From assembly GCA_946415785.1 (NCBI GenBank), contig CAMKTV010000002.1, forward strand, positions 16,093-80,092: 64,000 nucleotides of DNA. The letters are read 5' to 3'. Origin of the DNA: an uncultured Solobacterium sp. Lineage in GTDB: Bacteria > Bacillota_I > Bacilli_A > Erysipelotrichales > Erysipelotrichaceae. This document shows positions 1-64,000 of the stretch, piece by piece (positions within the stretch are counted from its first letter, which is position 1; each line of letters starts with the position of its first letter). A program made the position numbers and the translations under genes. Below the pieces are notes generated by a model that saw nothing but the letters and a program-made list of their open reading frames with translations, had not been told where the DNA came from and made no database searches.

Positions 1-172
1 CAGTATATATAACATTTTCTCCACCATCAGTTATTTCCATCTCCTGATGAAGTGTTAATAATTTTGTACTAGAAAACAATGAACAGGCAGGTGTCCCAAA
101 TCTCTCCATATTATTTACATTTTGTGGCTCTCCTGCTTCACGAAAGCGATGAAATTTTGAAAATGTTCCCAT
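1..172 (-). CDS. partial CDS, LURP-one/YxjI-like protein N-terminus (runs off window)
   Basis: Reverse strand ATG at 172 reads MGTFSKFHRFREAGEPQNVNNMERFGTPACSLFSSTKLLTLHQEMEITDGGENVIYT... open to the window edge; family assignment is weak. Confidence 0.45.
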   Translation of the reverse strand, partial: MGTFSKFHRFREAGEPQNVNNMERFGTPACSLFSSTKLLTLHQEMEITDGGENVIYT

Positions 173-206
173 AATAAATCTCCTTACATTTTTATTATAA
201 TCATAA

Positions 207-1370
207 TTATTCAACTTTATTAATATCTATTTTTCGATATAATTCTTTCCCGATTTTTCTCTCAATAATGATATCGAAATTCTTAAATTTTCTTAGCGCA
301 TACATTAAAGTTCTTTTACTTATATTAAGATTATTTATTATTTCTTCGTTAGAAACTCCATAATCACTTAAGATACTTCCTTCTAATAAGATTTTAAATA
401 TTCTTTTCTCTGTTTTAGTTAAAATTCTATTTATTGTATATTCTTTTTCGATTGCATCTTTTTTCTCATTTAATTCTTTTAACAGTTCTGTATATCCTTT
501 GTGCAACATCTTTGAGAATTCACAGAAATAATTATTTAAAGAACCAAATTCATGAGGTTTTCTAGAATTTTGTAGTAAATTATAGTATTTTGATTTATTC
601 TTATTTATTATTGATGAAGTTGCTAAACATAAAAAACTTTTGGTGTTATTATATAGCCCTGTTACAAATAAGAATCTGCCAAATCTTCCATTGCCATCAT
701 AGAATGGATGAATTGTTTCTATTAAGAAATGAGATAAAATGATTCTTTCAAATATATCTATTTCTTTATTATTATAGAGTTTCAAAAATTCTTCCATGCC
801 TTTTATAATCTTTTCTTCAGGATAGAAACCTTCATGGACATTTTTTAGTCCATCACTTATATGCACAGCATTCTTTCTGAATATTTCTCCATCTAATATA
901 TCTTCCCTGTTTAATGCGTCTTTCATAAAAAGATCATAAATATTTCTTATCTTTTTAATATCTTTAATTTCATTATTTTTATTTTCAAATAACAAACGAT
1001 ATGAATTAACAATCGATATTATTCTTGAATCATTACTAGGCAGATTGTTTAATATATAAAAGATATCATGTCTTGTAGAGTTAATACTTTCAATGATATT
1101 TGTGCTTTGTATTTCATCAATTAAGATTTTCTGAATAATCTGTTTTTGTCCAAAGTTTGAAAAACTATTGAATAGATTATTAAACTCCCATTCATCTTTA
1201 TGTAATTTGATTAATATTTCAAAACTATCATTGTTGTGCAAATAGAAATATGGATTTTTTGTATAATCAAAAAAACGAATAGTATCTATATTATTCTTTA
1301 GATTATTCAGGATTTCCTTAAACTCTTTATTTGTTTTCTTATAATAAAGTTTCTCTAAGCTATCTTTCAT
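207..1370 (-). CDS. Fic family protein (Fic/DOC domain, C-terminal HTH-like region)
   Basis: Canonical Fic motif HPFYDGNGRFGR; N-terminal STNIIES resembles the Fic inhibitory helix motif; C-terminal winged-helix-like segment. Confidence 0.92.
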   Translation of the reverse strand: MKDSLEKLYYKKTNKEFKEILNNLKNNIDTIRFFDYTKNPYFYLHNNDSFEILIKLHKDEWEFNNLFNSFSNFGQKQIIQKILIDEIQSTNIIESINSTRHDIFYILNNLPSNDSRIISIVNSYRLLFENKNNEIKDIKKIRNIYDLFMKDALNREDILDGEIFRKNAVHISDGLKNVHEGFYPEEKIIKGMEEFLKLYNNKEIDIFERIILSHFLIETIHPFYDGNGRFGRFLFVTGLYNNTKSFLCLATSSIINKNKSKYYNLLQNSRKPHEFGSLNNYFCEFSKMLHKGYTELLKELNEKKDAIEKEYTINRILTKTEKRIFKILLEGSILSDYGVSNEEIINNLNISKRTLMYALRKFKNFDIIIERKIGKELYRKIDINKVE

Positions 1371-1448
1371 TTTTGCACCTGTAATTTAATTATAATACTT
1401 TAATGTGCAATTTTATTTATTTTTTGCATAGTTAAACTTTCCATAATA

Positions 1449-1471
1449 AAAGCCTCCGTATAGGAGACTTT
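1449..1471 (-). terminator. Rho-independent-like terminator of the ABC transporter operon
   Basis: AAAGCCTCC-GTATA-GGAGACTTT stem (one mismatch); followed by CTTTTATT on the minus strand. Confidence 0.6.
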
Positions 1472-1497
1472 CATATGATTTTGTTTTTTTGATCTGT

Positions 1498-3144
1498 TTA
1501 TACTTCGATATGGCCTAGAGTAATTAAGCGTCCATTCTTTCTAGAGAATAACATTACATTATTGCCCTTGAATTCAATATCAGCTTTATCACCAATCTTA
1601 TATACAATGCCACCAAACATAACGCCTGTTAATAGATATTTATTATCAATAGCAACTCTTACAGTAGTTTCCATGCCAGTAGGCATTGATGAATAGATTT
1701 CACCTTTAATCTTAGCGTCAGGTCTAATATCGATGAATTCAGGTCTAACACCAATTACGAAGTCTTCTTCAGTTAATACAACTTCATCACCATAGTCTTC
1801 AAATTCATCAACTTTAGCAACATGGTATTTGAAATTAGTTTCTTTATTACTCTTTTCAACAAAGCCTTTTTGGCTTGCTTTTATAGCTAATTCTTCTTTA
1901 GCTTTAGCTAAGTTTTCTTCATCTTCTTTGTACCATTGATTTATATCTAAACCTTCATTTGGAACAAATTTGATTTGTTTATCTTCAAATATATTTAAAG
2001 ATAAAGAACCATCACTATTTTGTTTTCCCTTAGCATCGATAAAGTTGATTGCAGGATTACCAACGAAGTCAGCTACAAATAGATTGTTTGGCATATTATA
2101 TACATCTAATGGTGCATCATATTGTTGTAGTAAGCCGTTATCAATTAAACAAATTCTTGTAGCTAAAGTCATAGCTTCCATTTGATCATGTGTAACATAT
2201 ACAAATGTTGAGCCTGTTTCTAGATGTAATCTTTGAAGTTCAGATCTCATTTCAAGTCTTAATTTAGCATCTAGGTTAGACAATGGTTCATCCATGAATA
2301 ATACTGTTGGTTCTGGTGCTAAAGTTCTTGCGATAGCTACACGTTGTTGTTGACCACCAGATAATTCTGCAGGATATCTATCCATGAACATACCAATCTT
2401 AACAATTCTTGATACTCTTCTTACAGCTAAATCAATTTCTTCTTTTGTTAATCTTCTTTTTTCAAGAACTTGAACACCATCTTTTGAATATGTGAAATCT
2501 TCATTTAAGATTAAGCCTTTACCTTCTGCATTTGCTCTAGCTTTATCAATAATAAGTTCTAATTCAGCGATGTGATTATTTGCTTCATCTGTTGGATCTT
2601 CAACATTTTGAAGTTTATATCCTAAGATTTTCTTAGCTGAATATTGAGAGATTTCATAATTATCAATTAATTTAATCATGGCCTTGTTTTCATCTAATTT
2701 ACCTTTACGGTCATAACATTCATTGATAATCTTAACAATCTCGGTTGGCTTATTTAAAGCATTAATAATTTGTTGAGCTGCTCTAGCCTCTGTATTAATC
2801 TTTAACATTTCTTCATTAACATTTGTTAAACCAAAAGAAATATTTTGATATACAGTCATATTTGGCCACAAAGCATAGTTTTGGAATAAGAAACCAACTT
2901 TTCTCTTATTAGCTGGAATATTTATTCCTTCTTCTGAATCATATACTACTCTATCACCGATAGTAATCTTACCGCTTGTTGGAGTTTCTAGACCAGCAAT
3001 CATTCTTAATGTTGTAGTCTTACCACAACCAGACGGACCTAATAAAGTAACAAAGGCATTGTCTTCGATTACTAAATCAAGATCATCAACAGCGTAGAAT
3101 TTATCATAACGTTTTGTTACATGTTCTAAAACAATTTTAGGCAT
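1498..3144 (-). CDS. ABC transporter ATP-binding protein (MalK/FbpC-type) with large insertion
   Basis: Walker A GPSGCGKTT, Q-loop QNYALWP, signature LSGGQQQRVA, Walker B VLFMDEP, C-terminal OB/TOBE region; ~120-aa insertion between Q-loop and signature. Confidence 0.93.
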   Translation of the reverse strand: MPKIVLEHVTKRYDKFYAVDDLDLVIEDNAFVTLLGPSGCGKTTTLRMIAGLETPTSGKITIGDRVVYDSEEGINIPANKRKVGFLFQNYALWPNMTVYQNISFGLTNVNEEMLKINTEARAAQQIINALNKPTEIVKIINECYDRKGKLDENKAMIKLIDNYEISQYSAKKILGYKLQNVEDPTDEANNHIAELELIIDKARANAEGKGLILNEDFTYSKDGVQVLEKRRLTKEEIDLAVRRVSRIVKIGMFMDRYPAELSGGQQQRVAIARTLAPEPTVLFMDEPLSNLDAKLRLEMRSELQRLHLETGSTFVYVTHDQMEAMTLATRICLIDNGLLQQYDAPLDVYNMPNNLFVADFVGNPAINFIDAKGKQNSDGSLSLNIFEDKQIKFVPNEGLDINQWYKEDEENLAKAKEELAIKASQKGFVEKSNKETNFKYHVAKVDEFEDYGDEVVLTEEDFVIGVRPEFIDIRPDAKIKGEIYSSMPTGMETTVRVAIDNKYLLTGVMFGGIVYKIGDKADIEFKGNNVMLFSRKNGRLITLGHIEV

Positions 3145-3147
3145 ATT

Positions 3148-4953
3148 TTATCCTCCTATTCCTTCATCTAGACTAGCGCCTGTAACCTTATTAACAATAA
3201 AGTTAGAAATTAAAATCGTAACAATTAATATTAAGTTAATACCACTTGAGAATGCATATAGACCCATTTCATCAAAGTAATCTAATGTTGTTGATAAGAT
3301 GAAGCCTTGTACACATAGAAGCATGAATAGAGATAATTCTCTTAGACATGTCATAAATGGCAGTAAGAAGCCAGAAACAATTGATGATTTTTGAATTGGT
3401 ATGATGATTCTTGTCATACGTTTAATCCATGGAACATCTTGAATGATTGCTGACTCTTCAATTTCGTTTGATAATTGAAGCATTGAATTAAGTGAACTTC
3501 TAGATGCAAAAGGAATATATTTAACAGTACCTACTATAACCAATGCTAAGTAAGTATTAAATAGATTAATCTTTCCACTTGAGAACAATATAAAGTAAGC
3601 AGCACCAACAGCAACTGAAGGCATCAGATATGGTAAGAAAGCCATTGAATTAACATAGCTTGATAATTTACCATGTCTGTTCTTACTTACAGCATAACCG
3701 ATTAATGTACCAATAGTACCAGCAGTTAAACAACAGATTATTGCGACTAAGATGGTGCCACGGAAGGCAGTCCAGATAGTCTTGTTGTATAGAATACCGG
3801 TTTGACCATACATACCGCTTTCTTTAATGTTTTCCGATGTAATCCACCATTTAGTAGTAAGATTATTAACATTGCCCGTATATAGGAATGAATAATCTCC
3901 TGGGTTAGGCAAGAATGTTTCAAAGGCAAATGAGATAATTGGGAAGATAGATGTAAAGAATGTAATTACAATAAAGATAGTCGCAATAATATATTTACCA
4001 GCACCCAGATTAACTTTTGTAATTTGACCAGATTTACCAGTAACTGTTGTATATGATTTACGAGAATGTAATGAACGTTGATTCAGATACATGATTGCAA
4101 CACCAAATAACATCATGATAATTGCAATAATTGAAGCTTCACCAGTATACTTGTCATTCATCGAAACATATTTTGTAGCAAGTGTAGGTAGATTTAAATA
4201 ATGTGGTACAGGATATGAACCAATTGTTGAACCAGCTACTAATAGAATAGTTGAAAGAATTGCAGGTTTAACCATTGGGATAGTAACCTTAGAGAAAATC
4301 TTCCATCTAGGAGTATCTAGAATAGTAGCAGCTTCTTCTAGGTTAGCGTCCATGTTTTTAAAGATGCCACCAATCAGGATATAAGCAAATGGTGCATAGT
4401 GCATACCCAAAACAACAATACATGGGAATAAGCCAACACACCACCATGCAGGCATATTAATTCCAAATAAGGATGCTAATAATCCGTTAGAAGTTCCAGT
4501 TACCGCATTAGAGTTAAATAAATGTTGCCATACAACCGCCAATGTCCATTGTGGCATAATGTAAGGGAAAATAAAGATTGAACTAAGATATTTCTTATAA
4601 GCCATATTAGTTCTAGTAACTAAATAAGCAAAGATACCACCAAATAAAATTGAAAATAAACAAGCACCAATTGCAAGAATTGTAGTATTTAAAAGTGGCG
4701 TCCATAAATTGGTCTTTGCCAGTTGGCTAGTAAATAAATCAAGATAATTAGCTAAAGTGAAGCCACTTGCTTTACCTGATAAATATTGATCTATCGTACC
4801 AGGGTGGATTGTAATTGTATCTTTAATAATCGCAACGATTGGTGCAATTGTTGTAAATGATACAAGAATTCCTGTTAGAACTAATATTACATTTTGGGGT
4901 TTACTAAGAAATGTCTTAATGTTATTAATTTTTATTTTAGTAGAATTTGACAT
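3148..4953 (-). CDS. ABC transporter permease, tandem-fused two-permease protein (FbpB-like)
   Basis: 601 aa, two copies of the binding-protein-dependent permease architecture (EEAATILDTPRWKIFSKVTIPMVKP and EESAIIQDVPWIKRMTRIIIPIQKS EAA-loops). Confidence 0.9.
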   Translation of the reverse strand: MSNSTKIKINNIKTFLSKPQNVILVLTGILVSFTTIAPIVAIIKDTITIHPGTIDQYLSGKASGFTLANYLDLFTSQLAKTNLWTPLLNTTILAIGACLFSILFGGIFAYLVTRTNMAYKKYLSSIFIFPYIMPQWTLAVVWQHLFNSNAVTGTSNGLLASLFGINMPAWWCVGLFPCIVVLGMHYAPFAYILIGGIFKNMDANLEEAATILDTPRWKIFSKVTIPMVKPAILSTILLVAGSTIGSYPVPHYLNLPTLATKYVSMNDKYTGEASIIAIIMMLFGVAIMYLNQRSLHSRKSYTTVTGKSGQITKVNLGAGKYIIATIFIVITFFTSIFPIISFAFETFLPNPGDYSFLYTGNVNNLTTKWWITSENIKESGMYGQTGILYNKTIWTAFRGTILVAIICCLTAGTIGTLIGYAVSKNRHGKLSSYVNSMAFLPYLMPSVAVGAAYFILFSSGKINLFNTYLALVIVGTVKYIPFASRSSLNSMLQLSNEIEESAIIQDVPWIKRMTRIIIPIQKSSIVSGFLLPFMTCLRELSLFMLLCVQGFILSTTLDYFDEMGLYAFSSGINLILIVTILISNFIVNKVTGASLDEGIGG

Positions 4954-4978
4954 TAAAAACCTCTTTCTTTATAGACAA

Positions 4979-5010
4979 AGTGCCTTTGTAGATAATGCTA
5001 CAAAGGCACT
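4979..5010 (-). promoter_or_regulatory. intercistronic stem-loop between solute-binding protein and permease genes
   Basis: Perfect 13-bp stem AGTGCCTTTGTAG-ATAATG-CTACAAAGGCACT; only a weak T tract follows. Confidence 0.7.
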
Positions 5011-5043
5011 ATTGTTGTTTCCTTTAAATAATCAAATCAGTTA

Positions 5044-6375
5044 TTATTCTGGTTTGTATTTATCTTGCATTTCAATCCAAGAACCAACTGTGAATGCAAC
5101 AGAAGCGCAGTATGCAGGATCTTCTACAACTAACTTACCTTCGTTAACCCACCAGTCATGTCCTTTATCCATTGTAGTTTCAGTAGCAACTTTTGAAGAT
5201 TCACCAGTTGAGTGATGGAATTTTTCTTCTGTGCCCTTAGCAACTTCTGGATTTGAAGAATAACCACCAATATCCTTACCCCATGCAGAGAAACCATCAA
5301 CAGTTTCAGTCATGTAAGCGATGAATGCACATGCAGTCCAAGGAAGTGGTGAGTTGTCAGTTACGAATAAGTAATGGCAGTAACCATAACCACCAAAGCC
5401 TTCATAACCTTCTTGGTATGCAGCAACTTTAATGTTTTTTACTGATACTGTATCTGTTTCTTCAACTGAACGAACTTTAGAATAAACTAATAGACCGAAT
5501 TTATCAACAGCACTAGAATCAACTAATGTATTGCAGATAGGGCCATCATCAGTTACAGCATTATAGCTGTTAACCCATAATTTAATCCAAGCTAGTGCAT
5601 ATTTACCATTTTCATCTAAGCCTAAATCAGCAGCTTCTTTTTCCATAGCATCAACTGTAGGTTGGAAATATGATTTAGAAGCAGAATCTAATTTTTCATA
5701 AGCTTCTTTTAATACTAGAGCATATTCAGGTTTAGTTAACATGTATAAGAAGTTCTTACCAACGATTTCAGAATCGATGTCCATAAATAGACCATGTTCG
5801 CCTTCTCTTACGAAATCCCAACAATTAGTATAAGTCTTTTCAGGATTTACGCAGTTGTATTCAAAGATTTTATTTAATAATTGAAGAGCTAAATAACCTT
5901 CATAAGCTTCAGGAGTAGTTCCATTAGCTTCAGCCCACTCTTTTGGAATGAAAGTATCTAGGATACCAGTTTGAACCATCTTAGTTTCAATTTGGTTACC
6001 ATCTTGAATTAAAGTCATAGCGAATGTGCCGACTTCCTTCAAACTATCAGCAGTTAATTGATCGAAAATCTTGTTGTTCTTTGGTTGTTGCCATTCAAAG
6101 TTCAAAGTGTATGAAGAATCGAAAGATTGTAAGTATTCAATGAATAGAGGTAATGCTGATTTACCACGGCTAGAGTTACCAACACCATAGAATGTCTTAC
6201 CATTTGATTCTTCGATAGCCTTTTGAGCAAGCTCTTCGAGAGTCATTGTTTGTGCTTCAGCGATGATCTTTTGTACTTCAGAAAGTTCTTCGCTTCCACC
6301 CTTGTTGCCACCTTGACAAGCAGTTAATGATAGAACCATTAACAAACTAAGTAGCATAACTAAAAGTTTTTTCAT
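5044..6375 (-). CDS. ABC transporter extracellular solute-binding lipoprotein
   Basis: Lipobox MKKLLVMLLSLLMVLSLTAC; position upstream of permease/ATPase genes. Confidence 0.88.
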   Translation of the reverse strand: MKKLLVMLLSLLMVLSLTACQGGNKGGSEELSEVQKIIAEAQTMTLEELAQKAIEESNGKTFYGVGNSSRGKSALPLFIEYLQSFDSSYTLNFEWQQPKNNKIFDQLTADSLKEVGTFAMTLIQDGNQIETKMVQTGILDTFIPKEWAEANGTTPEAYEGYLALQLLNKIFEYNCVNPEKTYTNCWDFVREGEHGLFMDIDSEIVGKNFLYMLTKPEYALVLKEAYEKLDSASKSYFQPTVDAMEKEAADLGLDENGKYALAWIKLWVNSYNAVTDDGPICNTLVDSSAVDKFGLLVYSKVRSVEETDTVSVKNIKVAAYQEGYEGFGGYGYCHYLFVTDNSPLPWTACAFIAYMTETVDGFSAWGKDIGGYSSNPEVAKGTEEKFHHSTGESSKVATETTMDKGHDWWVNEGKLVVEDPAYCASVAFTVGSWIEMQDKYKPE

Positions 6376-6399
6376 CTTATTCTCCTTTTCTCACATATA

Positions 6400-6417
6400 A
6401 ATGTAAGCACTTACATT
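6400..6417. promoter_or_regulatory. cre/LacI-type operator-like palindrome upstream of the ABC operon
   Basis: AATGTAAG-CA-CTTACATT, 8-bp perfect arms, just upstream of the solute-binding protein gene. Confidence 0.5.
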
Positions 6418-6588
6418 ATATCACTTAGCTAACTTCTAGTATCAAGAAAATAGTGTTTTTAAAGATAAAAAATTAATACTTGACAAAATAAAAAGATCTA
6501 GTTTTTTCGATTATTTAAATATTCATGGGGTTTTATAAACTACAATAATGTAGTTCTTTTATTATAGTTGTATTAGGAAGTTTTTGTT

Positions 6589-6938
6589 ATGGAAATTGAA
6601 GTTATTCCTAATACCGGCTTATATGAAGAAGACATAAAGAAATTCAAGATAGTTAGAAGAGATGATGGCGAAACAAATTATTACGTTACTTTAGTTAATA
6701 AAGGAGGGAGATGCTTTAGTTGTGGAACTTATACTACTAAGTGAACCATGTCGTCTAATGCAAGATAGAAGGAAAGAATTCTTATATAAAGAAAATGTTA
6801 AAACTAGCGAATGGTTTTTCCAATTTTGATAGATTTAGAAATAGAGCTATGTATTGTGAAAACTATTATGATACATATTCAACAGAAAAATTGCCTAACA
6901 AAGTTAAAAGAAAATTCCCAAAGAAAAAGACCGATTAG
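6589..6938 (+). pseudogene. degenerate ISL3-family-like transposase remnant (N-terminal zinc finger piece 6589-6744; C-terminal piece 6795-6938)
   Basis: MEIEVIPNTGLYEEDIKKFKIVRRDDGETNYYVTLVNKGGRCFSCGTYTTK* and MLKLANGFSNFDRFRNRAMYCENYYDTYSTEKLPNKVKRKFPKKKTD*; the GFSNFxxFRNR tail is ISL3-like; central catalytic part missing. Confidence 0.6.
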
Positions 6939-6977
6939 GATTTGCCTATTCGGTCTGTTTTTGTGTTTTAACGACTT

Positions 6978-7031
6978 AACCCTATGTTTATTTAAAGGTG
7001 ATACCCTTTAAAAACCCTATGTTTATTTAAA
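6978..7031. repeat. 19-bp direct repeat (6978-6996 and 7013-7031)
   Basis: AACCCTATGTTTATTTAAA occurs twice with 35-bp spacing. Confidence 0.85.
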
Positions 7032-7047
7032 TCGCCAATAATTTTAA

Positions 7048-8280
7048 TTATCTTTTTATCAATAATACAGAAACATCATTTACATTTGTTCCTGTAGGAC
7101 CTGTAACAACAAGTCCATTAGTTAATTTTAATGCATTATATGCATCGTTATTATTTAATACATCAAATACGGATACGCCCTTTTCTTTTAAATCATTGAA
7201 GGTATTTTCATCTACATATCCTCCAGCAGCATCAGTTGGTCCATCAGTTCCATCTGAGCCTAAAGAAAATACACAAGTATCTTTTAAGCCATTTAAGCCA
7301 ATAGATGCCGCAAGTGCTAATTCCTGATTGCGTCCACCTTTTCCTTTACCAATCAAATGAACAACTGTTTCTCCACCTGCGATATAAGCAAGAGATTTAT
7401 TACTGTTTTGATTACTTTTAGCAATTGATGCCATAAAACTACCAGCTTCTTTTGCTTCACATGTGAGTTGATCAGTTAAAATTATTGGTTCATAGCCTAA
7501 TTCTTTTGCCTTATTAGCAGCAGCCTGACATAGATTTCTTACACTGCCAGTAATAATTGTTTCAACATTATCTAACTGTTTTGGTGTTTCTTCATCAAGT
7601 AATTTAATAGCTTCTAAAGACATCTTGATTTTATATTTTTCCACAATTCTTTTAGCATCTTCACAGGTGCTAGAATCAGGATAGGCTGGGCCTGAAGCTA
7701 TCATATCTAATGGATCACCTAAGATATCACTTAAAACTATTGAAAATACATGTGCTGGTTTGCATATTTTCGCAAACTTGCCACCTTTTACAGCCGAAAG
7801 CCTTTTTCTGATTGTATTGATTTCAGTAATTTCAGCACCGCATGCCAACAATTGATTAGTAATATCCTGAAGTTCTTTACCATCTATTAATGGCATTTCA
7901 AATAATGCTGAGCCACCACCTGATAAAAGGAATAATACTGTATCATCTTCTTTTAAATCAGAAACTGTATCAAGTGCAACTTTTGTAGCATTGAATGAAT
8001 TTTCATCAGGTACAGGATGTCCAGCTTCAAAGCATTTCATCTTAGGAATCTCGCCCATTACATGGTCATATTTTGTAACTACAACGCCATCATCAATTTT
8101 ATCTTTTAGAATATCTGAAGCAGCTTTCGCCATTTGCCATGCAGCTTTACCAGCAGAAATGACTATTAGTTTTCCACTAGAAAACTCTTTTCCATCTAAA
8201 GCTTTTTTAACAGCTTCATCGGGAAGCACTTGATGTATCGCATCTTTAATTATTAAATTTGCATCATCTCTTAAAGACAT
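7048..8280 (-). CDS. glycerate 2-kinase, MOFRL/TtuD family
   Basis: 410 aa; FLLSGGGSALFEMP, GGRNQELALAASIGL, SDGTDGPTDAAGG motifs. Confidence 0.88.
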   Translation of the reverse strand: MSLRDDANLIIKDAIHQVLPDEAVKKALDGKEFSSGKLIVISAGKAAWQMAKAASDILKDKIDDGVVVTKYDHVMGEIPKMKCFEAGHPVPDENSFNATKVALDTVSDLKEDDTVLFLLSGGGSALFEMPLIDGKELQDITNQLLACGAEITEINTIRKRLSAVKGGKFAKICKPAHVFSIVLSDILGDPLDMIASGPAYPDSSTCEDAKRIVEKYKIKMSLEAIKLLDEETPKQLDNVETIITGSVRNLCQAAANKAKELGYEPIILTDQLTCEAKEAGSFMASIAKSNQNSNKSLAYIAGGETVVHLIGKGKGGRNQELALAASIGLNGLKDTCVFSLGSDGTDGPTDAAGGYVDENTFNDLKEKGVSVFDVLNNNDAYNALKLTNGLVVTGPTGTNVNDVSVLLIKR

Positions 8281-8293
8281 ACATGCTCCTTAA

Positions 8294-9652
8294 TTAATGC
8301 AAGAAGAAAGTTAAAATCCAAATAAATACTATTGAGCAAACACCCATTACTAGTGTCAACATTGTTTGTGTTTTGTAACCTTCTTCTGGTGTCATTTCAC
8401 CAAAGTTAGTTACAACCCAGAAGTATGAGTCATTCGCATGTGATACAGTCATTGCACCTGCACCAATAGCCATAACACATAATACAGCCATAACTGGACT
8501 ATCCATTCCAAGAGGTACAAGTAATGGTGCCATAATACCAGCAGTAGTAGTTATAGCAACTGTTGAAGAGCCTTGTGCTGATTTTAGAATAGCAGCAATT
8601 AAGAATGGGAAGAAAATACCAACTGATTGTAAAACATTAGCATTATCAGTAATAAATGTTACTAGACTTGTAGAAGAAATAACTTTTCCAAGTACTGAAC
8701 CTGCAGCTGTAACAAATAGGATTGGTCCAACTGTCTTTAATGTTTCATCAGTTAGTTTATATAACTTATCCATCATTTTTGAAGACATTAATAAGATAAT
8801 GCCAAATACAACACCAACAGCAAGGGCAATAATAGGTGTACCTAAGAACTTGCAAACGTTTAATAATGCACCACTAAATCCTGCCACATCAGCAATTGAT
8901 GATAATGCCATTAAAATAATAGGAACAACAATTGGTGCTAATGATAAGAATTTAGAAGGCAATTTGCCATATGAAGCAACTAATTCTTCATAAGATTGTA
9001 CTATTTCTTCATTAGATAATTCATCAGCTGATTTAACTTTCTTGCCAATAAATCTAGCAAAGAAATATGCGCCTACTAAAGCTGGAATAGATACTAATGC
9101 ACCAAGTCCCATAACAAGCAATAAGTTATTGCCAACGCCTAATGTATTAGCAGCAGCAATTGGCCCAGGTGTAGGTGGAATAAATACATGGGCAGTATAT
9201 AAACCAGCAGCAAGACACATTGTCATTGCAACAGAAGATACTCTTGTTTTCTTGACTAATGCTTTTCTGATAGGGTTTAATACAACAAAACCAGAATCAC
9301 AGAATACTGGAATGGCAACAACCCAACCCATAATTTCAATTGCAAGTTCAGGATGATTCTTTCCTACGATTCCAACAACAATATCAGCTAATGTTAATGC
9401 TGCACCCGTGGCTTCTAGGAAAGCACCAATCATTGCACCAAAAATAATTACGATACCAATGCTAGTGAAAGTTCCAGAAAAACCAGAACCAATAACAGTA
9501 GCGATATCGCCAAGTCCAATTCCTCCGATTAGTCCTAAAGCTAAGGATACTAACAAAATAGAAAGAAATGGATGGATCTTGAATTTTGAAATCATAACAA
9601 TCATCACAGCGATTGAAATTATGAAAACAAACAAGAAAGGTAAACCAGTCAT
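8294..9652 (-). CDS. GntP family permease (gluconate/glycerate-type)
   Basis: 452 aa, polytopic, CDSGFVVLNPIRKALVKK and GAGAMTVSHANDSYFWVVTNF are GntP signatures. Confidence 0.92.
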   Translation of the reverse strand: MTGLPFLFVFIISIAVMIVMISKFKIHPFLSILLVSLALGLIGGIGLGDIATVIGSGFSGTFTSIGIVIIFGAMIGAFLEATGAALTLADIVVGIVGKNHPELAIEIMGWVVAIPVFCDSGFVVLNPIRKALVKKTRVSSVAMTMCLAAGLYTAHVFIPPTPGPIAAANTLGVGNNLLLVMGLGALVSIPALVGAYFFARFIGKKVKSADELSNEEIVQSYEELVASYGKLPSKFLSLAPIVVPIILMALSSIADVAGFSGALLNVCKFLGTPIIALAVGVVFGIILLMSSKMMDKLYKLTDETLKTVGPILFVTAAGSVLGKVISSTSLVTFITDNANVLQSVGIFFPFLIAAILKSAQGSSTVAITTTAGIMAPLLVPLGMDSPVMAVLCVMAIGAGAMTVSHANDSYFWVVTNFGEMTPEEGYKTQTMLTLVMGVCSIVFIWILTFFLH

Positions 9653-9793
9653 AATCTAATTCTCCTTATATTTATACGCTTATATGTCTTTATTATATGT
9701 TTTTTGATTAACAAATTATAAAGAGAATTTACATATTTACCTTTTTTTAGTTATTTTTGTTCAACATATTAAACATATTAAAAGTCCTCTTTT

Positions 9794-9823
9794 TGAACTG
9801 CCCCACAAAAGTGGGACAGTTCA
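9794..9823. repeat. inverted repeat/hairpin resembling an IS end
   Basis: TGAACTGCCCCAC-AAAA-GTGGGACAGTTCA, 12/13 paired; resembles the IS3-type end at ~63951-63981. Confidence 0.7.
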
Positions 9824-9843
9824 TTTCTAGGAACTTTATTTCT

Positions 9844-10067
9844 TTATACTAATATATCCTTTTTAAATATTGGCGTTTCCATTGGATCATCAAAAATGTC
9901 AAATGTGTCAATTTCAAATTCATAAGAGCCGTCATTATTTGTGAATCTTCTACTTCTTCATTAAAATTGGTGTTCTCTTTCATAAAAGAATCAAATGCAT
10001 CTTTCAAACACTTTGCATCATCCACTGAATAGCTTCTTACCAAAAGAGCTCCTATTTCACTTGCCAT
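9844..10067 (-). pseudogene. small ORF with probable -1 frameshift (conceptual MASEIGALLVRSYSVDDAKCLKDAFDSFMKENTNFNEEV[R]RFTNNDGSYEFEIDTFDIFDDPMETPIFKKDILV*)
   Basis: Track ORF 9849-10067 becomes implausible after NEEVE; the adjacent frame continues with protein-like sequence to a stop at 9844-9846. Confidence 0.55.
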
Positions 10068-10216
10068 TAATTGTTCTCTTTACAACTATATAATTCAATA
10101 AATCTTAAAAAATCTATATGTTCACTATCATTTTTATATGTTTCTATTATTGCTAGTGTTTCTTCTTTACTATATCCTTCTTCAAGTAGATTATTTAATA
10201 ATTCTTCGTCATTCAT
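10067..10216 (-). CDS. small protein of 49 aa, translationally coupled to the downstream small ORF
   Basis: MNDEELLNNLLEEGYSKEETLAIIETYKNDSEHIDFLRFIELYSCKENN*; its TAA overlaps the next ATG (TAATG); below the track's length cutoff. Confidence 0.5.
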   Translation of the reverse strand: MNDEELLNNLLEEGYSKEETLAIIETYKNDSEHIDFLRFIELYSCKENN

Positions 10217-10259
10217 GAATTTAATATATCAAATTTATATATTGTTTGAAGAATATGTT

Positions 10260-10895
10260 TTATCCTCTTATTTCTTTTACAATTGAAACTGCTTCTTTAA
10301 CTAACGACTCAATAACATCAAACTTTCCTTCGTTGATTAATTCTTTTTTTACCATCCAACTTCCACCACAGGCAATAATCTTATTATTAGCTAAATACTC
10401 TTTAATGTTTTTACTATTGATACCACCGGTTGGCATAAATTGAATATTATTGAATGGAGCAGATAAAGCTTTGATTGTAGCTAAGCCACCATAGTTTTCT
10501 GCAGGAAAAAATTTCAGAACTTTTAAATCATATTTTAGAGCCTTCATTACTTCTGTTGGTGTAACAACACCTGGAAATACGGGTATATTGTTTTCCTTAC
10601 AATATCTAACCAAATCATCATCAAAGCCAGGACTGACAATAAATTTTGCGCCAACATTAATTGCGTCTTTTGCTTGTTCAATATTTAATACTGTTCCTGC
10701 ACCAACTAACATGTCAGGATACGCTTCTACCATGAGACGAATAGCTTCTTTGGCAGCTGACGTTCTAAAGGTTACCTCTGCACAAGGTAAACCGCCATCA
10801 ACTAAAGCCTTCGCTAAAGGCAACGCGTCTTTTGAATCATCTAATACAACTACAGGTACTACTCCATATTTTCTTAATTCATCATTTATTGTCAT
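10260..10895 (-). CDS. eda: bifunctional KHG/KDPG aldolase
   Basis: VGAGTVLNIEQAKDAINVGAKFIVSPGF, KFFPAE, PTGGIN motifs. Confidence 0.93.
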   Translation of the reverse strand: MTINDELRKYGVVPVVVLDDSKDALPLAKALVDGGLPCAEVTFRTSAAKEAIRLMVEAYPDMLVGAGTVLNIEQAKDAINVGAKFIVSPGFDDDLVRYCKENNIPVFPGVVTPTEVMKALKYDLKVLKFFPAENYGGLATIKALSAPFNNIQFMPTGGINSKNIKEYLANNKIIACGGSWMVKKELINEGKFDVIESLVKEAVSIVKEIRG

Positions 10896-12304
10896 TGTTT
10901 TTCCTCCACATCGAAATTAAAATATGTATATGCATTGTTATAGGAAATGCCCTTAATGATTTTTTCTAAATATAATTCATCATTAGGATATTCGCCATTT
11001 TCAATCCATTCACCAACTAGGTTACATAGAATTCTTCTAAAATAATCGTGTCTTGCGTATGACAGAAAGCTTCTTGAATCTGTAAGCATACCTACAAAGT
11101 GAGCTAGCATACCCTCATTAGCCAATGATTTCATATGAGCTTCCATACCATCTTTGTGGTCATTAAACCACCAAGCTGCTCCATGTTGTAGTTTGGAAAC
11201 TGTTGGTCCTTCTTGAAAACAAGCGATAACTGTTTCAATTGCTGTATTATCTATTGGATTTAATGAATAGACAATCGTCTTTGGCAATTCATCTGTTTTA
11301 GCTAAAGCATTTAAGAATTTAGCCAACATAGAAATTTGTGCATTATCACCAATTGAATCGATTCCCGCATCAGGTCCTAGTTTTTTAAATAGTTTTTCAT
11401 TGTTATCACGAACAACACCATAATGTAATTGCACAACCCAATTATTCTTTGCATATTCTTTGCACATCTTAAGCAAAAATGCTGTTCTAAATTTATAAAT
11501 TTCATCTTGGCTTAAATCTTGATTATTTAAACGCTTGTGAAAGATTGTTTCTATTTCTTCTTCACTAGCTTCTTTATAAACAATTAAATCCATACCATGG
11601 TCAGATATTGAACAACCATTCTCATTAAAAAATTCTATACGTTTTTTTAGCGCTTCCATTAGACTAGCGAATGAATTAATATTTATCTCTGAAACTTTTG
11701 ATAATTTAGCAATATAATCTAAATAATCATTTCTATTAATAGACATTGACTTATCTGGTCTAAAAGCTGGCATTACTTTTACTTTGAAAGACTTGTCTTC
11801 TTTAATCAATTTATGCCAACACAAATCATCAATTGGATCATCAGTAGTACATAAATGTGTAACATTAGACATTTCTATCATCTTTCTTGCCGATAGTGTT
11901 TTTAATTTTTTGTTACACAATTCATATACTTCTTTTGCACTTTCATTATTTAACACGCCGTGATAATCAAAGAATTGTTGAAGTTCCAAATGTGTCCAAT
12001 GAAAAAGAGGATTGCCAATTGCCAAACTAATTGTTTCAGCCCACTTCATAAATTTTTCTTCGTCACTTGCGTCGCCAGTTATATATCTTTCTTCCACTCC
12101 ATGAGCCCTCATGATACGCCACTTATAATGGTCGCCTTTTAGCCATGCTTCAGTTATTGTTTGAAAGTGTACATCTTCATATATTTCTTTTGGACTTAAG
12201 TGGCAATGATAATCAATTATTGGCATTTGCTTAGCATAATCATGATATAAATGATTGGCTGTTTTACTATTTAAAAGAAAATCATCTCCCATAAATTGCT
12301 TCAT
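10892..12304 (-). CDS. uxaC: glucuronate isomerase
   Basis: MPIIDYHCHLSPKEIYED, VVQLHYG, LTDSRSFLSYARHDYFRRILC motifs. Confidence 0.95.
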   Translation of the reverse strand: MKQFMGDDFLLNSKTANHLYHDYAKQMPIIDYHCHLSPKEIYEDVHFQTITEAWLKGDHYKWRIMRAHGVEERYITGDASDEEKFMKWAETISLAIGNPLFHWTHLELQQFFDYHGVLNNESAKEVYELCNKKLKTLSARKMIEMSNVTHLCTTDDPIDDLCWHKLIKEDKSFKVKVMPAFRPDKSMSINRNDYLDYIAKLSKVSEININSFASLMEALKKRIEFFNENGCSISDHGMDLIVYKEASEEEIETIFHKRLNNQDLSQDEIYKFRTAFLLKMCKEYAKNNWVVQLHYGVVRDNNEKLFKKLGPDAGIDSIGDNAQISMLAKFLNALAKTDELPKTIVYSLNPIDNTAIETVIACFQEGPTVSKLQHGAAWWFNDHKDGMEAHMKSLANEGMLAHFVGMLTDSRSFLSYARHDYFRRILCNLVGEWIENGEYPNDELYLEKIIKGISYNNAYTYFNFDVEEKQ

Positions 12305-12306
12305 GT

Positions 12307-13158
12307 TTATACTCCTGAATAAGCAGAGAAACCACCATCAATTGGCAAAGTTACACCAGTTATAAATGAAGCTGCATCATTATTTAATAAGAATAGCACT
12401 GCTCCATTTAATTCTTCTTTCTCACCAAAGCGATTCATTGGAGTAGCATCAATTATCTTCTTAGTTCTTTGGGTTGGTGTGCCGTCTTCATTGAATAATA
12501 ATGCGGCATTTTGTTTTGTTGAAAAGAAACCAGGTGCAATCGCATTAACACGAATACCCACTTTAGAAAAATGTACGGCCAACCATTGTGTAAAGTTAGA
12601 AATAGCTGCCTTAGCTCCAGAGTAAGCAGGAATCTTTGTTAAAGGAGTAAAAGCATTCATTGAACTAATATTCAAGATGTTGCACCCTTTCTTGCCAATC
12701 ATCTGTTTTACAAACGCTTGTGTTGGTAATAATGTACCGATGAAATTTAAATTGAACACAAATTCAACACCACTCTTATCTAAATCAAAGAAACTCTTTG
12801 TATCATCTTCAATATCGCCTAATTCAAAGTATTCTTTATCAGTTGTAGCACGTTGATTATTGCCACCAGCACCATTGATTAAGATGTCACAAGAACCTAA
12901 ATCTTTTAAAACTTCATTAGCAACTTTCTCACACGCTTCTTTATCTAATACATTACAAGCATAGGCTTTTGCGCATCCGCCTTCATTGACAATTTCCTTC
13001 GCAAATTCGTTTGCTGCATCAAAGTTTAAATCTAATAAAGCCACTTTTGCACCAGCATTAGCTAATACTTTCGCAAACTCAGAACACAAAACTCCTCCAG
13101 CTCCCGTTACAACTGCTACCTTACCTGTTAAATCAGTATTTAATACATTTTTATTCAT
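12307..13158 (-). CDS. SDR-family oxidoreductase, probable D-mannonate/fructuronate oxidoreductase
   Basis: Rossmann VTGAGGVL..., NISSMN, YSGAKAA; located between uxuA and uxaC. Confidence 0.85.
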   Translation of the reverse strand: MNKNVLNTDLTGKVAVVTGAGGVLCSEFAKVLANAGAKVALLDLNFDAANEFAKEIVNEGGCAKAYACNVLDKEACEKVANEVLKDLGSCDILINGAGGNNQRATTDKEYFELGDIEDDTKSFFDLDKSGVEFVFNLNFIGTLLPTQAFVKQMIGKKGCNILNISSMNAFTPLTKIPAYSGAKAAISNFTQWLAVHFSKVGIRVNAIAPGFFSTKQNAALLFNEDGTPTQRTKKIIDATPMNRFGEKEELNGAVLFLLNNDAASFITGVTLPIDGGFSAYSGV

Positions 13159-13167
13159 CTTTATTTC

Positions 13168-14253
13168 CTACTTTCTTTTATCATTCTTTTCAATTGCTTC
13201 CCATAAACCATTTATATAAGTTGCGCCAAGTGCTCTATCATATAATCCATACCCTGGCATGGCGACTTCATTCCAAATCATACGACCATGATCTGGTCTA
13301 ATTGGACCATCAAAGCCGATATCATAAAGAGCTTTTACTATCTCATACATATCAAACGACCCATCACTTGATAAATGTGCTGCTTCTTCAAAATTTGTAG
13401 GTGAATGGAATTTTAAGTTTCTGACATGGGCAAAATGAATACGTCCTTTTAATGAACGAATCATGTCTGGTAAGTCATTATTTAAATTTGTGCCATAACT
13501 GCCTGAGCAAAATGTTACGCCATTATGTACATCATCAACAGCATCCATTAAACGTTTGATATTTTCTTTATTAATGATAATTCTTGGTAAACCAAAAACG
13601 CTCCATGCGGGATCATCGGGATGAATAGCCATTTTAATATCATACTCATTACATACTGGCATAATCTTTTTTAAGAAATAAACTAAATTCGCAAATAATT
13701 TCTCATTATCAATATCTTTATATAATTCAAACAACTCTTTAACTTTAGCCATTCTTTCAGGCTCCCAACCCGGCATAATCGTTCCATTCATATCTGAAGA
13801 AATACTTTCAAACATCTTTTCAGGAACTAAACTATCGACAGCTTCTTGAGTATAAGCTAAAACAGTAGAGCCGTCTTCTCTTTTTCTAGCTAATTCAGTG
13901 CGTGTCCAATCAAATACTGGCATAAAGTTATAGCATACCAAATGAATATCTTCTTTGCCAAGATTTCTTAAACATTCAATATAGGTATCAATATCTTTAT
14001 CTCTATCCTTTGAGCCTGTTTTGATAGCGTCTGATACATTGACGCTTTCTATACCTTCAATCTTTAAACCAGCGCCTTCTACTTCATCTTTTAAAGCTTT
14101 GATTTCTTCTCTTGTCCAAAGCTGCCCTGGTTGTTTATCATATAGTGTCGTAATGACACCTTTAACACCAGGAATTTGTCTAATTTGTTCAAGAGTTACT
14201 GTATCATGTTTTGAGCCATACCAACGAAGTGTCATTTTCATATTGTTTACCAT
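13168..14253 (-). CDS. uxuA: mannonate dehydratase
   Basis: MKMTLRWYGSKHDTVTLEQIRQIPGVKGVITTLYD..., AIHPDDP, FCSGSYG, RPDHGRMIW. Confidence 0.95.
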   Translation of the reverse strand: MVNNMKMTLRWYGSKHDTVTLEQIRQIPGVKGVITTLYDKQPGQLWTREEIKALKDEVEGAGLKIEGIESVNVSDAIKTGSKDRDKDIDTYIECLRNLGKEDIHLVCYNFMPVFDWTRTELARKREDGSTVLAYTQEAVDSLVPEKMFESISSDMNGTIMPGWEPERMAKVKELFELYKDIDNEKLFANLVYFLKKIMPVCNEYDIKMAIHPDDPAWSVFGLPRIIINKENIKRLMDAVDDVHNGVTFCSGSYGTNLNNDLPDMIRSLKGRIHFAHVRNLKFHSPTNFEEAAHLSSDGSFDMYEIVKALYDIGFDGPIRPDHGRMIWNEVAMPGYGLYDRALGATYINGLWEAIEKNDKRK

Positions 14254-14340
14254 CCTTATATTTTAATTATGAATTGAAAGTAACTTTCTTTACATTGTGC
14301 ATTTTGCGAAATATATTGCAAATATTGCTATAATGTAAAT

Positions 14341-15216
14341 ATGAGGCAAAAACTGCGTTCGGAGTTTTTAAGAAGACAAACAATGTCCAATGATGACTTT
14401 GAAGTTTTTTATTACAGCGATTCTCATTTTCAAAATGTAGCTATACATAATCACAACTATTATGAATTCTATTTTCCTGTTAAAGGATACATTGAAATGG
14501 AAATTCATAAATATAAGACCTCTCTTAAATTAGGAGATGTTGTCATTGTTCCACCAAATACAATGCATCGTGCTTTAACCAAAAATAATGATAAATCTTA
14601 TTGTCGTTATGTTTTTTGGATTTCAAAAAAATATTTTAATCAAATATGTCAAAGAATAAATAAAAAAATTGCCATTGTTGAAAACACCATCAAGAAACAA
14701 CAATATATTTATCATTTTTCGGAAAACGAATACGCAATGATCCAAACAAAATTATTGCGTTTATTATCAGAAGTTAGAAATGATCGCTATGAAAAAGAAA
14801 TCTTTATCGATATCTGCATCCAAGATTTATTGCTTACATTAAATCGTCTATTCTATGAGCATGAACATTTACATCCTTTAAACAACAACACCTATTTATT
14901 TGATCAAATCATAAATTATATTGATACGCATTTAGATGAACAATTATCGTTAGATAAATTAAGTGAGATATTTTATATTTCAAAATATTATATAGCTCAT
15001 TTATTTAAAGAACATATTGGAATGTCTATTCATAAATACATCACAAAAAGAAGATTAGAAAATTGTGTTTATGGTATAAATAATGGGCAATCTATTCGTG
15101 ATGTTTATCAAGATTTTGGCTTTAATGATTATTCTTCATTTTTTAGAGCCTTTAAAAAGGAATATTCGATGTCACCAAAAGAATATCAAATTAATATATT
15201 ACATAAAACAATTTAA
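14341..15216 (+). CDS. AraC-family transcriptional regulator with cupin N-terminus
   Basis: Cupin-like N-terminus (HNHNYYEFYFPVKG) and C-terminal double HTH (LSLDKLSEIFYISKYYIAHLFKEHIGMSIHKYI...GFNDYSSFFRAFKKEYSMSPKEY). Confidence 0.93.
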   Translation: MRQKLRSEFLRRQTMSNDDFEVFYYSDSHFQNVAIHNHNYYEFYFPVKGYIEMEIHKYKTSLKLGDVVIVPPNTMHRALTKNNDKSYCRYVFWISKKYFNQICQRINKKIAIVENTIKKQQYIYHFSENEYAMIQTKLLRLLSEVRNDRYEKEIFIDICIQDLLLTLNRLFYEHEHLHPLNNNTYLFDQIINYIDTHLDEQLSLDKLSEIFYISKYYIAHLFKEHIGMSIHKYITKRRLENCVYGINNGQSIRDVYQDFGFNDYSSFFRAFKKEYSMSPKEYQINILHKTI

Positions 15217-15244
15217 AAAGGACAAAGATCGTTTGCCCTTATCT

Positions 15245-16516
15245 TTATTTATTATAAGAACCTAAATAATATAAACTCTTTTTGGCGGTTCTTTCCATGC
15301 TTGTTCTATCTACAGCAACTAAACCAAATTTTTGTGAATAGCCTTTTTGCCATTCAAAATTATCCATCAAACTCCAATAGAAATAACCATTTATTTTGAT
15401 TCCTTCATTAAGACATTTCTTAATTCCTTCAATGGCTTTATTGATAAAATTTACTCTTCTTTCATCATCATCAATTGCTACACCATTTTCAGTAACAATG
15501 ATTACTCCTTTATATTCTTCATTGATTTTTCTTATCACATTGCCCAAAGCTTCTGGATAATATTCATAATTCATCTGTGTTAATTCAGCATCTTCAGGAG
15601 CGGGTAATTGTCCATTTTCTCCATATAATGTTCTTGTATAATTTTGAACGCCTAAGAAATCATCATCTTTTATATAAGGAAGATAATGAGAGAATTCTTC
15701 ATTCCATGCTTCTTTAATATATTTTTCGCCGCCGCCCACATCTTGTAGATCATGTAAAGATAATGTAAGTCCAACTTTAATATTTGGATATAATTTCTTT
15801 ATTTCTTCTCTTGCGGCTAAATGAGCTTTAATGACTATTTCATCATCATTTAAATCTCTAGATGATACAAATATTTTTGGATCAGGTGTACCAAATATTT
15901 GTGCATTTTCCATAGCTGCATATTTCATGTTTTCCATCATCTTTTCAAAATTCATGCCAACTTGCACTGTTCCATCAGCTTTCTTTGCGGCTTGTTCAGC
16001 CATTAGTTTAAAGCGTTTAGAAATAGCGGCTAATTGTAAGCCCATATTTGCTTCATTGATTGTACAAACAAATTCTAATTTAGATCCTAATTTATCAATC
16101 ACATAAGAAACATATCTTCTAAAATATTCAACAGTACTAACACTTGTCCAACCACCCTTTTTAATAAGCCATGCAGGTGATGTAAAATGCATAAGCGTAA
16201 CTATTGGTTTAACATTATAGCTAAGACAAGTATTAATTACATCTTCATAATGATTGATTTCATTTTCATCAAATAAGCCCTCTTCAGGTTCGATTCTTGC
16301 CCATTCAATAGAGAAACGATAGGCATTAAGACCTGCATCTGCCATCATTTTTATATCTTCTTTGTATCGATTATAATGATCACACGCAATACCACTTGGT
16401 TCAGCAAAACTTGTATGTGGCATATTTTCTTGTAGCCAATAATCACTATGAATATTGTTTCCTTCAACTTGATGAGCGGCAGTGGCCGCACCTATCATAA
16501 AATCTTTCGCAATCAT
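15245..16516 (-). CDS. glycoside hydrolase family 1 enzyme
   Basis: FMIGAATAAHQVEG, acid/base region TINEAN, nucleophile region VTENG, YFYWSLMDNFEWQKGYSQKFGL. Confidence 0.92.
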   Translation of the reverse strand: MIAKDFMIGAATAAHQVEGNNIHSDYWLQENMPHTSFAEPSGIACDHYNRYKEDIKMMADAGLNAYRFSIEWARIEPEEGLFDENEINHYEDVINTCLSYNVKPIVTLMHFTSPAWLIKKGGWTSVSTVEYFRRYVSYVIDKLGSKLEFVCTINEANMGLQLAAISKRFKLMAEQAAKKADGTVQVGMNFEKMMENMKYAAMENAQIFGTPDPKIFVSSRDLNDDEIVIKAHLAAREEIKKLYPNIKVGLTLSLHDLQDVGGGEKYIKEAWNEEFSHYLPYIKDDDFLGVQNYTRTLYGENGQLPAPEDAELTQMNYEYYPEALGNVIRKINEEYKGVIIVTENGVAIDDDERRVNFINKAIEGIKKCLNEGIKINGYFYWSLMDNFEWQKGYSQKFGLVAVDRTSMERTAKKSLYYLGSYNK

Positions 16517-16525
16517 TCTTTCCCC

Positions 16526-18310
16526 CTATAATTTTTTTACTGTACCTTGAGTTATACCGTTTTCATTAAAACTATCAACACGCACATAATATTCTCTGCT
16601 CTTAATTAATGCTCCAACTCTTTTAACACAATCATATGTTTTATAACTATGATAAAGTTTATTAGGGCTATTGCCAAATAAAATATTATATCCACATCCA
16701 ATATCATCTATTTCTACAAGCATATCTAAATCATCTTGTCTTTTTAATTCATATTTAACTATATCTGGCTTTTTGCCACTTCCTTTGCCAAAGACTCTAA
16801 GACCAGATATACATGGGTTTTGATTCATTGGAATTTCAATAATTGTAAGCCTAATATATCTAGCTTTAATCATTTCTTCTAAATCAATATAATCATGAGC
16901 TAAATCAGTGGTGACTTTTGATTTATCTTTAAGCATAAACCAATTAATATCATCTAAAGATGCTTCTAGATACCATCTTGTTTTGTGTTGCCTATCATCT
17001 ATCCATCTTGCTTGTGATATCCCTTTGATTTCTCCTTGAGGCTCTTGATCACTAATGACATCATCCGCAAAATTTATTTGAATACCTTTTACATCATATG
17101 TTTGTCCTAAATCACATTTTAGCCATTGGCCTTCTTTATTGGAATTTGCCCTCCACCAAGTCTTAGAATTTTCATCAGCAGCATATAAAGGTTCATGCCC
17201 TTCAACATAACTTGATGCCTTCATTTCTTTTTTGTAACTTAATAAATAATAATCTGGATCTTTAAATGGTTCTGCATTATTCAAATCAATTGGCCAATCA
17301 CCATATCTTTGATCACAAACTAATTGGCCATCTTCATCTATAAAACTAGGCCAAATACCTACCCTTCTTTCAAAATCGTGATTAACACTTATTTGCATTG
17401 TTGATGCGTGATACATCTTTCCATTGTCATCCACAAGCGTTGAACCATGACCAGCCCCACTCATAAAACCACCAGGTAAATATGAGAAAGGATTATTATC
17501 AGCTAACACAAATGGTCCTAAAGGATTATCAGCTATATAAACGCCATCTGAATATGTATTGTATTGTGTTCCTGGCGCAGCATATTGAAAATAATATTTG
17601 CCATTAATTTTATTGAGCCAAGCACCTTCAATATATGGTTTATCTGAAAGCATGCCTCTAATTAAAGGTTTAACATTATCAGGCAACATATTTTCAGGAA
17701 CACCTTGTTTCTTCACAAAGCCTTGATACAACATTTCTATCTCTTCATCGCTTTTTGGATATTTAGAATTATCATTTCCAACTCTTTCATAGCCAATTTC
17801 AAAAGGATGCCCAAAAATTAATTCTTTCTTTTCACCAAGTGGCTTTAAAGTTTCTCTATCTACTTCAACACCATATATTGGACTTATATTTGAACAACCC
17901 CAATAGAAATAGATTCGACCATCATCATCTTCAAAGATATTTGGATCCCAAAAAGAAAATGTTCCTTCTATTTTTTCATATGGACCATTGATTATATCCT
18001 TAGTCTTATAATAGTCACAAATATTATCTCTACTAGAAGCTGAAAAATATACATAGTCACCGATAACTCTTACATCAGGCGCATAATCATAAAGTGGAAG
18101 ATTATTAGGTAGTTTGTAACTCTCCCAATTTATTAAATCATCTGATACCCACACCTTTAATTGCATAGAGGCAAAAATATAATATTTGCCTTTGTATTTA
18201 ATAAGTGAAGGATCAGCTGCTTCTCTACATATTTGGAGTTTGCCAACACGCGGATCTTTATTAAATTGATAACGATAATCAATGTTTATTGGATTACAAA
18301 AATATTTCAT
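16526..18310 (-). CDS. GH43-family glycosidase with C-terminal discoidin (F5/8 type C) domain
   Basis: ADPSLIKYKGKYYIFAS, five-bladed propeller features; SYVEGHEPLYAADENSKTWWRANSNKEGQWLKCDLG discoidin/CBM32-like. Confidence 0.87.
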   Translation of the reverse strand: MKYFCNPINIDYRYQFNKDPRVGKLQICREAADPSLIKYKGKYYIFASMQLKVWVSDDLINWESYKLPNNLPLYDYAPDVRVIGDYVYFSASSRDNICDYYKTKDIINGPYEKIEGTFSFWDPNIFEDDDGRIYFYWGCSNISPIYGVEVDRETLKPLGEKKELIFGHPFEIGYERVGNDNSKYPKSDEEIEMLYQGFVKKQGVPENMLPDNVKPLIRGMLSDKPYIEGAWLNKINGKYYFQYAAPGTQYNTYSDGVYIADNPLGPFVLADNNPFSYLPGGFMSGAGHGSTLVDDNGKMYHASTMQISVNHDFERRVGIWPSFIDEDGQLVCDQRYGDWPIDLNNAEPFKDPDYYLLSYKKEMKASSYVEGHEPLYAADENSKTWWRANSNKEGQWLKCDLGQTYDVKGIQINFADDVISDQEPQGEIKGISQARWIDDRQHKTRWYLEASLDDINWFMLKDKSKVTTDLAHDYIDLEEMIKARYIRLTIIEIPMNQNPCISGLRVFGKGSGKKPDIVKYELKRQDDLDMLVEIDDIGCGYNILFGNSPNKLYHSYKTYDCVKRVGALIKSREYYVRVDSFNENGITQGTVKKL

Positions 18311-20497
18311 TTATTCCTCCATTTCGTAATGATAGCTGCCTTTTTCTACTTCATAATGTTTTCCATTTGGAAGCACAACCATAGCTGGCATTTCGGTTTC
18401 AATATCAAACATAATTTTTTTATCAACATATTTCCAAGCAGATTTTATTTTGCCTGAAACCGATTCATAACTACCAGAAACTTCTTTTAATCTTGCGTCA
18501 ACACATGGTTTAATCAATACTTTTTTAAAGCCGTTTTCTAACTCTTTTATTCCAAGAATGTAACGATAATAAAATTCTCCAACACTGCCAAAGGCATAAT
18601 GATTAAAGCTAACCATATTGTCGCCCCCACTTTTTTCTTCATTAACGCTGCCATCTTCTTTTAAGCCATCCCATCTTTCCCAAATAGAAGTCGCTCCCTT
18701 TTTGATTGTATACATCCAACCAGGATAGTTTTCATTTAAAAGTAAATCAAAAGCCAACTTACTGTCACCATTATCACAAAGCATTGGTAAAAGATGTTCA
18801 GTCGCAAAGAATCCTGTTCCAATTCCTTCATTCTTTATTTTTTTAACTAAGTTCTTATAAAGTTCTTTCCAAATAGGTTCATCCTTTTCAATTACATATG
18901 CCAAAGCCATGACATAAGCTCCTTGATAGTCATCTTTCATTTTTCCTTGTTTAGAAATATAAGTCGAAATATATGCTTTCTTGATCTTATTTAATGCTTC
19001 AATATATTCTTTATGTTTCTTTGTATCGCCATACTTTTCTGTATATTTAATCATTATTTTTAAATCATTGATAATGAATGAATTTGATACAGGGCCATGA
19101 TGCATAGCCATAAATTTCATATCTTTTCCTGGAGAAAGCCAATCACCTAAGTTAGGCATCTTCGATAAGTGAAAGATACCTGTCATTTTAATTTCACAAT
19201 CCATCAACTTCTTCATCGATTCATATTGTTCACTAATGAAATCTTCTTGATTATAATGACGGTACAATTTGTCAGGAACAATGATATTACAACTACTCCA
19301 TCCAAGCATTGTTAAAAAGCCGATGCCGCCTTGTCCCTTAGCAGGAACGGTTGATGGCACATAAGCTTCTTTATTATCTTTTTGGGTGTAACGAATATCC
19401 TTTAAAAACTTCTTCCAAAAATCCCGAACATCATAATTGTACATAGCTGTATGGGCAAATACTTGGCCATCGCCAGTGTAACCCATTCTTTCATCTCTTT
19501 GTGGACAATCAGTAGGTACTTCTACATAGTTAGAACGCATACTCCATAGTTGATTATTAAATAATCTATCAACCATTTTATTTTCTGAATAAAAATGGCC
19601 TGTTTGTTCCATTGAACTATAGATCGCAAAAGCTTTTAGTAAACCCTCTTTATAAGAAACCCCTGACAATTCTATATATCTAAAGCCCATATAAGTAAAT
19701 TTTGGACGATATATTTTATCATCTGTCTTAGTATAGACAATTTCTGCCTTAGCTTTTCTAAGATTAGCTGTATAAAGACTTCCGTCATTGTTTAAAAGTT
19801 CGCCATGTCTTATTTTTAATTTTTCACCATCCATATATTTTGGATTTATTTCAATAAAGCCTGCGAAATTTTGTCCAAAGTCAATTATTGTCACATCGTC
19901 TTTTTCAATAACCTCTTTAATACTAATTTCTTCATGTGCTTGAACATGAATGATTGCTGGTTCTATTTTTTCAGGAATTTTACCGATAAATGGAATTGGC
20001 TTATATATTGTTTCTTTATTACCACTTCCATCATATATTTCCCCATCATATAAACCTGCATAAATATAAGGTGAGAAAATAGCCTTCACATCTTCATCAT
20101 CAGAATAATAGAAACGTTTTTGCGAATCATTATCAATCTCTAATATCCAAGATACTGCTGGCCTTTCTCCATATATTTGAATGTTGTTTTCAAATGTGAA
20201 TCTTCCACAGTACCAGCCTTGAGCTAATTCTATTTTTAAAACACTGCCTTCTTTCAAAAATGAAGTAACATCATAAGAATCATATTGTAGATGTAAAGGA
20301 TAATATGTAAAACCTGGTTTAAATAAATCTTTTGTGATTTCTTTGTCATCAATTAAAACATCATAAATGCCTAAAGCTGTAATATATAAACTAGCTTTCT
20401 TTATTTCTTTTTCATTAATGATTTGTTGAAAGACTTCTACAGCGCCTTCTTTATAAGGCCTTTCTGTAGTTATAAAGTGTTTTCTTAATTCTTCCAT
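18311..20497 (-). CDS. GH78-family alpha-L-rhamnosidase
   Basis: YVEVPTDCPQRDERMGYTGDGQVFAHTAMYNYD, GATSIWERWDGLKEDGS. Confidence 0.93.
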   Translation of the reverse strand: MEELRKHFITTERPYKEGAVEVFQQIINEKEIKKASLYITALGIYDVLIDDKEITKDLFKPGFTYYPLHLQYDSYDVTSFLKEGSVLKIELAQGWYCGRFTFENNIQIYGERPAVSWILEIDNDSQKRFYYSDDEDVKAIFSPYIYAGLYDGEIYDGSGNKETIYKPIPFIGKIPEKIEPAIIHVQAHEEISIKEVIEKDDVTIIDFGQNFAGFIEINPKYMDGEKLKIRHGELLNNDGSLYTANLRKAKAEIVYTKTDDKIYRPKFTYMGFRYIELSGVSYKEGLLKAFAIYSSMEQTGHFYSENKMVDRLFNNQLWSMRSNYVEVPTDCPQRDERMGYTGDGQVFAHTAMYNYDVRDFWKKFLKDIRYTQKDNKEAYVPSTVPAKGQGGIGFLTMLGWSSCNIIVPDKLYRHYNQEDFISEQYESMKKLMDCEIKMTGIFHLSKMPNLGDWLSPGKDMKFMAMHHGPVSNSFIINDLKIMIKYTEKYGDTKKHKEYIEALNKIKKAYISTYISKQGKMKDDYQGAYVMALAYVIEKDEPIWKELYKNLVKKIKNEGIGTGFFATEHLLPMLCDNGDSKLAFDLLLNENYPGWMYTIKKGATSIWERWDGLKEDGSVNEEKSGGDNMVSFNHYAFGSVGEFYYRYILGIKELENGFKKVLIKPCVDARLKEVSGSYESVSGKIKSAWKYVDKKIMFDIETEMPAMVVLPNGKHYEVEKGSYHYEMEE

Positions 20498-21348
20498 TAT
20501 TTTTCTCCAAAGTTGTTTAATAAGTACTTACCGCTTATCTTCAAACTATCTAATGGTGAACCATTTATAAAGTTGCGATGTGTTTCTAAAATTATCGCAT
20601 CAATATAATCTTTTGAAATATCATAGATACCATTTAAATCCATGTTGCCTGTACCAAGTTCTACCGAATCTGATTTTACAATAGGAGTAATCGATGTTTT
20701 TTCTAATCTTGTTCCTCTATCTGTAATATGCCATAACTTAAGTCTTTTATTTAATGTCTTAATTATTTTTTTAACATCAGCTCCAGCTTCGCTAAACCAA
20801 TATGTATCTAATTCAAAATTCACATTTTCTGAACTTGTTTCATTGACAAGAATGTCATAAGCTCTATTAATTTCATCGACTTTTAATAGTTCTATATTGT
20901 GATTGTGATATAGAAGTTTAAACCCATCTTTTCTTAATCTTTCGCCTACGACATTGAGTCTTTGTGCAAGTTTTTTAATTTCATTTAAATCTTGATAGTT
21001 AAAGCGATACATTCCAGTAATAACGATATAACTGGTATTAAAATCTTTGGCATCTTTAATAACACCTTCATAATCGTTTTCTAAAGAGCCAAGATCAGTA
21101 TGTAAAGAAATGACATCAAGTCCTTCTTCTTTGATTAATTTAGACCAGTTATATTTGCCCGCATTGCCACTTGGCATGCCAGCTAGCTTTGTCAAAGCCC
21201 TTACCAAAAATGAAGTTGGATGAATCATATAACGATTCATTTCTAAACCACTATATCCGCTTCTTTTAATCTCTTTTAATAATTCTTTAACTTTCTCTTC
21301 ACTTGTACATAAAGAGCCTAACATCATTTGTTGAACATAATATTTCAT
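20497..21348 (-). CDS. sugar phosphate isomerase/epimerase (xylose isomerase-like TIM barrel)
   Basis: LLYHNHNIEL, FELDTYWFSEAGAD, GTGNMDLNGI motifs. Confidence 0.85.
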   Translation of the reverse strand: MKYYVQQMMLGSLCTSEEKVKELLKEIKRSGYSGLEMNRYMIHPTSFLVRALTKLAGMPSGNAGKYNWSKLIKEEGLDVISLHTDLGSLENDYEGVIKDAKDFNTSYIVITGMYRFNYQDLNEIKKLAQRLNVVGERLRKDGFKLLYHNHNIELLKVDEINRAYDILVNETSSENVNFELDTYWFSEAGADVKKIIKTLNKRLKLWHITDRGTRLEKTSITPIVKSDSVELGTGNMDLNGIYDISKDYIDAIILETHRNFINGSPLDSLKISGKYLLNNFGEK

Positions 21349-21362
21349 GCTTCACCTATTGA

Positions 21363-23570
21363 CTATTGTTTTTTAAAACCTTGTAGAATTCTATTCAATT
21401 GTTGAATAGTTTCAAGTTTAACATCTCCTGCTTGTTTAAGAAGAGAAATTAATTTCATTCTTGACATCATCTGTTTTAAAGCAGGATTGTCTTTTACAGA
21501 ATCAGCTACATCTCCTCTTGAAGAAGACATCTTAGCCATCATTTGTTCAATTACTTTACCAGCTTGGGGGTGAGCCATGATTTCTCCTAAAGTGTCATTA
21601 ACAGAAAATGCCTCAGGATTTAATTCTTCTTTATCAAACCAGTTAGTTACTTGTGATCCTTCTTTGTTCAATACATAGTTTAAATCAGGTTTATCAACAT
21701 AATTGATTTCCATATTGTCTTCTAAGTTGGAAGAAATAGCTTTTACTTTAATCTTTCCATTTAATGGAACATTAAAATTAAAAACATATTGTCCTTTTTT
21801 TGTTTCAAATAATGAATCATTTATATATAAAGATACTTCATTTAAATTAGAATAAACTTTTATATTTGTTTCTTTTTCATTTCTATTTATATACCTGCGA
21901 CCTGCGATATAAATGAAAGGTTCTTTTGACCAATGTGCCTTATATAAATAGAAAGCATCTTTCTTGGTTTTTCGATCAATTGTTACTAGACCTTTTTGGT
22001 TTTGACCACGTTTTCCACCTTCATCTCGACCATCAGCCGCAAAATCAAACATATTCCAAACATAACTACACCATAACCAAGGTCTTTCTTCAATCATTTT
22101 TAAAAGATGTTCATGGTATAAACATTGGTAAGTTTCGCTATAATCTCCTCTTTCAGGATGACTGTTATGAAAACTAGGGTTTGTATCAGCTCCATATTCA
22201 GAGAAACCAATAGGCATGTTTGGATACTTTTTGTGCCATTCATCAAAGAACTCATCGTTTTGTTCAAGCTCGCCTAAATACCACCCAAAATACAAATTAT
22301 ATGCATTTACATCTGGTATTTGTAAAATAGGTGAATTTGTTTCCAACATAAACACATTAGCCATTGTTGTTTTACGAGTATGATCAAGTTTATGAGCTAA
22401 ATCATTTAATAAACGATGATTTTCAAGTAAATCTTCATCAACTGCTGAAGCGGCTGTAATCTCATTAGATAAGCCCCACACAACAATTGAAGGGTGGTTA
22501 TAATTTTGAATTATTAATTCTTTCATTTGTGAAAGGGTGTTTTCTCTTCCATCTTTCATATGCATAGTGATATATGGTATCTCTGCCCAAGCAATTATTC
22601 CATATTTATCACAAAGATCATAGAAATAATCAGCGTGTTGATAATGAGCTAAACGAATAGAGTTAGCACCAATTTCTCTAATTAATGCCATGTCCTCTTC
22701 ATGCATTTCATTAGTTAAGGCATTGCCAGCACCGATTCTATCTTGATGTCTTGAAACTCCACGCAAAGGATATTCTTTACCATTTAAGATAAATCCTTTT
22801 TGACTATCAATTTCAAATGATCTACAGCCATAATTGATTGTTAGACTATCTTCGTTGGTAGATGCTTTTAAATTATAAAGATAAGGATCTTCTATTCCAT
22901 TCCATAGATGAACATTATTGATGATAAATTCACACTTTGCATAACCATCAGTTGACATCACTGTTTTTGATTGTCCAGCGGTTTCAAATAAAACAGTAGT
23001 GTCTTGTCCTTCTAGCCATGCTTCAACAGTTACATTAGCAACACTATTATTAATAACTGGTGTAATCTTGATACCATTTCCTCCATAATGCCCTAACGCA
23101 AAATGTGTTTTAGGAACAATTATTAAATTAACATCACGATATAATCCACCATAAAAAGTAAAATCAGCACTTTGTGGATATACATTGTTTTTATTATTAT
23201 CAACCAAAACAACTAATTTATCGTTCCCTGTTAACTTAGATGTTAAATTAGTTCTAAATGTTGAATATCCACCATGATGCTTTATTAATAACTCACCATT
23301 AAGAAAAACGCATGCGGACATTGCAGCACCCTTAAATTCTAGCCACACTTCTTCATTTTCATTAACATCTAAAGAAGACAATTCTTTAATATATGCACAT
23401 GTTCCTCTAAAATAGTCGTTACCACCATCTATGCCATCTACATTATTCCAAGTGTGTGGTAAATTAATTTTTGTTTCAAAAGATTCATCTAAAGAGCTTA
23501 TATCTCTAACATCTTTAATAAAGTCCCAATCTTTATTAATATTTATTTGTTTTCTCATATGCACCCCCAA
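21363..23570 (-). CDS. GH2-family beta-galactosidase/beta-glucuronidase-like enzyme with helical C-terminal extension
   Basis: GVSRHQDRIGAGNAL, WGLSNEITAA (acid/base), GFSEYGAD (nucleophile). Confidence 0.92.
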   Translation of the reverse strand: MGVHMRKQININKDWDFIKDVRDISSLDESFETKINLPHTWNNVDGIDGGNDYFRGTCAYIKELSSLDVNENEEVWLEFKGAAMSACVFLNGELLIKHHGGYSTFRTNLTSKLTGNDKLVVLVDNNKNNVYPQSADFTFYGGLYRDVNLIIVPKTHFALGHYGGNGIKITPVINNSVANVTVEAWLEGQDTTVLFETAGQSKTVMSTDGYAKCEFIINNVHLWNGIEDPYLYNLKASTNEDSLTINYGCRSFEIDSQKGFILNGKEYPLRGVSRHQDRIGAGNALTNEMHEEDMALIREIGANSIRLAHYQHADYFYDLCDKYGIIAWAEIPYITMHMKDGRENTLSQMKELIIQNYNHPSIVVWGLSNEITAASAVDEDLLENHRLLNDLAHKLDHTRKTTMANVFMLETNSPILQIPDVNAYNLYFGWYLGELEQNDEFFDEWHKKYPNMPIGFSEYGADTNPSFHNSHPERGDYSETYQCLYHEHLLKMIEERPWLWCSYVWNMFDFAADGRDEGGKRGQNQKGLVTIDRKTKKDAFYLYKAHWSKEPFIYIAGRRYINRNEKETNIKVYSNLNEVSLYINDSLFETKKGQYVFNFNVPLNGKIKVKAISSNLEDNMEINYVDKPDLNYVLNKEGSQVTNWFDKEELNPEAFSVNDTLGEIMAHPQAGKVIEQMMAKMSSSRGDVADSVKDNPALKQMMSRMKLISLLKQAGDVKLETIQQLNRILQGFKKQ

Positions 23571-23571
23571 A

Positions 23572-23601
23572 ATGACAAGAGGTTTTTAAACCTCTTGTCA
23601 T
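23572..23601. terminator. intercistronic hairpin between GPH symporter and GH2 genes
   Basis: ATGACAAGAGGTT-TTTA-AACCTCTTGTCAT perfect 13-bp stem. Confidence 0.65.
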
Positions 23602-23605
23602 AATT

Positions 23606-25057
23606 TTATTCTTGTTCTTGTAATTCTTTTTTCTTTTCAGCTATTCTTGATTGAACGTTTGCCATTTCATCTTTTGTAAGATTACATCTTCTCATTGCCA
23701 ATAGTGTACAAATCCATCCAATAATCGCAAGTCCATATCTTAGGAACATTGTCATCCAGAATACTCCTGTTGTTGCAGGATCTGTTGGCTGAGGCAACGA
23801 TAATGTATAGCCAATAAGTGCAACACCTGCAGTAGCTACAGCTGCTGAGAAAGATGAAACAATCTTATCAATTAAACTATATGTTCCAGTAATAACAGCT
23901 GGAATATATTTACCGCTTCTATCTAATTCATAGTCAATGATGTCTGCCATGAATGCCGTATTAGCTGTTGTAACGCACATCGCAAATCCATTACAACATA
24001 ATGTCAACAACACAAATAGCACCATTGTGATACCCATTTTAGAAATAGATGCAGGATTAATTATTATAAAGAAGACAATGATGGCAATATTCGCAAAAAT
24101 ACAATTTCTAGTCCATGTAACTAATGTTTCTTTATTTCCGTGCTTACCAGCATATCTTGCACTAACTACCGCAAAGGCAATTGATGGTAACATACCGATA
24201 ACACTTAATATTGTTCCAAGTCCCATATTGCCAATCAAAATACCCATCAACATTGTATTAACGATTGATTGTGATTGTGTTTGTTGAGCAATCTTATCAG
24301 TTGCTGCCGAAATAATATATGATTGAAGAGGCTTGTTTTCTTTTAATACTTCAACCATGTCTTTCATTTTTAATTTTTCATGAGTCTTAGTAGTTCCTCT
24401 GAAGTTTTCAGGCTTATCATATTGAGAAACGCCTACACATACCATGATTACACCAAATAAAGATGTTGCAACACATACATATGCAGCAATATTCAAGAAT
24501 TCTTGATTATATGTACCACCAAATTTAGGAAGCAACATAACTGTTAAAACGATATTTAATATCATTGGAACTAAATAGTTGAATACTGTAAACCAAACAC
24601 CAACTGTAGGACGTTGTTTAGGATCGTTTGTCATTAAAGCTGGGATTGTCTGAGCTGTCATATTAACAATTGTGTAACCTATTACATATACCATATATAA
24701 GGCAATAAATATTGCGATTCCAAAGCCCTTACTAGATGCCCACGCAAACATCGCTAATAGACCAATTGACTGTATTAACCAACCACCAATCATTAATGGC
24801 CTTACTTTGCCCCATTTAGTATTAACTCTATCATAAATGAAAGCTAAGATTGGATCGGTAATCGCATCAAAAATACGAGTGAATGTTAATAATCCGCCTA
24901 CAACTAAAGTTGATATTCCATAACCAACATTTGCCGAATAAGTTGCTAAACCAATTAAGGTATAAACAGCCATTCCGTTAAAACCATTACATGCAGCTAA
25001 TATTATCTGCCATGTTTTAGCACGACGATATGCTACATTCCCTACATTATTATCCAT
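23606..25057 (-). CDS. GPH-family (glycoside-pentoside-hexuronide) MFS symporter
   Basis: GLATYSANVGYGISTLVVGGLLTFTRIFDAITDPILAFIYDRVNTKWGKVRPLMI signature. Confidence 0.9.
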   Translation of the reverse strand: MDNNVGNVAYRRAKTWQIILAACNGFNGMAVYTLIGLATYSANVGYGISTLVVGGLLTFTRIFDAITDPILAFIYDRVNTKWGKVRPLMIGGWLIQSIGLLAMFAWASSKGFGIAIFIALYMVYVIGYTIVNMTAQTIPALMTNDPKQRPTVGVWFTVFNYLVPMILNIVLTVMLLPKFGGTYNQEFLNIAAYVCVATSLFGVIMVCVGVSQYDKPENFRGTTKTHEKLKMKDMVEVLKENKPLQSYIISAATDKIAQQTQSQSIVNTMLMGILIGNMGLGTILSVIGMLPSIAFAVVSARYAGKHGNKETLVTWTRNCIFANIAIIVFFIIINPASISKMGITMVLFVLLTLCCNGFAMCVTTANTAFMADIIDYELDRSGKYIPAVITGTYSLIDKIVSSFSAAVATAGVALIGYTLSLPQPTDPATTGVFWMTMFLRYGLAIIGWICTLLAMRRCNLTKDEMANVQSRIAEKKKELQEQE

Positions 25058-25089
25058 GTTAATTCTCCTTTGTATATTTATACTATATA

Positions 25090-25107
25090 AAAGAAAGCGC
25101 TTTCTTT
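25090..25107. promoter_or_regulatory. cre-like perfect palindrome in the divergent region
   Basis: AAAGAAAGCGCTTTCTTT, perfect 18-bp dyad between the symporter and the AraC gene. Confidence 0.6.
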
Positions 25108-25174
25108 GTGTTATAATTTTAATGAATTTGTATTCATTTTAATGATTATTAATAAATAACTTAGAAGAGGCAAT

Positions 25175-26380
25175 ATGAACACTGATGAAAAAATCCAATT
25201 ATTTTCTGAAATATTAAATTTCTCTCATCCTGTAAATATATGGAAATATGATGCAAATTTAAATCCTCTAAGAAATAAACGTTTAAATAACGGCAATGTT
25301 GGTGATTTGAAATTCATGCAAATCGAAGATACAATATTCGAAAATATCAACAATAATGGAAAATATCCTTTTTTCATTGAAAACAAATCAGGTTTAATCT
25401 TTATTGTTGCTTATGAATATGTGCATGATCCTTTACACGTTTATGTGTTGGGGCCATCGTTAAGTAGTCTTAATTCTTTATCTATATATCAAACAAGTTT
25501 AGATAAAATGAATTCTGATAAAACAACTTATACATTACAAGCAATCAACAAAGCGCCAATTATTTCAACAACCAGCCTTATCAGATATGCAACTATTCTT
25601 CATTACTTATTAAACGACGAAAAAATAGTAGATAATCAAATAATTTATTCCTATGATAAATCAAGTTCCAAAGAAGCGATAAACAATATCTCTGCTAAGC
25701 ATATGGGCATATATGAAGCTGAACAAAACTTTCTTCGCTTGATTAAAGAAGGAAACCCTCAGTATCATAAAGGTCTACAAAAAATGACCAGTTTGAGTAG
25801 TGGAATGAGAGTTGATGAAGGAAGCGGTCTTCAAAATGCCCGCAATAATGTATTTGTCTTGCTGACACTAGTATCAAGAGCGTCAATAGAAGCTGGACTA
25901 AGTCCTGATGTTTCTTATGATTTAAATGATCATTATGCTAAGCTATTAAACAATTGTCAAAACATCTCAGAAGTCGCAAGAGCATCACAAGAATTATTAG
26001 ACGATTATGTCAAAAGGAATCATGCCCTTCATAATAAAGAAATGTCTATTCCTATAAGATATGCATGTGAACATATTTCGTTGCATATAAATGAAGAATT
26101 AAGCATTGATGAATTATCACATCGCATTGGTTATACAAATTATTATTTCTCACATAAATTCAAGAAAGAAACTGGAAAAACTGTAGCTCAATATATAAAA
26201 GATGCCAAACTAGAAGTAGCTAAAACAATGTTGTCATCTTCAAATAAATCAATAAATGATATATACATTGATTTAGGTTTTGGCAGTAGAAATCATTTCT
26301 TTACAACATTTAAAAAAGCTACTGGATTATCTCCTACACAATATAGAGAAAACATTACAGCTAATAAAAAATCACAATAA
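25175..26380 (+). CDS. AraC-family transcriptional regulator
   Basis: C-terminal HTH: LSIDELSHRIGYTNYYFSHKFKKETGKTVAQYI...GFGSRNHFFTTFKKATGLSPTQYR. Confidence 0.93.
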   Translation: MNTDEKIQLFSEILNFSHPVNIWKYDANLNPLRNKRLNNGNVGDLKFMQIEDTIFENINNNGKYPFFIENKSGLIFIVAYEYVHDPLHVYVLGPSLSSLNSLSIYQTSLDKMNSDKTTYTLQAINKAPIISTTSLIRYATILHYLLNDEKIVDNQIIYSYDKSSSKEAINNISAKHMGIYEAEQNFLRLIKEGNPQYHKGLQKMTSLSSGMRVDEGSGLQNARNNVFVLLTLVSRASIEAGLSPDVSYDLNDHYAKLLNNCQNISEVARASQELLDDYVKRNHALHNKEMSIPIRYACEHISLHINEELSIDELSHRIGYTNYYFSHKFKKETGKTVAQYIKDAKLEVAKTMLSSSNKSINDIYIDLGFGSRNHFFTTFKKATGLSPTQYRENITANKKSQ

Positions 26381-26426
26381 TACCATTTAATAAGGTTGAA
26401 CTTTGCCTGACTTTATCAATTAATTT

Positions 26427-27218
26427 TTATTTAAATAAAATATTATTTACAATACCTTCTAGATATTCTTGTCTGCCACTTCCTGGAAGTTCAGCTTCTT
26501 TTAATTGCGCAGCATAATTTGCAAGTTCTTCTAGGCTTGTCTTATTGTCTCTGATTCTTTCCCCAAGCTCACTATTCCATGAAGAATATTTTTCTTTAAC
26601 AAATTTATCTATTCTTCCATCTTCAATTAGTTCTGCCGCTTTAATCAAACCTAACGCAAAAGTATCCATCCCTAAAATATAAGCATGGAACATGTCTTCA
26701 TAAGTATAAGACGGTCTTCTATTTTTAGAATCAAAATTGAAGCCTCCTGTCAAGCCACCATTTTTTAATACTTCATACATACATAAAGTTGCTTCATATA
26801 CATTAAATGGAAATTCATCTGTATCCCATCCTAACAACATGTCTCCTTGGTTAGCATCGATTGATCCTAGCATTCCATTAATTGCGCTAATACGCAAATC
26901 GTGTTGGAAAGTATGTCCTGCTAAAGTTGCATGATTAGCTTCAATGTTTAATTTGAAATCTTTATCTAATCCATATTGTCTTAAGAAAGCAATAGAAGTT
27001 GCGGCATCAAAATCATACTGATGTTTCATTGGCTCTTTTGGTTTTGGCTCAATATAGAAGTCTCCTTTAAATCCAATACTTCTACCATAGTCAACTGCCA
27101 TGTGCATTAATTTTGCGATATTCTCTTGCTCAAATTTAACATCAGTATTTAATAGAGTTTCGTATCCTTCTCTTCCACCCCAAAATACATAGCCTCTTCC
27201 ACCTAGTTTAACCGTCAT
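26427..27218 (-). pseudogene. xylA: N-terminally truncated xylose isomerase (C-terminal ~60%)
   Basis: [50 protein letters not shown]; catalytic-His N-terminal part absent, in-frame stop ~36 nt upstream of the ATG. Confidence 0.85.
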
Positions 27219-27246
27219 TTTGAGGACCTTTGATTTGTTTTTTAAT

Positions 27247-27834
27247 TTATTTCACAGTTCTTAACATTACTATATCAGAATGTTCATTTATTTCATCAAT
27301 GTCCATTCTTCCAAACAGATACTGTGTTCCATCTTTTAAAATTATTGAATCAATAGTTATCACCATTCCATATAATTTAAATTTAGGATTTTCACCTTCT
27401 TCGATTAATTCAAATAAATCATATGTATGGTTAGATTCACCTCGATGGTCACTTTCTTCTCTAAAACGTGAATCGATATTCATTAAAACTCTACTTCCAT
27501 CTTTAAAGATAGTAACTAAACAAAGCTCTCTATCTGCATCACCATCTGTTTGCCTGCTTATAAGAGCTTCCCACATTCCGTAAGCATCATTAAATGTTAA
27601 TGCATCACCATCAGTAATATTTAAATCTCTGTCATCAAAGTCTTCAAATTGTAGATTGAAATCAGCTTCTGTGTAGTCTCCTGCATCTGGCTCAACTTGC
27701 GGTTGTGGATCAGGACCATGTTCGTTTTGTGACTCTGGATTATTCTCTGGCTCAGCTTCATTCCCTTTCCCTCCACAAGCACAAAGACAAAGAGATATAA
27801 GAATTATAAGTATGATCGATAATGTTTTTTTCAT
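27247..27834 (-). CDS. putative lipoprotein
   Basis: Lipobox [21 protein letters not shown]. Confidence 0.75.
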
Positions 27835-27964
27835 AATTGCTCCTTTTGTGGTTACAAATTAATTATATATGTTGTTTTTTGAAAAGAAAAAAGATTCACA
27901 ATAATTAGAGAGTCTTTCATCTTCAATATACTTTTTTAACAAGTATCAAATTTGCTTCTAGTGA

Positions 27965-28080
27965 CTATCTTCGCTTAATAAACTTAAGTCCAAATAATAA
28001 GGCTAACATAAGCAATAGATAAAAGAAATAGATATCTCCCATCTTCTGTGGTAGGGGAGTCTCTTTGTCATATATTGGGG
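27965..28080 (-). pseudogene. orphan C-terminal cell-wall sorting-signal-like tail
   Basis: Reverse strand reads ...PIYDKETPLPQKMGDIYFFYLLLMLALLFGLKFIKRR*: LP-x-x-G-like motif, hydrophobic stretch, basic tail; no upstream body. Confidence 0.45.
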
Positions 28081-28092
28081 AATGAAAAAGCA

Positions 28093-28122
28093 CACCAGAT
28101 ACTGATTAAATAGTATCTGGTG
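28093..28122. terminator. bidirectional terminator-like hairpin downstream of the tubulin-like operon
   Basis: CACCAGATAC-TGATTAAATA-GTATCTGGTG, perfect 10-bp stem; TTTTT on + side, TGCTTTTTC on - side. Confidence 0.75.
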
Positions 28123-28179
28123 TTTTTATAAATGTATAGAATGATAATGGTGTAATGTTTGATTATTAAAAAATGTCAT

Positions 28180-28749
28180 CTAGTAATCATAGTCATCATA
28201 TAATTGGTCCATGAGACCTCTTCCATCAATTTTCCATTCTTTATCTTTTTTAATCAATCTTATACCTATATCGTATTCTTTGTCTGGAACATTTTTTCTC
28301 TCTTCTTTAATGAATTTTTGAACTTCATTTTTAATCTTTTTTTCACTTGCTCCATTCAATAGCAAGCCAAGCATGTTTGGTAACAGTTCAACAGAAATGT
28401 CTGTCATTATTGTTTCCCAATCTTCGCAGGTTATTCTCACATAAGCAATCGCTTCATCGCCATCTTGTTCAATTTCTTTAACTTTATATTCAAAGCCAAA
28501 GAAATCATCATCAAGATATGATGATATTTCTTTAAACGCTTTTGAATTAATGATGTTGTTAGCATAGTTAGCTAACATTCTTGCTTCATCGCTGTCACCT
28601 AAATAAATCTTTTGTATTGTCTTAGTGTCACCATTCTTGAGTGCTTTCATAAATGATTCAGCAGTTCCCTTAGGTGTTGATGTAGATGAACATGCACACA
28701 AGTTAAATAATAACAATAAAGATAATAACGCTATTAATACTTTTTTCAT
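28180..28749 (-). CDS. lipoprotein, DUF4878-like (NTF2-like)
   Basis: Lipobox LFNLCACSSTSTPKGTAESFMKALKNGDTKTIQKIYLGD. Confidence 0.7.
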   Translation of the reverse strand: MKKVLIALLSLLLLFNLCACSSTSTPKGTAESFMKALKNGDTKTIQKIYLGDSDEARMLANYANNIINSKAFKEISSYLDDDFFGFEYKVKEIEQDGDEAIAYVRITCEDWETIMTDISVELLPNMLGLLLNGASEKKIKNEVQKFIKEERKNVPDKEYDIGIRLIKKDKEWKIDGRGLMDQLYDDYDY

Positions 28750-28809
28750 TTTGTTTCCTCCATTTAGAAATAAAACTAAGTAAAATCTTTAGTGATAATA
28801 AACTAGTTT

Positions 28810-29880
28810 TTATAACGGATATTTATCAGTTGTAAATGGTGTTTCATCACAAATCATTGCTTCACGTGATAATGGATATCTTTCTTCATATAAACGGAAG
28901 CCAATTCCATATTCATCTTCTCTGTTTCTGGTAATAAATTCTTCACGCTTTGCAGCATCAATTTCACCAATTAAATAAAGATATTGTATTTCTACCCATT
29001 TAGCCATTCCTTCGTAGATGATTAAACGTTTATTTTTAGCACATTTTTTAAGCTTTTTGTTTCTATCCCAATGTGTATATTGCCATATATGTGTTAATTC
29101 ATGGGCAAAGGTTGCGATTAAAGTTAATCTAGGAGCTCCGTTTTCTAAAACAACACTATATTTCTTATGCTTATATATTGCTACGCCTAATACCAATATA
29201 CTCTGATTGTCTATTGAGCCAATGGCACCAGCTTTTTTCTTAAGCTTACGATGCTCTATTACTTCTATAGAAACAGGAACATTTATTGTTGCCCCAAAGA
29301 ACATTTCTAGATTTAAAATAATTCTTTTATAAATATCTTCTACTTCTGTTCTCGTTTTAACTACCGTATTGCTACATGTGTTGCATCTATAGCGACCATC
29401 AGGTAAACGATCATATTCAACGCCCGTTATCTCTGAGCCACAATATGAACAGAACATTTGATTGTCTTTTTTATCTTGGATACTCTTAAAATAATCTGCG
29501 CTGTTCTTTTGTTCACGTGCCTTTTTTAATTCTCCACCATCAAAGCCATTACTTTGTAAAAAGTTTTTTGTGCCACTTAAATCTAATGGCGTGACTCTTT
29601 CTGAATCATGATATTTTAAATAATATCTTTCATTGTAAGGTGGAATAAATCTTTTACCAATTACAGGATAACTATCTAACGAACCTTCTTGATCTTCTTT
29701 AGGTGATTCATCGTTTTCTTCGTTATTCTCTTCTTGGTTTTCACTAGATGGCTCATCGTTTTGAGGATTGTTTTCTTCTTCTTTTTCTTCTTCTATTTGC
29801 TCATCTAATGTTGGAGTATCTGAATCTTCTTCTATTCCAGTGACTTTTTCTTCTTCAACTAGATTTTCTATTTCACTCAT
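28810..29880 (-). CDS. DA1-like zinc metallopeptidase with N-terminal zinc ribbon and acidic N-terminus (start adjusted to MSEIENL...)
   Basis: Zinc ribbon CSYCGSEI...YRCNTCSN; peptidase motif FAHELTHIWQYTHW with downstream YEGMAKWVE; DA1-like spacing. Confidence 0.7.
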   Translation of the reverse strand: MSEIENLVEEEKVTGIEEDSDTPTLDEQIEEEKEEENNPQNDEPSSENQEENNEENDESPKEDQEGSLDSYPVIGKRFIPPYNERYYLKYHDSERVTPLDLSGTKNFLQSNGFDGGELKKAREQKNSADYFKSIQDKKDNQMFCSYCGSEITGVEYDRLPDGRYRCNTCSNTVVKTRTEVEDIYKRIILNLEMFFGATINVPVSIEVIEHRKLKKKAGAIGSIDNQSILVLGVAIYKHKKYSVVLENGAPRLTLIATFAHELTHIWQYTHWDRNKKLKKCAKNKRLIIYEGMAKWVEIQYLYLIGEIDAAKREEFITRNREDEYGIGFRLYEERYPLSREAMICDETPFTTDKYPL

Positions 29881-32800
29881 CTTCCTCCACCTTTCCTTCT
29901 TCATCTAAAGAATCATCCTCAATAGGTGTTGATTCATTTTCCTCTTCACTATCTTCAACTTCAGAATCTTCTTCGCTCATTTGATCATCTGCTTCTTCTT
30001 CGTCTTCTTCAGCTTCAGATTCTGTTTCTTCTTCGCTCACTACTTCTTCGCTGTTTTCATCATCATTTTTCTCTTCAACGATATTGTCGTCATTTTCTTC
30101 AGTTGTAGCAGTTTCCTCGTTTGGAACATCTGAATCAGTTTTGTCTTTATCTTCGTCTTTTTTCTTCTTCTTGAAAAGATTCTTGATAAATTCAATTATT
30201 CGCTTAAAGAAAGGCTGCTTTCCGCTTTCTTCAAGTTTCTTTCTTCTTTCCTCTTGTTTTGCTTTTCTCTCAGCTTTTCTTTTTTCTTTTGGAGTTAAGC
30301 CTTCTTCGCCAGCTTCTTGTCCTTCTTTATTTTTCTTCTTAAATAATTTCTTGAACCAGCCACCAATACGTTTAAAGAAAGGCTCTTTTTTATTATCTTC
30401 GTATACATTGAATTCTTGTGTTTCTTTCTTTTCAATCTTGACTTCTTTTACTTTTAAGCTTTCTTCGATCATTTCATCATTCCAAGATAAATAATCAGAA
30501 ATCATTTGCAGTATACGAGAAATATTTCTTTCAACAGCACCCAATAATCCTAGATCTAATTGGCTATCTTCAACGATGTAAATGTATTTGCCTTCTTGTT
30601 CTTCGTCGAAATCAAGACTATATGTTAATGGTGCAGTAAAACTTCCGTTAGTTAATGCACAAATAAATGGTTGGTTTTCTGCAAACAATGATACAAACAA
30701 TTCGTTAAGTAAGTTAGTTAAAGTTACTCTTACATCATCATTGAATTCATCACCAAATTTAGAGAAATCCAATTTAAGAATTTGCTTGTGATGATAATTA
30801 CGTGAAGGAACATTGTTTAAACTGATTAAATCAGAAGCATCAAAATCATTGTATGCTTTTTGTTTCCAATAGCCTTTTGTATCAACACTGAAATCCGCAA
30901 ATTGATAATAGACATCAATATCATTGATTGTCTTCAAATCGCCCATTGTTTTAGAGTCTTCTACACTATGAATTGTATAATTACGCAATTGACGATAAGT
31001 TAATCGGCCATTAATGTGGTCAGATGCTCTACGAACTAATATTCTGTTATCAGCTGTAGTTGTTACCATTTCGTAATATTTACCATTAAGTGTAAAGAAT
31101 TGTCCTGGTAAATATTTCTGATATACATGACCTTTTAATTCACTTCCAATAAAGTTATCAACGTCTTCTTCTTCAGAAATGTATTTTGCATTCTGTAAAT
31201 CATCTAAGATAACACTATAAAACTTTTCATCTTCAATAGTATAAATATTCTCATATTCACCACTATCAGGTCGATATTCTCTCTTTAATAGAATTGTTTC
31301 ATCTTTTTCAAAGACTAACTCTTCACCACTAGGCTTAGTATATATTAAGTCTGGAACACCTGATGACTTAGTAATGTCTTCTTTTCCAAAAATAATACAT
31401 ATTTCTTTCCATAGTTCAAGTAAAGGATTTTCTGTATCCATTCCTTGAAGTTCGAGTTGTCTTAATAAAACTTTTTCTTCAATATCTTCTACACATAACA
31501 ACAAGCACAAAGATAATATTGCATTGCGTCTTGTACGTACATAGTCAGCAGCAATATATGGAATCGCTTTTGGATCCACTCTAAATATCTCTGGATTGCT
31601 AGTCATATATTCACGCATCATGTATTCATTTGATATGACATTAACAAAGCCTTGTTGTTCTGTTATTGTTGCGAAATTACGTCTTGTTTCAAATAGATTT
31701 TTTCTGTCATCTTCAACTGTTAAAAATGCTAAATTGCTAACTCTTTGATTACAGATATTAAATGATGTTTTAAAGTACTCATCAAAAGTTTCCTGATTCT
31801 TAGGAAGTTTTGCATAACTTAATAATTCATAATAATACTGTTTAGCTATCCAGTGTGCATCAATAACAGGGAAAGTTTCGCATCCATACCAAATGGCGTT
31901 TTTAATCTGATTTTTTAATGCCACCATTGATAATTCTGTTCCTAGTCCTAAGAATCTAGAGATACCAGGTACAATACGGTGTTGAAGATAATCATCATCA
32001 GCAGTCCAGCACATATATGAACTAATGCCATGAGGATGTTCAGTAGCTGAAACTTCTGTTATGTTTGTCATTAAAATATGCGATAAAGAGTCAACCAGTC
32101 CATCACAGTTACGGTCTATAGAACAATATGTAACCTGTCTTTCTTTTCCACAACACTTCATAAGCATGTGTAAACCAACCTGAGCGGTTGTCACAAGCTT
32201 TGAAGGTTCTATTATCATAACAAAAGATACTTTTTGTAAGAAGTCTTTAAATACTCTATGTATTTTCAAATCATGAACACCAGATCTTGTAATGATACCG
32301 ATATCTGGCAATTCTTCTTCTTCATTTCTATCTTTTGATAAAACTTCAATTTTCCAGATATTAGGAATATGTGCTAATTCACCCATTCCTTCATCTAACC
32401 AGTTCTTCAGATCATTTTCTGAGCCGTGCTGTCCTAAAACAACAAGAATTTTTCCACTATTCAGCAATTCATGATTCATTGAATAGAAAACATATGGATT
32501 CAATTTGTCATAAAAAGGTGTATTAAATAATAAGCTCTTTCCATTTGCCAAATCATAACCTGAACGAACATAATCAACATTTGGTTTTAGGCCGCCATCC
32601 ATTAGTTTTCTTATAAACATTGAATAATTGTTCGCAAGATTGCCACCTTCTTTTTCAATGTTCATTAATATATCTTCGACTGAATTAATTGCACTTCCTG
32701 ACTCATTAACAGTAATGCCACCTGTTGAAAGTTTATCTCCAAATAAATCCATTAATGGCTTTCTAAGTTTTGCATAAAAAGCGAAATGTCTAGATTTATC

Positions 32801-33493
32801 TTTTTGAACTATCAGGTCTGCTTTTTCATCTTTTTGTAATCCATCAATAAAGAATGCAAATTCACCAACTATTATGATTGAGAAAAATGGATAATAAGGT
32901 TCACTTACTAAATTCTCCATGCATAAGTAAAATGTAACAAGCATTCCAACTACGGATATACCACAAATACCATAATAAGCAGTTTTTAAATATGACCGAG
33001 CTTGGCCAAAATGATCTTTGATATACCACGCTTCATCATTTTCGTCATAATAGTAGAATATTTCAACAAGAGAACCAATAAATGAGTTCTCGTTAATAGT
33101 GATTTTTTTCATTATTGCCGTTAAAATCTTTTTCAATGTTACATATACTGTAAGTGCGGCAGTATTAAAAAGAACTACTTCTAGAAATATTCCCCAACTT
33201 GTATATAAGTTTCTTATACCATTTCCGATAAAACTCAAGAAACTTACCATTTCAAAAATCTTAGCTAATCCTAAGAATAGATTAAGCAAAAGATCTGATA
33301 ATTTATTCAACAAGAAAAACATTATGATGCTATAAATAATTGCAACTAGTGGCATTGCGAATTGATTGCATCTTTTTTCTTTTGGTGTATTAGCACTGTT
33401 ATTGCTTTTAAACGCAAGAAGCATAAAAGGAAGAAAAGACAACGCTATAGATAATAGTTTAATTATTTTCATATATTTCTTCCTTTCTTGCAA
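29873..33493 (-). CDS. large multi-TM membrane protein with degenerate NTPase/helicase-like core and long basic-then-acidic C-terminal tail
   Basis: 1206 aa; N-terminal TM helices; duplicated PFFKRI..F.K.LFKKK motif; D/E-rich tail; overlaps upstream gene. Confidence 0.75.
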   Translation of the reverse strand: MQERKKYMKIIKLLSIALSFLPFMLLAFKSNNSANTPKEKRCNQFAMPLVAIIYSIIMFFLLNKLSDLLLNLFLGLAKIFEMVSFLSFIGNGIRNLYTSWGIFLEVVLFNTAALTVYVTLKKILTAIMKKITINENSFIGSLVEIFYYYDENDEAWYIKDHFGQARSYLKTAYYGICGISVVGMLVTFYLCMENLVSEPYYPFFSIIIVGEFAFFIDGLQKDEKADLIVQKDKSRHFAFYAKLRKPLMDLFGDKLSTGGITVNESGSAINSVEDILMNIEKEGGNLANNYSMFIRKLMDGGLKPNVDYVRSGYDLANGKSLLFNTPFYDKLNPYVFYSMNHELLNSGKILVVLGQHGSENDLKNWLDEGMGELAHIPNIWKIEVLSKDRNEEEELPDIGIITRSGVHDLKIHRVFKDFLQKVSFVMIIEPSKLVTTAQVGLHMLMKCCGKERQVTYCSIDRNCDGLVDSLSHILMTNITEVSATEHPHGISSYMCWTADDDYLQHRIVPGISRFLGLGTELSMVALKNQIKNAIWYGCETFPVIDAHWIAKQYYYELLSYAKLPKNQETFDEYFKTSFNICNQRVSNLAFLTVEDDRKNLFETRRNFATITEQQGFVNVISNEYMMREYMTSNPEIFRVDPKAIPYIAADYVRTRRNAILSLCLLLCVEDIEEKVLLRQLELQGMDTENPLLELWKEICIIFGKEDITKSSGVPDLIYTKPSGEELVFEKDETILLKREYRPDSGEYENIYTIEDEKFYSVILDDLQNAKYISEEEDVDNFIGSELKGHVYQKYLPGQFFTLNGKYYEMVTTTADNRILVRRASDHINGRLTYRQLRNYTIHSVEDSKTMGDLKTINDIDVYYQFADFSVDTKGYWKQKAYNDFDASDLISLNNVPSRNYHHKQILKLDFSKFGDEFNDDVRVTLTNLLNELFVSLFAENQPFICALTNGSFTAPLTYSLDFDEEQEGKYIYIVEDSQLDLGLLGAVERNISRILQMISDYLSWNDEMIEESLKVKEVKIEKKETQEFNVYEDNKKEPFFKRIGGWFKKLFKKKNKEGQEAGEEGLTPKEKRKAERKAKQEERRKKLEESGKQPFFKRIIEFIKNLFKKKKKDEDKDKTDSDVPNEETATTEENDDNIVEEKNDDENSEEVVSEEETESEAEEDEEEADDQMSEEDSEVEDSEEENESTPIEDDSLDEEGKVEEDE

Positions 33494-35561
33494 TTATACT
33501 CAAAATAATATTTGTAGGTACATCTACAAAATTACCCCTGTCGACAAATTCAATTCTTAAACTGTCAAAGTTTCTGATTGGAGCAGGGTAAGTATATTCA
33601 TGTATCTGAGTGAAGTCATAATTAAATGGCTCAATTAGGTTTTCATCGCAATCAGTAATATCACCAATATAATCTTTATATGATTCTTTAAGTTTCGCTC
33701 TTACTTTACGTATTTCTTCTTGATGTTTTTTTAGAACATTTATGCTTTGTGTATATTCGTCAACAACTTTTTCTGTGTTTTGTAAAACATTATTGCTTCT
33801 TCTAACACTGCATGAAGCACTTAAATATTCTGAGCATTGTCTTAAGAATGATTTAATATTTGAAAGAACATCATTTACGGTATTGTTGTAATCTTTTATT
33901 AAGCTGATTAGTGAAGATCTCATTAATAATAAAGATATCAAAAGAATAACAAGTAAAAGCCCTAAAGATACTAATGTAATTATTAAGGCAATTGATGTTG
34001 TATCATAACCGGCATTTGAAGAAATGATGAAAGGTAAAAAGCCAATCAAGTACAATGCAAAAACAATGATTGTCAGAATAATGCCACTCTTTTTAGTCAT
34101 ACGTGTATTGATTTTCTTCTTGATATTTTCAGAAGAATTCTCAATCTTTTTTTGATATGAAGAAAGAGCGACATAGTTATCAGGAATTGATTCAATCATC
34201 TTATTTTCTTCTTTTTCCGCAAATTCCCTGATGTCATCAATTTGGAATTGAGTTAAACGACTTATATCAGAACTAATTCCTTGGCTTGCAATATTAGCTT
34301 GTACAATACTTTTCTTTATTGAACGTAACTGTTGTTTACTGATATAAGCTAATTCTTCTTTGGAAGCATTATAATCTTTTTTCCACTTGCTATGTTCATT
34401 TTCTGGGCTGTCATAGAACAAACCATAGTCTTTTTCAACATATGTGTTTTCTTCTTTACAAGAATTATCTAAAACGACAGGGATGTCGCTTGGCGTACAA
34501 AAATGTAATGAGGCATCTTTATCACTCAAGCTGCCAGGAATCTCACTTCTGGTTTTTTCAATTTCGCTATTTATTGATTCATAAGTGTTAGCTAATTTTT
34601 TATCATATGTTGTAATCAGTTTATATAATGGTCCATCATCAGTTTCAACATCAATTCTATATAAATGTCTAGATTGAATAGAACTGCTTGAAATAGGATT
34701 CGTTGCCACAATCAAACATATGGTTAAAAAGAAAATATAATTTGAACGAAAATCCTTATGTGAATATGGAAGTGCATCATACACTAAGAAACGCATTTTA
34801 TCAAAATACATATTGCGATCTACAAATTGTGAATACTGTTTACCTAAATCAGTATTCCAATAATCCTCTGGATTAAAGAAATCTTTTTCAACAACACGAG
34901 GAGTAATACACAACACATGTATTGGATAATTAATATTCAAATATTTTTCATCAATAAAAGCGCTGCGTAACTGCTCCTTCAAACGCATTTCTTGCGTATA
35001 ATATGTTTTCCTTAATTTCTGTATTTCATCATCAAGGCTTTTTCCATTGTTTTCTTTATATATTTCTTCTAAAACTAAATCAGTTTCATCTACTTTTCCT
35101 TTATAATCATTTTTTATAAATTCAGTAGGTTTAAAACAAAGCCATGTAGATAGTTTTGTTAGTGGAAGTGCAATTGCATTTTTATAAACATTTTCTTTTT
35201 CTTTTGCTAAATTCTCGTAATATTCTTTCCACAACGAAAGAAGCTTCTCTTTAGTTTCGCTTTCTTCAATATTGTAGTCTGGTTCAACTAGTTCATCTAA
35301 AGACTCGTGATTGACCACATCAAAAGGATTTCGAAGCCTTGCAATTTCTTCGCTTAAATTATTAATGATGATTGCTCGCCATTCTTTTTTCTTGCCTACA
35401 ATATCTTGTAGTTCAGGGACAGCCTCTTTTAAAGTCTGTCCCTTAGTGTTCCAATAGCAAAACGCAAGGTCCTTATTATTAAGAAACGGCTCAAAAAACA
35501 ATTTATCATCAGTTCGGATTGCATCAATATATGATTTTTCCGCTATTAAAACTGTGAACAA
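33459..35561 (-). CDS. uncharacterised membrane protein with two central TM helices and coiled-coil regions
   Basis: 700 aa; TM segments IILTIIVFALYLIGFLPFIIS and IALIITLVSLGLLLVILLISLLL; in operon. Confidence 0.75.
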   Translation of the reverse strand: MFTVLIAEKSYIDAIRTDDKLFFEPFLNNKDLAFCYWNTKGQTLKEAVPELQDIVGKKKEWRAIIINNLSEEIARLRNPFDVVNHESLDELVEPDYNIEESETKEKLLSLWKEYYENLAKEKENVYKNAIALPLTKLSTWLCFKPTEFIKNDYKGKVDETDLVLEEIYKENNGKSLDDEIQKLRKTYYTQEMRLKEQLRSAFIDEKYLNINYPIHVLCITPRVVEKDFFNPEDYWNTDLGKQYSQFVDRNMYFDKMRFLVYDALPYSHKDFRSNYIFFLTICLIVATNPISSSSIQSRHLYRIDVETDDGPLYKLITTYDKKLANTYESINSEIEKTRSEIPGSLSDKDASLHFCTPSDIPVVLDNSCKEENTYVEKDYGLFYDSPENEHSKWKKDYNASKEELAYISKQQLRSIKKSIVQANIASQGISSDISRLTQFQIDDIREFAEKEENKMIESIPDNYVALSSYQKKIENSSENIKKKINTRMTKKSGIILTIIVFALYLIGFLPFIISSNAGYDTTSIALIITLVSLGLLLVILLISLLLMRSSLISLIKDYNNTVNDVLSNIKSFLRQCSEYLSASCSVRRSNNVLQNTEKVVDEYTQSINVLKKHQEEIRKVRAKLKESYKDYIGDITDCDENLIEPFNYDFTQIHEYTYPAPIRNFDSLRIEFVDRGNFVDVPTNIILSIIARKEEIYENN

Positions 35562-35586
35562 TTTCGCCCACCTCCGTTTTTAGTTA

Positions 35587-38500
35587 TTAGATAACTGAAC
35601 TATCTTTGAATTCTTTAGCAATTCTATCTAATAATAATTCATAATCTTCTGGTTCTGGTGCTGACATGATTACATCACGGATCTTCTTTTGAATGATTTC
35701 CATGATTGGATTATCAGCAGCAGGTACAGCATGCATTTCATCAATATAGAATTGATAATTACGTTCTAATAAAGTCAACTCATCAACTAAACGAGTACAC
35801 AAAACAAATTTAACGTCTTCTGGTTTTTCCCATTTAGTATATTCACCACGTAATACATCAATTACAGCATCTACCATTGAATCAAATTCAGCAACAAAAC
35901 GATCTGAATTTGGTAAAGAACAATAGAACGCTAAAGGTATTTCTAATATACTGTTAGGATTTTCAACGTAGCGTTTGCCATCATCTTCGATATTTTCTAA
36001 TTCTTTGTTTGCCTTATTTTGTTTGTATCTTGCTTCTTTATTCTTTCTAATCTCGCTTCTTAGCTCTTCTAGACTCTTTTGTGTTCCATCATAAATATTA
36101 TTTTTGTTTTTCTCATCAGAGCCAAGTAAAGCAAATAGGTCAAATGAAGCCATGTCTTTGAAGAATTCAGTATTTTCATAATTACAGTTCTTTGCAGCAC
36201 TTACTGCTTTTCTTAAAGATGCGATCTTATTGATGTCTTCTACAACTCTATAATTTACATATAAAGCTTCTAATATTTCATAGAATTCATCACACAATGT
36301 ACCATTTGGAACTTGAAGTTCTTCATCACGGTTGCTTGAATTTCTAAATGCATAAACATTCTTTCCGTTAGCAACATTTGATAATGGACGAAGTTGAATT
36401 GCTTTATGAATTAATCCATAAATAAATGCTTTGTGAACTTTCATAATAACTTGTTTTTGATAGTTAAAGTCTAGTTCAGGCATTTGTTTAATTGAATCCC
36501 ATGCTTTATCGATATGTGTTGAAACTGCAGCATTCTTTGTAGAATCAGGGCCAATTAAATTTGAGTATTCAACATAAGCTCTATGATATGTACCTGGTTT
36601 CTTTTCACCAGTTTCTGTCTTAAATGGAGCAGCAAATTTCTTCAATTTATCTGGTGTTAAATTGTATAACGCATTGAAGAAATGAATTTCATATTTAGAA
36701 ATTGTATCTACTGCTTCACCCTTAGGCATTAAGTCTCTTACACGAATTCTACGATTATCTAGTAATGATTTATTGAATGCACAAGCTTTGATTTCTCTTG
36801 ATTCTTCATTAGGCATTCTTTGAATTGATGGAGCAGCAATACGTGTTCCTTTTTCAATAACTTCAAAGATATGTCTCTTAACATCTTCGATAGTAACTTT
36901 TTCAAATACTTGTTCGCTGCCATCGTTTTCTTCACGTAAACGAATTCTTTCTTGTAAACGTTGTTCTAATTCAATAGCACCAATAATGTCGATATTGATA
37001 TCATCACACTTATCAGCAACGCTATCTCTAAAATAACCCATAAGAATATCATCAAAGATATTTACTCTGCGGTCTGCTTCAATTGATTCGCCGCCTGCTT
37101 TCTTTAACTCAATGTTAAATACAGCATTGTTTTTAACTGCATCAAAGATTCCTCCACTAATATCTGAGCTTAACATAGTTGTTTCTTTTTGAATCTTTTG
37201 TAAAGAGAATTTACTTAATTCTTTTAGAAGACTTTCAGTTGCACAAATATTAATAAATGAATCACCTTTTTGATATTTAAGTTCATCTACTAAATCAGTT
37301 TGGTTTCTATTTAAGTCTTTAACTTTAGCAGCAAATGTATTAAAGAAAGCTTCAAATTGAGCAGAGAATTCTTTTAGATATTCTAATGCTTTTTGATAAG
37401 CTGCAAAGTTTTCAACTAGCTTACGATAGTTCTCTATTGCTTTAAAATATGCAGGAACATCAGTATCAGCCTCATCATATATCTTTTTATAACCTTTTAG
37501 TTTTTGTCCTAATGTAGGTTCATTTTCTGATACTTCAGCTAGATTATCAATACCGATAATTTTTGTTTTAGAGAATTTTAAGTCATCATATTCTTTTTCT
37601 TGGAATGATCTAATTCTCTTTTCTGCTTCTTTGATTTCATTTTCTGCGCCACTTGTAACTCTCTCACTTAATTTATCTAATAAACGATATAAAGCAAAAC
37701 GAGTTGCACATGGATGGAAAACTTCTTTTTGAACATTCTTAATAAGTTGTTCAAAACTATAAGCATCTTCAATTGCAAGTGTTTTTCTTTCATTAGTAAA
37801 TACAGCTTCAACCCAACGAGCAGCAATCTTGCCAATGATAGGATTATTGTCGTCTTTACCTTTTTCTGCGATTTTCTTATGATATTGTTTTATCTTATAA
37901 ACTGCTTCGCTAATCTTCTTTTCAGCTGAGAAGCCGCTTGTTGCACGACTAGCAGCAGGTTCGTATAAATCTTTAATTCCACTGTCATTTAAAACTGCTT
38001 GATTGACAGCATCTTCAAACTTTTCCATGTAATCCTCAATTTTTGAATCAAAATCATTTAATTCATATGAGTTTACAAGGTCTTTTGAGAATGCGTCTGT
38101 TGCGTTTAGCATAGTATCACAGAACACTTTTCCATATGAATCCCATGTTGACATTGGAATACCACGTTTCTTTTGTTCTGCTTGATAAAGTTTAACTGCT
38201 TTATCATATTTAGTCCATTTAGTTGCTTCGCCTTCACCACCTATACTATCCATTGCTAAATCGTATGCTACATATTCAACAACTTTTTCGTATGGGTAAC
38301 GAATTACACCAGCACCAATGCCACCAAAACGATTACGTCCATAGTTGCCTGGTTTAGCCATTTCTTTAATGATATTGTCTTCTTCTGAGAAAGCCTTCTT
38401 TTGCATTGGACCTACGTTTTGTTCATATAGGGCTTGTGCTGCTTGTTTTTCATATTGGTTAGTACTTATCATTGTGCTATCTTCAGCATCTTGACCATCC

Positions 38501-39315
38501 ATTAAGAAACAGAAGTCCATTGGTAATAATGATAGAGATTTTAATCTATCTGAACCTGCAACTGGGAAATCTACATGTAAATTAGCATATTGTTTTAGAT
38601 CATCATCTAAATCAATAAAGCCTGAACCTTTCATCATGAAAGCGTTGATTTCTTTAATTGTTGCATAAGCATTTCTAGCTTGGCTATCTCTTTCTGTTTG
38701 TGATTCGATAACACTATCTAATGTTTCAGGAAGCAATAACAAACCACGAACTAACAAACTTGTATTAGGATATTTTTCTTTTACGTAATCACGAATATAC
38801 ATACTGATAGGTAAAGCAATACCTGAACCAGTACCACCTGATGCAGTTGTTGCAATAACAACACGCATTGTTTGTTTCATGGCTTTTCCTGTTTTACGGA
38901 AAAGGTCATCGATTGCATCATACAAAGGACGAATCTTACCAGTTTTAATTGTTGAGTTAAATGCTAATCTTGAAATAGCTCTAACTTGTCCTGCACCTTC
39001 AGAAACTGTTTTATCATACATAACAGCGTTCTTAGGGAACCATTTTTTACGAGCTTCTTCATCATAGTCAAGATAGCTTCCTACTGTTTGCGTATTTGAT
39101 GTTTGTACCCATCTAATAGCTGATCTTCCATTTGCAATGCCTGTTAAGTCATTAACATTGGTATCTAGACAAAGAAAATTAATATTTTCTTTTTCTTCTG
39201 GGGCACACATATCAGCTACTTTCTTTACAATACGTCCTCCAGTACCACCGACACCAACAAACAATGTTGGCGCAAGAACTTCATTTGGTTTTAACAATTC
39301 TTTTTTACTTTCCAT
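35587..39315 (-). CDS. tubulin-like (FtsZ/tubulin superfamily, tubulin_2-type) protein
   Basis: N-terminal LFVGVGGTGGRIVKKV nucleotide-binding loop and VIATTASGGTGSGIALPI tubulin-type signature; 1242 aa. Confidence 0.85.
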   Translation of the reverse strand: MESKKELLKPNEVLAPTLFVGVGGTGGRIVKKVADMCAPEEKENINFLCLDTNVNDLTGIANGRSAIRWVQTSNTQTVGSYLDYDEEARKKWFPKNAVMYDKTVSEGAGQVRAISRLAFNSTIKTGKIRPLYDAIDDLFRKTGKAMKQTMRVVIATTASGGTGSGIALPISMYIRDYVKEKYPNTSLLVRGLLLLPETLDSVIESQTERDSQARNAYATIKEINAFMMKGSGFIDLDDDLKQYANLHVDFPVAGSDRLKSLSLLPMDFCFLMDGQDAEDSTMISTNQYEKQAAQALYEQNVGPMQKKAFSEEDNIIKEMAKPGNYGRNRFGGIGAGVIRYPYEKVVEYVAYDLAMDSIGGEGEATKWTKYDKAVKLYQAEQKKRGIPMSTWDSYGKVFCDTMLNATDAFSKDLVNSYELNDFDSKIEDYMEKFEDAVNQAVLNDSGIKDLYEPAASRATSGFSAEKKISEAVYKIKQYHKKIAEKGKDDNNPIIGKIAARWVEAVFTNERKTLAIEDAYSFEQLIKNVQKEVFHPCATRFALYRLLDKLSERVTSGAENEIKEAEKRIRSFQEKEYDDLKFSKTKIIGIDNLAEVSENEPTLGQKLKGYKKIYDEADTDVPAYFKAIENYRKLVENFAAYQKALEYLKEFSAQFEAFFNTFAAKVKDLNRNQTDLVDELKYQKGDSFINICATESLLKELSKFSLQKIQKETTMLSSDISGGIFDAVKNNAVFNIELKKAGGESIEADRRVNIFDDILMGYFRDSVADKCDDINIDIIGAIELEQRLQERIRLREENDGSEQVFEKVTIEDVKRHIFEVIEKGTRIAAPSIQRMPNEESREIKACAFNKSLLDNRRIRVRDLMPKGEAVDTISKYEIHFFNALYNLTPDKLKKFAAPFKTETGEKKPGTYHRAYVEYSNLIGPDSTKNAAVSTHIDKAWDSIKQMPELDFNYQKQVIMKVHKAFIYGLIHKAIQLRPLSNVANGKNVYAFRNSSNRDEELQVPNGTLCDEFYEILEALYVNYRVVEDINKIASLRKAVSAAKNCNYENTEFFKDMASFDLFALLGSDEKNKNNIYDGTQKSLEELRSEIRKNKEARYKQNKANKELENIEDDGKRYVENPNSILEIPLAFYCSLPNSDRFVAEFDSMVDAVIDVLRGEYTKWEKPEDVKFVLCTRLVDELTLLERNYQFYIDEMHAVPAADNPIMEIIQKKIRDVIMSAPEPEDYELLLDRIAKEFKDSSVI

Positions 39316-39334
39316 AATAATTCTCCTTTGCTTA

Positions 39335-41521
39335 TTATTTTTTCTTAGCCAAACTTATCGTAGTATAGATGTTAAATTTTTCATCTCTATTATTACTTCT
39401 TTCGGTTCCTGACATTCTAATTTCAGTTTTATCTTTTATTTTGATTGTCTTCTTCAATAAATTTTCATCTACTGGTTCTAAGTTTCCAGTTTTTTTATTT
39501 ACTTTAAATGCAACATTGCCTATTTCAACATCGGTTATATTTCCCGCAACTCTTTTTATTGTGCCAGGTTTTGCAGCAAAGCTTCTATTTTTGTTACTTT
39601 TACGTAGATAGCTATCATCTCCAGGTTTAACAGATATTGTAAATACTTGTTTTTGACCTACTGGAGCTTCACCAGCTATTTTTAAGGTGTCTCCTTGACG
39701 TGTAGCATTTACGTTTAAACCAAGATCTTTTCTATTGAATGTTGCCTTATTGTCTTTTGTACGAATTTTTCTTGGATACACTTTTCGATGCAGCAACCAA
39801 ATCAATATAGCCAAAGCAAGTAGAGCAATACCAAAACGTTTTGCCCACTTTAACCATAAAGGCGTCTTGCTTAATGTGATGTGTAATAAATCATTTGCAT
39901 GTGCTTCTCTTTCGGCAAAATCTAAATAATCGGCATTTGCCTTGATTGTATATTTGCCTTCTTCCATCTCACCTTTTGATTCCAATTTTAATAGATATTG
40001 AGATTTAGATTCATTAGGTGTTAATTTAAATGGTAAACCTTGAGCATCTGCTGTTAATGTTATTGCAGCAAATTCTTCAGGACTTAATTTTTGTCCATCA
40101 ATTGTTAAATCTATTACGATTGCATCACTTTTATCTATATCACTAATTAAAATGTAGCTTTCATCAATAGACATTTTTAAGTTAAGTTTCCCAAGTGGTG
40201 AAGCTAATACTCTAATTCCGCCCGTTGGCCAACCAAAGTCTGCTGAATCTTTTGAAATAGTATAACCACTTAAATAAGTTACAGTTAGGTCAGCTTCAAA
40301 AGTATCATTCATTCTTAAAGCTACAGGAACTTCGCCATTGTATCCATCATGTTCAAAATTGGTTTTTTCACCATTTACTGTGTAACTGCCTTCATAATGT
40401 GGATTACCTAATAAATCTGAAGAAATCAATTGACCAGTTTTAGCATCTTTCATACCAAAACTAACTTTATAGTCACCTTCATATAAAGATGTTGGATCTA
40501 CATCGTTTCCATCAGAATCTGTAAAAATGAATTCTAGATCAGCATCTGGTTCATAATATATTTCAACACTTGAAGCAGTGCCGTTGTATTCAATATTATA
40601 GCTACCTGCTATGCAGTCTTTATAAGTAACCATCATTCCTTGTAAAGAAGTATCTGGATTGCTTGGATAATCTCCTGCTCCTTTTGTTGAATAACTGGTT
40701 TGTTGTGAATTAACAAGAGTTGGCATTTCTCCATTTGTTGTTAACTTTAAATCTGAAATGTTATCACCTTGTACAAAGACGATTAACTTTTTCATTGAAA
40801 TATCAAAATCTATTGTATTTCCTGAAACATGGTTTCTTGGAAGAACATCTCTACCAAAAACCAGATTACATAGTTCAGTTAGTGTTGATAAAACACCTTC
40901 AGAATTTACAACTTTCCTTTTAACAAAATATTCACTTTCTGCTGTAGCAGGAACACAAGCCTCTTGGCCAATGCCAAGATACATTACTGATATTTCTTTG
41001 CCAGCATTGTCTTGAACTCTTTTATCTAATTCAACCACTGTTCTTTCTTTTGATAAACCAACACCTTTTTTATTGAAGGTACCACCATCAGTAAGAACCA
41101 CTAAATATTTTTTATCAGCAACTGTTTTCTTTAATCCTTCAAGAGCGAAATCAATACTCTCGATTGGTGTTTTACCTGCATCTTTGGTAAAAATTTCACG
41201 TAAAGAAGATGCCTGTTTAGGGCTTGTCAATTTAAAAGGATTTTCCATGGAATATTCAGCGTTATTAACTTCCACTGGATGCATTGGGTATATTTCTAAG
41301 CTATCTCCATCATTAAGCATAGATGCAAATACTTCCATTGCATAGGTTGCTCTACACCACGCTTGATTGCCACCCATATACATTGATCCAGAGTTATCAA
41401 AAACTATCGCGATTGCACGTGATTGATTTGTTTTTGGTGATGCTTGTATTTTTGGGGAGCCAATTGTAACAATCAACATTATGGTAATTGCTGCAATAAA
41501 AACTTTTAAGACTTTTTTCAT
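39335..41521 (-). CDS. vWA-domain membrane protein (signal peptide, vWA, beta domains, TM, cytoplasmic basic domain)
   Basis: MIDAS DNSGSM, TPIESIDFALEGL, VVLTDGGTF; TM ALLALAILIWLLHRKVYPRK. Confidence 0.88.
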   Translation of the reverse strand: MKKVLKVFIAAITIMLIVTIGSPKIQASPKTNQSRAIAIVFDNSGSMYMGGNQAWCRATYAMEVFASMLNDGDSLEIYPMHPVEVNNAEYSMENPFKLTSPKQASSLREIFTKDAGKTPIESIDFALEGLKKTVADKKYLVVLTDGGTFNKKGVGLSKERTVVELDKRVQDNAGKEISVMYLGIGQEACVPATAESEYFVKRKVVNSEGVLSTLTELCNLVFGRDVLPRNHVSGNTIDFDISMKKLIVFVQGDNISDLKLTTNGEMPTLVNSQQTSYSTKGAGDYPSNPDTSLQGMMVTYKDCIAGSYNIEYNGTASSVEIYYEPDADLEFIFTDSDGNDVDPTSLYEGDYKVSFGMKDAKTGQLISSDLLGNPHYEGSYTVNGEKTNFEHDGYNGEVPVALRMNDTFEADLTVTYLSGYTISKDSADFGWPTGGIRVLASPLGKLNLKMSIDESYILISDIDKSDAIVIDLTIDGQKLSPEEFAAITLTADAQGLPFKLTPNESKSQYLLKLESKGEMEEGKYTIKANADYLDFAEREAHANDLLHITLSKTPLWLKWAKRFGIALLALAILIWLLHRKVYPRKIRTKDNKATFNRKDLGLNVNATRQGDTLKIAGEAPVGQKQVFTISVKPGDDSYLRKSNKNRSFAAKPGTIKRVAGNITDVEIGNVAFKVNKKTGNLEPVDENLLKKTIKIKDKTEIRMSGTERSNNRDEKFNIYTTISLAKKK

Positions 41522-41552
41522 ATCTTAAATCTCACATTTCTTAAATAGATTT

Positions 41553-41870
41553 TTATTGTTTTACAAATTCAGCGCCGTCTATAAATATGGATTTACCTTT
41601 TCTTTCAAAGCTCCAATCCCAATTAGTTTTTACGCCAAGCAAACTATATGTCACTGTCAGCTTATTATTTTCGATTTTATATTCGCCTTCAATATCAACG
41701 CCAAAAGCTGATACTACAATCGTGTTATCTCTATTAAATGTTATTGTTTGTTTAATGATTCCGTTATCATTAACATATGTTCCATTTAATTTTGTTTCAC
41801 ACGCAGAAAAAATGCACACTACAAAAAGTGCACTAATTAAAGTTATTAAAAACTTCTTGCAACAATTCAT
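41553..41870 (-). CDS. small lipoprotein (lipocalin-like fold probable), first gene of the tubulin-like operon
   Basis: Lipobox FVVCIFSACETKLNGTYVNDNGIIKQTITFNRDNT. Confidence 0.75.
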   Translation of the reverse strand: MNCCKKFLITLISALFVVCIFSACETKLNGTYVNDNGIIKQTITFNRDNTIVVSAFGVDIEGEYKIENNKLTVTYSLLGVKTNWDWSFERKGKSIFIDGAEFVKQ

Positions 41871-41900
41871 CTTAACCCCTCACGTATTAGCATTTTGTAG

Positions 41901-41917
41901 CATAATTATTATTATGT
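41901..41917 (+). repeat. left arm of 17-bp inverted repeat (candidate recombination site)
   Basis: CATAATTATTATTATGT; exact reverse complement of 42108-42124. Confidence 0.85.
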
Positions 41918-42039
41918 TGTAAATTAATATAAATAATATATAAAGCCCTATTTATAAAAGGATAAAAACCTTAAAAATATTTATTTTTATAATGTTTTTC
42001 TAACAAGAGCTGTTATTTTAAAAATTTTCTAAAAATTAG

Positions 42040-42068
42040 TTTACAAAGAAAATCATAAATAATATAAT
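42040..42068 (+). promoter_or_regulatory. sigma-A-type promoter inside the candidate invertible segment, oriented rightwards
   Basis: TTTACA (42040-42045), 17-nt spacer, TATAAT (42063-42068). Confidence 0.7.
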
Positions 42069-42107
42069 TAAAACACTTTAAAAAAGGATTTTTTAGTATT
42101 TTTAGTT

Positions 42108-42124
42108 ACATAATAATAATTATG
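42108..42124 (-). repeat. right arm of 17-bp inverted repeat (candidate recombination site), directly abutting recombinase stop codon
   Basis: ACATAATAATAATTATG; reverse complement of 41901-41917. Confidence 0.85.
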
Positions 42125-42970
42125 TTATTCAATCATTTGCATCTTTTCCATATAACGTGCATGCTCTTTTCCTGTTGAAATAATATATATACGAGTTGTG
42201 TTGATATTGCTATGACCAAGAACATCTGCTAATTTGGCTATATCTCTTTCGATATTATAGAAAGCTCTCGCGAATAGGTGTCTAAGATTGTGAGGGAAAA
42301 CTTTGCTTGGATTTACATCTGCATCTATACATAGTTCTTTCATTTCTCTCCATATATAATTCCTACATATAGGTTTCCTATTTCTTGTAACAAAAATAGA
42401 TCCTGAAACTATTTTTTCTTTTGAAACATAATCCAAAAGTTTCTTTTGTAAATTATGGACAATAAAAATTGTGCGTGTTTTGCCTTTGCATGAAACTATT
42501 GCTTCTCCCCTGTTTATTGCTTCAACTGTTATATGTTGTAACTCACTTACTCTTATACCAGTTGCGCATATTGTCTGTATTATTAAAGATAAACGTTCAT
42601 TATGCTTTTCTAAAGCAGCTTTCACTAATCTTTTGTATTCGTCTTTTGTTAGTTCTTTTTCTTCTGGATAGAATATTTGCTGCTGTATTTTATAAGTTTT
42701 AACTTTTAGTTCATTCCAATTTAAATAATCAAACAAACTGTTTATGCTTGATAACATCGAGTTAATGCTTCTTATTGCATAATTACTTTCTTTTAGATTT
42801 TTCTTATATGCTATTACTAGTTCTTTATTTAAATCTTTTCTTTCAATATAATTAAAGAATTTTTTGATATCTCTGCTATATTTTTCAATAGTTGCACCAC
42901 TCTTTTCCTCTAAAATCAAATGCTTTTTAAACATTTCAATTTTAGATCTAGTTAAATTATAATAATTCAT
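42125..42970 (-). CDS. tyrosine recombinase/integrase (candidate DNA invertase)
   Basis: Catalytic motifs ATGIRVSEL (R), HNLRHLFA (HxxR), LGHSNINTTRIYI (H...Y); 281 aa. Confidence 0.93.
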   Translation of the reverse strand: MNYYNLTRSKIEMFKKHLILEEKSGATIEKYSRDIKKFFNYIERKDLNKELVIAYKKNLKESNYAIRSINSMLSSINSLFDYLNWNELKVKTYKIQQQIFYPEEKELTKDEYKRLVKAALEKHNERLSLIIQTICATGIRVSELQHITVEAINRGEAIVSCKGKTRTIFIVHNLQKKLLDYVSKEKIVSGSIFVTRNRKPICRNYIWREMKELCIDADVNPSKVFPHNLRHLFARAFYNIERDIAKLADVLGHSNINTTRIYIISTGKEHARYMEKMQMIE

Positions 42971-43000
42971 TTGTTTTACTCCTTTCTAATAATATGAAAA

Positions 43001-43034
43001 CATAAAAAAGCTGAACTCGTGTGAATTCAGCTTT
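43001..43034 (-). terminator. terminator of the S10-spc-alpha operon downstream of rplQ
   Basis: AAAAGCTGAA-CTCGTGTGAA-TTCAGCTTTT perfect 10-bp stem with TTTTTT on the minus-strand 3' side. Confidence 0.8.
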
Positions 43035-43057
43035 TCATTTTGAATATCAATTAATAA

Positions 43058-43414
43058 TTAAACTAATTCGATAGTTGCAACCTTAGCGTTATCGCCTCTT
43101 CTAATTGCAGTCTTAGTAACTCTAGTGTAGCCACCTTTTCTATCTGCATATTTAGGAGCAACTTCTTCAAATAATACTTGAACAGCAGTCTTGCCATCCT
43201 TATTTGAAACATTTCTTAAATAAGCGCTTGCTTGTCTTCTTGCAGCTAAATCATTCTTCTTAGCGACAGTGATTAATTTTTCAACCACGCCTCTTAATTC
43301 TTTAGCCTTCATCTCTGTAGTTTCAATCTTACCTCTTAAAACAAGTTCAGTAGCTAGGTTTCTAAGTAATGCTTTACGATGGTCGGCTGTACGACCTAAT
43401 TTACGATTTTTCAT
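43058..43414 (-). CDS. rplQ: 50S ribosomal protein L17
   Basis: [25 protein letters not shown]. Confidence 0.98.
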
Positions 43415-43423
43415 AAGCTCCTC

Positions 43424-44386
43424 CTACTCATAATTATTCTTGAATGATAGACCAAGCTCATTAAGTTTTTCTTTAACTTCCTTAAGTGATTTCTTACCTA
43501 AGTTTCTTACATGAGCCATGTCATCTTCGGTCTTTTGTGTTAATTCTTCAACTGTAGAGATACCAGCTCTCTTTAAACAGTTATAAGATCTAACAGTTAA
43601 ATCTAAATCTTCAATTGACATATTAACTGCTTTCTTATTGAATTCATGAACATTTTCTTCCATTAATGAATCCATATCAGAAACGATAGTGTCAACTTCA
43701 GTTAATAATTCAAAGTGTGAAATCAAGATCTTTGATGCTAAAGCAATTGATTCTTTTGGATTGATTGAGCCATCAGTCCAAATTTCAATTGTTAGTTCAT
43801 CATATTTAGCGCTTTGGCCAACACGAGTTGATTCAACTTCATAATTAATTTTTGTTACTGGTGTATAGATAGCATCTGTATAGATAGTACCGATACCTTG
43901 AGATGAACCTTGATATAAAGCCTTGTTTTCATCTGCAGAAACATAGCCTCTACCATTTCTTGCCATAAGTTCCATATTTAATGAACCGCCTTCATCTAGA
44001 TGAGCGATTTCAAGTTCAGGATTTAAGATTTCTACACCACCTGGTAAGATAATGTCTTTTGCCTTAACTGTGCATGGTCCTTTAGCAGAAATTCTTAATG
44101 TATAAACATCATCATCCATAATTGAGAAGATTAATGATTTAATATTAAGAATCATTAATGTTACATCTTCTTTAACACCTTTGATTGATGAGAATTCATG
44201 ATAAACGCCATCAATCTTAATTGAATATACTGCGCCACCTGGTAATGATGACAACATAACTCTTCGTAATGCATTTCCAAGAGTTGTGCCATATCCTCTC
44301 TCTAAAGGTGAAATAACAAATTTTCCATAGTTATCAGATTCAACATATTCTGCAATTTTAAATTTTGGACGTTCAAATTTTTGCAT
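43424..44386 (-). CDS. rpoA: RNA polymerase alpha subunit
   Basis: PLERGYGTTLGNALRRVMLSSLPG; C-terminal domain LDLTVRSYNCLKRAGI. Confidence 0.98.
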   Translation of the reverse strand: MQKFERPKFKIAEYVESDNYGKFVISPLERGYGTTLGNALRRVMLSSLPGGAVYSIKIDGVYHEFSSIKGVKEDVTLMILNIKSLIFSIMDDDVYTLRISAKGPCTVKAKDIILPGGVEILNPELEIAHLDEGGSLNMELMARNGRGYVSADENKALYQGSSQGIGTIYTDAIYTPVTKINYEVESTRVGQSAKYDELTIEIWTDGSINPKESIALASKILISHFELLTEVDTIVSDMDSLMEENVHEFNKKAVNMSIEDLDLTVRSYNCLKRAGISTVEELTQKTEDDMAHVRNLGKKSLKEVKEKLNELGLSFKNNYE

Positions 44387-44397
44387 ATATTTCCTCC

Positions 44398-44784
44398 TTA
44401 ACCTCTAGGTTTCTTTGGTGGACGGCAACCATTATGAGGAACTGGTGTAACATCACTGATAGCTGTGATAGTTAAGCCTGCTGTCTCTAATGCTCTAACA
44501 GCTGCTTCTCTACCTGGACCTGGACCTTTAACTTCAACTTCAACTTTTCTCATACCATGATCCATTGATGATTTGCCTGCAGCTTCTGCAACCATTTGTG
44601 CAGCATAAGGAGTTGATTTACGTGAACCCTTGTATCCAAGAGCACCAGCACTTGACCAAGCTACAACATTTCCAGCTTCATCAGTAATTGTTACGATTGT
44701 GTTATTAAATGTTGAATGAATATGAGCGATACCACTCGCAATATTCTTTTTAACACGTTTCTTACGAACTGTTTTCTGTGCCAT
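44398..44784 (-). CDS. rpsK: 30S ribosomal protein S11
   Basis: [18 protein letters not shown]...[17 protein letters not shown]. Confidence 0.98.
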
Positions 44785-44794
44785 GTTTTACCTC

Positions 44795-45160
44795 CTATTT
44801 CTTCTTGTTAGCTACTGTACGACGAGGTCCTTTACGAGTTCTAGCGTTAGTTTTAGTTCTTTGACCTCTTACAGGCAAACCTTTTCTGTGTCTAATTCCA
44901 CGATAGCAAGCAACTTCCATTAAACGCTTGATATCAAGTTGAGTTTCTCTTCTTAGATCGCCTTCTAATTTATAGCTATCTAAAGATTTACGTAAAGCAT
45001 TAAGTTGTTCATCAGTTAAGTCTTTAACACGAATGTCTTCACTGATTCCATTTTCAGCTAATACTTTTTTAGCAGTTGGTAATCCAACACCATAGATATA
45101 AGTTAATGAAACGACAACGCGTTTGTCATTAGGAATATCTACTCCAGCAATACGAGCCAT
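44795..45160 (-). CDS. rpsM: 30S ribosomal protein S13 (start corrected to [10 protein letters not shown])
   Basis: [26 protein letters not shown]...[29 protein letters not shown]. Confidence 0.98.
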
Positions 45161-45176
45161 TAAAATTTCTCCCTTC

Positions 45177-45290
45177 TTAACCTTGTCTTTGTTTGTGTTT
45201 AGGGTTTTCACAAATAACCATTACGCGACCCTTACGTTTGATAACGCGACATTTTTCGCACATTGGTTTTACAGATGGTCTTACTTTCAT
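45177..45290 (-). CDS. rpmJ: 50S ribosomal protein L36, zinc-binding type (absent from ORF track)
   Basis: Reverse strand ATG at 45290, 37 codons plus stop; translates as [37 protein letters not shown]. Confidence 0.97.
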
Positions 45291-45309
45291 CTTTTTTCCT
45301 CCCTATAGA

Positions 45310-45528
45310 CTATTTGTGTCTAAATGTAATACGCCCACGTGTTAAATCGTAAGGTGAAATTTCTACAGTCACTCTATCACCTGGTAAAATGCGGATGTAG
45401 TGCATACGGATTTTACCAGAAACGTGAGCCAGGATTTCATGACCGTTCTCAAGTTTCACCTTGAACTGTGCATTTGGCAACGTATCAGTTACCAAACCAT
45501 CAATTTCAATAACATCTTGTTTTGCCAA
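45310..45528 (-). CDS. infA: translation initiation factor IF-1
   Basis: [51 protein letters not shown]. Confidence 0.98.
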
Positions 45529-45531
45529 TAG

Positions 45532-46281
45532 CTAGTCCTCCTTTGTTAGAATTTTATAAGCGTCTTTAGTTATTACAATCGTATGCTCATAGTGAGCTGA
45601 TAGAGATCTTTCTCTATTTACAACAGCCCAGCCATCAGCTAAGGTAATACAATGTGGTTTGCCCATAAAGACCATTGGTTCTACAGCAATGCACATACCT
45701 GGTTTTAATAATTCAAGAGTATGTGGCTTACCGACATTTGGAACATTTGGATCTTCATGAACTTTCTTGCCTATGCCATGTCCTGTATATTCAATTGGTA
45801 ATGAATAACCAAATGATTCTACATATGTCTGAATAGCATTGGCAATATCACCAATACGATTGCCTGGCTTTGCGTATTTCAGTCCTTCATATAATGACTG
45901 TTCAGTTACTTCAAGAAGTTTTAATACTTCTGGTTTTACATTTCCAACAGCATATGTCCAGCCACTATCTCCATGGTAGCCCTTATAACAGGCTCCTACA
46001 TCAACAGAGATAATGTCACCATCTTTTAAGATAGTGTGGTCTGGTATGCCATGTACTAATACTTCATTAACTGATGTACATACAGCACCAGGGAAACCAT
46101 AGAGATTTTTAAAGGAAGGTGTACAACCATTCTCTCTAATGATTTCTTCACAAATTCGATCAATCTGTAAAGTAGAGATGCCAGGTTTAATTATTTCCTT
46201 TAGATGCTTATGGACTAGGCCTACAACACTGCCGGCCTTGTCCATAAGTTCTATTTCTCTAGACGACTTAAGGGTAATCAT
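45532..46281 (-). CDS. map: type I methionine aminopeptidase
   Basis: VDVGACYKGYHGDSGWTY, GHGIGKKVHEDPNVPN. Confidence 0.97.
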   Translation of the reverse strand: MITLKSSREIELMDKAGSVVGLVHKHLKEIIKPGISTLQIDRICEEIIRENGCTPSFKNLYGFPGAVCTSVNEVLVHGIPDHTILKDGDIISVDVGACYKGYHGDSGWTYAVGNVKPEVLKLLEVTEQSLYEGLKYAKPGNRIGDIANAIQTYVESFGYSLPIEYTGHGIGKKVHEDPNVPNVGKPHTLELLKPGMCIAVEPMVFMGKPHCITLADGWAVVNRERSLSAHYEHTIVITKDAYKILTKED

Positions 46282-46926
46282 CTACTCACCCAAGACAGCT
46301 TTTATATCTAGGAAAACTTCTTTAGGATCTTTACTTCCATCGATATTCCTAATTAAACCTGTCTTTTCGTAATATTCCATCACTGGTTTAGTTGATGCAT
46401 AGTAAGCATCTAATCGATTTGATAGTGCTTCTAATGTATCATCTTTTCTTTGAATAACCTGTCCACCACAGATATCACATACACCTTCTACTTTTGGAGC
46501 ATGTGTCTTAATGTGGTAGATTGCCTTACAATTGCTACAAGTTCTTCTACCAGTAATTCTTTCTTTTAAGATTTCATCATCAACATCTAAGTTAATAATG
46601 TAATCAATCTTCAAATTTAAGGTTTCTAAGATATTATCTAAGTCAATAGCTTGTTCAACGGTTCTAGGATAACCATCAAATAAGAAACCTTTTTTAATAT
46701 CATCTTTTGCAAGTCTTTCTAAAATAATTCCATGAATAACTTCATCAGGAACTAAGGCGCCCTTGTTCATATACTCTTGAGCTTTAAGACCTATTTCTGT
46801 TTTATCTTTTACTGCTTGTCTAAGCATATCACCAGTAGATACGTGTACAACATCATATTTATCTTTGATAAGTGCTGACATTGTCCCTTTACCTGTACCC
46901 GGTGCGCCCATTATTAGAATGTTCAT
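46282..46926 (-). CDS. adk: adenylate kinase (zinc-lid type)
   Basis: MGAPGTGKGTMSALI, FDGYPRTVEQA, lid CSNCKAIYH...CDICGG. Confidence 0.97.
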   Translation of the reverse strand: MNILIMGAPGTGKGTMSALIKDKYDVVHVSTGDMLRQAVKDKTEIGLKAQEYMNKGALVPDEVIHGIILERLAKDDIKKGFLFDGYPRTVEQAIDLDNILETLNLKIDYIINLDVDDEILKERITGRRTCSNCKAIYHIKTHAPKVEGVCDICGGQVIQRKDDTLEALSNRLDAYYASTKPVMEYYEKTGLIRNIDGSKDPKEVFLDIKAVLGE

Positions 46927-46928
46927 AA

Positions 46929-48200
46929 TTATTTCCCTACAAAACCTTTATATTGTTTCTTTGTTAATTGGCCTTTTAATCCTTTAATAGAATCCATTGC
47001 AACACCAACAACGATGATAATACCAGTTCCACCTAATGCTGCTCTTTGATTTAGACCAGTTAGATTAGAAATGACATATGGCAACAAGGCAATTAGTGTT
47101 AATAGAATTGCACCTAGACAAGTGATTCTATTTAAGACTTTAGATACATAATCTTTTGTTTCACTTCCAGGACGAACACCAGGAATATATTGACCTTGTT
47201 TATTCAAATCATCAGCCATCTTATTTGGATCTACAGTTAAATTTGTATAGAAGAATGTAAATAAGATGATCAGCAATGCATAGAATACTAAGAATAAAGG
47301 CTTAGTGAAATCAAATAAATTGCTTAAGAAGTTATAGGCATTAGGATTTACCCATGAAGCAATGATTTGTGGAGCTTGAATTAAAGCACTCGCAAAGATT
47401 ACTGGGATAACTGATGCTGAATTTATCTTAAGTGGAAGATGATTCAAATCACCTTTAGTTTTATTCAAACGTTGTGAAGTAGATTGTTGAATTGGTATTC
47501 TTCTTTCTGCCATTTGCATCAAAACTACTAAGATAATAATAATGATGAACATTAAGCAATAAATCACAAATCCTGGAATACCTAACGAACTATCTTCACC
47601 AGTGAATGTTTGATAAACTAATTGGAAATTGTTTGGCATATCCGCAACAATACCTGCGAAGATGATCATTGATACACCATTACCAATTCCTTTAGTTGTT
47701 ATTTCATCTGCTAACCATAATAGGAACATTGTGCCAGCTGTGAAAATCAAAGCGATATATAGGAAAGAAACAAAGCTAGGATTTTCAACGATACCATATT
47801 GATTAGACAATAATTGAACGATGAAATATCCTTGAACTGCAGCTAAGACAACACCAACGTATCTTGTGATACGATCCATCTGTTGTCTGCCCTTCTTACC
47901 AGATTTAGCCATTTCACTTAGTGCTGGAATAATATCCATACTCAATAATTGAACGATGATACTAGCAGTGATATATGGTCCTACACCTAATGAGAATATA
48001 GACATCTGTTCAATAGAACCACCACCTAACAGTGACATCATTGATAATAATGAGTTCGCACTTAAAGTGATAACTGTATCATTAATACCTGGAGCTGGAA
48101 TAGCTGAGCCTAAACGGTAGATGAATAAAATTACTAAAGTGAATAGTATCTTCTTTCTAATTTCCTTGCTTTTTAGGAAATCTACAAAAGTACTTAACAT
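46929..48200 (-). CDS. secY: preprotein translocase subunit SecY
   Basis: YRLGSAIPAPGIND, GIGNGVSMIIFAGI, RRIPIQQST. Confidence 0.98.
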   Translation of the reverse strand: MLSTFVDFLKSKEIRKKILFTLVILFIYRLGSAIPAPGINDTVITLSANSLLSMMSLLGGGSIEQMSIFSLGVGPYITASIIVQLLSMDIIPALSEMAKSGKKGRQQMDRITRYVGVVLAAVQGYFIVQLLSNQYGIVENPSFVSFLYIALIFTAGTMFLLWLADEITTKGIGNGVSMIIFAGIVADMPNNFQLVYQTFTGEDSSLGIPGFVIYCLMFIIIIILVVLMQMAERRIPIQQSTSQRLNKTKGDLNHLPLKINSASVIPVIFASALIQAPQIIASWVNPNAYNFLSNLFDFTKPLFLVFYALLIILFTFFYTNLTVDPNKMADDLNKQGQYIPGVRPGSETKDYVSKVLNRITCLGAILLTLIALLPYVISNLTGLNQRAALGGTGIIIVVGVAMDSIKGLKGQLTKKQYKGFVGK

Positions 48201-48201
48201 T

Positions 48202-48642
48202 TTAGATGACCTCTACTTTTCCGCCTGCCTTTTCAATTGCTGCTTTGGCGCTAGCAGAAACTTTATTACATTTAACTGTTAATTTCTTAGTCAATGTACC
48301 ATTGCCTAAAACTTTAATACCATCAAATTGTTTCTTAACGATTCCACTTTCTTTTAACAATTCAGGAGTAACTGTTGCTCCATCTTCAAATTTTTCTAAT
48401 GTTGAAAGATTTACTACAGCATATTCCTTACGATTGAAATTAGTGAAACCTCTTTTTGGCATACGTTTATAGAATGGAGTTTGACCACCTTCAAAACCGA
48501 TAGCGACACCACCACCAGATCTAGCATTTTGACCTTTGTGGCCCTTACCAGCAGTCTTACCCTGTCCTGAGCCTTGACCTCTACCTAAACGTTTGATGTC
48601 TTTACGAGCACCGTCATTATATTTCATTTCATGTAAATTCAT
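48202..48642 (-). CDS. rplO: 50S ribosomal protein L15
   Basis: [28 protein letters not shown]. Confidence 0.98.
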
Positions 48643-48652
48643 AATCGGCCTC

Positions 48653-49183
48653 CTATCTTATTTCTTCAACTTTCTTGCCACGAACTTTCGCAACTTCATT
48701 AACAGTCTTCATATTCTTTAATGCTTGGAAAGTAGCATGAACCATGTTGATAGATGTTCTTGAACCAGTACATTTAGTAACGACGTCTTCGCAACCTACT
48801 AATTCTAATACATCACGAATAGCGCCACCGGCAATGATACCAGTACCTTCACTAGCAGGTTTAAGTACAACTTCACCTGCGCCATATTTACCAACAATTG
48901 GATGTGGTATAGTTTTAAAATGATTAACTAGTGGAACAGTAATAATATTTTTCTTTGCAGCTTCAGAACCTTTTCTGATAGCATCAGGAACTTCATTAGC
49001 CTTACCTAAGCCATAACCAACTCTACCCTTTTTATCACCAACGATAACTAGAGCTGAGAAGCGCATACGACGACCACCTTTTACGGTTTTAGATACACGG
49101 TTAATTTTAACTACACGTTCATCGAATTCTTTTTCTTCACGAACGAATGGTTTTCTTGGTTTACGATTATCTTTTGTTGTCAT
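48653..49183 (-). CDS. rpsE: 30S ribosomal protein S5
   Basis: [46 protein letters not shown]. Confidence 0.98.
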
Positions 49184-49192
49184 AGTTCTCTC

Positions 49193-49549
49193 CTAGAATT
49201 TAAGGCCTGCTTCTCTAGCAGCTTGTGCAAGTGCTGCAATTCTTCCATGATAGTTATAACCACCACGGTCGAATACTACTTCATTAATATTATTTGCTAA
49301 AGCAAGTTCAGCAATTTTTGTTCCCACTGTTTTAGCAGCTTCAATGTTGCCACCATTTTTTAAACCTAAGTTTTTAGATGAACAAGCAACTAATGTTTTG
49401 CCTTCTTCATCATTGATAATTTGACAGCTAATGTGTTTGTTTGAACGGAATACATTCAATCTAGGACAAGTAGCTGTACCACTAAGTTTAGCTCTTAAAC
49501 GTGCATGTCTTCTTTGACGTTCATTGTTTTTAGATACTTTATTAATCAT
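49193..49549 (-). CDS. rplR: 50S ribosomal protein L18
   Basis: [28 protein letters not shown]...[14 protein letters not shown]. Confidence 0.98.
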
Positions 49550-49566
49550 ACATTACTCCTTTCCTA

Positions 49567-50109
49567 TTATGCAGCAGCTGTCTTACCTTCCTTACGACGG
49601 ATATGTTCACCTTTATAGCGAATACCTTTACCCTTGTAAGGTTCTGGCTTACGATAGCCTCTAATTACTGATGAAACTTCACCAACTCTTTGTTTATCAA
49701 TGCCAGATACAATAATTGTATTTGCATTTGGACATTCGATGTTGATGCCTTCTTCAGCAACATAATTGATTTCATGTGAATAACCAACATTTAATGTTAA
49801 TGTCTTGCCACTAACAGCAGCTCTATAACCAATACCTTCAATTTCTAATGTCTTTGAATAACCTTCAGAAACACCAACGATCATATTGTTGATTAGAGCT
49901 CTAGTTGTGCCATGAAGTTGTTTTGTATGTTTTTCTTCATTTGCTCTGATACATTTAACTTCATTGCCTTCAACTTTAATTTCAATTAATGAACTAAATT
50001 GACGTGTCAAAGTTCCCTTAGGACCTTTTACAGTCACCTCATTCCCATCAGTGATGTTAATTTCAACGCCTGCAGGAATGGTAATCGTTTTATTACCGAT
50101 ACGTGACAT
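49567..50109 (-). CDS. rplF: 50S ribosomal protein L6
   Basis: [17 protein letters not shown]...[16 protein letters not shown]. Confidence 0.98.
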
Positions 50110-50131
50110 TTAATTTCTCTCCTTTAATTAA

Positions 50132-50536
50132 TTACCACACATAGGCAACGACTTCACCACCAAGTTTTGCTTTTCTAGCATCACGGTCAGTCATTAAACC
50201 TTGTGAAGTTGATATAATTGCAACGCCTAATCCATTTAATACTCTAGGAATAGCATTTGCTTTTGCATAAACCTTTAAACCAGGTTTTGAGATTCTCTTA
50301 AGTCCTGTGATAACTTTTTGACCATCTGGACCATATTTTAATTCAACCTTGATTGCTTTTTCTTTTGCTGTTTCACCTTCAACTTTATAGTTTTCGATAT
50401 AGCCTTCAGCTTTAAGAATCTTAGCAATTTCAACTTTTACTTTACTGGCAGGAATCAAAACTTCTTCATGACCTGCTTGTAAACTATTTCTAATTCTAGT
50501 AAGCATATCCGCAATTGGATCTGTCATATTCATCAT
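50132..50536 (-). CDS. rpsH: 30S ribosomal protein S8
   Basis: [14 protein letters not shown]...[21 protein letters not shown]. Confidence 0.98.
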
Positions 50537-50550
50537 GTTTGTTTCCTCCT

Positions 50551-50736
50551 TTACCAGCTAGCCTTCTTCACGCCTGGGATTTGGCCTTTATAAGCCAATT
50601 CTCTAAAGCAAATACGGCATAGTTTATATTTTCTTAATACAGAATGTGGACGACCACATCTTTCACATCTTGTGTAAGCTCTAGTAGAGAACTTAGCAGG
50701 ACGATGTGCTTTAACTTTCATAGATGTCTTTGCCAT
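50551..50736 (-). CDS. rpsN: 30S ribosomal protein S14, zinc-binding type (start corrected)
   Basis: [61 protein letters not shown]. Confidence 0.97.
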
Positions 50737-50746
50737 AGTTCCCTCC

Positions 50747-51286
50747 TTATTTAGCAAATGGCATGCCAAGTTCTACTAATAAATCTTTTGCTTCTTGATT
50801 GTTCTTGGCACTTGTTACGATTACAATATCCATTCCTCTTACTTTACTTACTTTATCGTATTGAATTTCAGGGAAGATAATTTGTTCTTTTATACCTAAA
50901 GTATAATTTCCTCTACCATCGAAAGCTGTAGAGCTAACACCACGGAAGTCTCTTACACGTGGTAATGCAACAGATACTAATTTGTCAAAGAATTCATACA
51001 TCTTTTCACCACGTAGAGTTACTTTACAACCAATTGCCATACCTTCTCTTAATTTGAAGTTAGCGATTGATTTTTTAGCCTTAGTGATTACTGGTTTTTG
51101 ACCAGCTAAAGCAGTTAAATCTGCAACAGCATCATCTAATGATTTAGGATTAGCTACAGCTTCACCTACACCTAGATTTATAACGATCTTTTCAAGTCTT
51201 GGAGCTTCCATGCTTGAAGAATAGTTATGTTTCTTAATTAATGCTGGTTTGATTTCTTTTAGATATCTTTCTTTTAGGCGGTTCAT
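50747..51286 (-). CDS. rplE: 50S ribosomal protein L5
   Basis: [14 protein letters not shown]...[30 protein letters not shown]. Confidence 0.98.
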
Positions 51287-51552
51287 TATTTCTTACCCCC
51301 TTTTTTAGTAGCTTTTTTCTTTCCAGCAGCTTTCTTTTCGCTTAATTTAACGTTTGAAGCATTGATTGGCATTTCTTTATTAACGATGCCACCATCTGGA
51401 TTTAATTGATTAGGTTTTTCATGTTTCTTGCGAATATTTACACCTTCAACAATTACACGGTTGCTACGAGGCATAACTAATTTAACTTCGCCAACCATTC
51501 CTCTGTCTTGTCCAGCTATGACCTGAACTTTATCACCTTTTTTAATTTTCAT
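51286..51552 (-). CDS. rplX: 50S ribosomal protein L24
   Basis: [27 protein letters not shown] motif. Confidence 0.96.
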
Positions 51553-51567
51553 AAATTTCAGATCCTC

Positions 51568-51936
51568 CTATAATACTTCTGGTGCTAAAGACACGATTTT
51601 CATAAAGTCTTTATCACGAAGTTCTCTAGCCACTGGGCCAAAAATACGTGTGCCAACTGGAGTCTTATCATCTTTAATAATAACTGCAGCATTATCATCA
51701 AATTTAATATAAGAACCGTTTTCTCTAGCTAAACCATATTTTGTTCTAACGATAACAGCCTTAACAACTTGACCCTTCTTAGCAGCACCACCTGGTGTAG
51801 CTTCTTTAACAGAACAAACAACGATATCACCAATATTTGATGTTTTTCTATTTGAGCCACCTAAACATCTAATGACTAGTAATTCTTTAGCACCAGTGTT
51901 ATCGGCAACTTTTAATCTAGTTTCATTCCTTACCAT
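51568..51936 (-). CDS. rplN: 50S ribosomal protein L14
   Basis: [25 protein letters not shown]...[26 protein letters not shown]. Confidence 0.98.
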
Positions 51937-51945
51937 AACTTCCTC

Positions 51946-52209
51946 CTATAGAATTACTGCCTTTTCAACGATTTTAACTAAGCGGAAATGTTTATCCTTG
52001 CTTAGTGCTCTTGTTTCAGCGATTTCAACTACATCGCCAACTTTAGCTTCATTATTTTCATCATGAGCTTTAAATTTACGAGAAAATTTAACTTGTTTTC
52101 CATAAAGCGGATGAGCTCTTTTCTCAGAAATTTCAACAACGATAGTCTTGTCCATCTTGTCAGATTTCACAACACCACGTAGGATACGTCTAGTATTTTT
52201 TCTTTCCAT
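51946..52209 (-). CDS. rpsQ: 30S ribosomal protein S17
   Basis: [35 protein letters not shown]. Confidence 0.97.
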
Positions 52210-52212
52210 CTA

Positions 52213-52404
52213 TTAGCCCTCCTTCTTCTCGTTTAAGATTGTAAGTATTCTAGCAATTGTTTTTCTTAATTCTCTAATACGCATTGGGTTTTCTACAGTA
52301 CCTGTAGCTTTTTCAAACTTAAGGTCGAATAATTCTTTTCTTGATTCATCTAATGTCTTAAGTAAATCTTCATTTGATAAATCTCTAATTTCTTTAATGT
52401 TCAT
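52213..52404 (-). CDS. rpmC: 50S ribosomal protein L29
   Basis: MNIKEIRDLSNEDLLKTLDESRKELFDLKFEKATGTVENPMRIRELRKTIARILT. Confidence 0.97.
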   Translation of the reverse strand: MNIKEIRDLSNEDLLKTLDESRKELFDLKFEKATGTVENPMRIRELRKTIARILTILNEKKEG

Positions 52405-52406
52405 AA

Positions 52407-52817
52407 CTATTCACCTTTCTTTATAAATTTACATTTAATTGGTAATTTGTTGGCTGCGAGTCTGAATGCTTCTCTAGCGGTTGCTTCATCAACACCACCG
52501 ATTTCAAACATAACTCTTCCTCTTTGAACGACAGCTACCCATCCTTCTGGAGCACCTTTACCAGATCCCATACGTACTTCTAGAGGCTTCTTTGTGATTG
52601 CTAGTTGGGGGAAAATCTTAATCCAGACTTGTCCACCTCTGTTCATATATCTTGTCATCGCAACTCTGGCTGCTTCTATTTGATTATTAGAGATATATGC
52701 ACCTGATTGAGCTACTAATCCATATTGTCCATAGGCAATAGTATTACCAGCTTTTGATTTACCTTCATAACTCAATCTGTGAGGACGACGATATTTTGTT
52801 CTTTTAGGCATTAACAT
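52407..52817 (-). CDS. rplP: 50S ribosomal protein L16
   Basis: [23 protein letters not shown]...[24 protein letters not shown]. Confidence 0.98.
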
Positions 52818-52820
52818 ATT

Positions 52821-53615
52821 CTATTCATCCTCCTTTTTTTCTTCCACTTTTTCTTCTTTAGCTTCAACTACTTCTGCTGGAGCTTCTTCTTTTTTAAGTG
52901 GGGCTCTACGATCATTTCTTCTTCTTGGTCTATTACCCATACCATTCTTTGGTTTTTCAGGCTCTTGAACCATTTCACCAGGCAATACTTCACCACGGCA
53001 GATCCAAACTTTAACACCTAATTTACCATAGACAGTCATAGCTTCTTCCCAAGCAAAGTCGATGTCAGAACGAAGTGTATGTAGAGGTACAACACCCTCA
53101 GAATATCCTTCACTTCTTGCGATATCAGCTCCACCTAATCTACCAGATACAGCTGTTTTAATTCCTTTAGCACCAGCTCTCATTGTTGATTGAATTGCTT
53201 TCTTTTGAGCTGTTCTAAACGATTGTCTTTCTTCTAGCATTTTACAGATCTTTAATGCTACAAGTCTTGCATCTAAATCAGGATTACCAACTTCAACAAC
53301 ATTAATATTGATTTCTTTGTTTCCTGTAAGTTTAGTTAATTTTTCTTTTAGTTTGTCGACTAATGCAACACCTTTTTCATCTTGACCAATGAACATACCA
53401 GGACGAGCAGTTCTAATTATTAGGTTGACACGATTCTTACTACGTTCAATTTCAACTCTTGAAACTAGGCAAGAAGCGCAGTCAGCGAAGATTGTTTTAC
53501 GGATTTTGATGTCTTCTTGTAAAAGATCACCATATTCTTTACCGGCATACCATCTTGATTCCCAATCACGAATCACACCGATACGCATTCCTATTGGACT
53601 AACTTTTTGACCCAT
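52821..53615 (-). CDS. rpsC: 30S ribosomal protein S3
   Basis: [26 protein letters not shown]...[12 protein letters not shown]. Confidence 0.98.
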
Positions 53616-53625
53616 ATTTCTCTCC

Positions 53626-53967
53626 TTACTTCTCTTCCTTTTCTGCTACTGTCACTGTAATATGACTTGTCCTTTTCATAATTGGTGTTGCTCTACCTTT
53701 TGCACGAGGCATCCATCTTTTAATTGTAGTGCCTTCGTTTGCGAAGCATTCTTTAACATAAAGTTTGTCTTCGTTTAATTGATTGTTGTGAGTTCCATTT
53801 GCGATTGCACTCTTTAGAACTTTTTCAACATCACTAGCGGCATGGTTAGGTGTGAATTTAAGAATGCCTAGGGCTTCTTTTACGTCTTTGCCTCTAATTA
53901 AATCAAGAACGATTCTGACTTTTCTAGCAGGATGTCTAATTGTCTTAGCAGTTGCTTTTACTTCCAT
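53626..53967 (-). CDS. rplV: 50S ribosomal protein L22
   Basis: [28 protein letters not shown]...[23 protein letters not shown]. Confidence 0.98.
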
Positions 53968-53979
53968 CTTTAGACCTCC

Positions 53980-54258
53980 TTACGCTTTCTTATCATCGGC
54001 ATCTTTGCCGTGACCACCGAATTTTCTAGTTGCAACAAATTCACCTAACTTTTGTCCAACCATATCTTCAGTTACATATACAGGAACATGTTCCTTGCCG
54101 TTATAAACAGCGAAAGTATGTTCTACGAAACTTGGGAAGATTGTAGATCTACGTGACCAAGTTTTGATAACTTCTTTTTTGTTTGCTGCATTTAATGCTT
54201 CAACTTTTTTAAGTAAGTGTTCATCACAGAACGGACCCTTTTTTAAACTTCTAGCCAT
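53980..54258 (-). CDS. rpsS: 30S ribosomal protein S19
   Basis: [20 protein letters not shown]...[42 protein letters not shown]. Confidence 0.98.
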
Positions 54259-54272
54259 TTATCTTCCCCTTT

Positions 54273-55106
54273 CTATTTATCATTTCTTCTTCTAATAATT
54301 AATTCATTAGAAGGATTCTTGCTCTTACGAGTCTTAACACCCATAGCTTTCTTGCCCCAAGGAGTCATTGGAGACTTACGTCCAATTGGTGATCTTCCTT
54401 CACCACCACCATGAGGGTGATCTACTGGGTTCATTACAGAACCTCTAACTGTTGGCTTAACGCCTAACCATCTAGTACGTCCTGCTTTACCGAAGTTAAT
54501 TAGGTTGTAATCTTCATTGCCAACTACACCGATTGTAGCTCTGCAGTTTCCTAATATTCTTCTCATTTCACCTGAACCTAAACGAAGTGTTACATATTTA
54601 TCTTCGATAGCTAGGATTTGTGCACTTGCACCAGCAGCTCTTGCAATTTGGCCACCTTTACCAGGTTTTAATTCAATGTTATGAACGATGGTACCTTCAG
54701 GCATATAACGCATCTGTAGAGCATTACCAGTTTTAATATCAACCTTATCGCCTGATACAACCTTCATACCTACTTCTAGGCCCTTAGGTGCAAGAATATA
54801 TCTTTTTTCACCATCAGCATAAACTAATAAACAAATATTACAATTTCGGTTTGGATCATATTCTACTGCTTTAACTACAGCTGGGATACCATCTTTATTT
54901 CTCTTGAAATCGATGATTCTGTATAACTGTTTATGACCACCACCAATGTGTCTTGTCGTAATTCTTCCTGTATTATTACGACCACCAGACTTACCTAGAG
55001 AAACTGTCAAACTCTTTTCAGGTTTTGATTTAGTGATTTCTTCAAAGGTAAGACCTGTCATACCCCTTCTTCCAGGAGTAGTTGGCTTATATGTTTTAAT
55101 CGCCAT
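54273..55106 (-). CDS. rplB: 50S ribosomal protein L2
   Basis: [25 protein letters not shown]...[37 protein letters not shown]. Confidence 0.98.
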
Positions 55107-55169
55107 TTTTCATTCTCCTTTTCATGCAATTATCCGGAAATAGCATTTTTCTTCCGCTAATTATCGATA

Positions 55170-55469
55170 TTATTTATCAGCTAAGATATCGATCTTATAT
55201 CCTTCTTTCAACTTAATATATGCTTTCTTGCATCTATTAGTTGTGTAATGGAATTGGCCATAACGACCCATTCTCTTTTCTTTTGTTGCGCAATTCACAA
55301 CATTGATTGACTCAACTTTCACATCATAGATTTCTTCAATCGCTTGTTTGATATGAATTTTATTGGCGCCTTTTTTAACTTCAAATACTACAGTGTTATT
55401 GTTGCTTTGAACATTCATAGTCTTTTCAGTTACTAGAGGACGAATGATGACTTCTCTTGCGTTACTCAT
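55170..55469 (-). CDS. rplW: 50S ribosomal protein L23
   Basis: EVIIRPLVTEKTM...VFEVKKGANKIHIKQAIEEIYDVKVESINVVN. Confidence 0.97.
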   Translation of the reverse strand: MSNAREVIIRPLVTEKTMNVQSNNNTVVFEVKKGANKIHIKQAIEEIYDVKVESINVVNCATKEKRMGRYGQFHYTTNRCKKAYIKLKEGYKIDILADK

Positions 55470-56103
55470 CAGCTAATACCTCCCCAATCTTTAAAGCTGC
55501 TGCTTTAGTAAGGAATAATTTGTTGGCATTAACTAAATCAAATATATTTAAGCCTTCAACTGTTACCATTTCTACGCCTTCAATGTTTCTGCCTGATAGA
55601 TATGCATTTTCATATTCTTCAGTTACATCGACAACGAATAATGCTTTAACTCTTCCTTCTTTATAGAAAGCATCTAATACTTTCTTAAACTGCGCAGTCT
55701 TAATGTTTTCGAATTTAATACTGTCTAAGACGAATAATTTTTCTTCTTGAACTTTTTGACTTAAGCCACTTCTTAGAGCTAATCTTCTAACCTTACGATT
55801 TAATTTGAAGGTATGAGATCTAGGAGTAGGACCAAAGGCAATACCGCCACCTCTATATTGAACGGCTCTGATAGAACCTTGTCTTGCTCTACCTGTACCT
55901 TTTTGTCTGAATGGTTTCTTACCACCACCAGATACTTCACTTCTAGTTTTAACTTTATGAGTACCTTGTCTTAAAGAAGATTGTTGTCTTAATAAAGCAT
56001 CAAATATTGCTTGTTCATTAATCTTTGAGCCATAAACGCTATCAGCTAATTCGATATCGCCAACTTTATTAGCACTTAAATCATATACATCAAACTTTGC
56101 CAT
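55462..56103 (-). CDS. rplD: 50S ribosomal protein L4
   Basis: RQGTHKVKTRSEVSGGGKKPFRQKGTGRARQGSIRAVQYRGGGIAFGPTPR. Confidence 0.98.
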   Translation of the reverse strand: MAKFDVYDLSANKVGDIELADSVYGSKINEQAIFDALLRQQSSLRQGTHKVKTRSEVSGGGKKPFRQKGTGRARQGSIRAVQYRGGGIAFGPTPRSHTFKLNRKVRRLALRSGLSQKVQEEKLFVLDSIKFENIKTAQFKKVLDAFYKEGRVKALFVVDVTEEYENAYLSGRNIEGVEMVTVEGLNIFDLVNANKLFLTKAAALKIGEVLADE

Positions 56104-56106
56104 CGA

Positions 56107-56781
56107 TTATGCCTCCTTTACTAATAGAACTTTTGGTTCTACATGTTTGTTTTTCTTTACAGTGGTCTTAACAGTTACATAACCTCTCTTTGGACCTGGA
56201 ACATTGCCTTTAATCAACATATAGTTCTTTTCTGCGTCAACTTTAATTACTTCTAAGTTTTGATTAGTTGTAACTAATGTTCCATCGTGTCCAGGCATTG
56301 GCGTATTCTTTTCAATACGTCCGTTATTTCTACCTGTTGTTGCTAGAGAACCTACAGATCTGTGCACTGGACCAGCACCGTGAGTTTCATTAATTAAGTG
56401 ATGATTGTATCTCTTAATTACGCCTGTGTAGCCTTTACCTTTTGATATGCCTGTAACATCTACGATGTCACCAGCGGAAAAGATATCAACTTTAACTTCT
56501 TGTCCAACTTCTAGATTCATTAATTCGTCAGCTTTAACTTCTTTAATGAATTGTTTTGGACTTTGGCCAGCTTTCTTTGCGTGGCCGATTTCTGCTTTGT
56601 TTGCACGGCTTTCTTTCTTGTCTTCGTAACCAAGTTGTAATGCATCATAACCATCATTTTCTACAGTTTTCTTTTGTAGAATTACATTTGGTAAACATTC
56701 AACTACGGTAACAGGAATTAAGTTTCCTTCTTCTGTGAAGACTTGAGTCATGCCAAGCTTTCTTCCAAGAATTCCTTTCAT
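56107..56781 (-). CDS. rplC: 50S ribosomal protein L3
   Basis: MKGILGRKLGMTQVFTEEGNLIPVTVVE...GPVHRSVGSLATTGRNNGRIEKNTPMPGHDG. Confidence 0.98.
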   Translation of the reverse strand: MKGILGRKLGMTQVFTEEGNLIPVTVVECLPNVILQKKTVENDGYDALQLGYEDKKESRANKAEIGHAKKAGQSPKQFIKEVKADELMNLEVGQEVKVDIFSAGDIVDVTGISKGKGYTGVIKRYNHHLINETHGAGPVHRSVGSLATTGRNNGRIEKNTPMPGHDGTLVTTNQNLEVIKVDAEKNYMLIKGNVPGPKRGYVTVKTTVKKNKHVEPKVLLVKEA

Positions 56782-56798
56782 GATGTCACCTTTCTAAC

Positions 56799-57110
56799 TT
56801 ATAATTTAATTTCGATTTCAACGCCACTTGGTAGATCAAGACGACTTAAGGCATCAATTGTCTTGGCACTTGGGCCGATGATTTCGATTAATCTCTTGTG
56901 TGTTCTGATTTCGAATTGTTCACGAGAATCCTTATATTTATGAACAGCACGTAGGATTGTTACCACTTGTTTTTCAGTTGGTAGTGGAATAGGGCCAACG
57001 ATCTTTTTTACTCCACCGTCTTCAGCAGCCTTAACAATCTTTTCAGTTGCTAAGTCTAATGAGCGGTGTTCGTAAGCTTTCAATTTGATTCTTACGTTGT
57101 TTTTAGCCAT
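56799..57110 (-). CDS. rpsJ: 30S ribosomal protein S10
   Basis: [26 protein letters not shown]...[13 protein letters not shown]. Confidence 0.98.
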
Positions 57111-57243
57111 GAATTTTTCCTCCTATAATTCATTAACCAAGTGCTCAAAGTGCCTTGGTAACTCACTCCATGTGAGTTCCCTGGTTATCACACAGTGACA
57201 CAGTTCCCAGTGTGCCAGCAATCTCCCATATCTTCGCGAGCGC
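57111..57243 (-). promoter_or_regulatory. structured 5' leader of the S10 operon (candidate autoregulatory RNA)
   Basis: Three nested/adjacent helices: CTGG..CACAC/GTGTG..CCAG (57181-57218), AACTCAC-TCCAT-GTGAGTT (57160-57178), CCAAG/CTTGG (57037-style arm at 57137-57158). Confidence 0.5.
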
Positions 57244-57249
57244 TCGTAT

Positions 57250-57278
57250 ATAATACACTTTTTTAATGATTATTGCAA
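57250..57278 (-). promoter_or_regulatory. sigma-A promoter for the S10 operon
   Basis: Minus strand TTGCAA-N17-TATTAT. Confidence 0.65.
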
Positions 57279-57513
57279 TAATTTATTACAAAAAAGATGC
57301 TATTTATCGATATTTCATTAAATATTATCGTTACACTCTCATCTGTGTGCCATTTAAATAAGCATTTTTTTCTATGATTTTCGTCTAAAATGATTATTTC
57401 TGCCTGAATTTAATAATTCTATTTCCTAGGCTATATTTTCTTTAAAGTCCTTTATTTAAGCACTTTTGTGGCAATAATAAAATTAAATGTTATCATTTTA
57501 AGGGGGATTAATT

Positions 57514-58893
57514 ATGTTAAATAAATATTTAAAATCATCTATCCCAGCAGCTAAGAATCTAGTAAAAGAATTAAGAAAGAATTATGATTATGTCTCAATT
57601 CTTGGATCTGAGGTCTTAACTAAAAGGATATTAGTAGGAACAGCTAATACTTCTCTTGATGAAGTAGAAACAGAATGTGGCTTTGTAATCAAAGTCTATA
57701 AAAATGGCCGCTATAGCGAATATTCGTGTGATGACATCAAAAATCTAAAACCGAGTGATGTAAAGAAAGCCTTAACTTTGAAAAATCCTTTTACAAGCGA
57801 GTTTAAGGTAAAGATGCTAGAAGAAAAGGAACATGTTGAAGACTTTTTAAGAGAAGACAAAGACTCTTTAAGTAATGGGGAAATTATTAAAAGACTAACT
57901 GCAATCAAAGATGATATGCACAAAAATGAGAAAGTCATCAATGTTAATACCGTCTATATTAAAAGACAGATATCAAAAATCTTTGTTTCAGAAAAGAAAT
58001 GCCTAACGCAAAAATATGACTGGATTAACGCAATGTTAATGGTAGTCACAAGAGATAAAGACAATATTAAATCTAATTATCATGCGGAAGGTGAAGCATC
58101 TTCTTTAAAAGCCTTAAATGGTCTAAAGAAAGCCAGCCCAGAAGTATTAGATATCGCTGTAAGATTATTGGATGCTAAACCTATTAAACCAGGCAAATAT
58201 ACAATTATCACTGATCCATCAATTTCTGGACTAATTGCCCATGAAGCATTTGGTCATGGTGTTGAAATGGATATGTTTGTAAAAAATAGAGCGAAAGCTA
58301 AGAATTATGTCGGCAAATATGTAGCCAGCCCTCTTATTGATATGTATGATGGTGCTGCTGGAGTTTTATCTGCTGCATCGTATTTCTTTGACGATGATGG
58401 CGTTGAAGCACACAAAACTCAAATCATCAAAAAAGGTATCTTACAGACTGGTATCTCTGATAGCTTAAGTGCTTTAACACTTGGAACGGTTCCAACAGGA
58501 AATGGCAGAAGAGAATCTTATAAACGTAAAGTCTATACAAGAATGACTAATACCTATTTTGGTAAAGGCAAAGATAAATTAGAAGATATGATCAAGTCAG
58601 TAAAACACGGATATTTCTTATTCCAGACAAATAATGGCATGGAAGATCCAAAGAACTGGCAGATTCAATGTACTGCATCTTATGGCCTAGAAATCAAAGA
58701 TGGAAAATTAACTGGCAAGATTGTAACACCAGTTGTCATCTCTGGTTATGTAGTTGATTTACTGTCTTCTATTTCCATGGTATCGGATAAAGTTAAAGTA
58801 ATAGGTTCAGGTATGTGTGGTAAGGGACACAAAGAATGGGTTTATGTATCTGATGGTGGTCCATATTTAAAAGCGGAGGCTAAGTTAGGATAA
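57514..58893 (+). CDS. tldD: TldD-family metallopeptidase
   Basis: HEAFGHGVEMD HExxxH motif; paired with TldE-like gene. Confidence 0.92.
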   Translation: MLNKYLKSSIPAAKNLVKELRKNYDYVSILGSEVLTKRILVGTANTSLDEVETECGFVIKVYKNGRYSEYSCDDIKNLKPSDVKKALTLKNPFTSEFKVKMLEEKEHVEDFLREDKDSLSNGEIIKRLTAIKDDMHKNEKVINVNTVYIKRQISKIFVSEKKCLTQKYDWINAMLMVVTRDKDNIKSNYHAEGEASSLKALNGLKKASPEVLDIAVRLLDAKPIKPGKYTIITDPSISGLIAHEAFGHGVEMDMFVKNRAKAKNYVGKYVASPLIDMYDGAAGVLSAASYFFDDDGVEAHKTQIIKKGILQTGISDSLSALTLGTVPTGNGRRESYKRKVYTRMTNTYFGKGKDKLEDMIKSVKHGYFLFQTNNGMEDPKNWQIQCTASYGLEIKDGKLTGKIVTPVVISGYVVDLLSSISMVSDKVKVIGSGMCGKGHKEWVYVSDGGPYLKAEAKLG

Positions 58894-60155
58894 TGAAAAT
58901 TCAAGATATTATTAAATGTTTAAAAAACAATAAAGCTATTTCTGATTATCAATTAATAAGCACAGAAAAAGATTCACGTGAATTATTCTATGTCTTAGAT
59001 CATTTAGAAATTAACAGAGCTGTAAAAGTTGTATCAAATGTCATTACTATCTATGTTTCTAACGCATCTTTTACTGGCTCTTCTGTTGTTACAATCAGCA
59101 GTGGTGATGATGAAAAATCATTAAACAAGAAAATCAAAGAAGCAGTCAAGAAAGCAAAAGAAGCAAAGAATCCTTATTATCCTTTACCTGATAAACAGGA
59201 AAGTATTATTGAAAAAGATGATAAGAAATATGATTTGAATGATGTTGCTCTCAAGGTTGCCAAAGCTGTCTATAAAGCTAATAAATATGAAAGTGGCTGG
59301 CTTAATTCAACAGAAATATTTGTATCAAATGTTAAGAGCAGATTCTTTGATTCAAAAGGTACAAAACATATAACTAATGGTTTTGAAATTGCAGTTGAAG
59401 TTATTCCAACATGGTCAAACAATGGCGAAGAAGTTGAATTATATAAATACTATGAAACATCAAGTATTAATTATGATGAAATAACTAAAGAGATTGATGA
59501 ATTATTATTGAACGCAAAAGAAAGATCTGTTGCGAAGACTTTAAAAGATGTTAAGCTTCCAAAAGATATTAAAGTGTTAGTTAAAAACGATATGTTACAA
59601 GATATTGTAGGAAACACTGTTAATGACATCAATTATCGCAGTCTTTATTTCAAAGAGAATCATTACAATAAAGGTGATGTTGTACTATCACAAGGTGTTT
59701 CTTTAACACTTAAACCTGTTGTTAAGGGATGCTCAAAATCAATGAAAGTTGATAATAATGGTATCGTCTTAAAAGCCGCTAAATTAATTAAAGATGGTAA
59801 AGTAGCTAAATTATGGGGTGATAATCGATTCGCTTATTATCTAAATAAAGAAGCTACTGGTAATATTCCTGTTATTGAATTAGATGGCCCAAGATATGAT
59901 TATTCAAAAGAGAAACATTTATTAATTGAAAATTTCTCTGCTCCACAACTTGAAGAAACAAATGGATATTGGGGTGGTGAAGTAAGATTGGCTAAATATT
60001 TTGATGGTAAGAAATATATACCATTAACTGGTTTCTCTATTTCTGGTAATATCTATGAAGATTTAAAATCAGTTAATCTTTCTAAAGAAGATGCCACATT
60101 ACCAGATTATAAAGGACCTAAATATTTAATCTTTACTGGCATTCAAATACATTAA
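58893..60155 (+). CDS. TldE/PmbA-family protein
   Basis: TldE-like, no HExxxH; overlaps tldD stop (TAATG). Confidence 0.88.
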   Translation: MKIQDIIKCLKNNKAISDYQLISTEKDSRELFYVLDHLEINRAVKVVSNVITIYVSNASFTGSSVVTISSGDDEKSLNKKIKEAVKKAKEAKNPYYPLPDKQESIIEKDDKKYDLNDVALKVAKAVYKANKYESGWLNSTEIFVSNVKSRFFDSKGTKHITNGFEIAVEVIPTWSNNGEEVELYKYYETSSINYDEITKEIDELLLNAKERSVAKTLKDVKLPKDIKVLVKNDMLQDIVGNTVNDINYRSLYFKENHYNKGDVVLSQGVSLTLKPVVKGCSKSMKVDNNGIVLKAAKLIKDGKVAKLWGDNRFAYYLNKEATGNIPVIELDGPRYDYSKEKHLLIENFSAPQLEETNGYWGGEVRLAKYFDGKKYIPLTGFSISGNIYEDLKSVNLSKEDATLPDYKGPKYLIFTGIQIH

Positions 60156-60200
60156 TACAATTTGATAAAATATTAACATTAAAGCTTAGTAGGCACTAAT

Positions 60201-60608
60201 ATGAAAAAAGAAGTTAAATGTTACCGTTGTGGTAAAGTATATGATTTAAGTAGAAAAAACATTCAGGAGACAATTTCTTGTAGTCATTGTCATCAACAAA
60301 TGCATATTGATACAAAGACTGAGAGAAGATGCCGAATAATGCGCTATCTTTTAATTGCTTTCATATCTTTGGCTGTAGTTTATGGTTCGAATGTGCTCAC
60401 AAACAATAGTCTATTAGTGATGTTTACAGCATTTATCTTAGCAATTCTTATTGGTACTTATTCTGAAAGATTATGTCTGTTAATTGTGAATCTGATATTT
60501 GGCTTAAACTATGTCGAATATCATGAAATTCAAAAATCAAAAAAAGAATTACGAAAAGAAAGACTACAAAAAAATAAGAAAAAAGGATTATTCAACAAAA
60601 GGGCTTAG
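60201..60608 (+). CDS. zinc-ribbon membrane protein
   Basis: CYRCGKVYDL...CSHCHQQM plus two TM helices. Confidence 0.7.
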   Translation: MKKEVKCYRCGKVYDLSRKNIQETISCSHCHQQMHIDTKTERRCRIMRYLLIAFISLAVVYGSNVLTNNSLLVMFTAFILAILIGTYSERLCLLIVNLIFGLNYVEYHEIQKSKKELRKERLQKNKKKGLFNKRA

Positions 60609-60615
60609 CCCTTTT
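60597..60615. terminator. bidirectional terminator between convergent genes
   Basis: AAAAGGGC-TTA-GCCCTTTT followed by TGTTT. Confidence 0.7.
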
Positions 60616-60618
60616 TGT

Positions 60619-61059
60619 TTACCAGTTATCTTTCAAATCATTGATTAGATTTATTATCTTTTCATCATTAAATTGATATTGTTTTAATGCATCTAGAATT
60701 TCTTTTTTATAAGGATAATCTTTTTTATCTTTCAGACATAATAATAAGCGATATGTATGTTCATCAATTTCAAAATCAAAAGCGTCTACTAATGATTCAA
60801 AATCATTAATGATTGATTCTTCTAAATGACCATATGGATTTAAGAACTTTCCATAAGGGCCGTCATTATCTTCCAAGCTTATGATTTCTTTGATATCTTT
60901 TTCAAAAAAGATGTAATTTTAAATCTCTAAGCTTTCTTCGTTGACGCCATATTTTATCTCTCCATATTCAACTGAATAGTATTCACATATGCCATCAAAG
61001 ATTTCATCATTCTTATCAATTATTCTTATTGTTTTTTGATTATATTGATTTAAATTCAT
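60619..61059 (-). pseudogene. small protein gene interrupted by an in-frame TAA (60919-60921)
   Basis: ATG at 61059 after GAGGAATTATT; MNLNQYNQKTIRIIDKNDEIFDGICEYYSVEYGEIKYGVNEESLEI*NYIFFEKDIKEIISLEDNDGPYGKFLNPYGHLEES...DNW* in one frame. Confidence 0.65.
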
Positions 61060-61071
61060 AATAATTCCTCT

Positions 61072-62460
61072 TTATCTATCGGTAAGATTAACAAGCCATG
61101 TTTCTTTTTTCAGCCAAAAATATGAGCCGATGACTTTGCCAATATCAATAAATCTTGCAATCATATAAATGCCAACTGGCCCAACATCAGTTCCTTTAGC
61201 CAAATAGAAAACTAATGGAATTGTCATAAAGATATTAACCATGCCATCCAAGACAAAAGACATATATGTATCTCCACCAGATCTGGCTACAGCCAATTGA
61301 ACATTAAAGATTATCCAAACTGGCATAAATAATGCCATATAGAATACCATTCTCTTACAGATTTCCTGAGCACTAAGACTTAAATTTGCGTAAATGATTG
61401 GTACAAGCAAAGTTGTTAAGATAGCTAATGCTGTTACAAATATAGAGAAAATAAATGAACCACTAGATATCCATCTTCTTTTTTCTCTTGCTTCTTGAAG
61501 TTTGCCCTCACCTAATAATTTTCCTAATATTACTCCTGTTGCGACATTAACTCCACCTAAAGAAGTAAAATACAAATTCGCAATTGTAAAACTTGCAGCC
61601 ATGCCTGATACGACATCAGCACCACCCTTGCCATTGTATAAAGCAACAGTCACTGTTTCTGCAAATGCCCAGATTGCTTCTGAAAATATTGTTCTTGTGC
61701 TACGTTTAAAAATATCTACGAATAATTTTCGATCTATATAGAATACTTCTTTTAATTTTATCTTGATGATGTTGTCGCTCTTTTTAAAGATATAAATGAA
61801 GATAAAAACTTCACACAATCGAGAAATAAATGTTGCTAAAGCAGCACCGACAACTTCTAATCTAGGAAGACCTAAATTACCATATATGAAACCGTAATTT
61901 AAAATCATATTTATAATTGCTGCCGCAAACGATGCATACAATGGCTGTTTAACATGTCCCAGTTCTCTTAATGATGATGAACATATATAACAAATAATCA
62001 TTGGTAGTCCCGCAAAGGCAATCATATGCATATACTTGACGCCTTCTTCAATGATTGCTTCTTTTTGATTATTACCAATAAGCATGATGCTTAATGTCTG
62101 TCTTGGGAAAACTAAACAAATCAATAAATAGATAACAAGCAATCCTAAAGAAACAATAGTCTTAAATGATATTGCCTGTTTAATTCCCTTTTCATCTTTG
62201 GCACCATTAAATTGAGTAACAAATATACCACCTGACATGCATACAGCATTTAACAAAACAATGAATACGAAAATAATCTGGCCAGCAACGCTAGTTCCTG
62301 ACATCTTAATATCACCTAATCCCGCAACCATAAAGTTATCTATTAGATTAACCAGATTCTCTATTAATTGTTGTCCCATAACTGGTAGCACCAACAATAG
62401 TGCGTAGATATAGAATTTTTTATCACCAAATAATTTTCTTGTTTGTGTCATACACTTCAT
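61072..62460 (-). CDS. MATE-family efflux transporter
   Basis: 12-TM architecture; AGLPMIICYICSSSLRELGHVKQPLYASFAAAIINMILNYGFIYG. Confidence 0.92.
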   Translation of the reverse strand: MKCMTQTRKLFGDKKFYIYALLLVLPVMGQQLIENLVNLIDNFMVAGLGDIKMSGTSVAGQIIFVFIVLLNAVCMSGGIFVTQFNGAKDEKGIKQAISFKTIVSLGLLVIYLLICLVFPRQTLSIMLIGNNQKEAIIEEGVKYMHMIAFAGLPMIICYICSSSLRELGHVKQPLYASFAAAIINMILNYGFIYGNLGLPRLEVVGAALATFISRLCEVFIFIYIFKKSDNIIKIKLKEVFYIDRKLFVDIFKRSTRTIFSEAIWAFAETVTVALYNGKGGADVVSGMAASFTIANLYFTSLGGVNVATGVILGKLLGEGKLQEAREKRRWISSGSFIFSIFVTALAILTTLLVPIIYANLSLSAQEICKRMVFYMALFMPVWIIFNVQLAVARSGGDTYMSFVLDGMVNIFMTIPLVFYLAKGTDVGPVGIYMIARFIDIGKVIGSYFWLKKETWLVNLTDR

Positions 62461-62508
62461 TCTACAACAAAATAAAATTATGGACTATTATTACATGTTA
62501 AAATCAAA

Positions 62509-63321
62509 GTGGAGAAAGATATGAAAAAAGCATTAAATGGAAGATTAAATCTCAGCACTGGTGATATGGATTATGTGCGTTTTGGAAGTGGTAAAACAAT
62601 TCTAGTTATGTTGCCAGGTCTTGGAGATGGTATAAAAACAGTTAAAGGCTTGGCATTATTTTTTGCAGCAATGTATCGTTCAATCAGAAAAGATTTCACG
62701 ACCTACATCTTTTCAAGAAGAAACAATATTGAATATGGTACTACCCATAAAGATTATTCAGATGACTTAAATGAAGCTTTTGAACAATTAAATATTAAAG
62801 ATGCTTATCTAATGGGTGTTTCTCAAGGTGGTATGATAGCTCAAAGATTTGCCTTAGATCATAAAGACAAATTAAAAGGACTAATTCTTGTAGTAACAAG
62901 TTGTCGCATGAATGAAACAATTAATTCAACTATTGGCTCTTGGATAAAGATGGCAAAAGATGATGATTATCAAGGTATTATGTTAGACCTTGCGAGATTA
63001 TCTTATAGTGAAAATGTCACTAAGAAACAAATTAAATTAGTTAAACATTTAGGTAATATTGGCAAGCCAAAATCATTTGATCGATTTATTATTCAAGCTG
63101 AAGCTATCTTTAAACATGATACTTATGATGAATTAAAATATATCAAATGTCCTACGTTGATATTAGGTGGCAAAGAAGACAAGATTGTAACGCCTGATGC
63201 ATCAATTGAAATAGCTAATCTAATCCCTAACAATAAATTGATTATGTATGACGGTTTAGGTCATGGTCTATATGAGGAAACTCCTGATTTTATAAAACAA
63301 TTAAAAAATTTTTGTAAATGA
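62509..63321 (+). CDS. alpha/beta hydrolase
   Basis: MLPGLGDG oxyanion region, MGVSQGGMIAQ nucleophile elbow, LGGKEDKIVTPDAS, GLGHGLYEE. Confidence 0.9.
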   Translation: MEKDMKKALNGRLNLSTGDMDYVRFGSGKTILVMLPGLGDGIKTVKGLALFFAAMYRSIRKDFTTYIFSRRNNIEYGTTHKDYSDDLNEAFEQLNIKDAYLMGVSQGGMIAQRFALDHKDKLKGLILVVTSCRMNETINSTIGSWIKMAKDDDYQGIMLDLARLSYSENVTKKQIKLVKHLGNIGKPKSFDRFIIQAEAIFKHDTYDELKYIKCPTLILGGKEDKIVTPDASIEIANLIPNNKLIMYDGLGHGLYEETPDFIKQLKNFCK

Positions 63322-63614
63322 TATCTCAATTTTTATAGCAGGTTTCTAAAAGCTATAAAGGTTATTACAAAAAAACATTTAAATCTTTTATTCGTTAATC
63401 GTTTATTATAACCATTGAATCACAATATCTACATTTGATACTTTCTTCTTTATATCCAGTTATTGATGCGTCACAGTGTGGATGCTTTATAGTTTTTAAA
63501 ACATGTTGTTTTGGATTTAAAAGTCCTTGTTGGTAAAGAAGGTTTAGGAAAACCGGCTGTTTGAACAGGATTGGCATTGAAAAATAAAAGCAAGTGAACA
63601 TGATTGGGGCATAT

Positions 63615-63794
63615 TTAGCCTTCTATTATTTCAACCCCTTTCCAATCACAAAGAGTTTTAATAATATCTCTCATATCAGATCTTTTTTCATTAAAGAACA
63701 CTTGCCTTCGATACTTTGGTGTAAAAACTACATGATATCTACAATTCCACTTAGTATGTGCTAGAGTGTTTGTAGCACTATCCTGTTTAGACAT
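63615..63794 (-). pseudogene. IS200/IS605-family TnpA transposase, truncated/interrupted
   Basis: MSKQDSATNTLAHTKWNCRYHVVFTPKYRRQVFFNEKRSDMRDIIKTLCDWKGVEIIEG* then in-frame ICPNHVHLLLF; HUH motif lies after the stop. Confidence 0.85.
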
Positions 63795-63898
63795 ATAATA
63801 ATAACCTCCTATTGTCTATCGTGTATTAGTTGCCAGGCTTAATAACACTCTAGCACATTTAGGAGCCTTTTTATACTCACCGCTAAAGCTCTTTAGAG

Positions 63899-63917
63899 CC
63901 TTACGACTATCGTAGGG
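63899..63917. repeat. IS200-type end hairpin
   Basis: CCTTACGA-CTA-TCGTAGGG 8-bp stem (one T-G wobble), upstream of the TnpA remnant. Confidence 0.55.
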
Positions 63918-63950
63918 TTTTCTTATACAAAAAAACTACCTCCTTTGAAC

Positions 63951-64000
63951 TGAGTCCCAAAATTTAGACAGTTCTCATTAAGGCCTGATTCCGATATTCA
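63951..64000 (-). mobile_element. end of an IS3-family (IS150-like) element, orfB C-terminus entering window
   Basis: Reverse strand EYRNQALMRTV* (stop 63964-63966) followed by TAAATTTTGGGACTCAGTTCA, typical IS3/IS150 terminal context. Confidence 0.6.

Follow-up and report, generated by a model that had tools for sequence, protein, structure and literature searches.

Gene organization and inverted sites at the locus

The 64 kb stretch of DNA analyzed here (the window) carries a seven-gene operon on its minus strand, preceded by a tyrosine recombinase gene on the same strand. The first operon gene (41553..41870, minus strand) encodes a predicted lipoprotein of 105 amino acids with weak lipocalin-like similarity. 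It is followed by the gene for a candidate von Willebrand A-type (VWA) protein (39335..41521, minus strand) with a signal peptide, a transmembrane segment and a MIDAS-like motif; the VWA_2 match of this protein (E = 0.0089) falls below Pfam's cut-off, and its DxSxS motif is visible in the sequence as DNSGS. The third gene (35587..39315, minus strand) encodes an FtsZl1/Tubulin_2 protein of 1242 amino acids that matches PF13809 with 183.6 bits against a cut-off of 27 (E = 8.3e-54), as expected of an FtsZl1 operon. The remaining minus-strand genes encode membrane proteins of 700 (33459..35561) and 1206 (29873..33493) amino acids, a zinc-ribbon protein with a weak metallopeptidase-like HELTH motif (28810..29904), and a DUF4878-like lipoprotein (28180..28749). 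None of the seven operon proteins is matched by the PADLOC models for anti-phage defence.

Operons that combine FtsZl1 (Tubulin_2, PF13809) with VWA proteins were described in 2010 as a predicted membrane-remodelling system, a function that is a prediction only (Makarova and Koonin, 2010; PMC2875224). We equate PF13809 with their FtsZl1 on the basis of the shared description and the VWA context rather than a profile comparison. The window operon resembles theirs in placing the tubulin-like protein gene beside genes for a VWA-like protein and membrane proteins. It differs in having no recognised GTPase or kinase gene, both of which are frequent in FtsZl1 operons, and in its probable invertible promoter, a feature that work does not describe (PMC2875224). 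Of the 316 genomes representing the order, 8 contain a relative at E <= 1e-20. The closest operon, from another genus (G269), is 67% identical and has the same gene order, including orthologues of the two membrane proteins and the zinc-ribbon protein; the DUF4878-like gene is the last that the two operons share. The G269 operon carries neither the recombinase nor a site pair, and the switch described below is therefore separable from the operon, having been either added to it or lost from it. In the G269 orthologue of the zinc-ribbon protein (L092, 16043-17044) HSLTT replaces HELTH, and so peptidase activity may not be common to the proteins of both genomes.

The recombinase gene (42125..42970, minus strand) encodes a probable invertase of 281 amino acids (PF00589, E = 1.6e-27). 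Its reading frame is intact and the catalytic residues R140, K164, H227, R230, H253 and Y262 are present in invariant alignment columns, as would be expected of the cognate recombinase of an inverton. Between this gene and the operon lie two inverted copies of the imperfect palindrome CATAAT-TATT-ATTATG. The left, operon-side site (41898..41921, minus strand) is palindromic over 24 bp around the core TATT, and the right, recombinase-side site (42105..42128, plus strand) has the same core and overlaps the recombinase stop codon. Paired 24-bp sites with an identical core constitute an inverted repeat suited to site-specific recombination, and the arms 41898-41917 and 42108-42127 are 95% complementary, with 17 bp perfect. 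If the cut points are placed by the conserved 4-bp core, the segment that would invert spans 208 bp from core center to core center (41909..42116). A gap of 27 nt separates the left arm from the ATG of the first operon gene at 41870, close to the approximately 30 nt first stated, and the AGGGG Shine-Dalgarno sequence attributed to this gene indeed lies upstream of that ATG.

A family of paired sites with matched cores

Searching outward with the recombinase protein gave relatives within its taxonomic order that are 44-63% identical, and in most of them a pair of inverted sites closely follows the 3′ end of the recombinase gene. A scan of genome contigs with the same protein returned one weak relative only. 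In a phylogenetic tree, every site-paired recombinase falls into one clade with support of 98/94, which also includes four recombinases whose contigs end before any second site could show. One further clade member (L047, G064:C3; 51% identity) has no detectable site pair in the flanks examined, and the same holds for 14 loci with more distantly related recombinases. Applied to 98 loci (666 kb), a rule-based scan returned site pairs solely beside clade recombinases, with a single pair in the whole window, and the same scan of shuffled sequence returned none.

When aligned, the sites of the family read ACAACATAAT-N4-ATTATGTTGT, a 24-bp palindromic site present as two inverted copies per locus. 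The core and inner half-sites of both window arms match exactly, and a few outer positions of the left arm deviate from the consensus. The N4 core is identical within the pair at all 15 clade loci that were formally tested, but between these loci the cores are only 26% identical (permutation p < 1e-4). A core that is matched within each pair and unrelated between loci fits the strand-exchange requirement of tyrosine recombinases, and would be unexpected for repeats kept for other reasons. This site rule, a 24-bp palindrome with the same 4-bp core in both copies, also provides a ready finder for further switches of the family.

The family includes phage, integrative-element and plasmid records, and further members lie on viral contigs. 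Two loci, L111 (3831, 3872 and 4123) and L171 (5878-6164), have three sites rather than two, an arrangement that would permit nested inversions or a deletion. The contigs of G290, G127 and G090 break off 20-120 nt past the first site, for which mixed orientation is one possible cause.

Direct evidence for inversion comes from two related viral loci, L108 and L114, whose flanks are 73-80% identical and collinear on both sides (scores 163.5 and 160). The segment between these flanks aligns solely as its reverse complement, with a score of 83 versus 22 in the direct orientation and a maximum of 27.5 among 500 shuffles. A segment of this kind has inverted between these relatives, a result that concerns their lineage and not the window's own strain. 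The L108 and L114 segments are themselves without a well-scoring promoter. No flipped copies of L100 or L108 were found by exact search of the viral contigs, and the window segment shows no homology to that of L004; an all-against-all comparison of segments detected homology only between L048 and L074, which have the same orientation.

The segment promoter and its predicted orientation

The preliminary description had placed a promoter within the flippable segment, and each of its elements is found exactly where it was reported. This sigma-70/A-type promoter (42040..42068, plus strand) consists of TTTACA at 42040-42045, a 17-nt spacer and TATAAT at 42063-42068, and sits 39 nt inside the arm. 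By coordinates and strand it points into the recombinase gene from the 3′ side, with a predicted start near 42075. We scored both strands of the window over the 12 hexamer positions with spacers of 16-18 nt, and this promoter is the only plus-strand site to reach at least 11/12; the minus strand also has one, at 25960. When the inner 190 nt are shuffled 5000 times with dinucleotides preserved, 1.2% of the shuffles attain such a score on either strand, and 0.9% of 1500 attain an equally high weight-matrix score (p of about 0.01). The match exceeds chance, though by itself not overwhelmingly so in DNA of 14% GC, and the label 'strong promoter' given to it earlier denotes a consensus score, that is, a predicted strength.

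No site of 9/12 or better points toward the operon from within the segment; one minus-strand 9/12 candidate (TTTATA-17-AATAAT, 41933-41905) straddles the left arm. Sites of this quality occur there at background level (11 found versus 10.8 expected). DNA this rich in A and T may also hide further promoters on either strand that escape recognition. A search for terminators from the promoter to the recombinase gene found none, and no Rfam family matches 41500-43100.

Across 28 loci of the family, the best segment promoter scores above shuffled sequence overall (combined Z of 8.2, somewhat inflated because a few of the loci are related). Most of the good promoters of relatives lie 22-75 nt inside one arm, with that of L171 at 101 nt, and several relatives have no good match. 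The majority of promoters at well-scoring loci face the recombinase, as in the window, L097, L103 and L172, and those of L053, L098, L111 and L171 face the operon. Both orientations, as are expected for invertons, are therefore represented among relatives by the two promoter directions as well as by the L108/L114 pair. Terminator-like hairpins on the operon-reading strand occur in the inner segments of L046, L048, L074, L076 and L097; the window has none, and we dropped the idea that all these segments carry a terminator.

Inversion in silico keeps both neighboring genes intact, altering neither the recombinase gene at its end nor the first gene of the operon, and aims the promoter at 41870 as had been proposed, so that a promoter internal to the segment would be able to face the downstream operon. 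It would then lie on the minus strand at 41985-41957, with 80 nt separating it from the ATG. In the mechanism we propose, the adjacent tyrosine recombinase would exchange strands at the TATT core of both sites and thereby flip the segment. As assembled, the only good promoter faces the recombinase gene, and the FtsZl1/VWA operon, lacking a good promoter, is predicted to be OFF. After inversion, transcription would start near 41950, yielding an 80-nt leader and switching the operon ON. We place the probability that the 208 bp between the inverted 24-bp sites act as an invertible promoter with these predicted states at roughly 0.86, and the neighboring recombinase is very probably the enzyme that flips them. 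The homologous switches, with their paired cognate sites, their enrichment in promoters of both orientations and the inverted L108/L114 segment, support the original proposal of a flippable segment, a promoter within it and an OFF orientation as a prediction. For the window itself, the activity of the recombinase, inversion in its strain and transcription from the promoter are likewise predictions made from sequence.

Several other explanations deserve consideration. The promoter-like sequence could be a chance occurrence in AT-rich DNA, with the switch employing another promoter or a different element of the segment, as the low GC content, the approximately 1% of shuffles that reach its score and the relatives with no good match would allow. 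However, its distance from the arm falls within the range of most well-scoring relatives, and the family as a whole is promoter-enriched; we judge this explanation unlikely, if the least so of those considered here. Somewhat less probable still is that the promoter in its present orientation serves mainly to keep the recombinase in check through an antisense RNA, control of the operon coming second. The prevalence of recombinase-facing promoters among well-scoring relatives agrees with such a role, but would also be expected from switches biased toward OFF, and the absence of a terminator between promoter and recombinase gene makes an antisense RNA only compatible with the window sequence.

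It is also conceivable, but improbable, that the locus is a former switch now locked by an inactive recombinase or inactive sites, leaving the operon silent or weakly driven from the left arm. No flipped copy is seen in the one assembled genome of the species, the left arm departs from the consensus at its outer positions, and the 9/12 candidate straddling that arm could provide the weak drive. Against this stand the complete catalytic residues and intact frame of the recombinase, and the exact match of core and inner half-sites in both arms. Least credible of all is that these are dif-like sites worked by host XerC/XerD, the neighboring recombinase being incidental. The half-site of the family resembles the XerD arm of dif, half-sites in inverted orientation flank a short center in both kinds of site, and the genome encodes two other Xer-like recombinases. 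Unlike dif/Xer sites, those of the window family are symmetric and always paired and inverted beside a dedicated recombinase; the pairs track a single recombinase clade, are absent beside other recombinases, and each have their own core. The recombinase scores 111.8 and 123.1 bits against the NCBIfam XerC and XerD models, below their cut-offs of 335 and 330. A search of the genome for the standard Firmicutes dif site with up to 3 mismatches found none.

Known invertons, varied cargo and implications

An invertible promoter linked to a recombinase, the reading we favor for the window, is an already known kind of element. Tyrosine recombinases invert promoters in the Clostridioides difficile flagellar switch, which is flipped by RecV (PMC7446863), and in gut invertons (PMC11892184). 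Like these systems, the window switch has a small intergenic segment bounded by short inverted repeats and placed before an operon, a tyrosine recombinase and a predicted reversible ON/OFF logic. It differs in that its recombinase directly adjoins the segment, its sites are 24-bp palindromes whose 4-bp core is specific to the locus, and its cargo is an FtsZl1/VWA operon. For Clostridia of the hCom2 community, the study of gut invertons links an inverton group, 139, to invertase group 35 (PMC11892184), a pairing of tyrosine recombinases and invertons as in the window. Our site family could possibly equal group 139, a likeness drawn from that description. Unless the two prove to be one family, the novelty lies in these sites, in the variety of their cargo and in their location ahead of an FtsZl1/Tubulin_2-VWA operon whose function is predicted.

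Elsewhere the switches precede adhesin/pilus-type genes with a sortase or signal peptidase (L036, L068, L069 and L074), a LytTR regulator (L075) or a helicase (L079). In L098 (IMGVR_UViG_2924261002_000004, 2986-6410) the switch lies before an Eco57I-type DNA methylase, with its promoter toward the methylase genes, and the element also carries ParB-like and serine recombinase genes. The viral contig L103 (IMGVR_UViG_3300022660_000109, 2986-6792), which has a tail-fibre-like gene, bears a switch before an SPFH/zinc-ribbon gene, a cargo it has in common with the G178 chromosome. There (L067, G178:C58, 84-6944) the switch occupies the same rpoA-rplQ-recombinase-switch location as in the window (41553-44386), with SPFH/zinc-ribbon and TIR genes in place of the tubulin-like operon. 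This location is possibly a site of cargo exchange.

A broader reading, which we regard as speculative and improbable in its entirety, is that recombinase and segment together form a portable phase switch whose cores differ by locus, found on chromosomes and mobile elements before unrelated systems such as adhesins, DNA methylases and SPFH/TIR genes. In the window this switch would turn the tubulin-like membrane machine into a means of bet-hedging, possibly directed at phages or neighbors, and the OFF-state promoter would hold the recombinase down through antisense RNA.

Operons of the FtsZl1/VWA type entered the literature in 2010 with a predicted function. A natural ON/OFF switch before one of them would mean that at least one lineage gains from its expression in part of the population, a pattern that resembles the expression of surface structures and defence genes. 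The switch also makes a simple comparison of two orientations possible for an operon of this kind.
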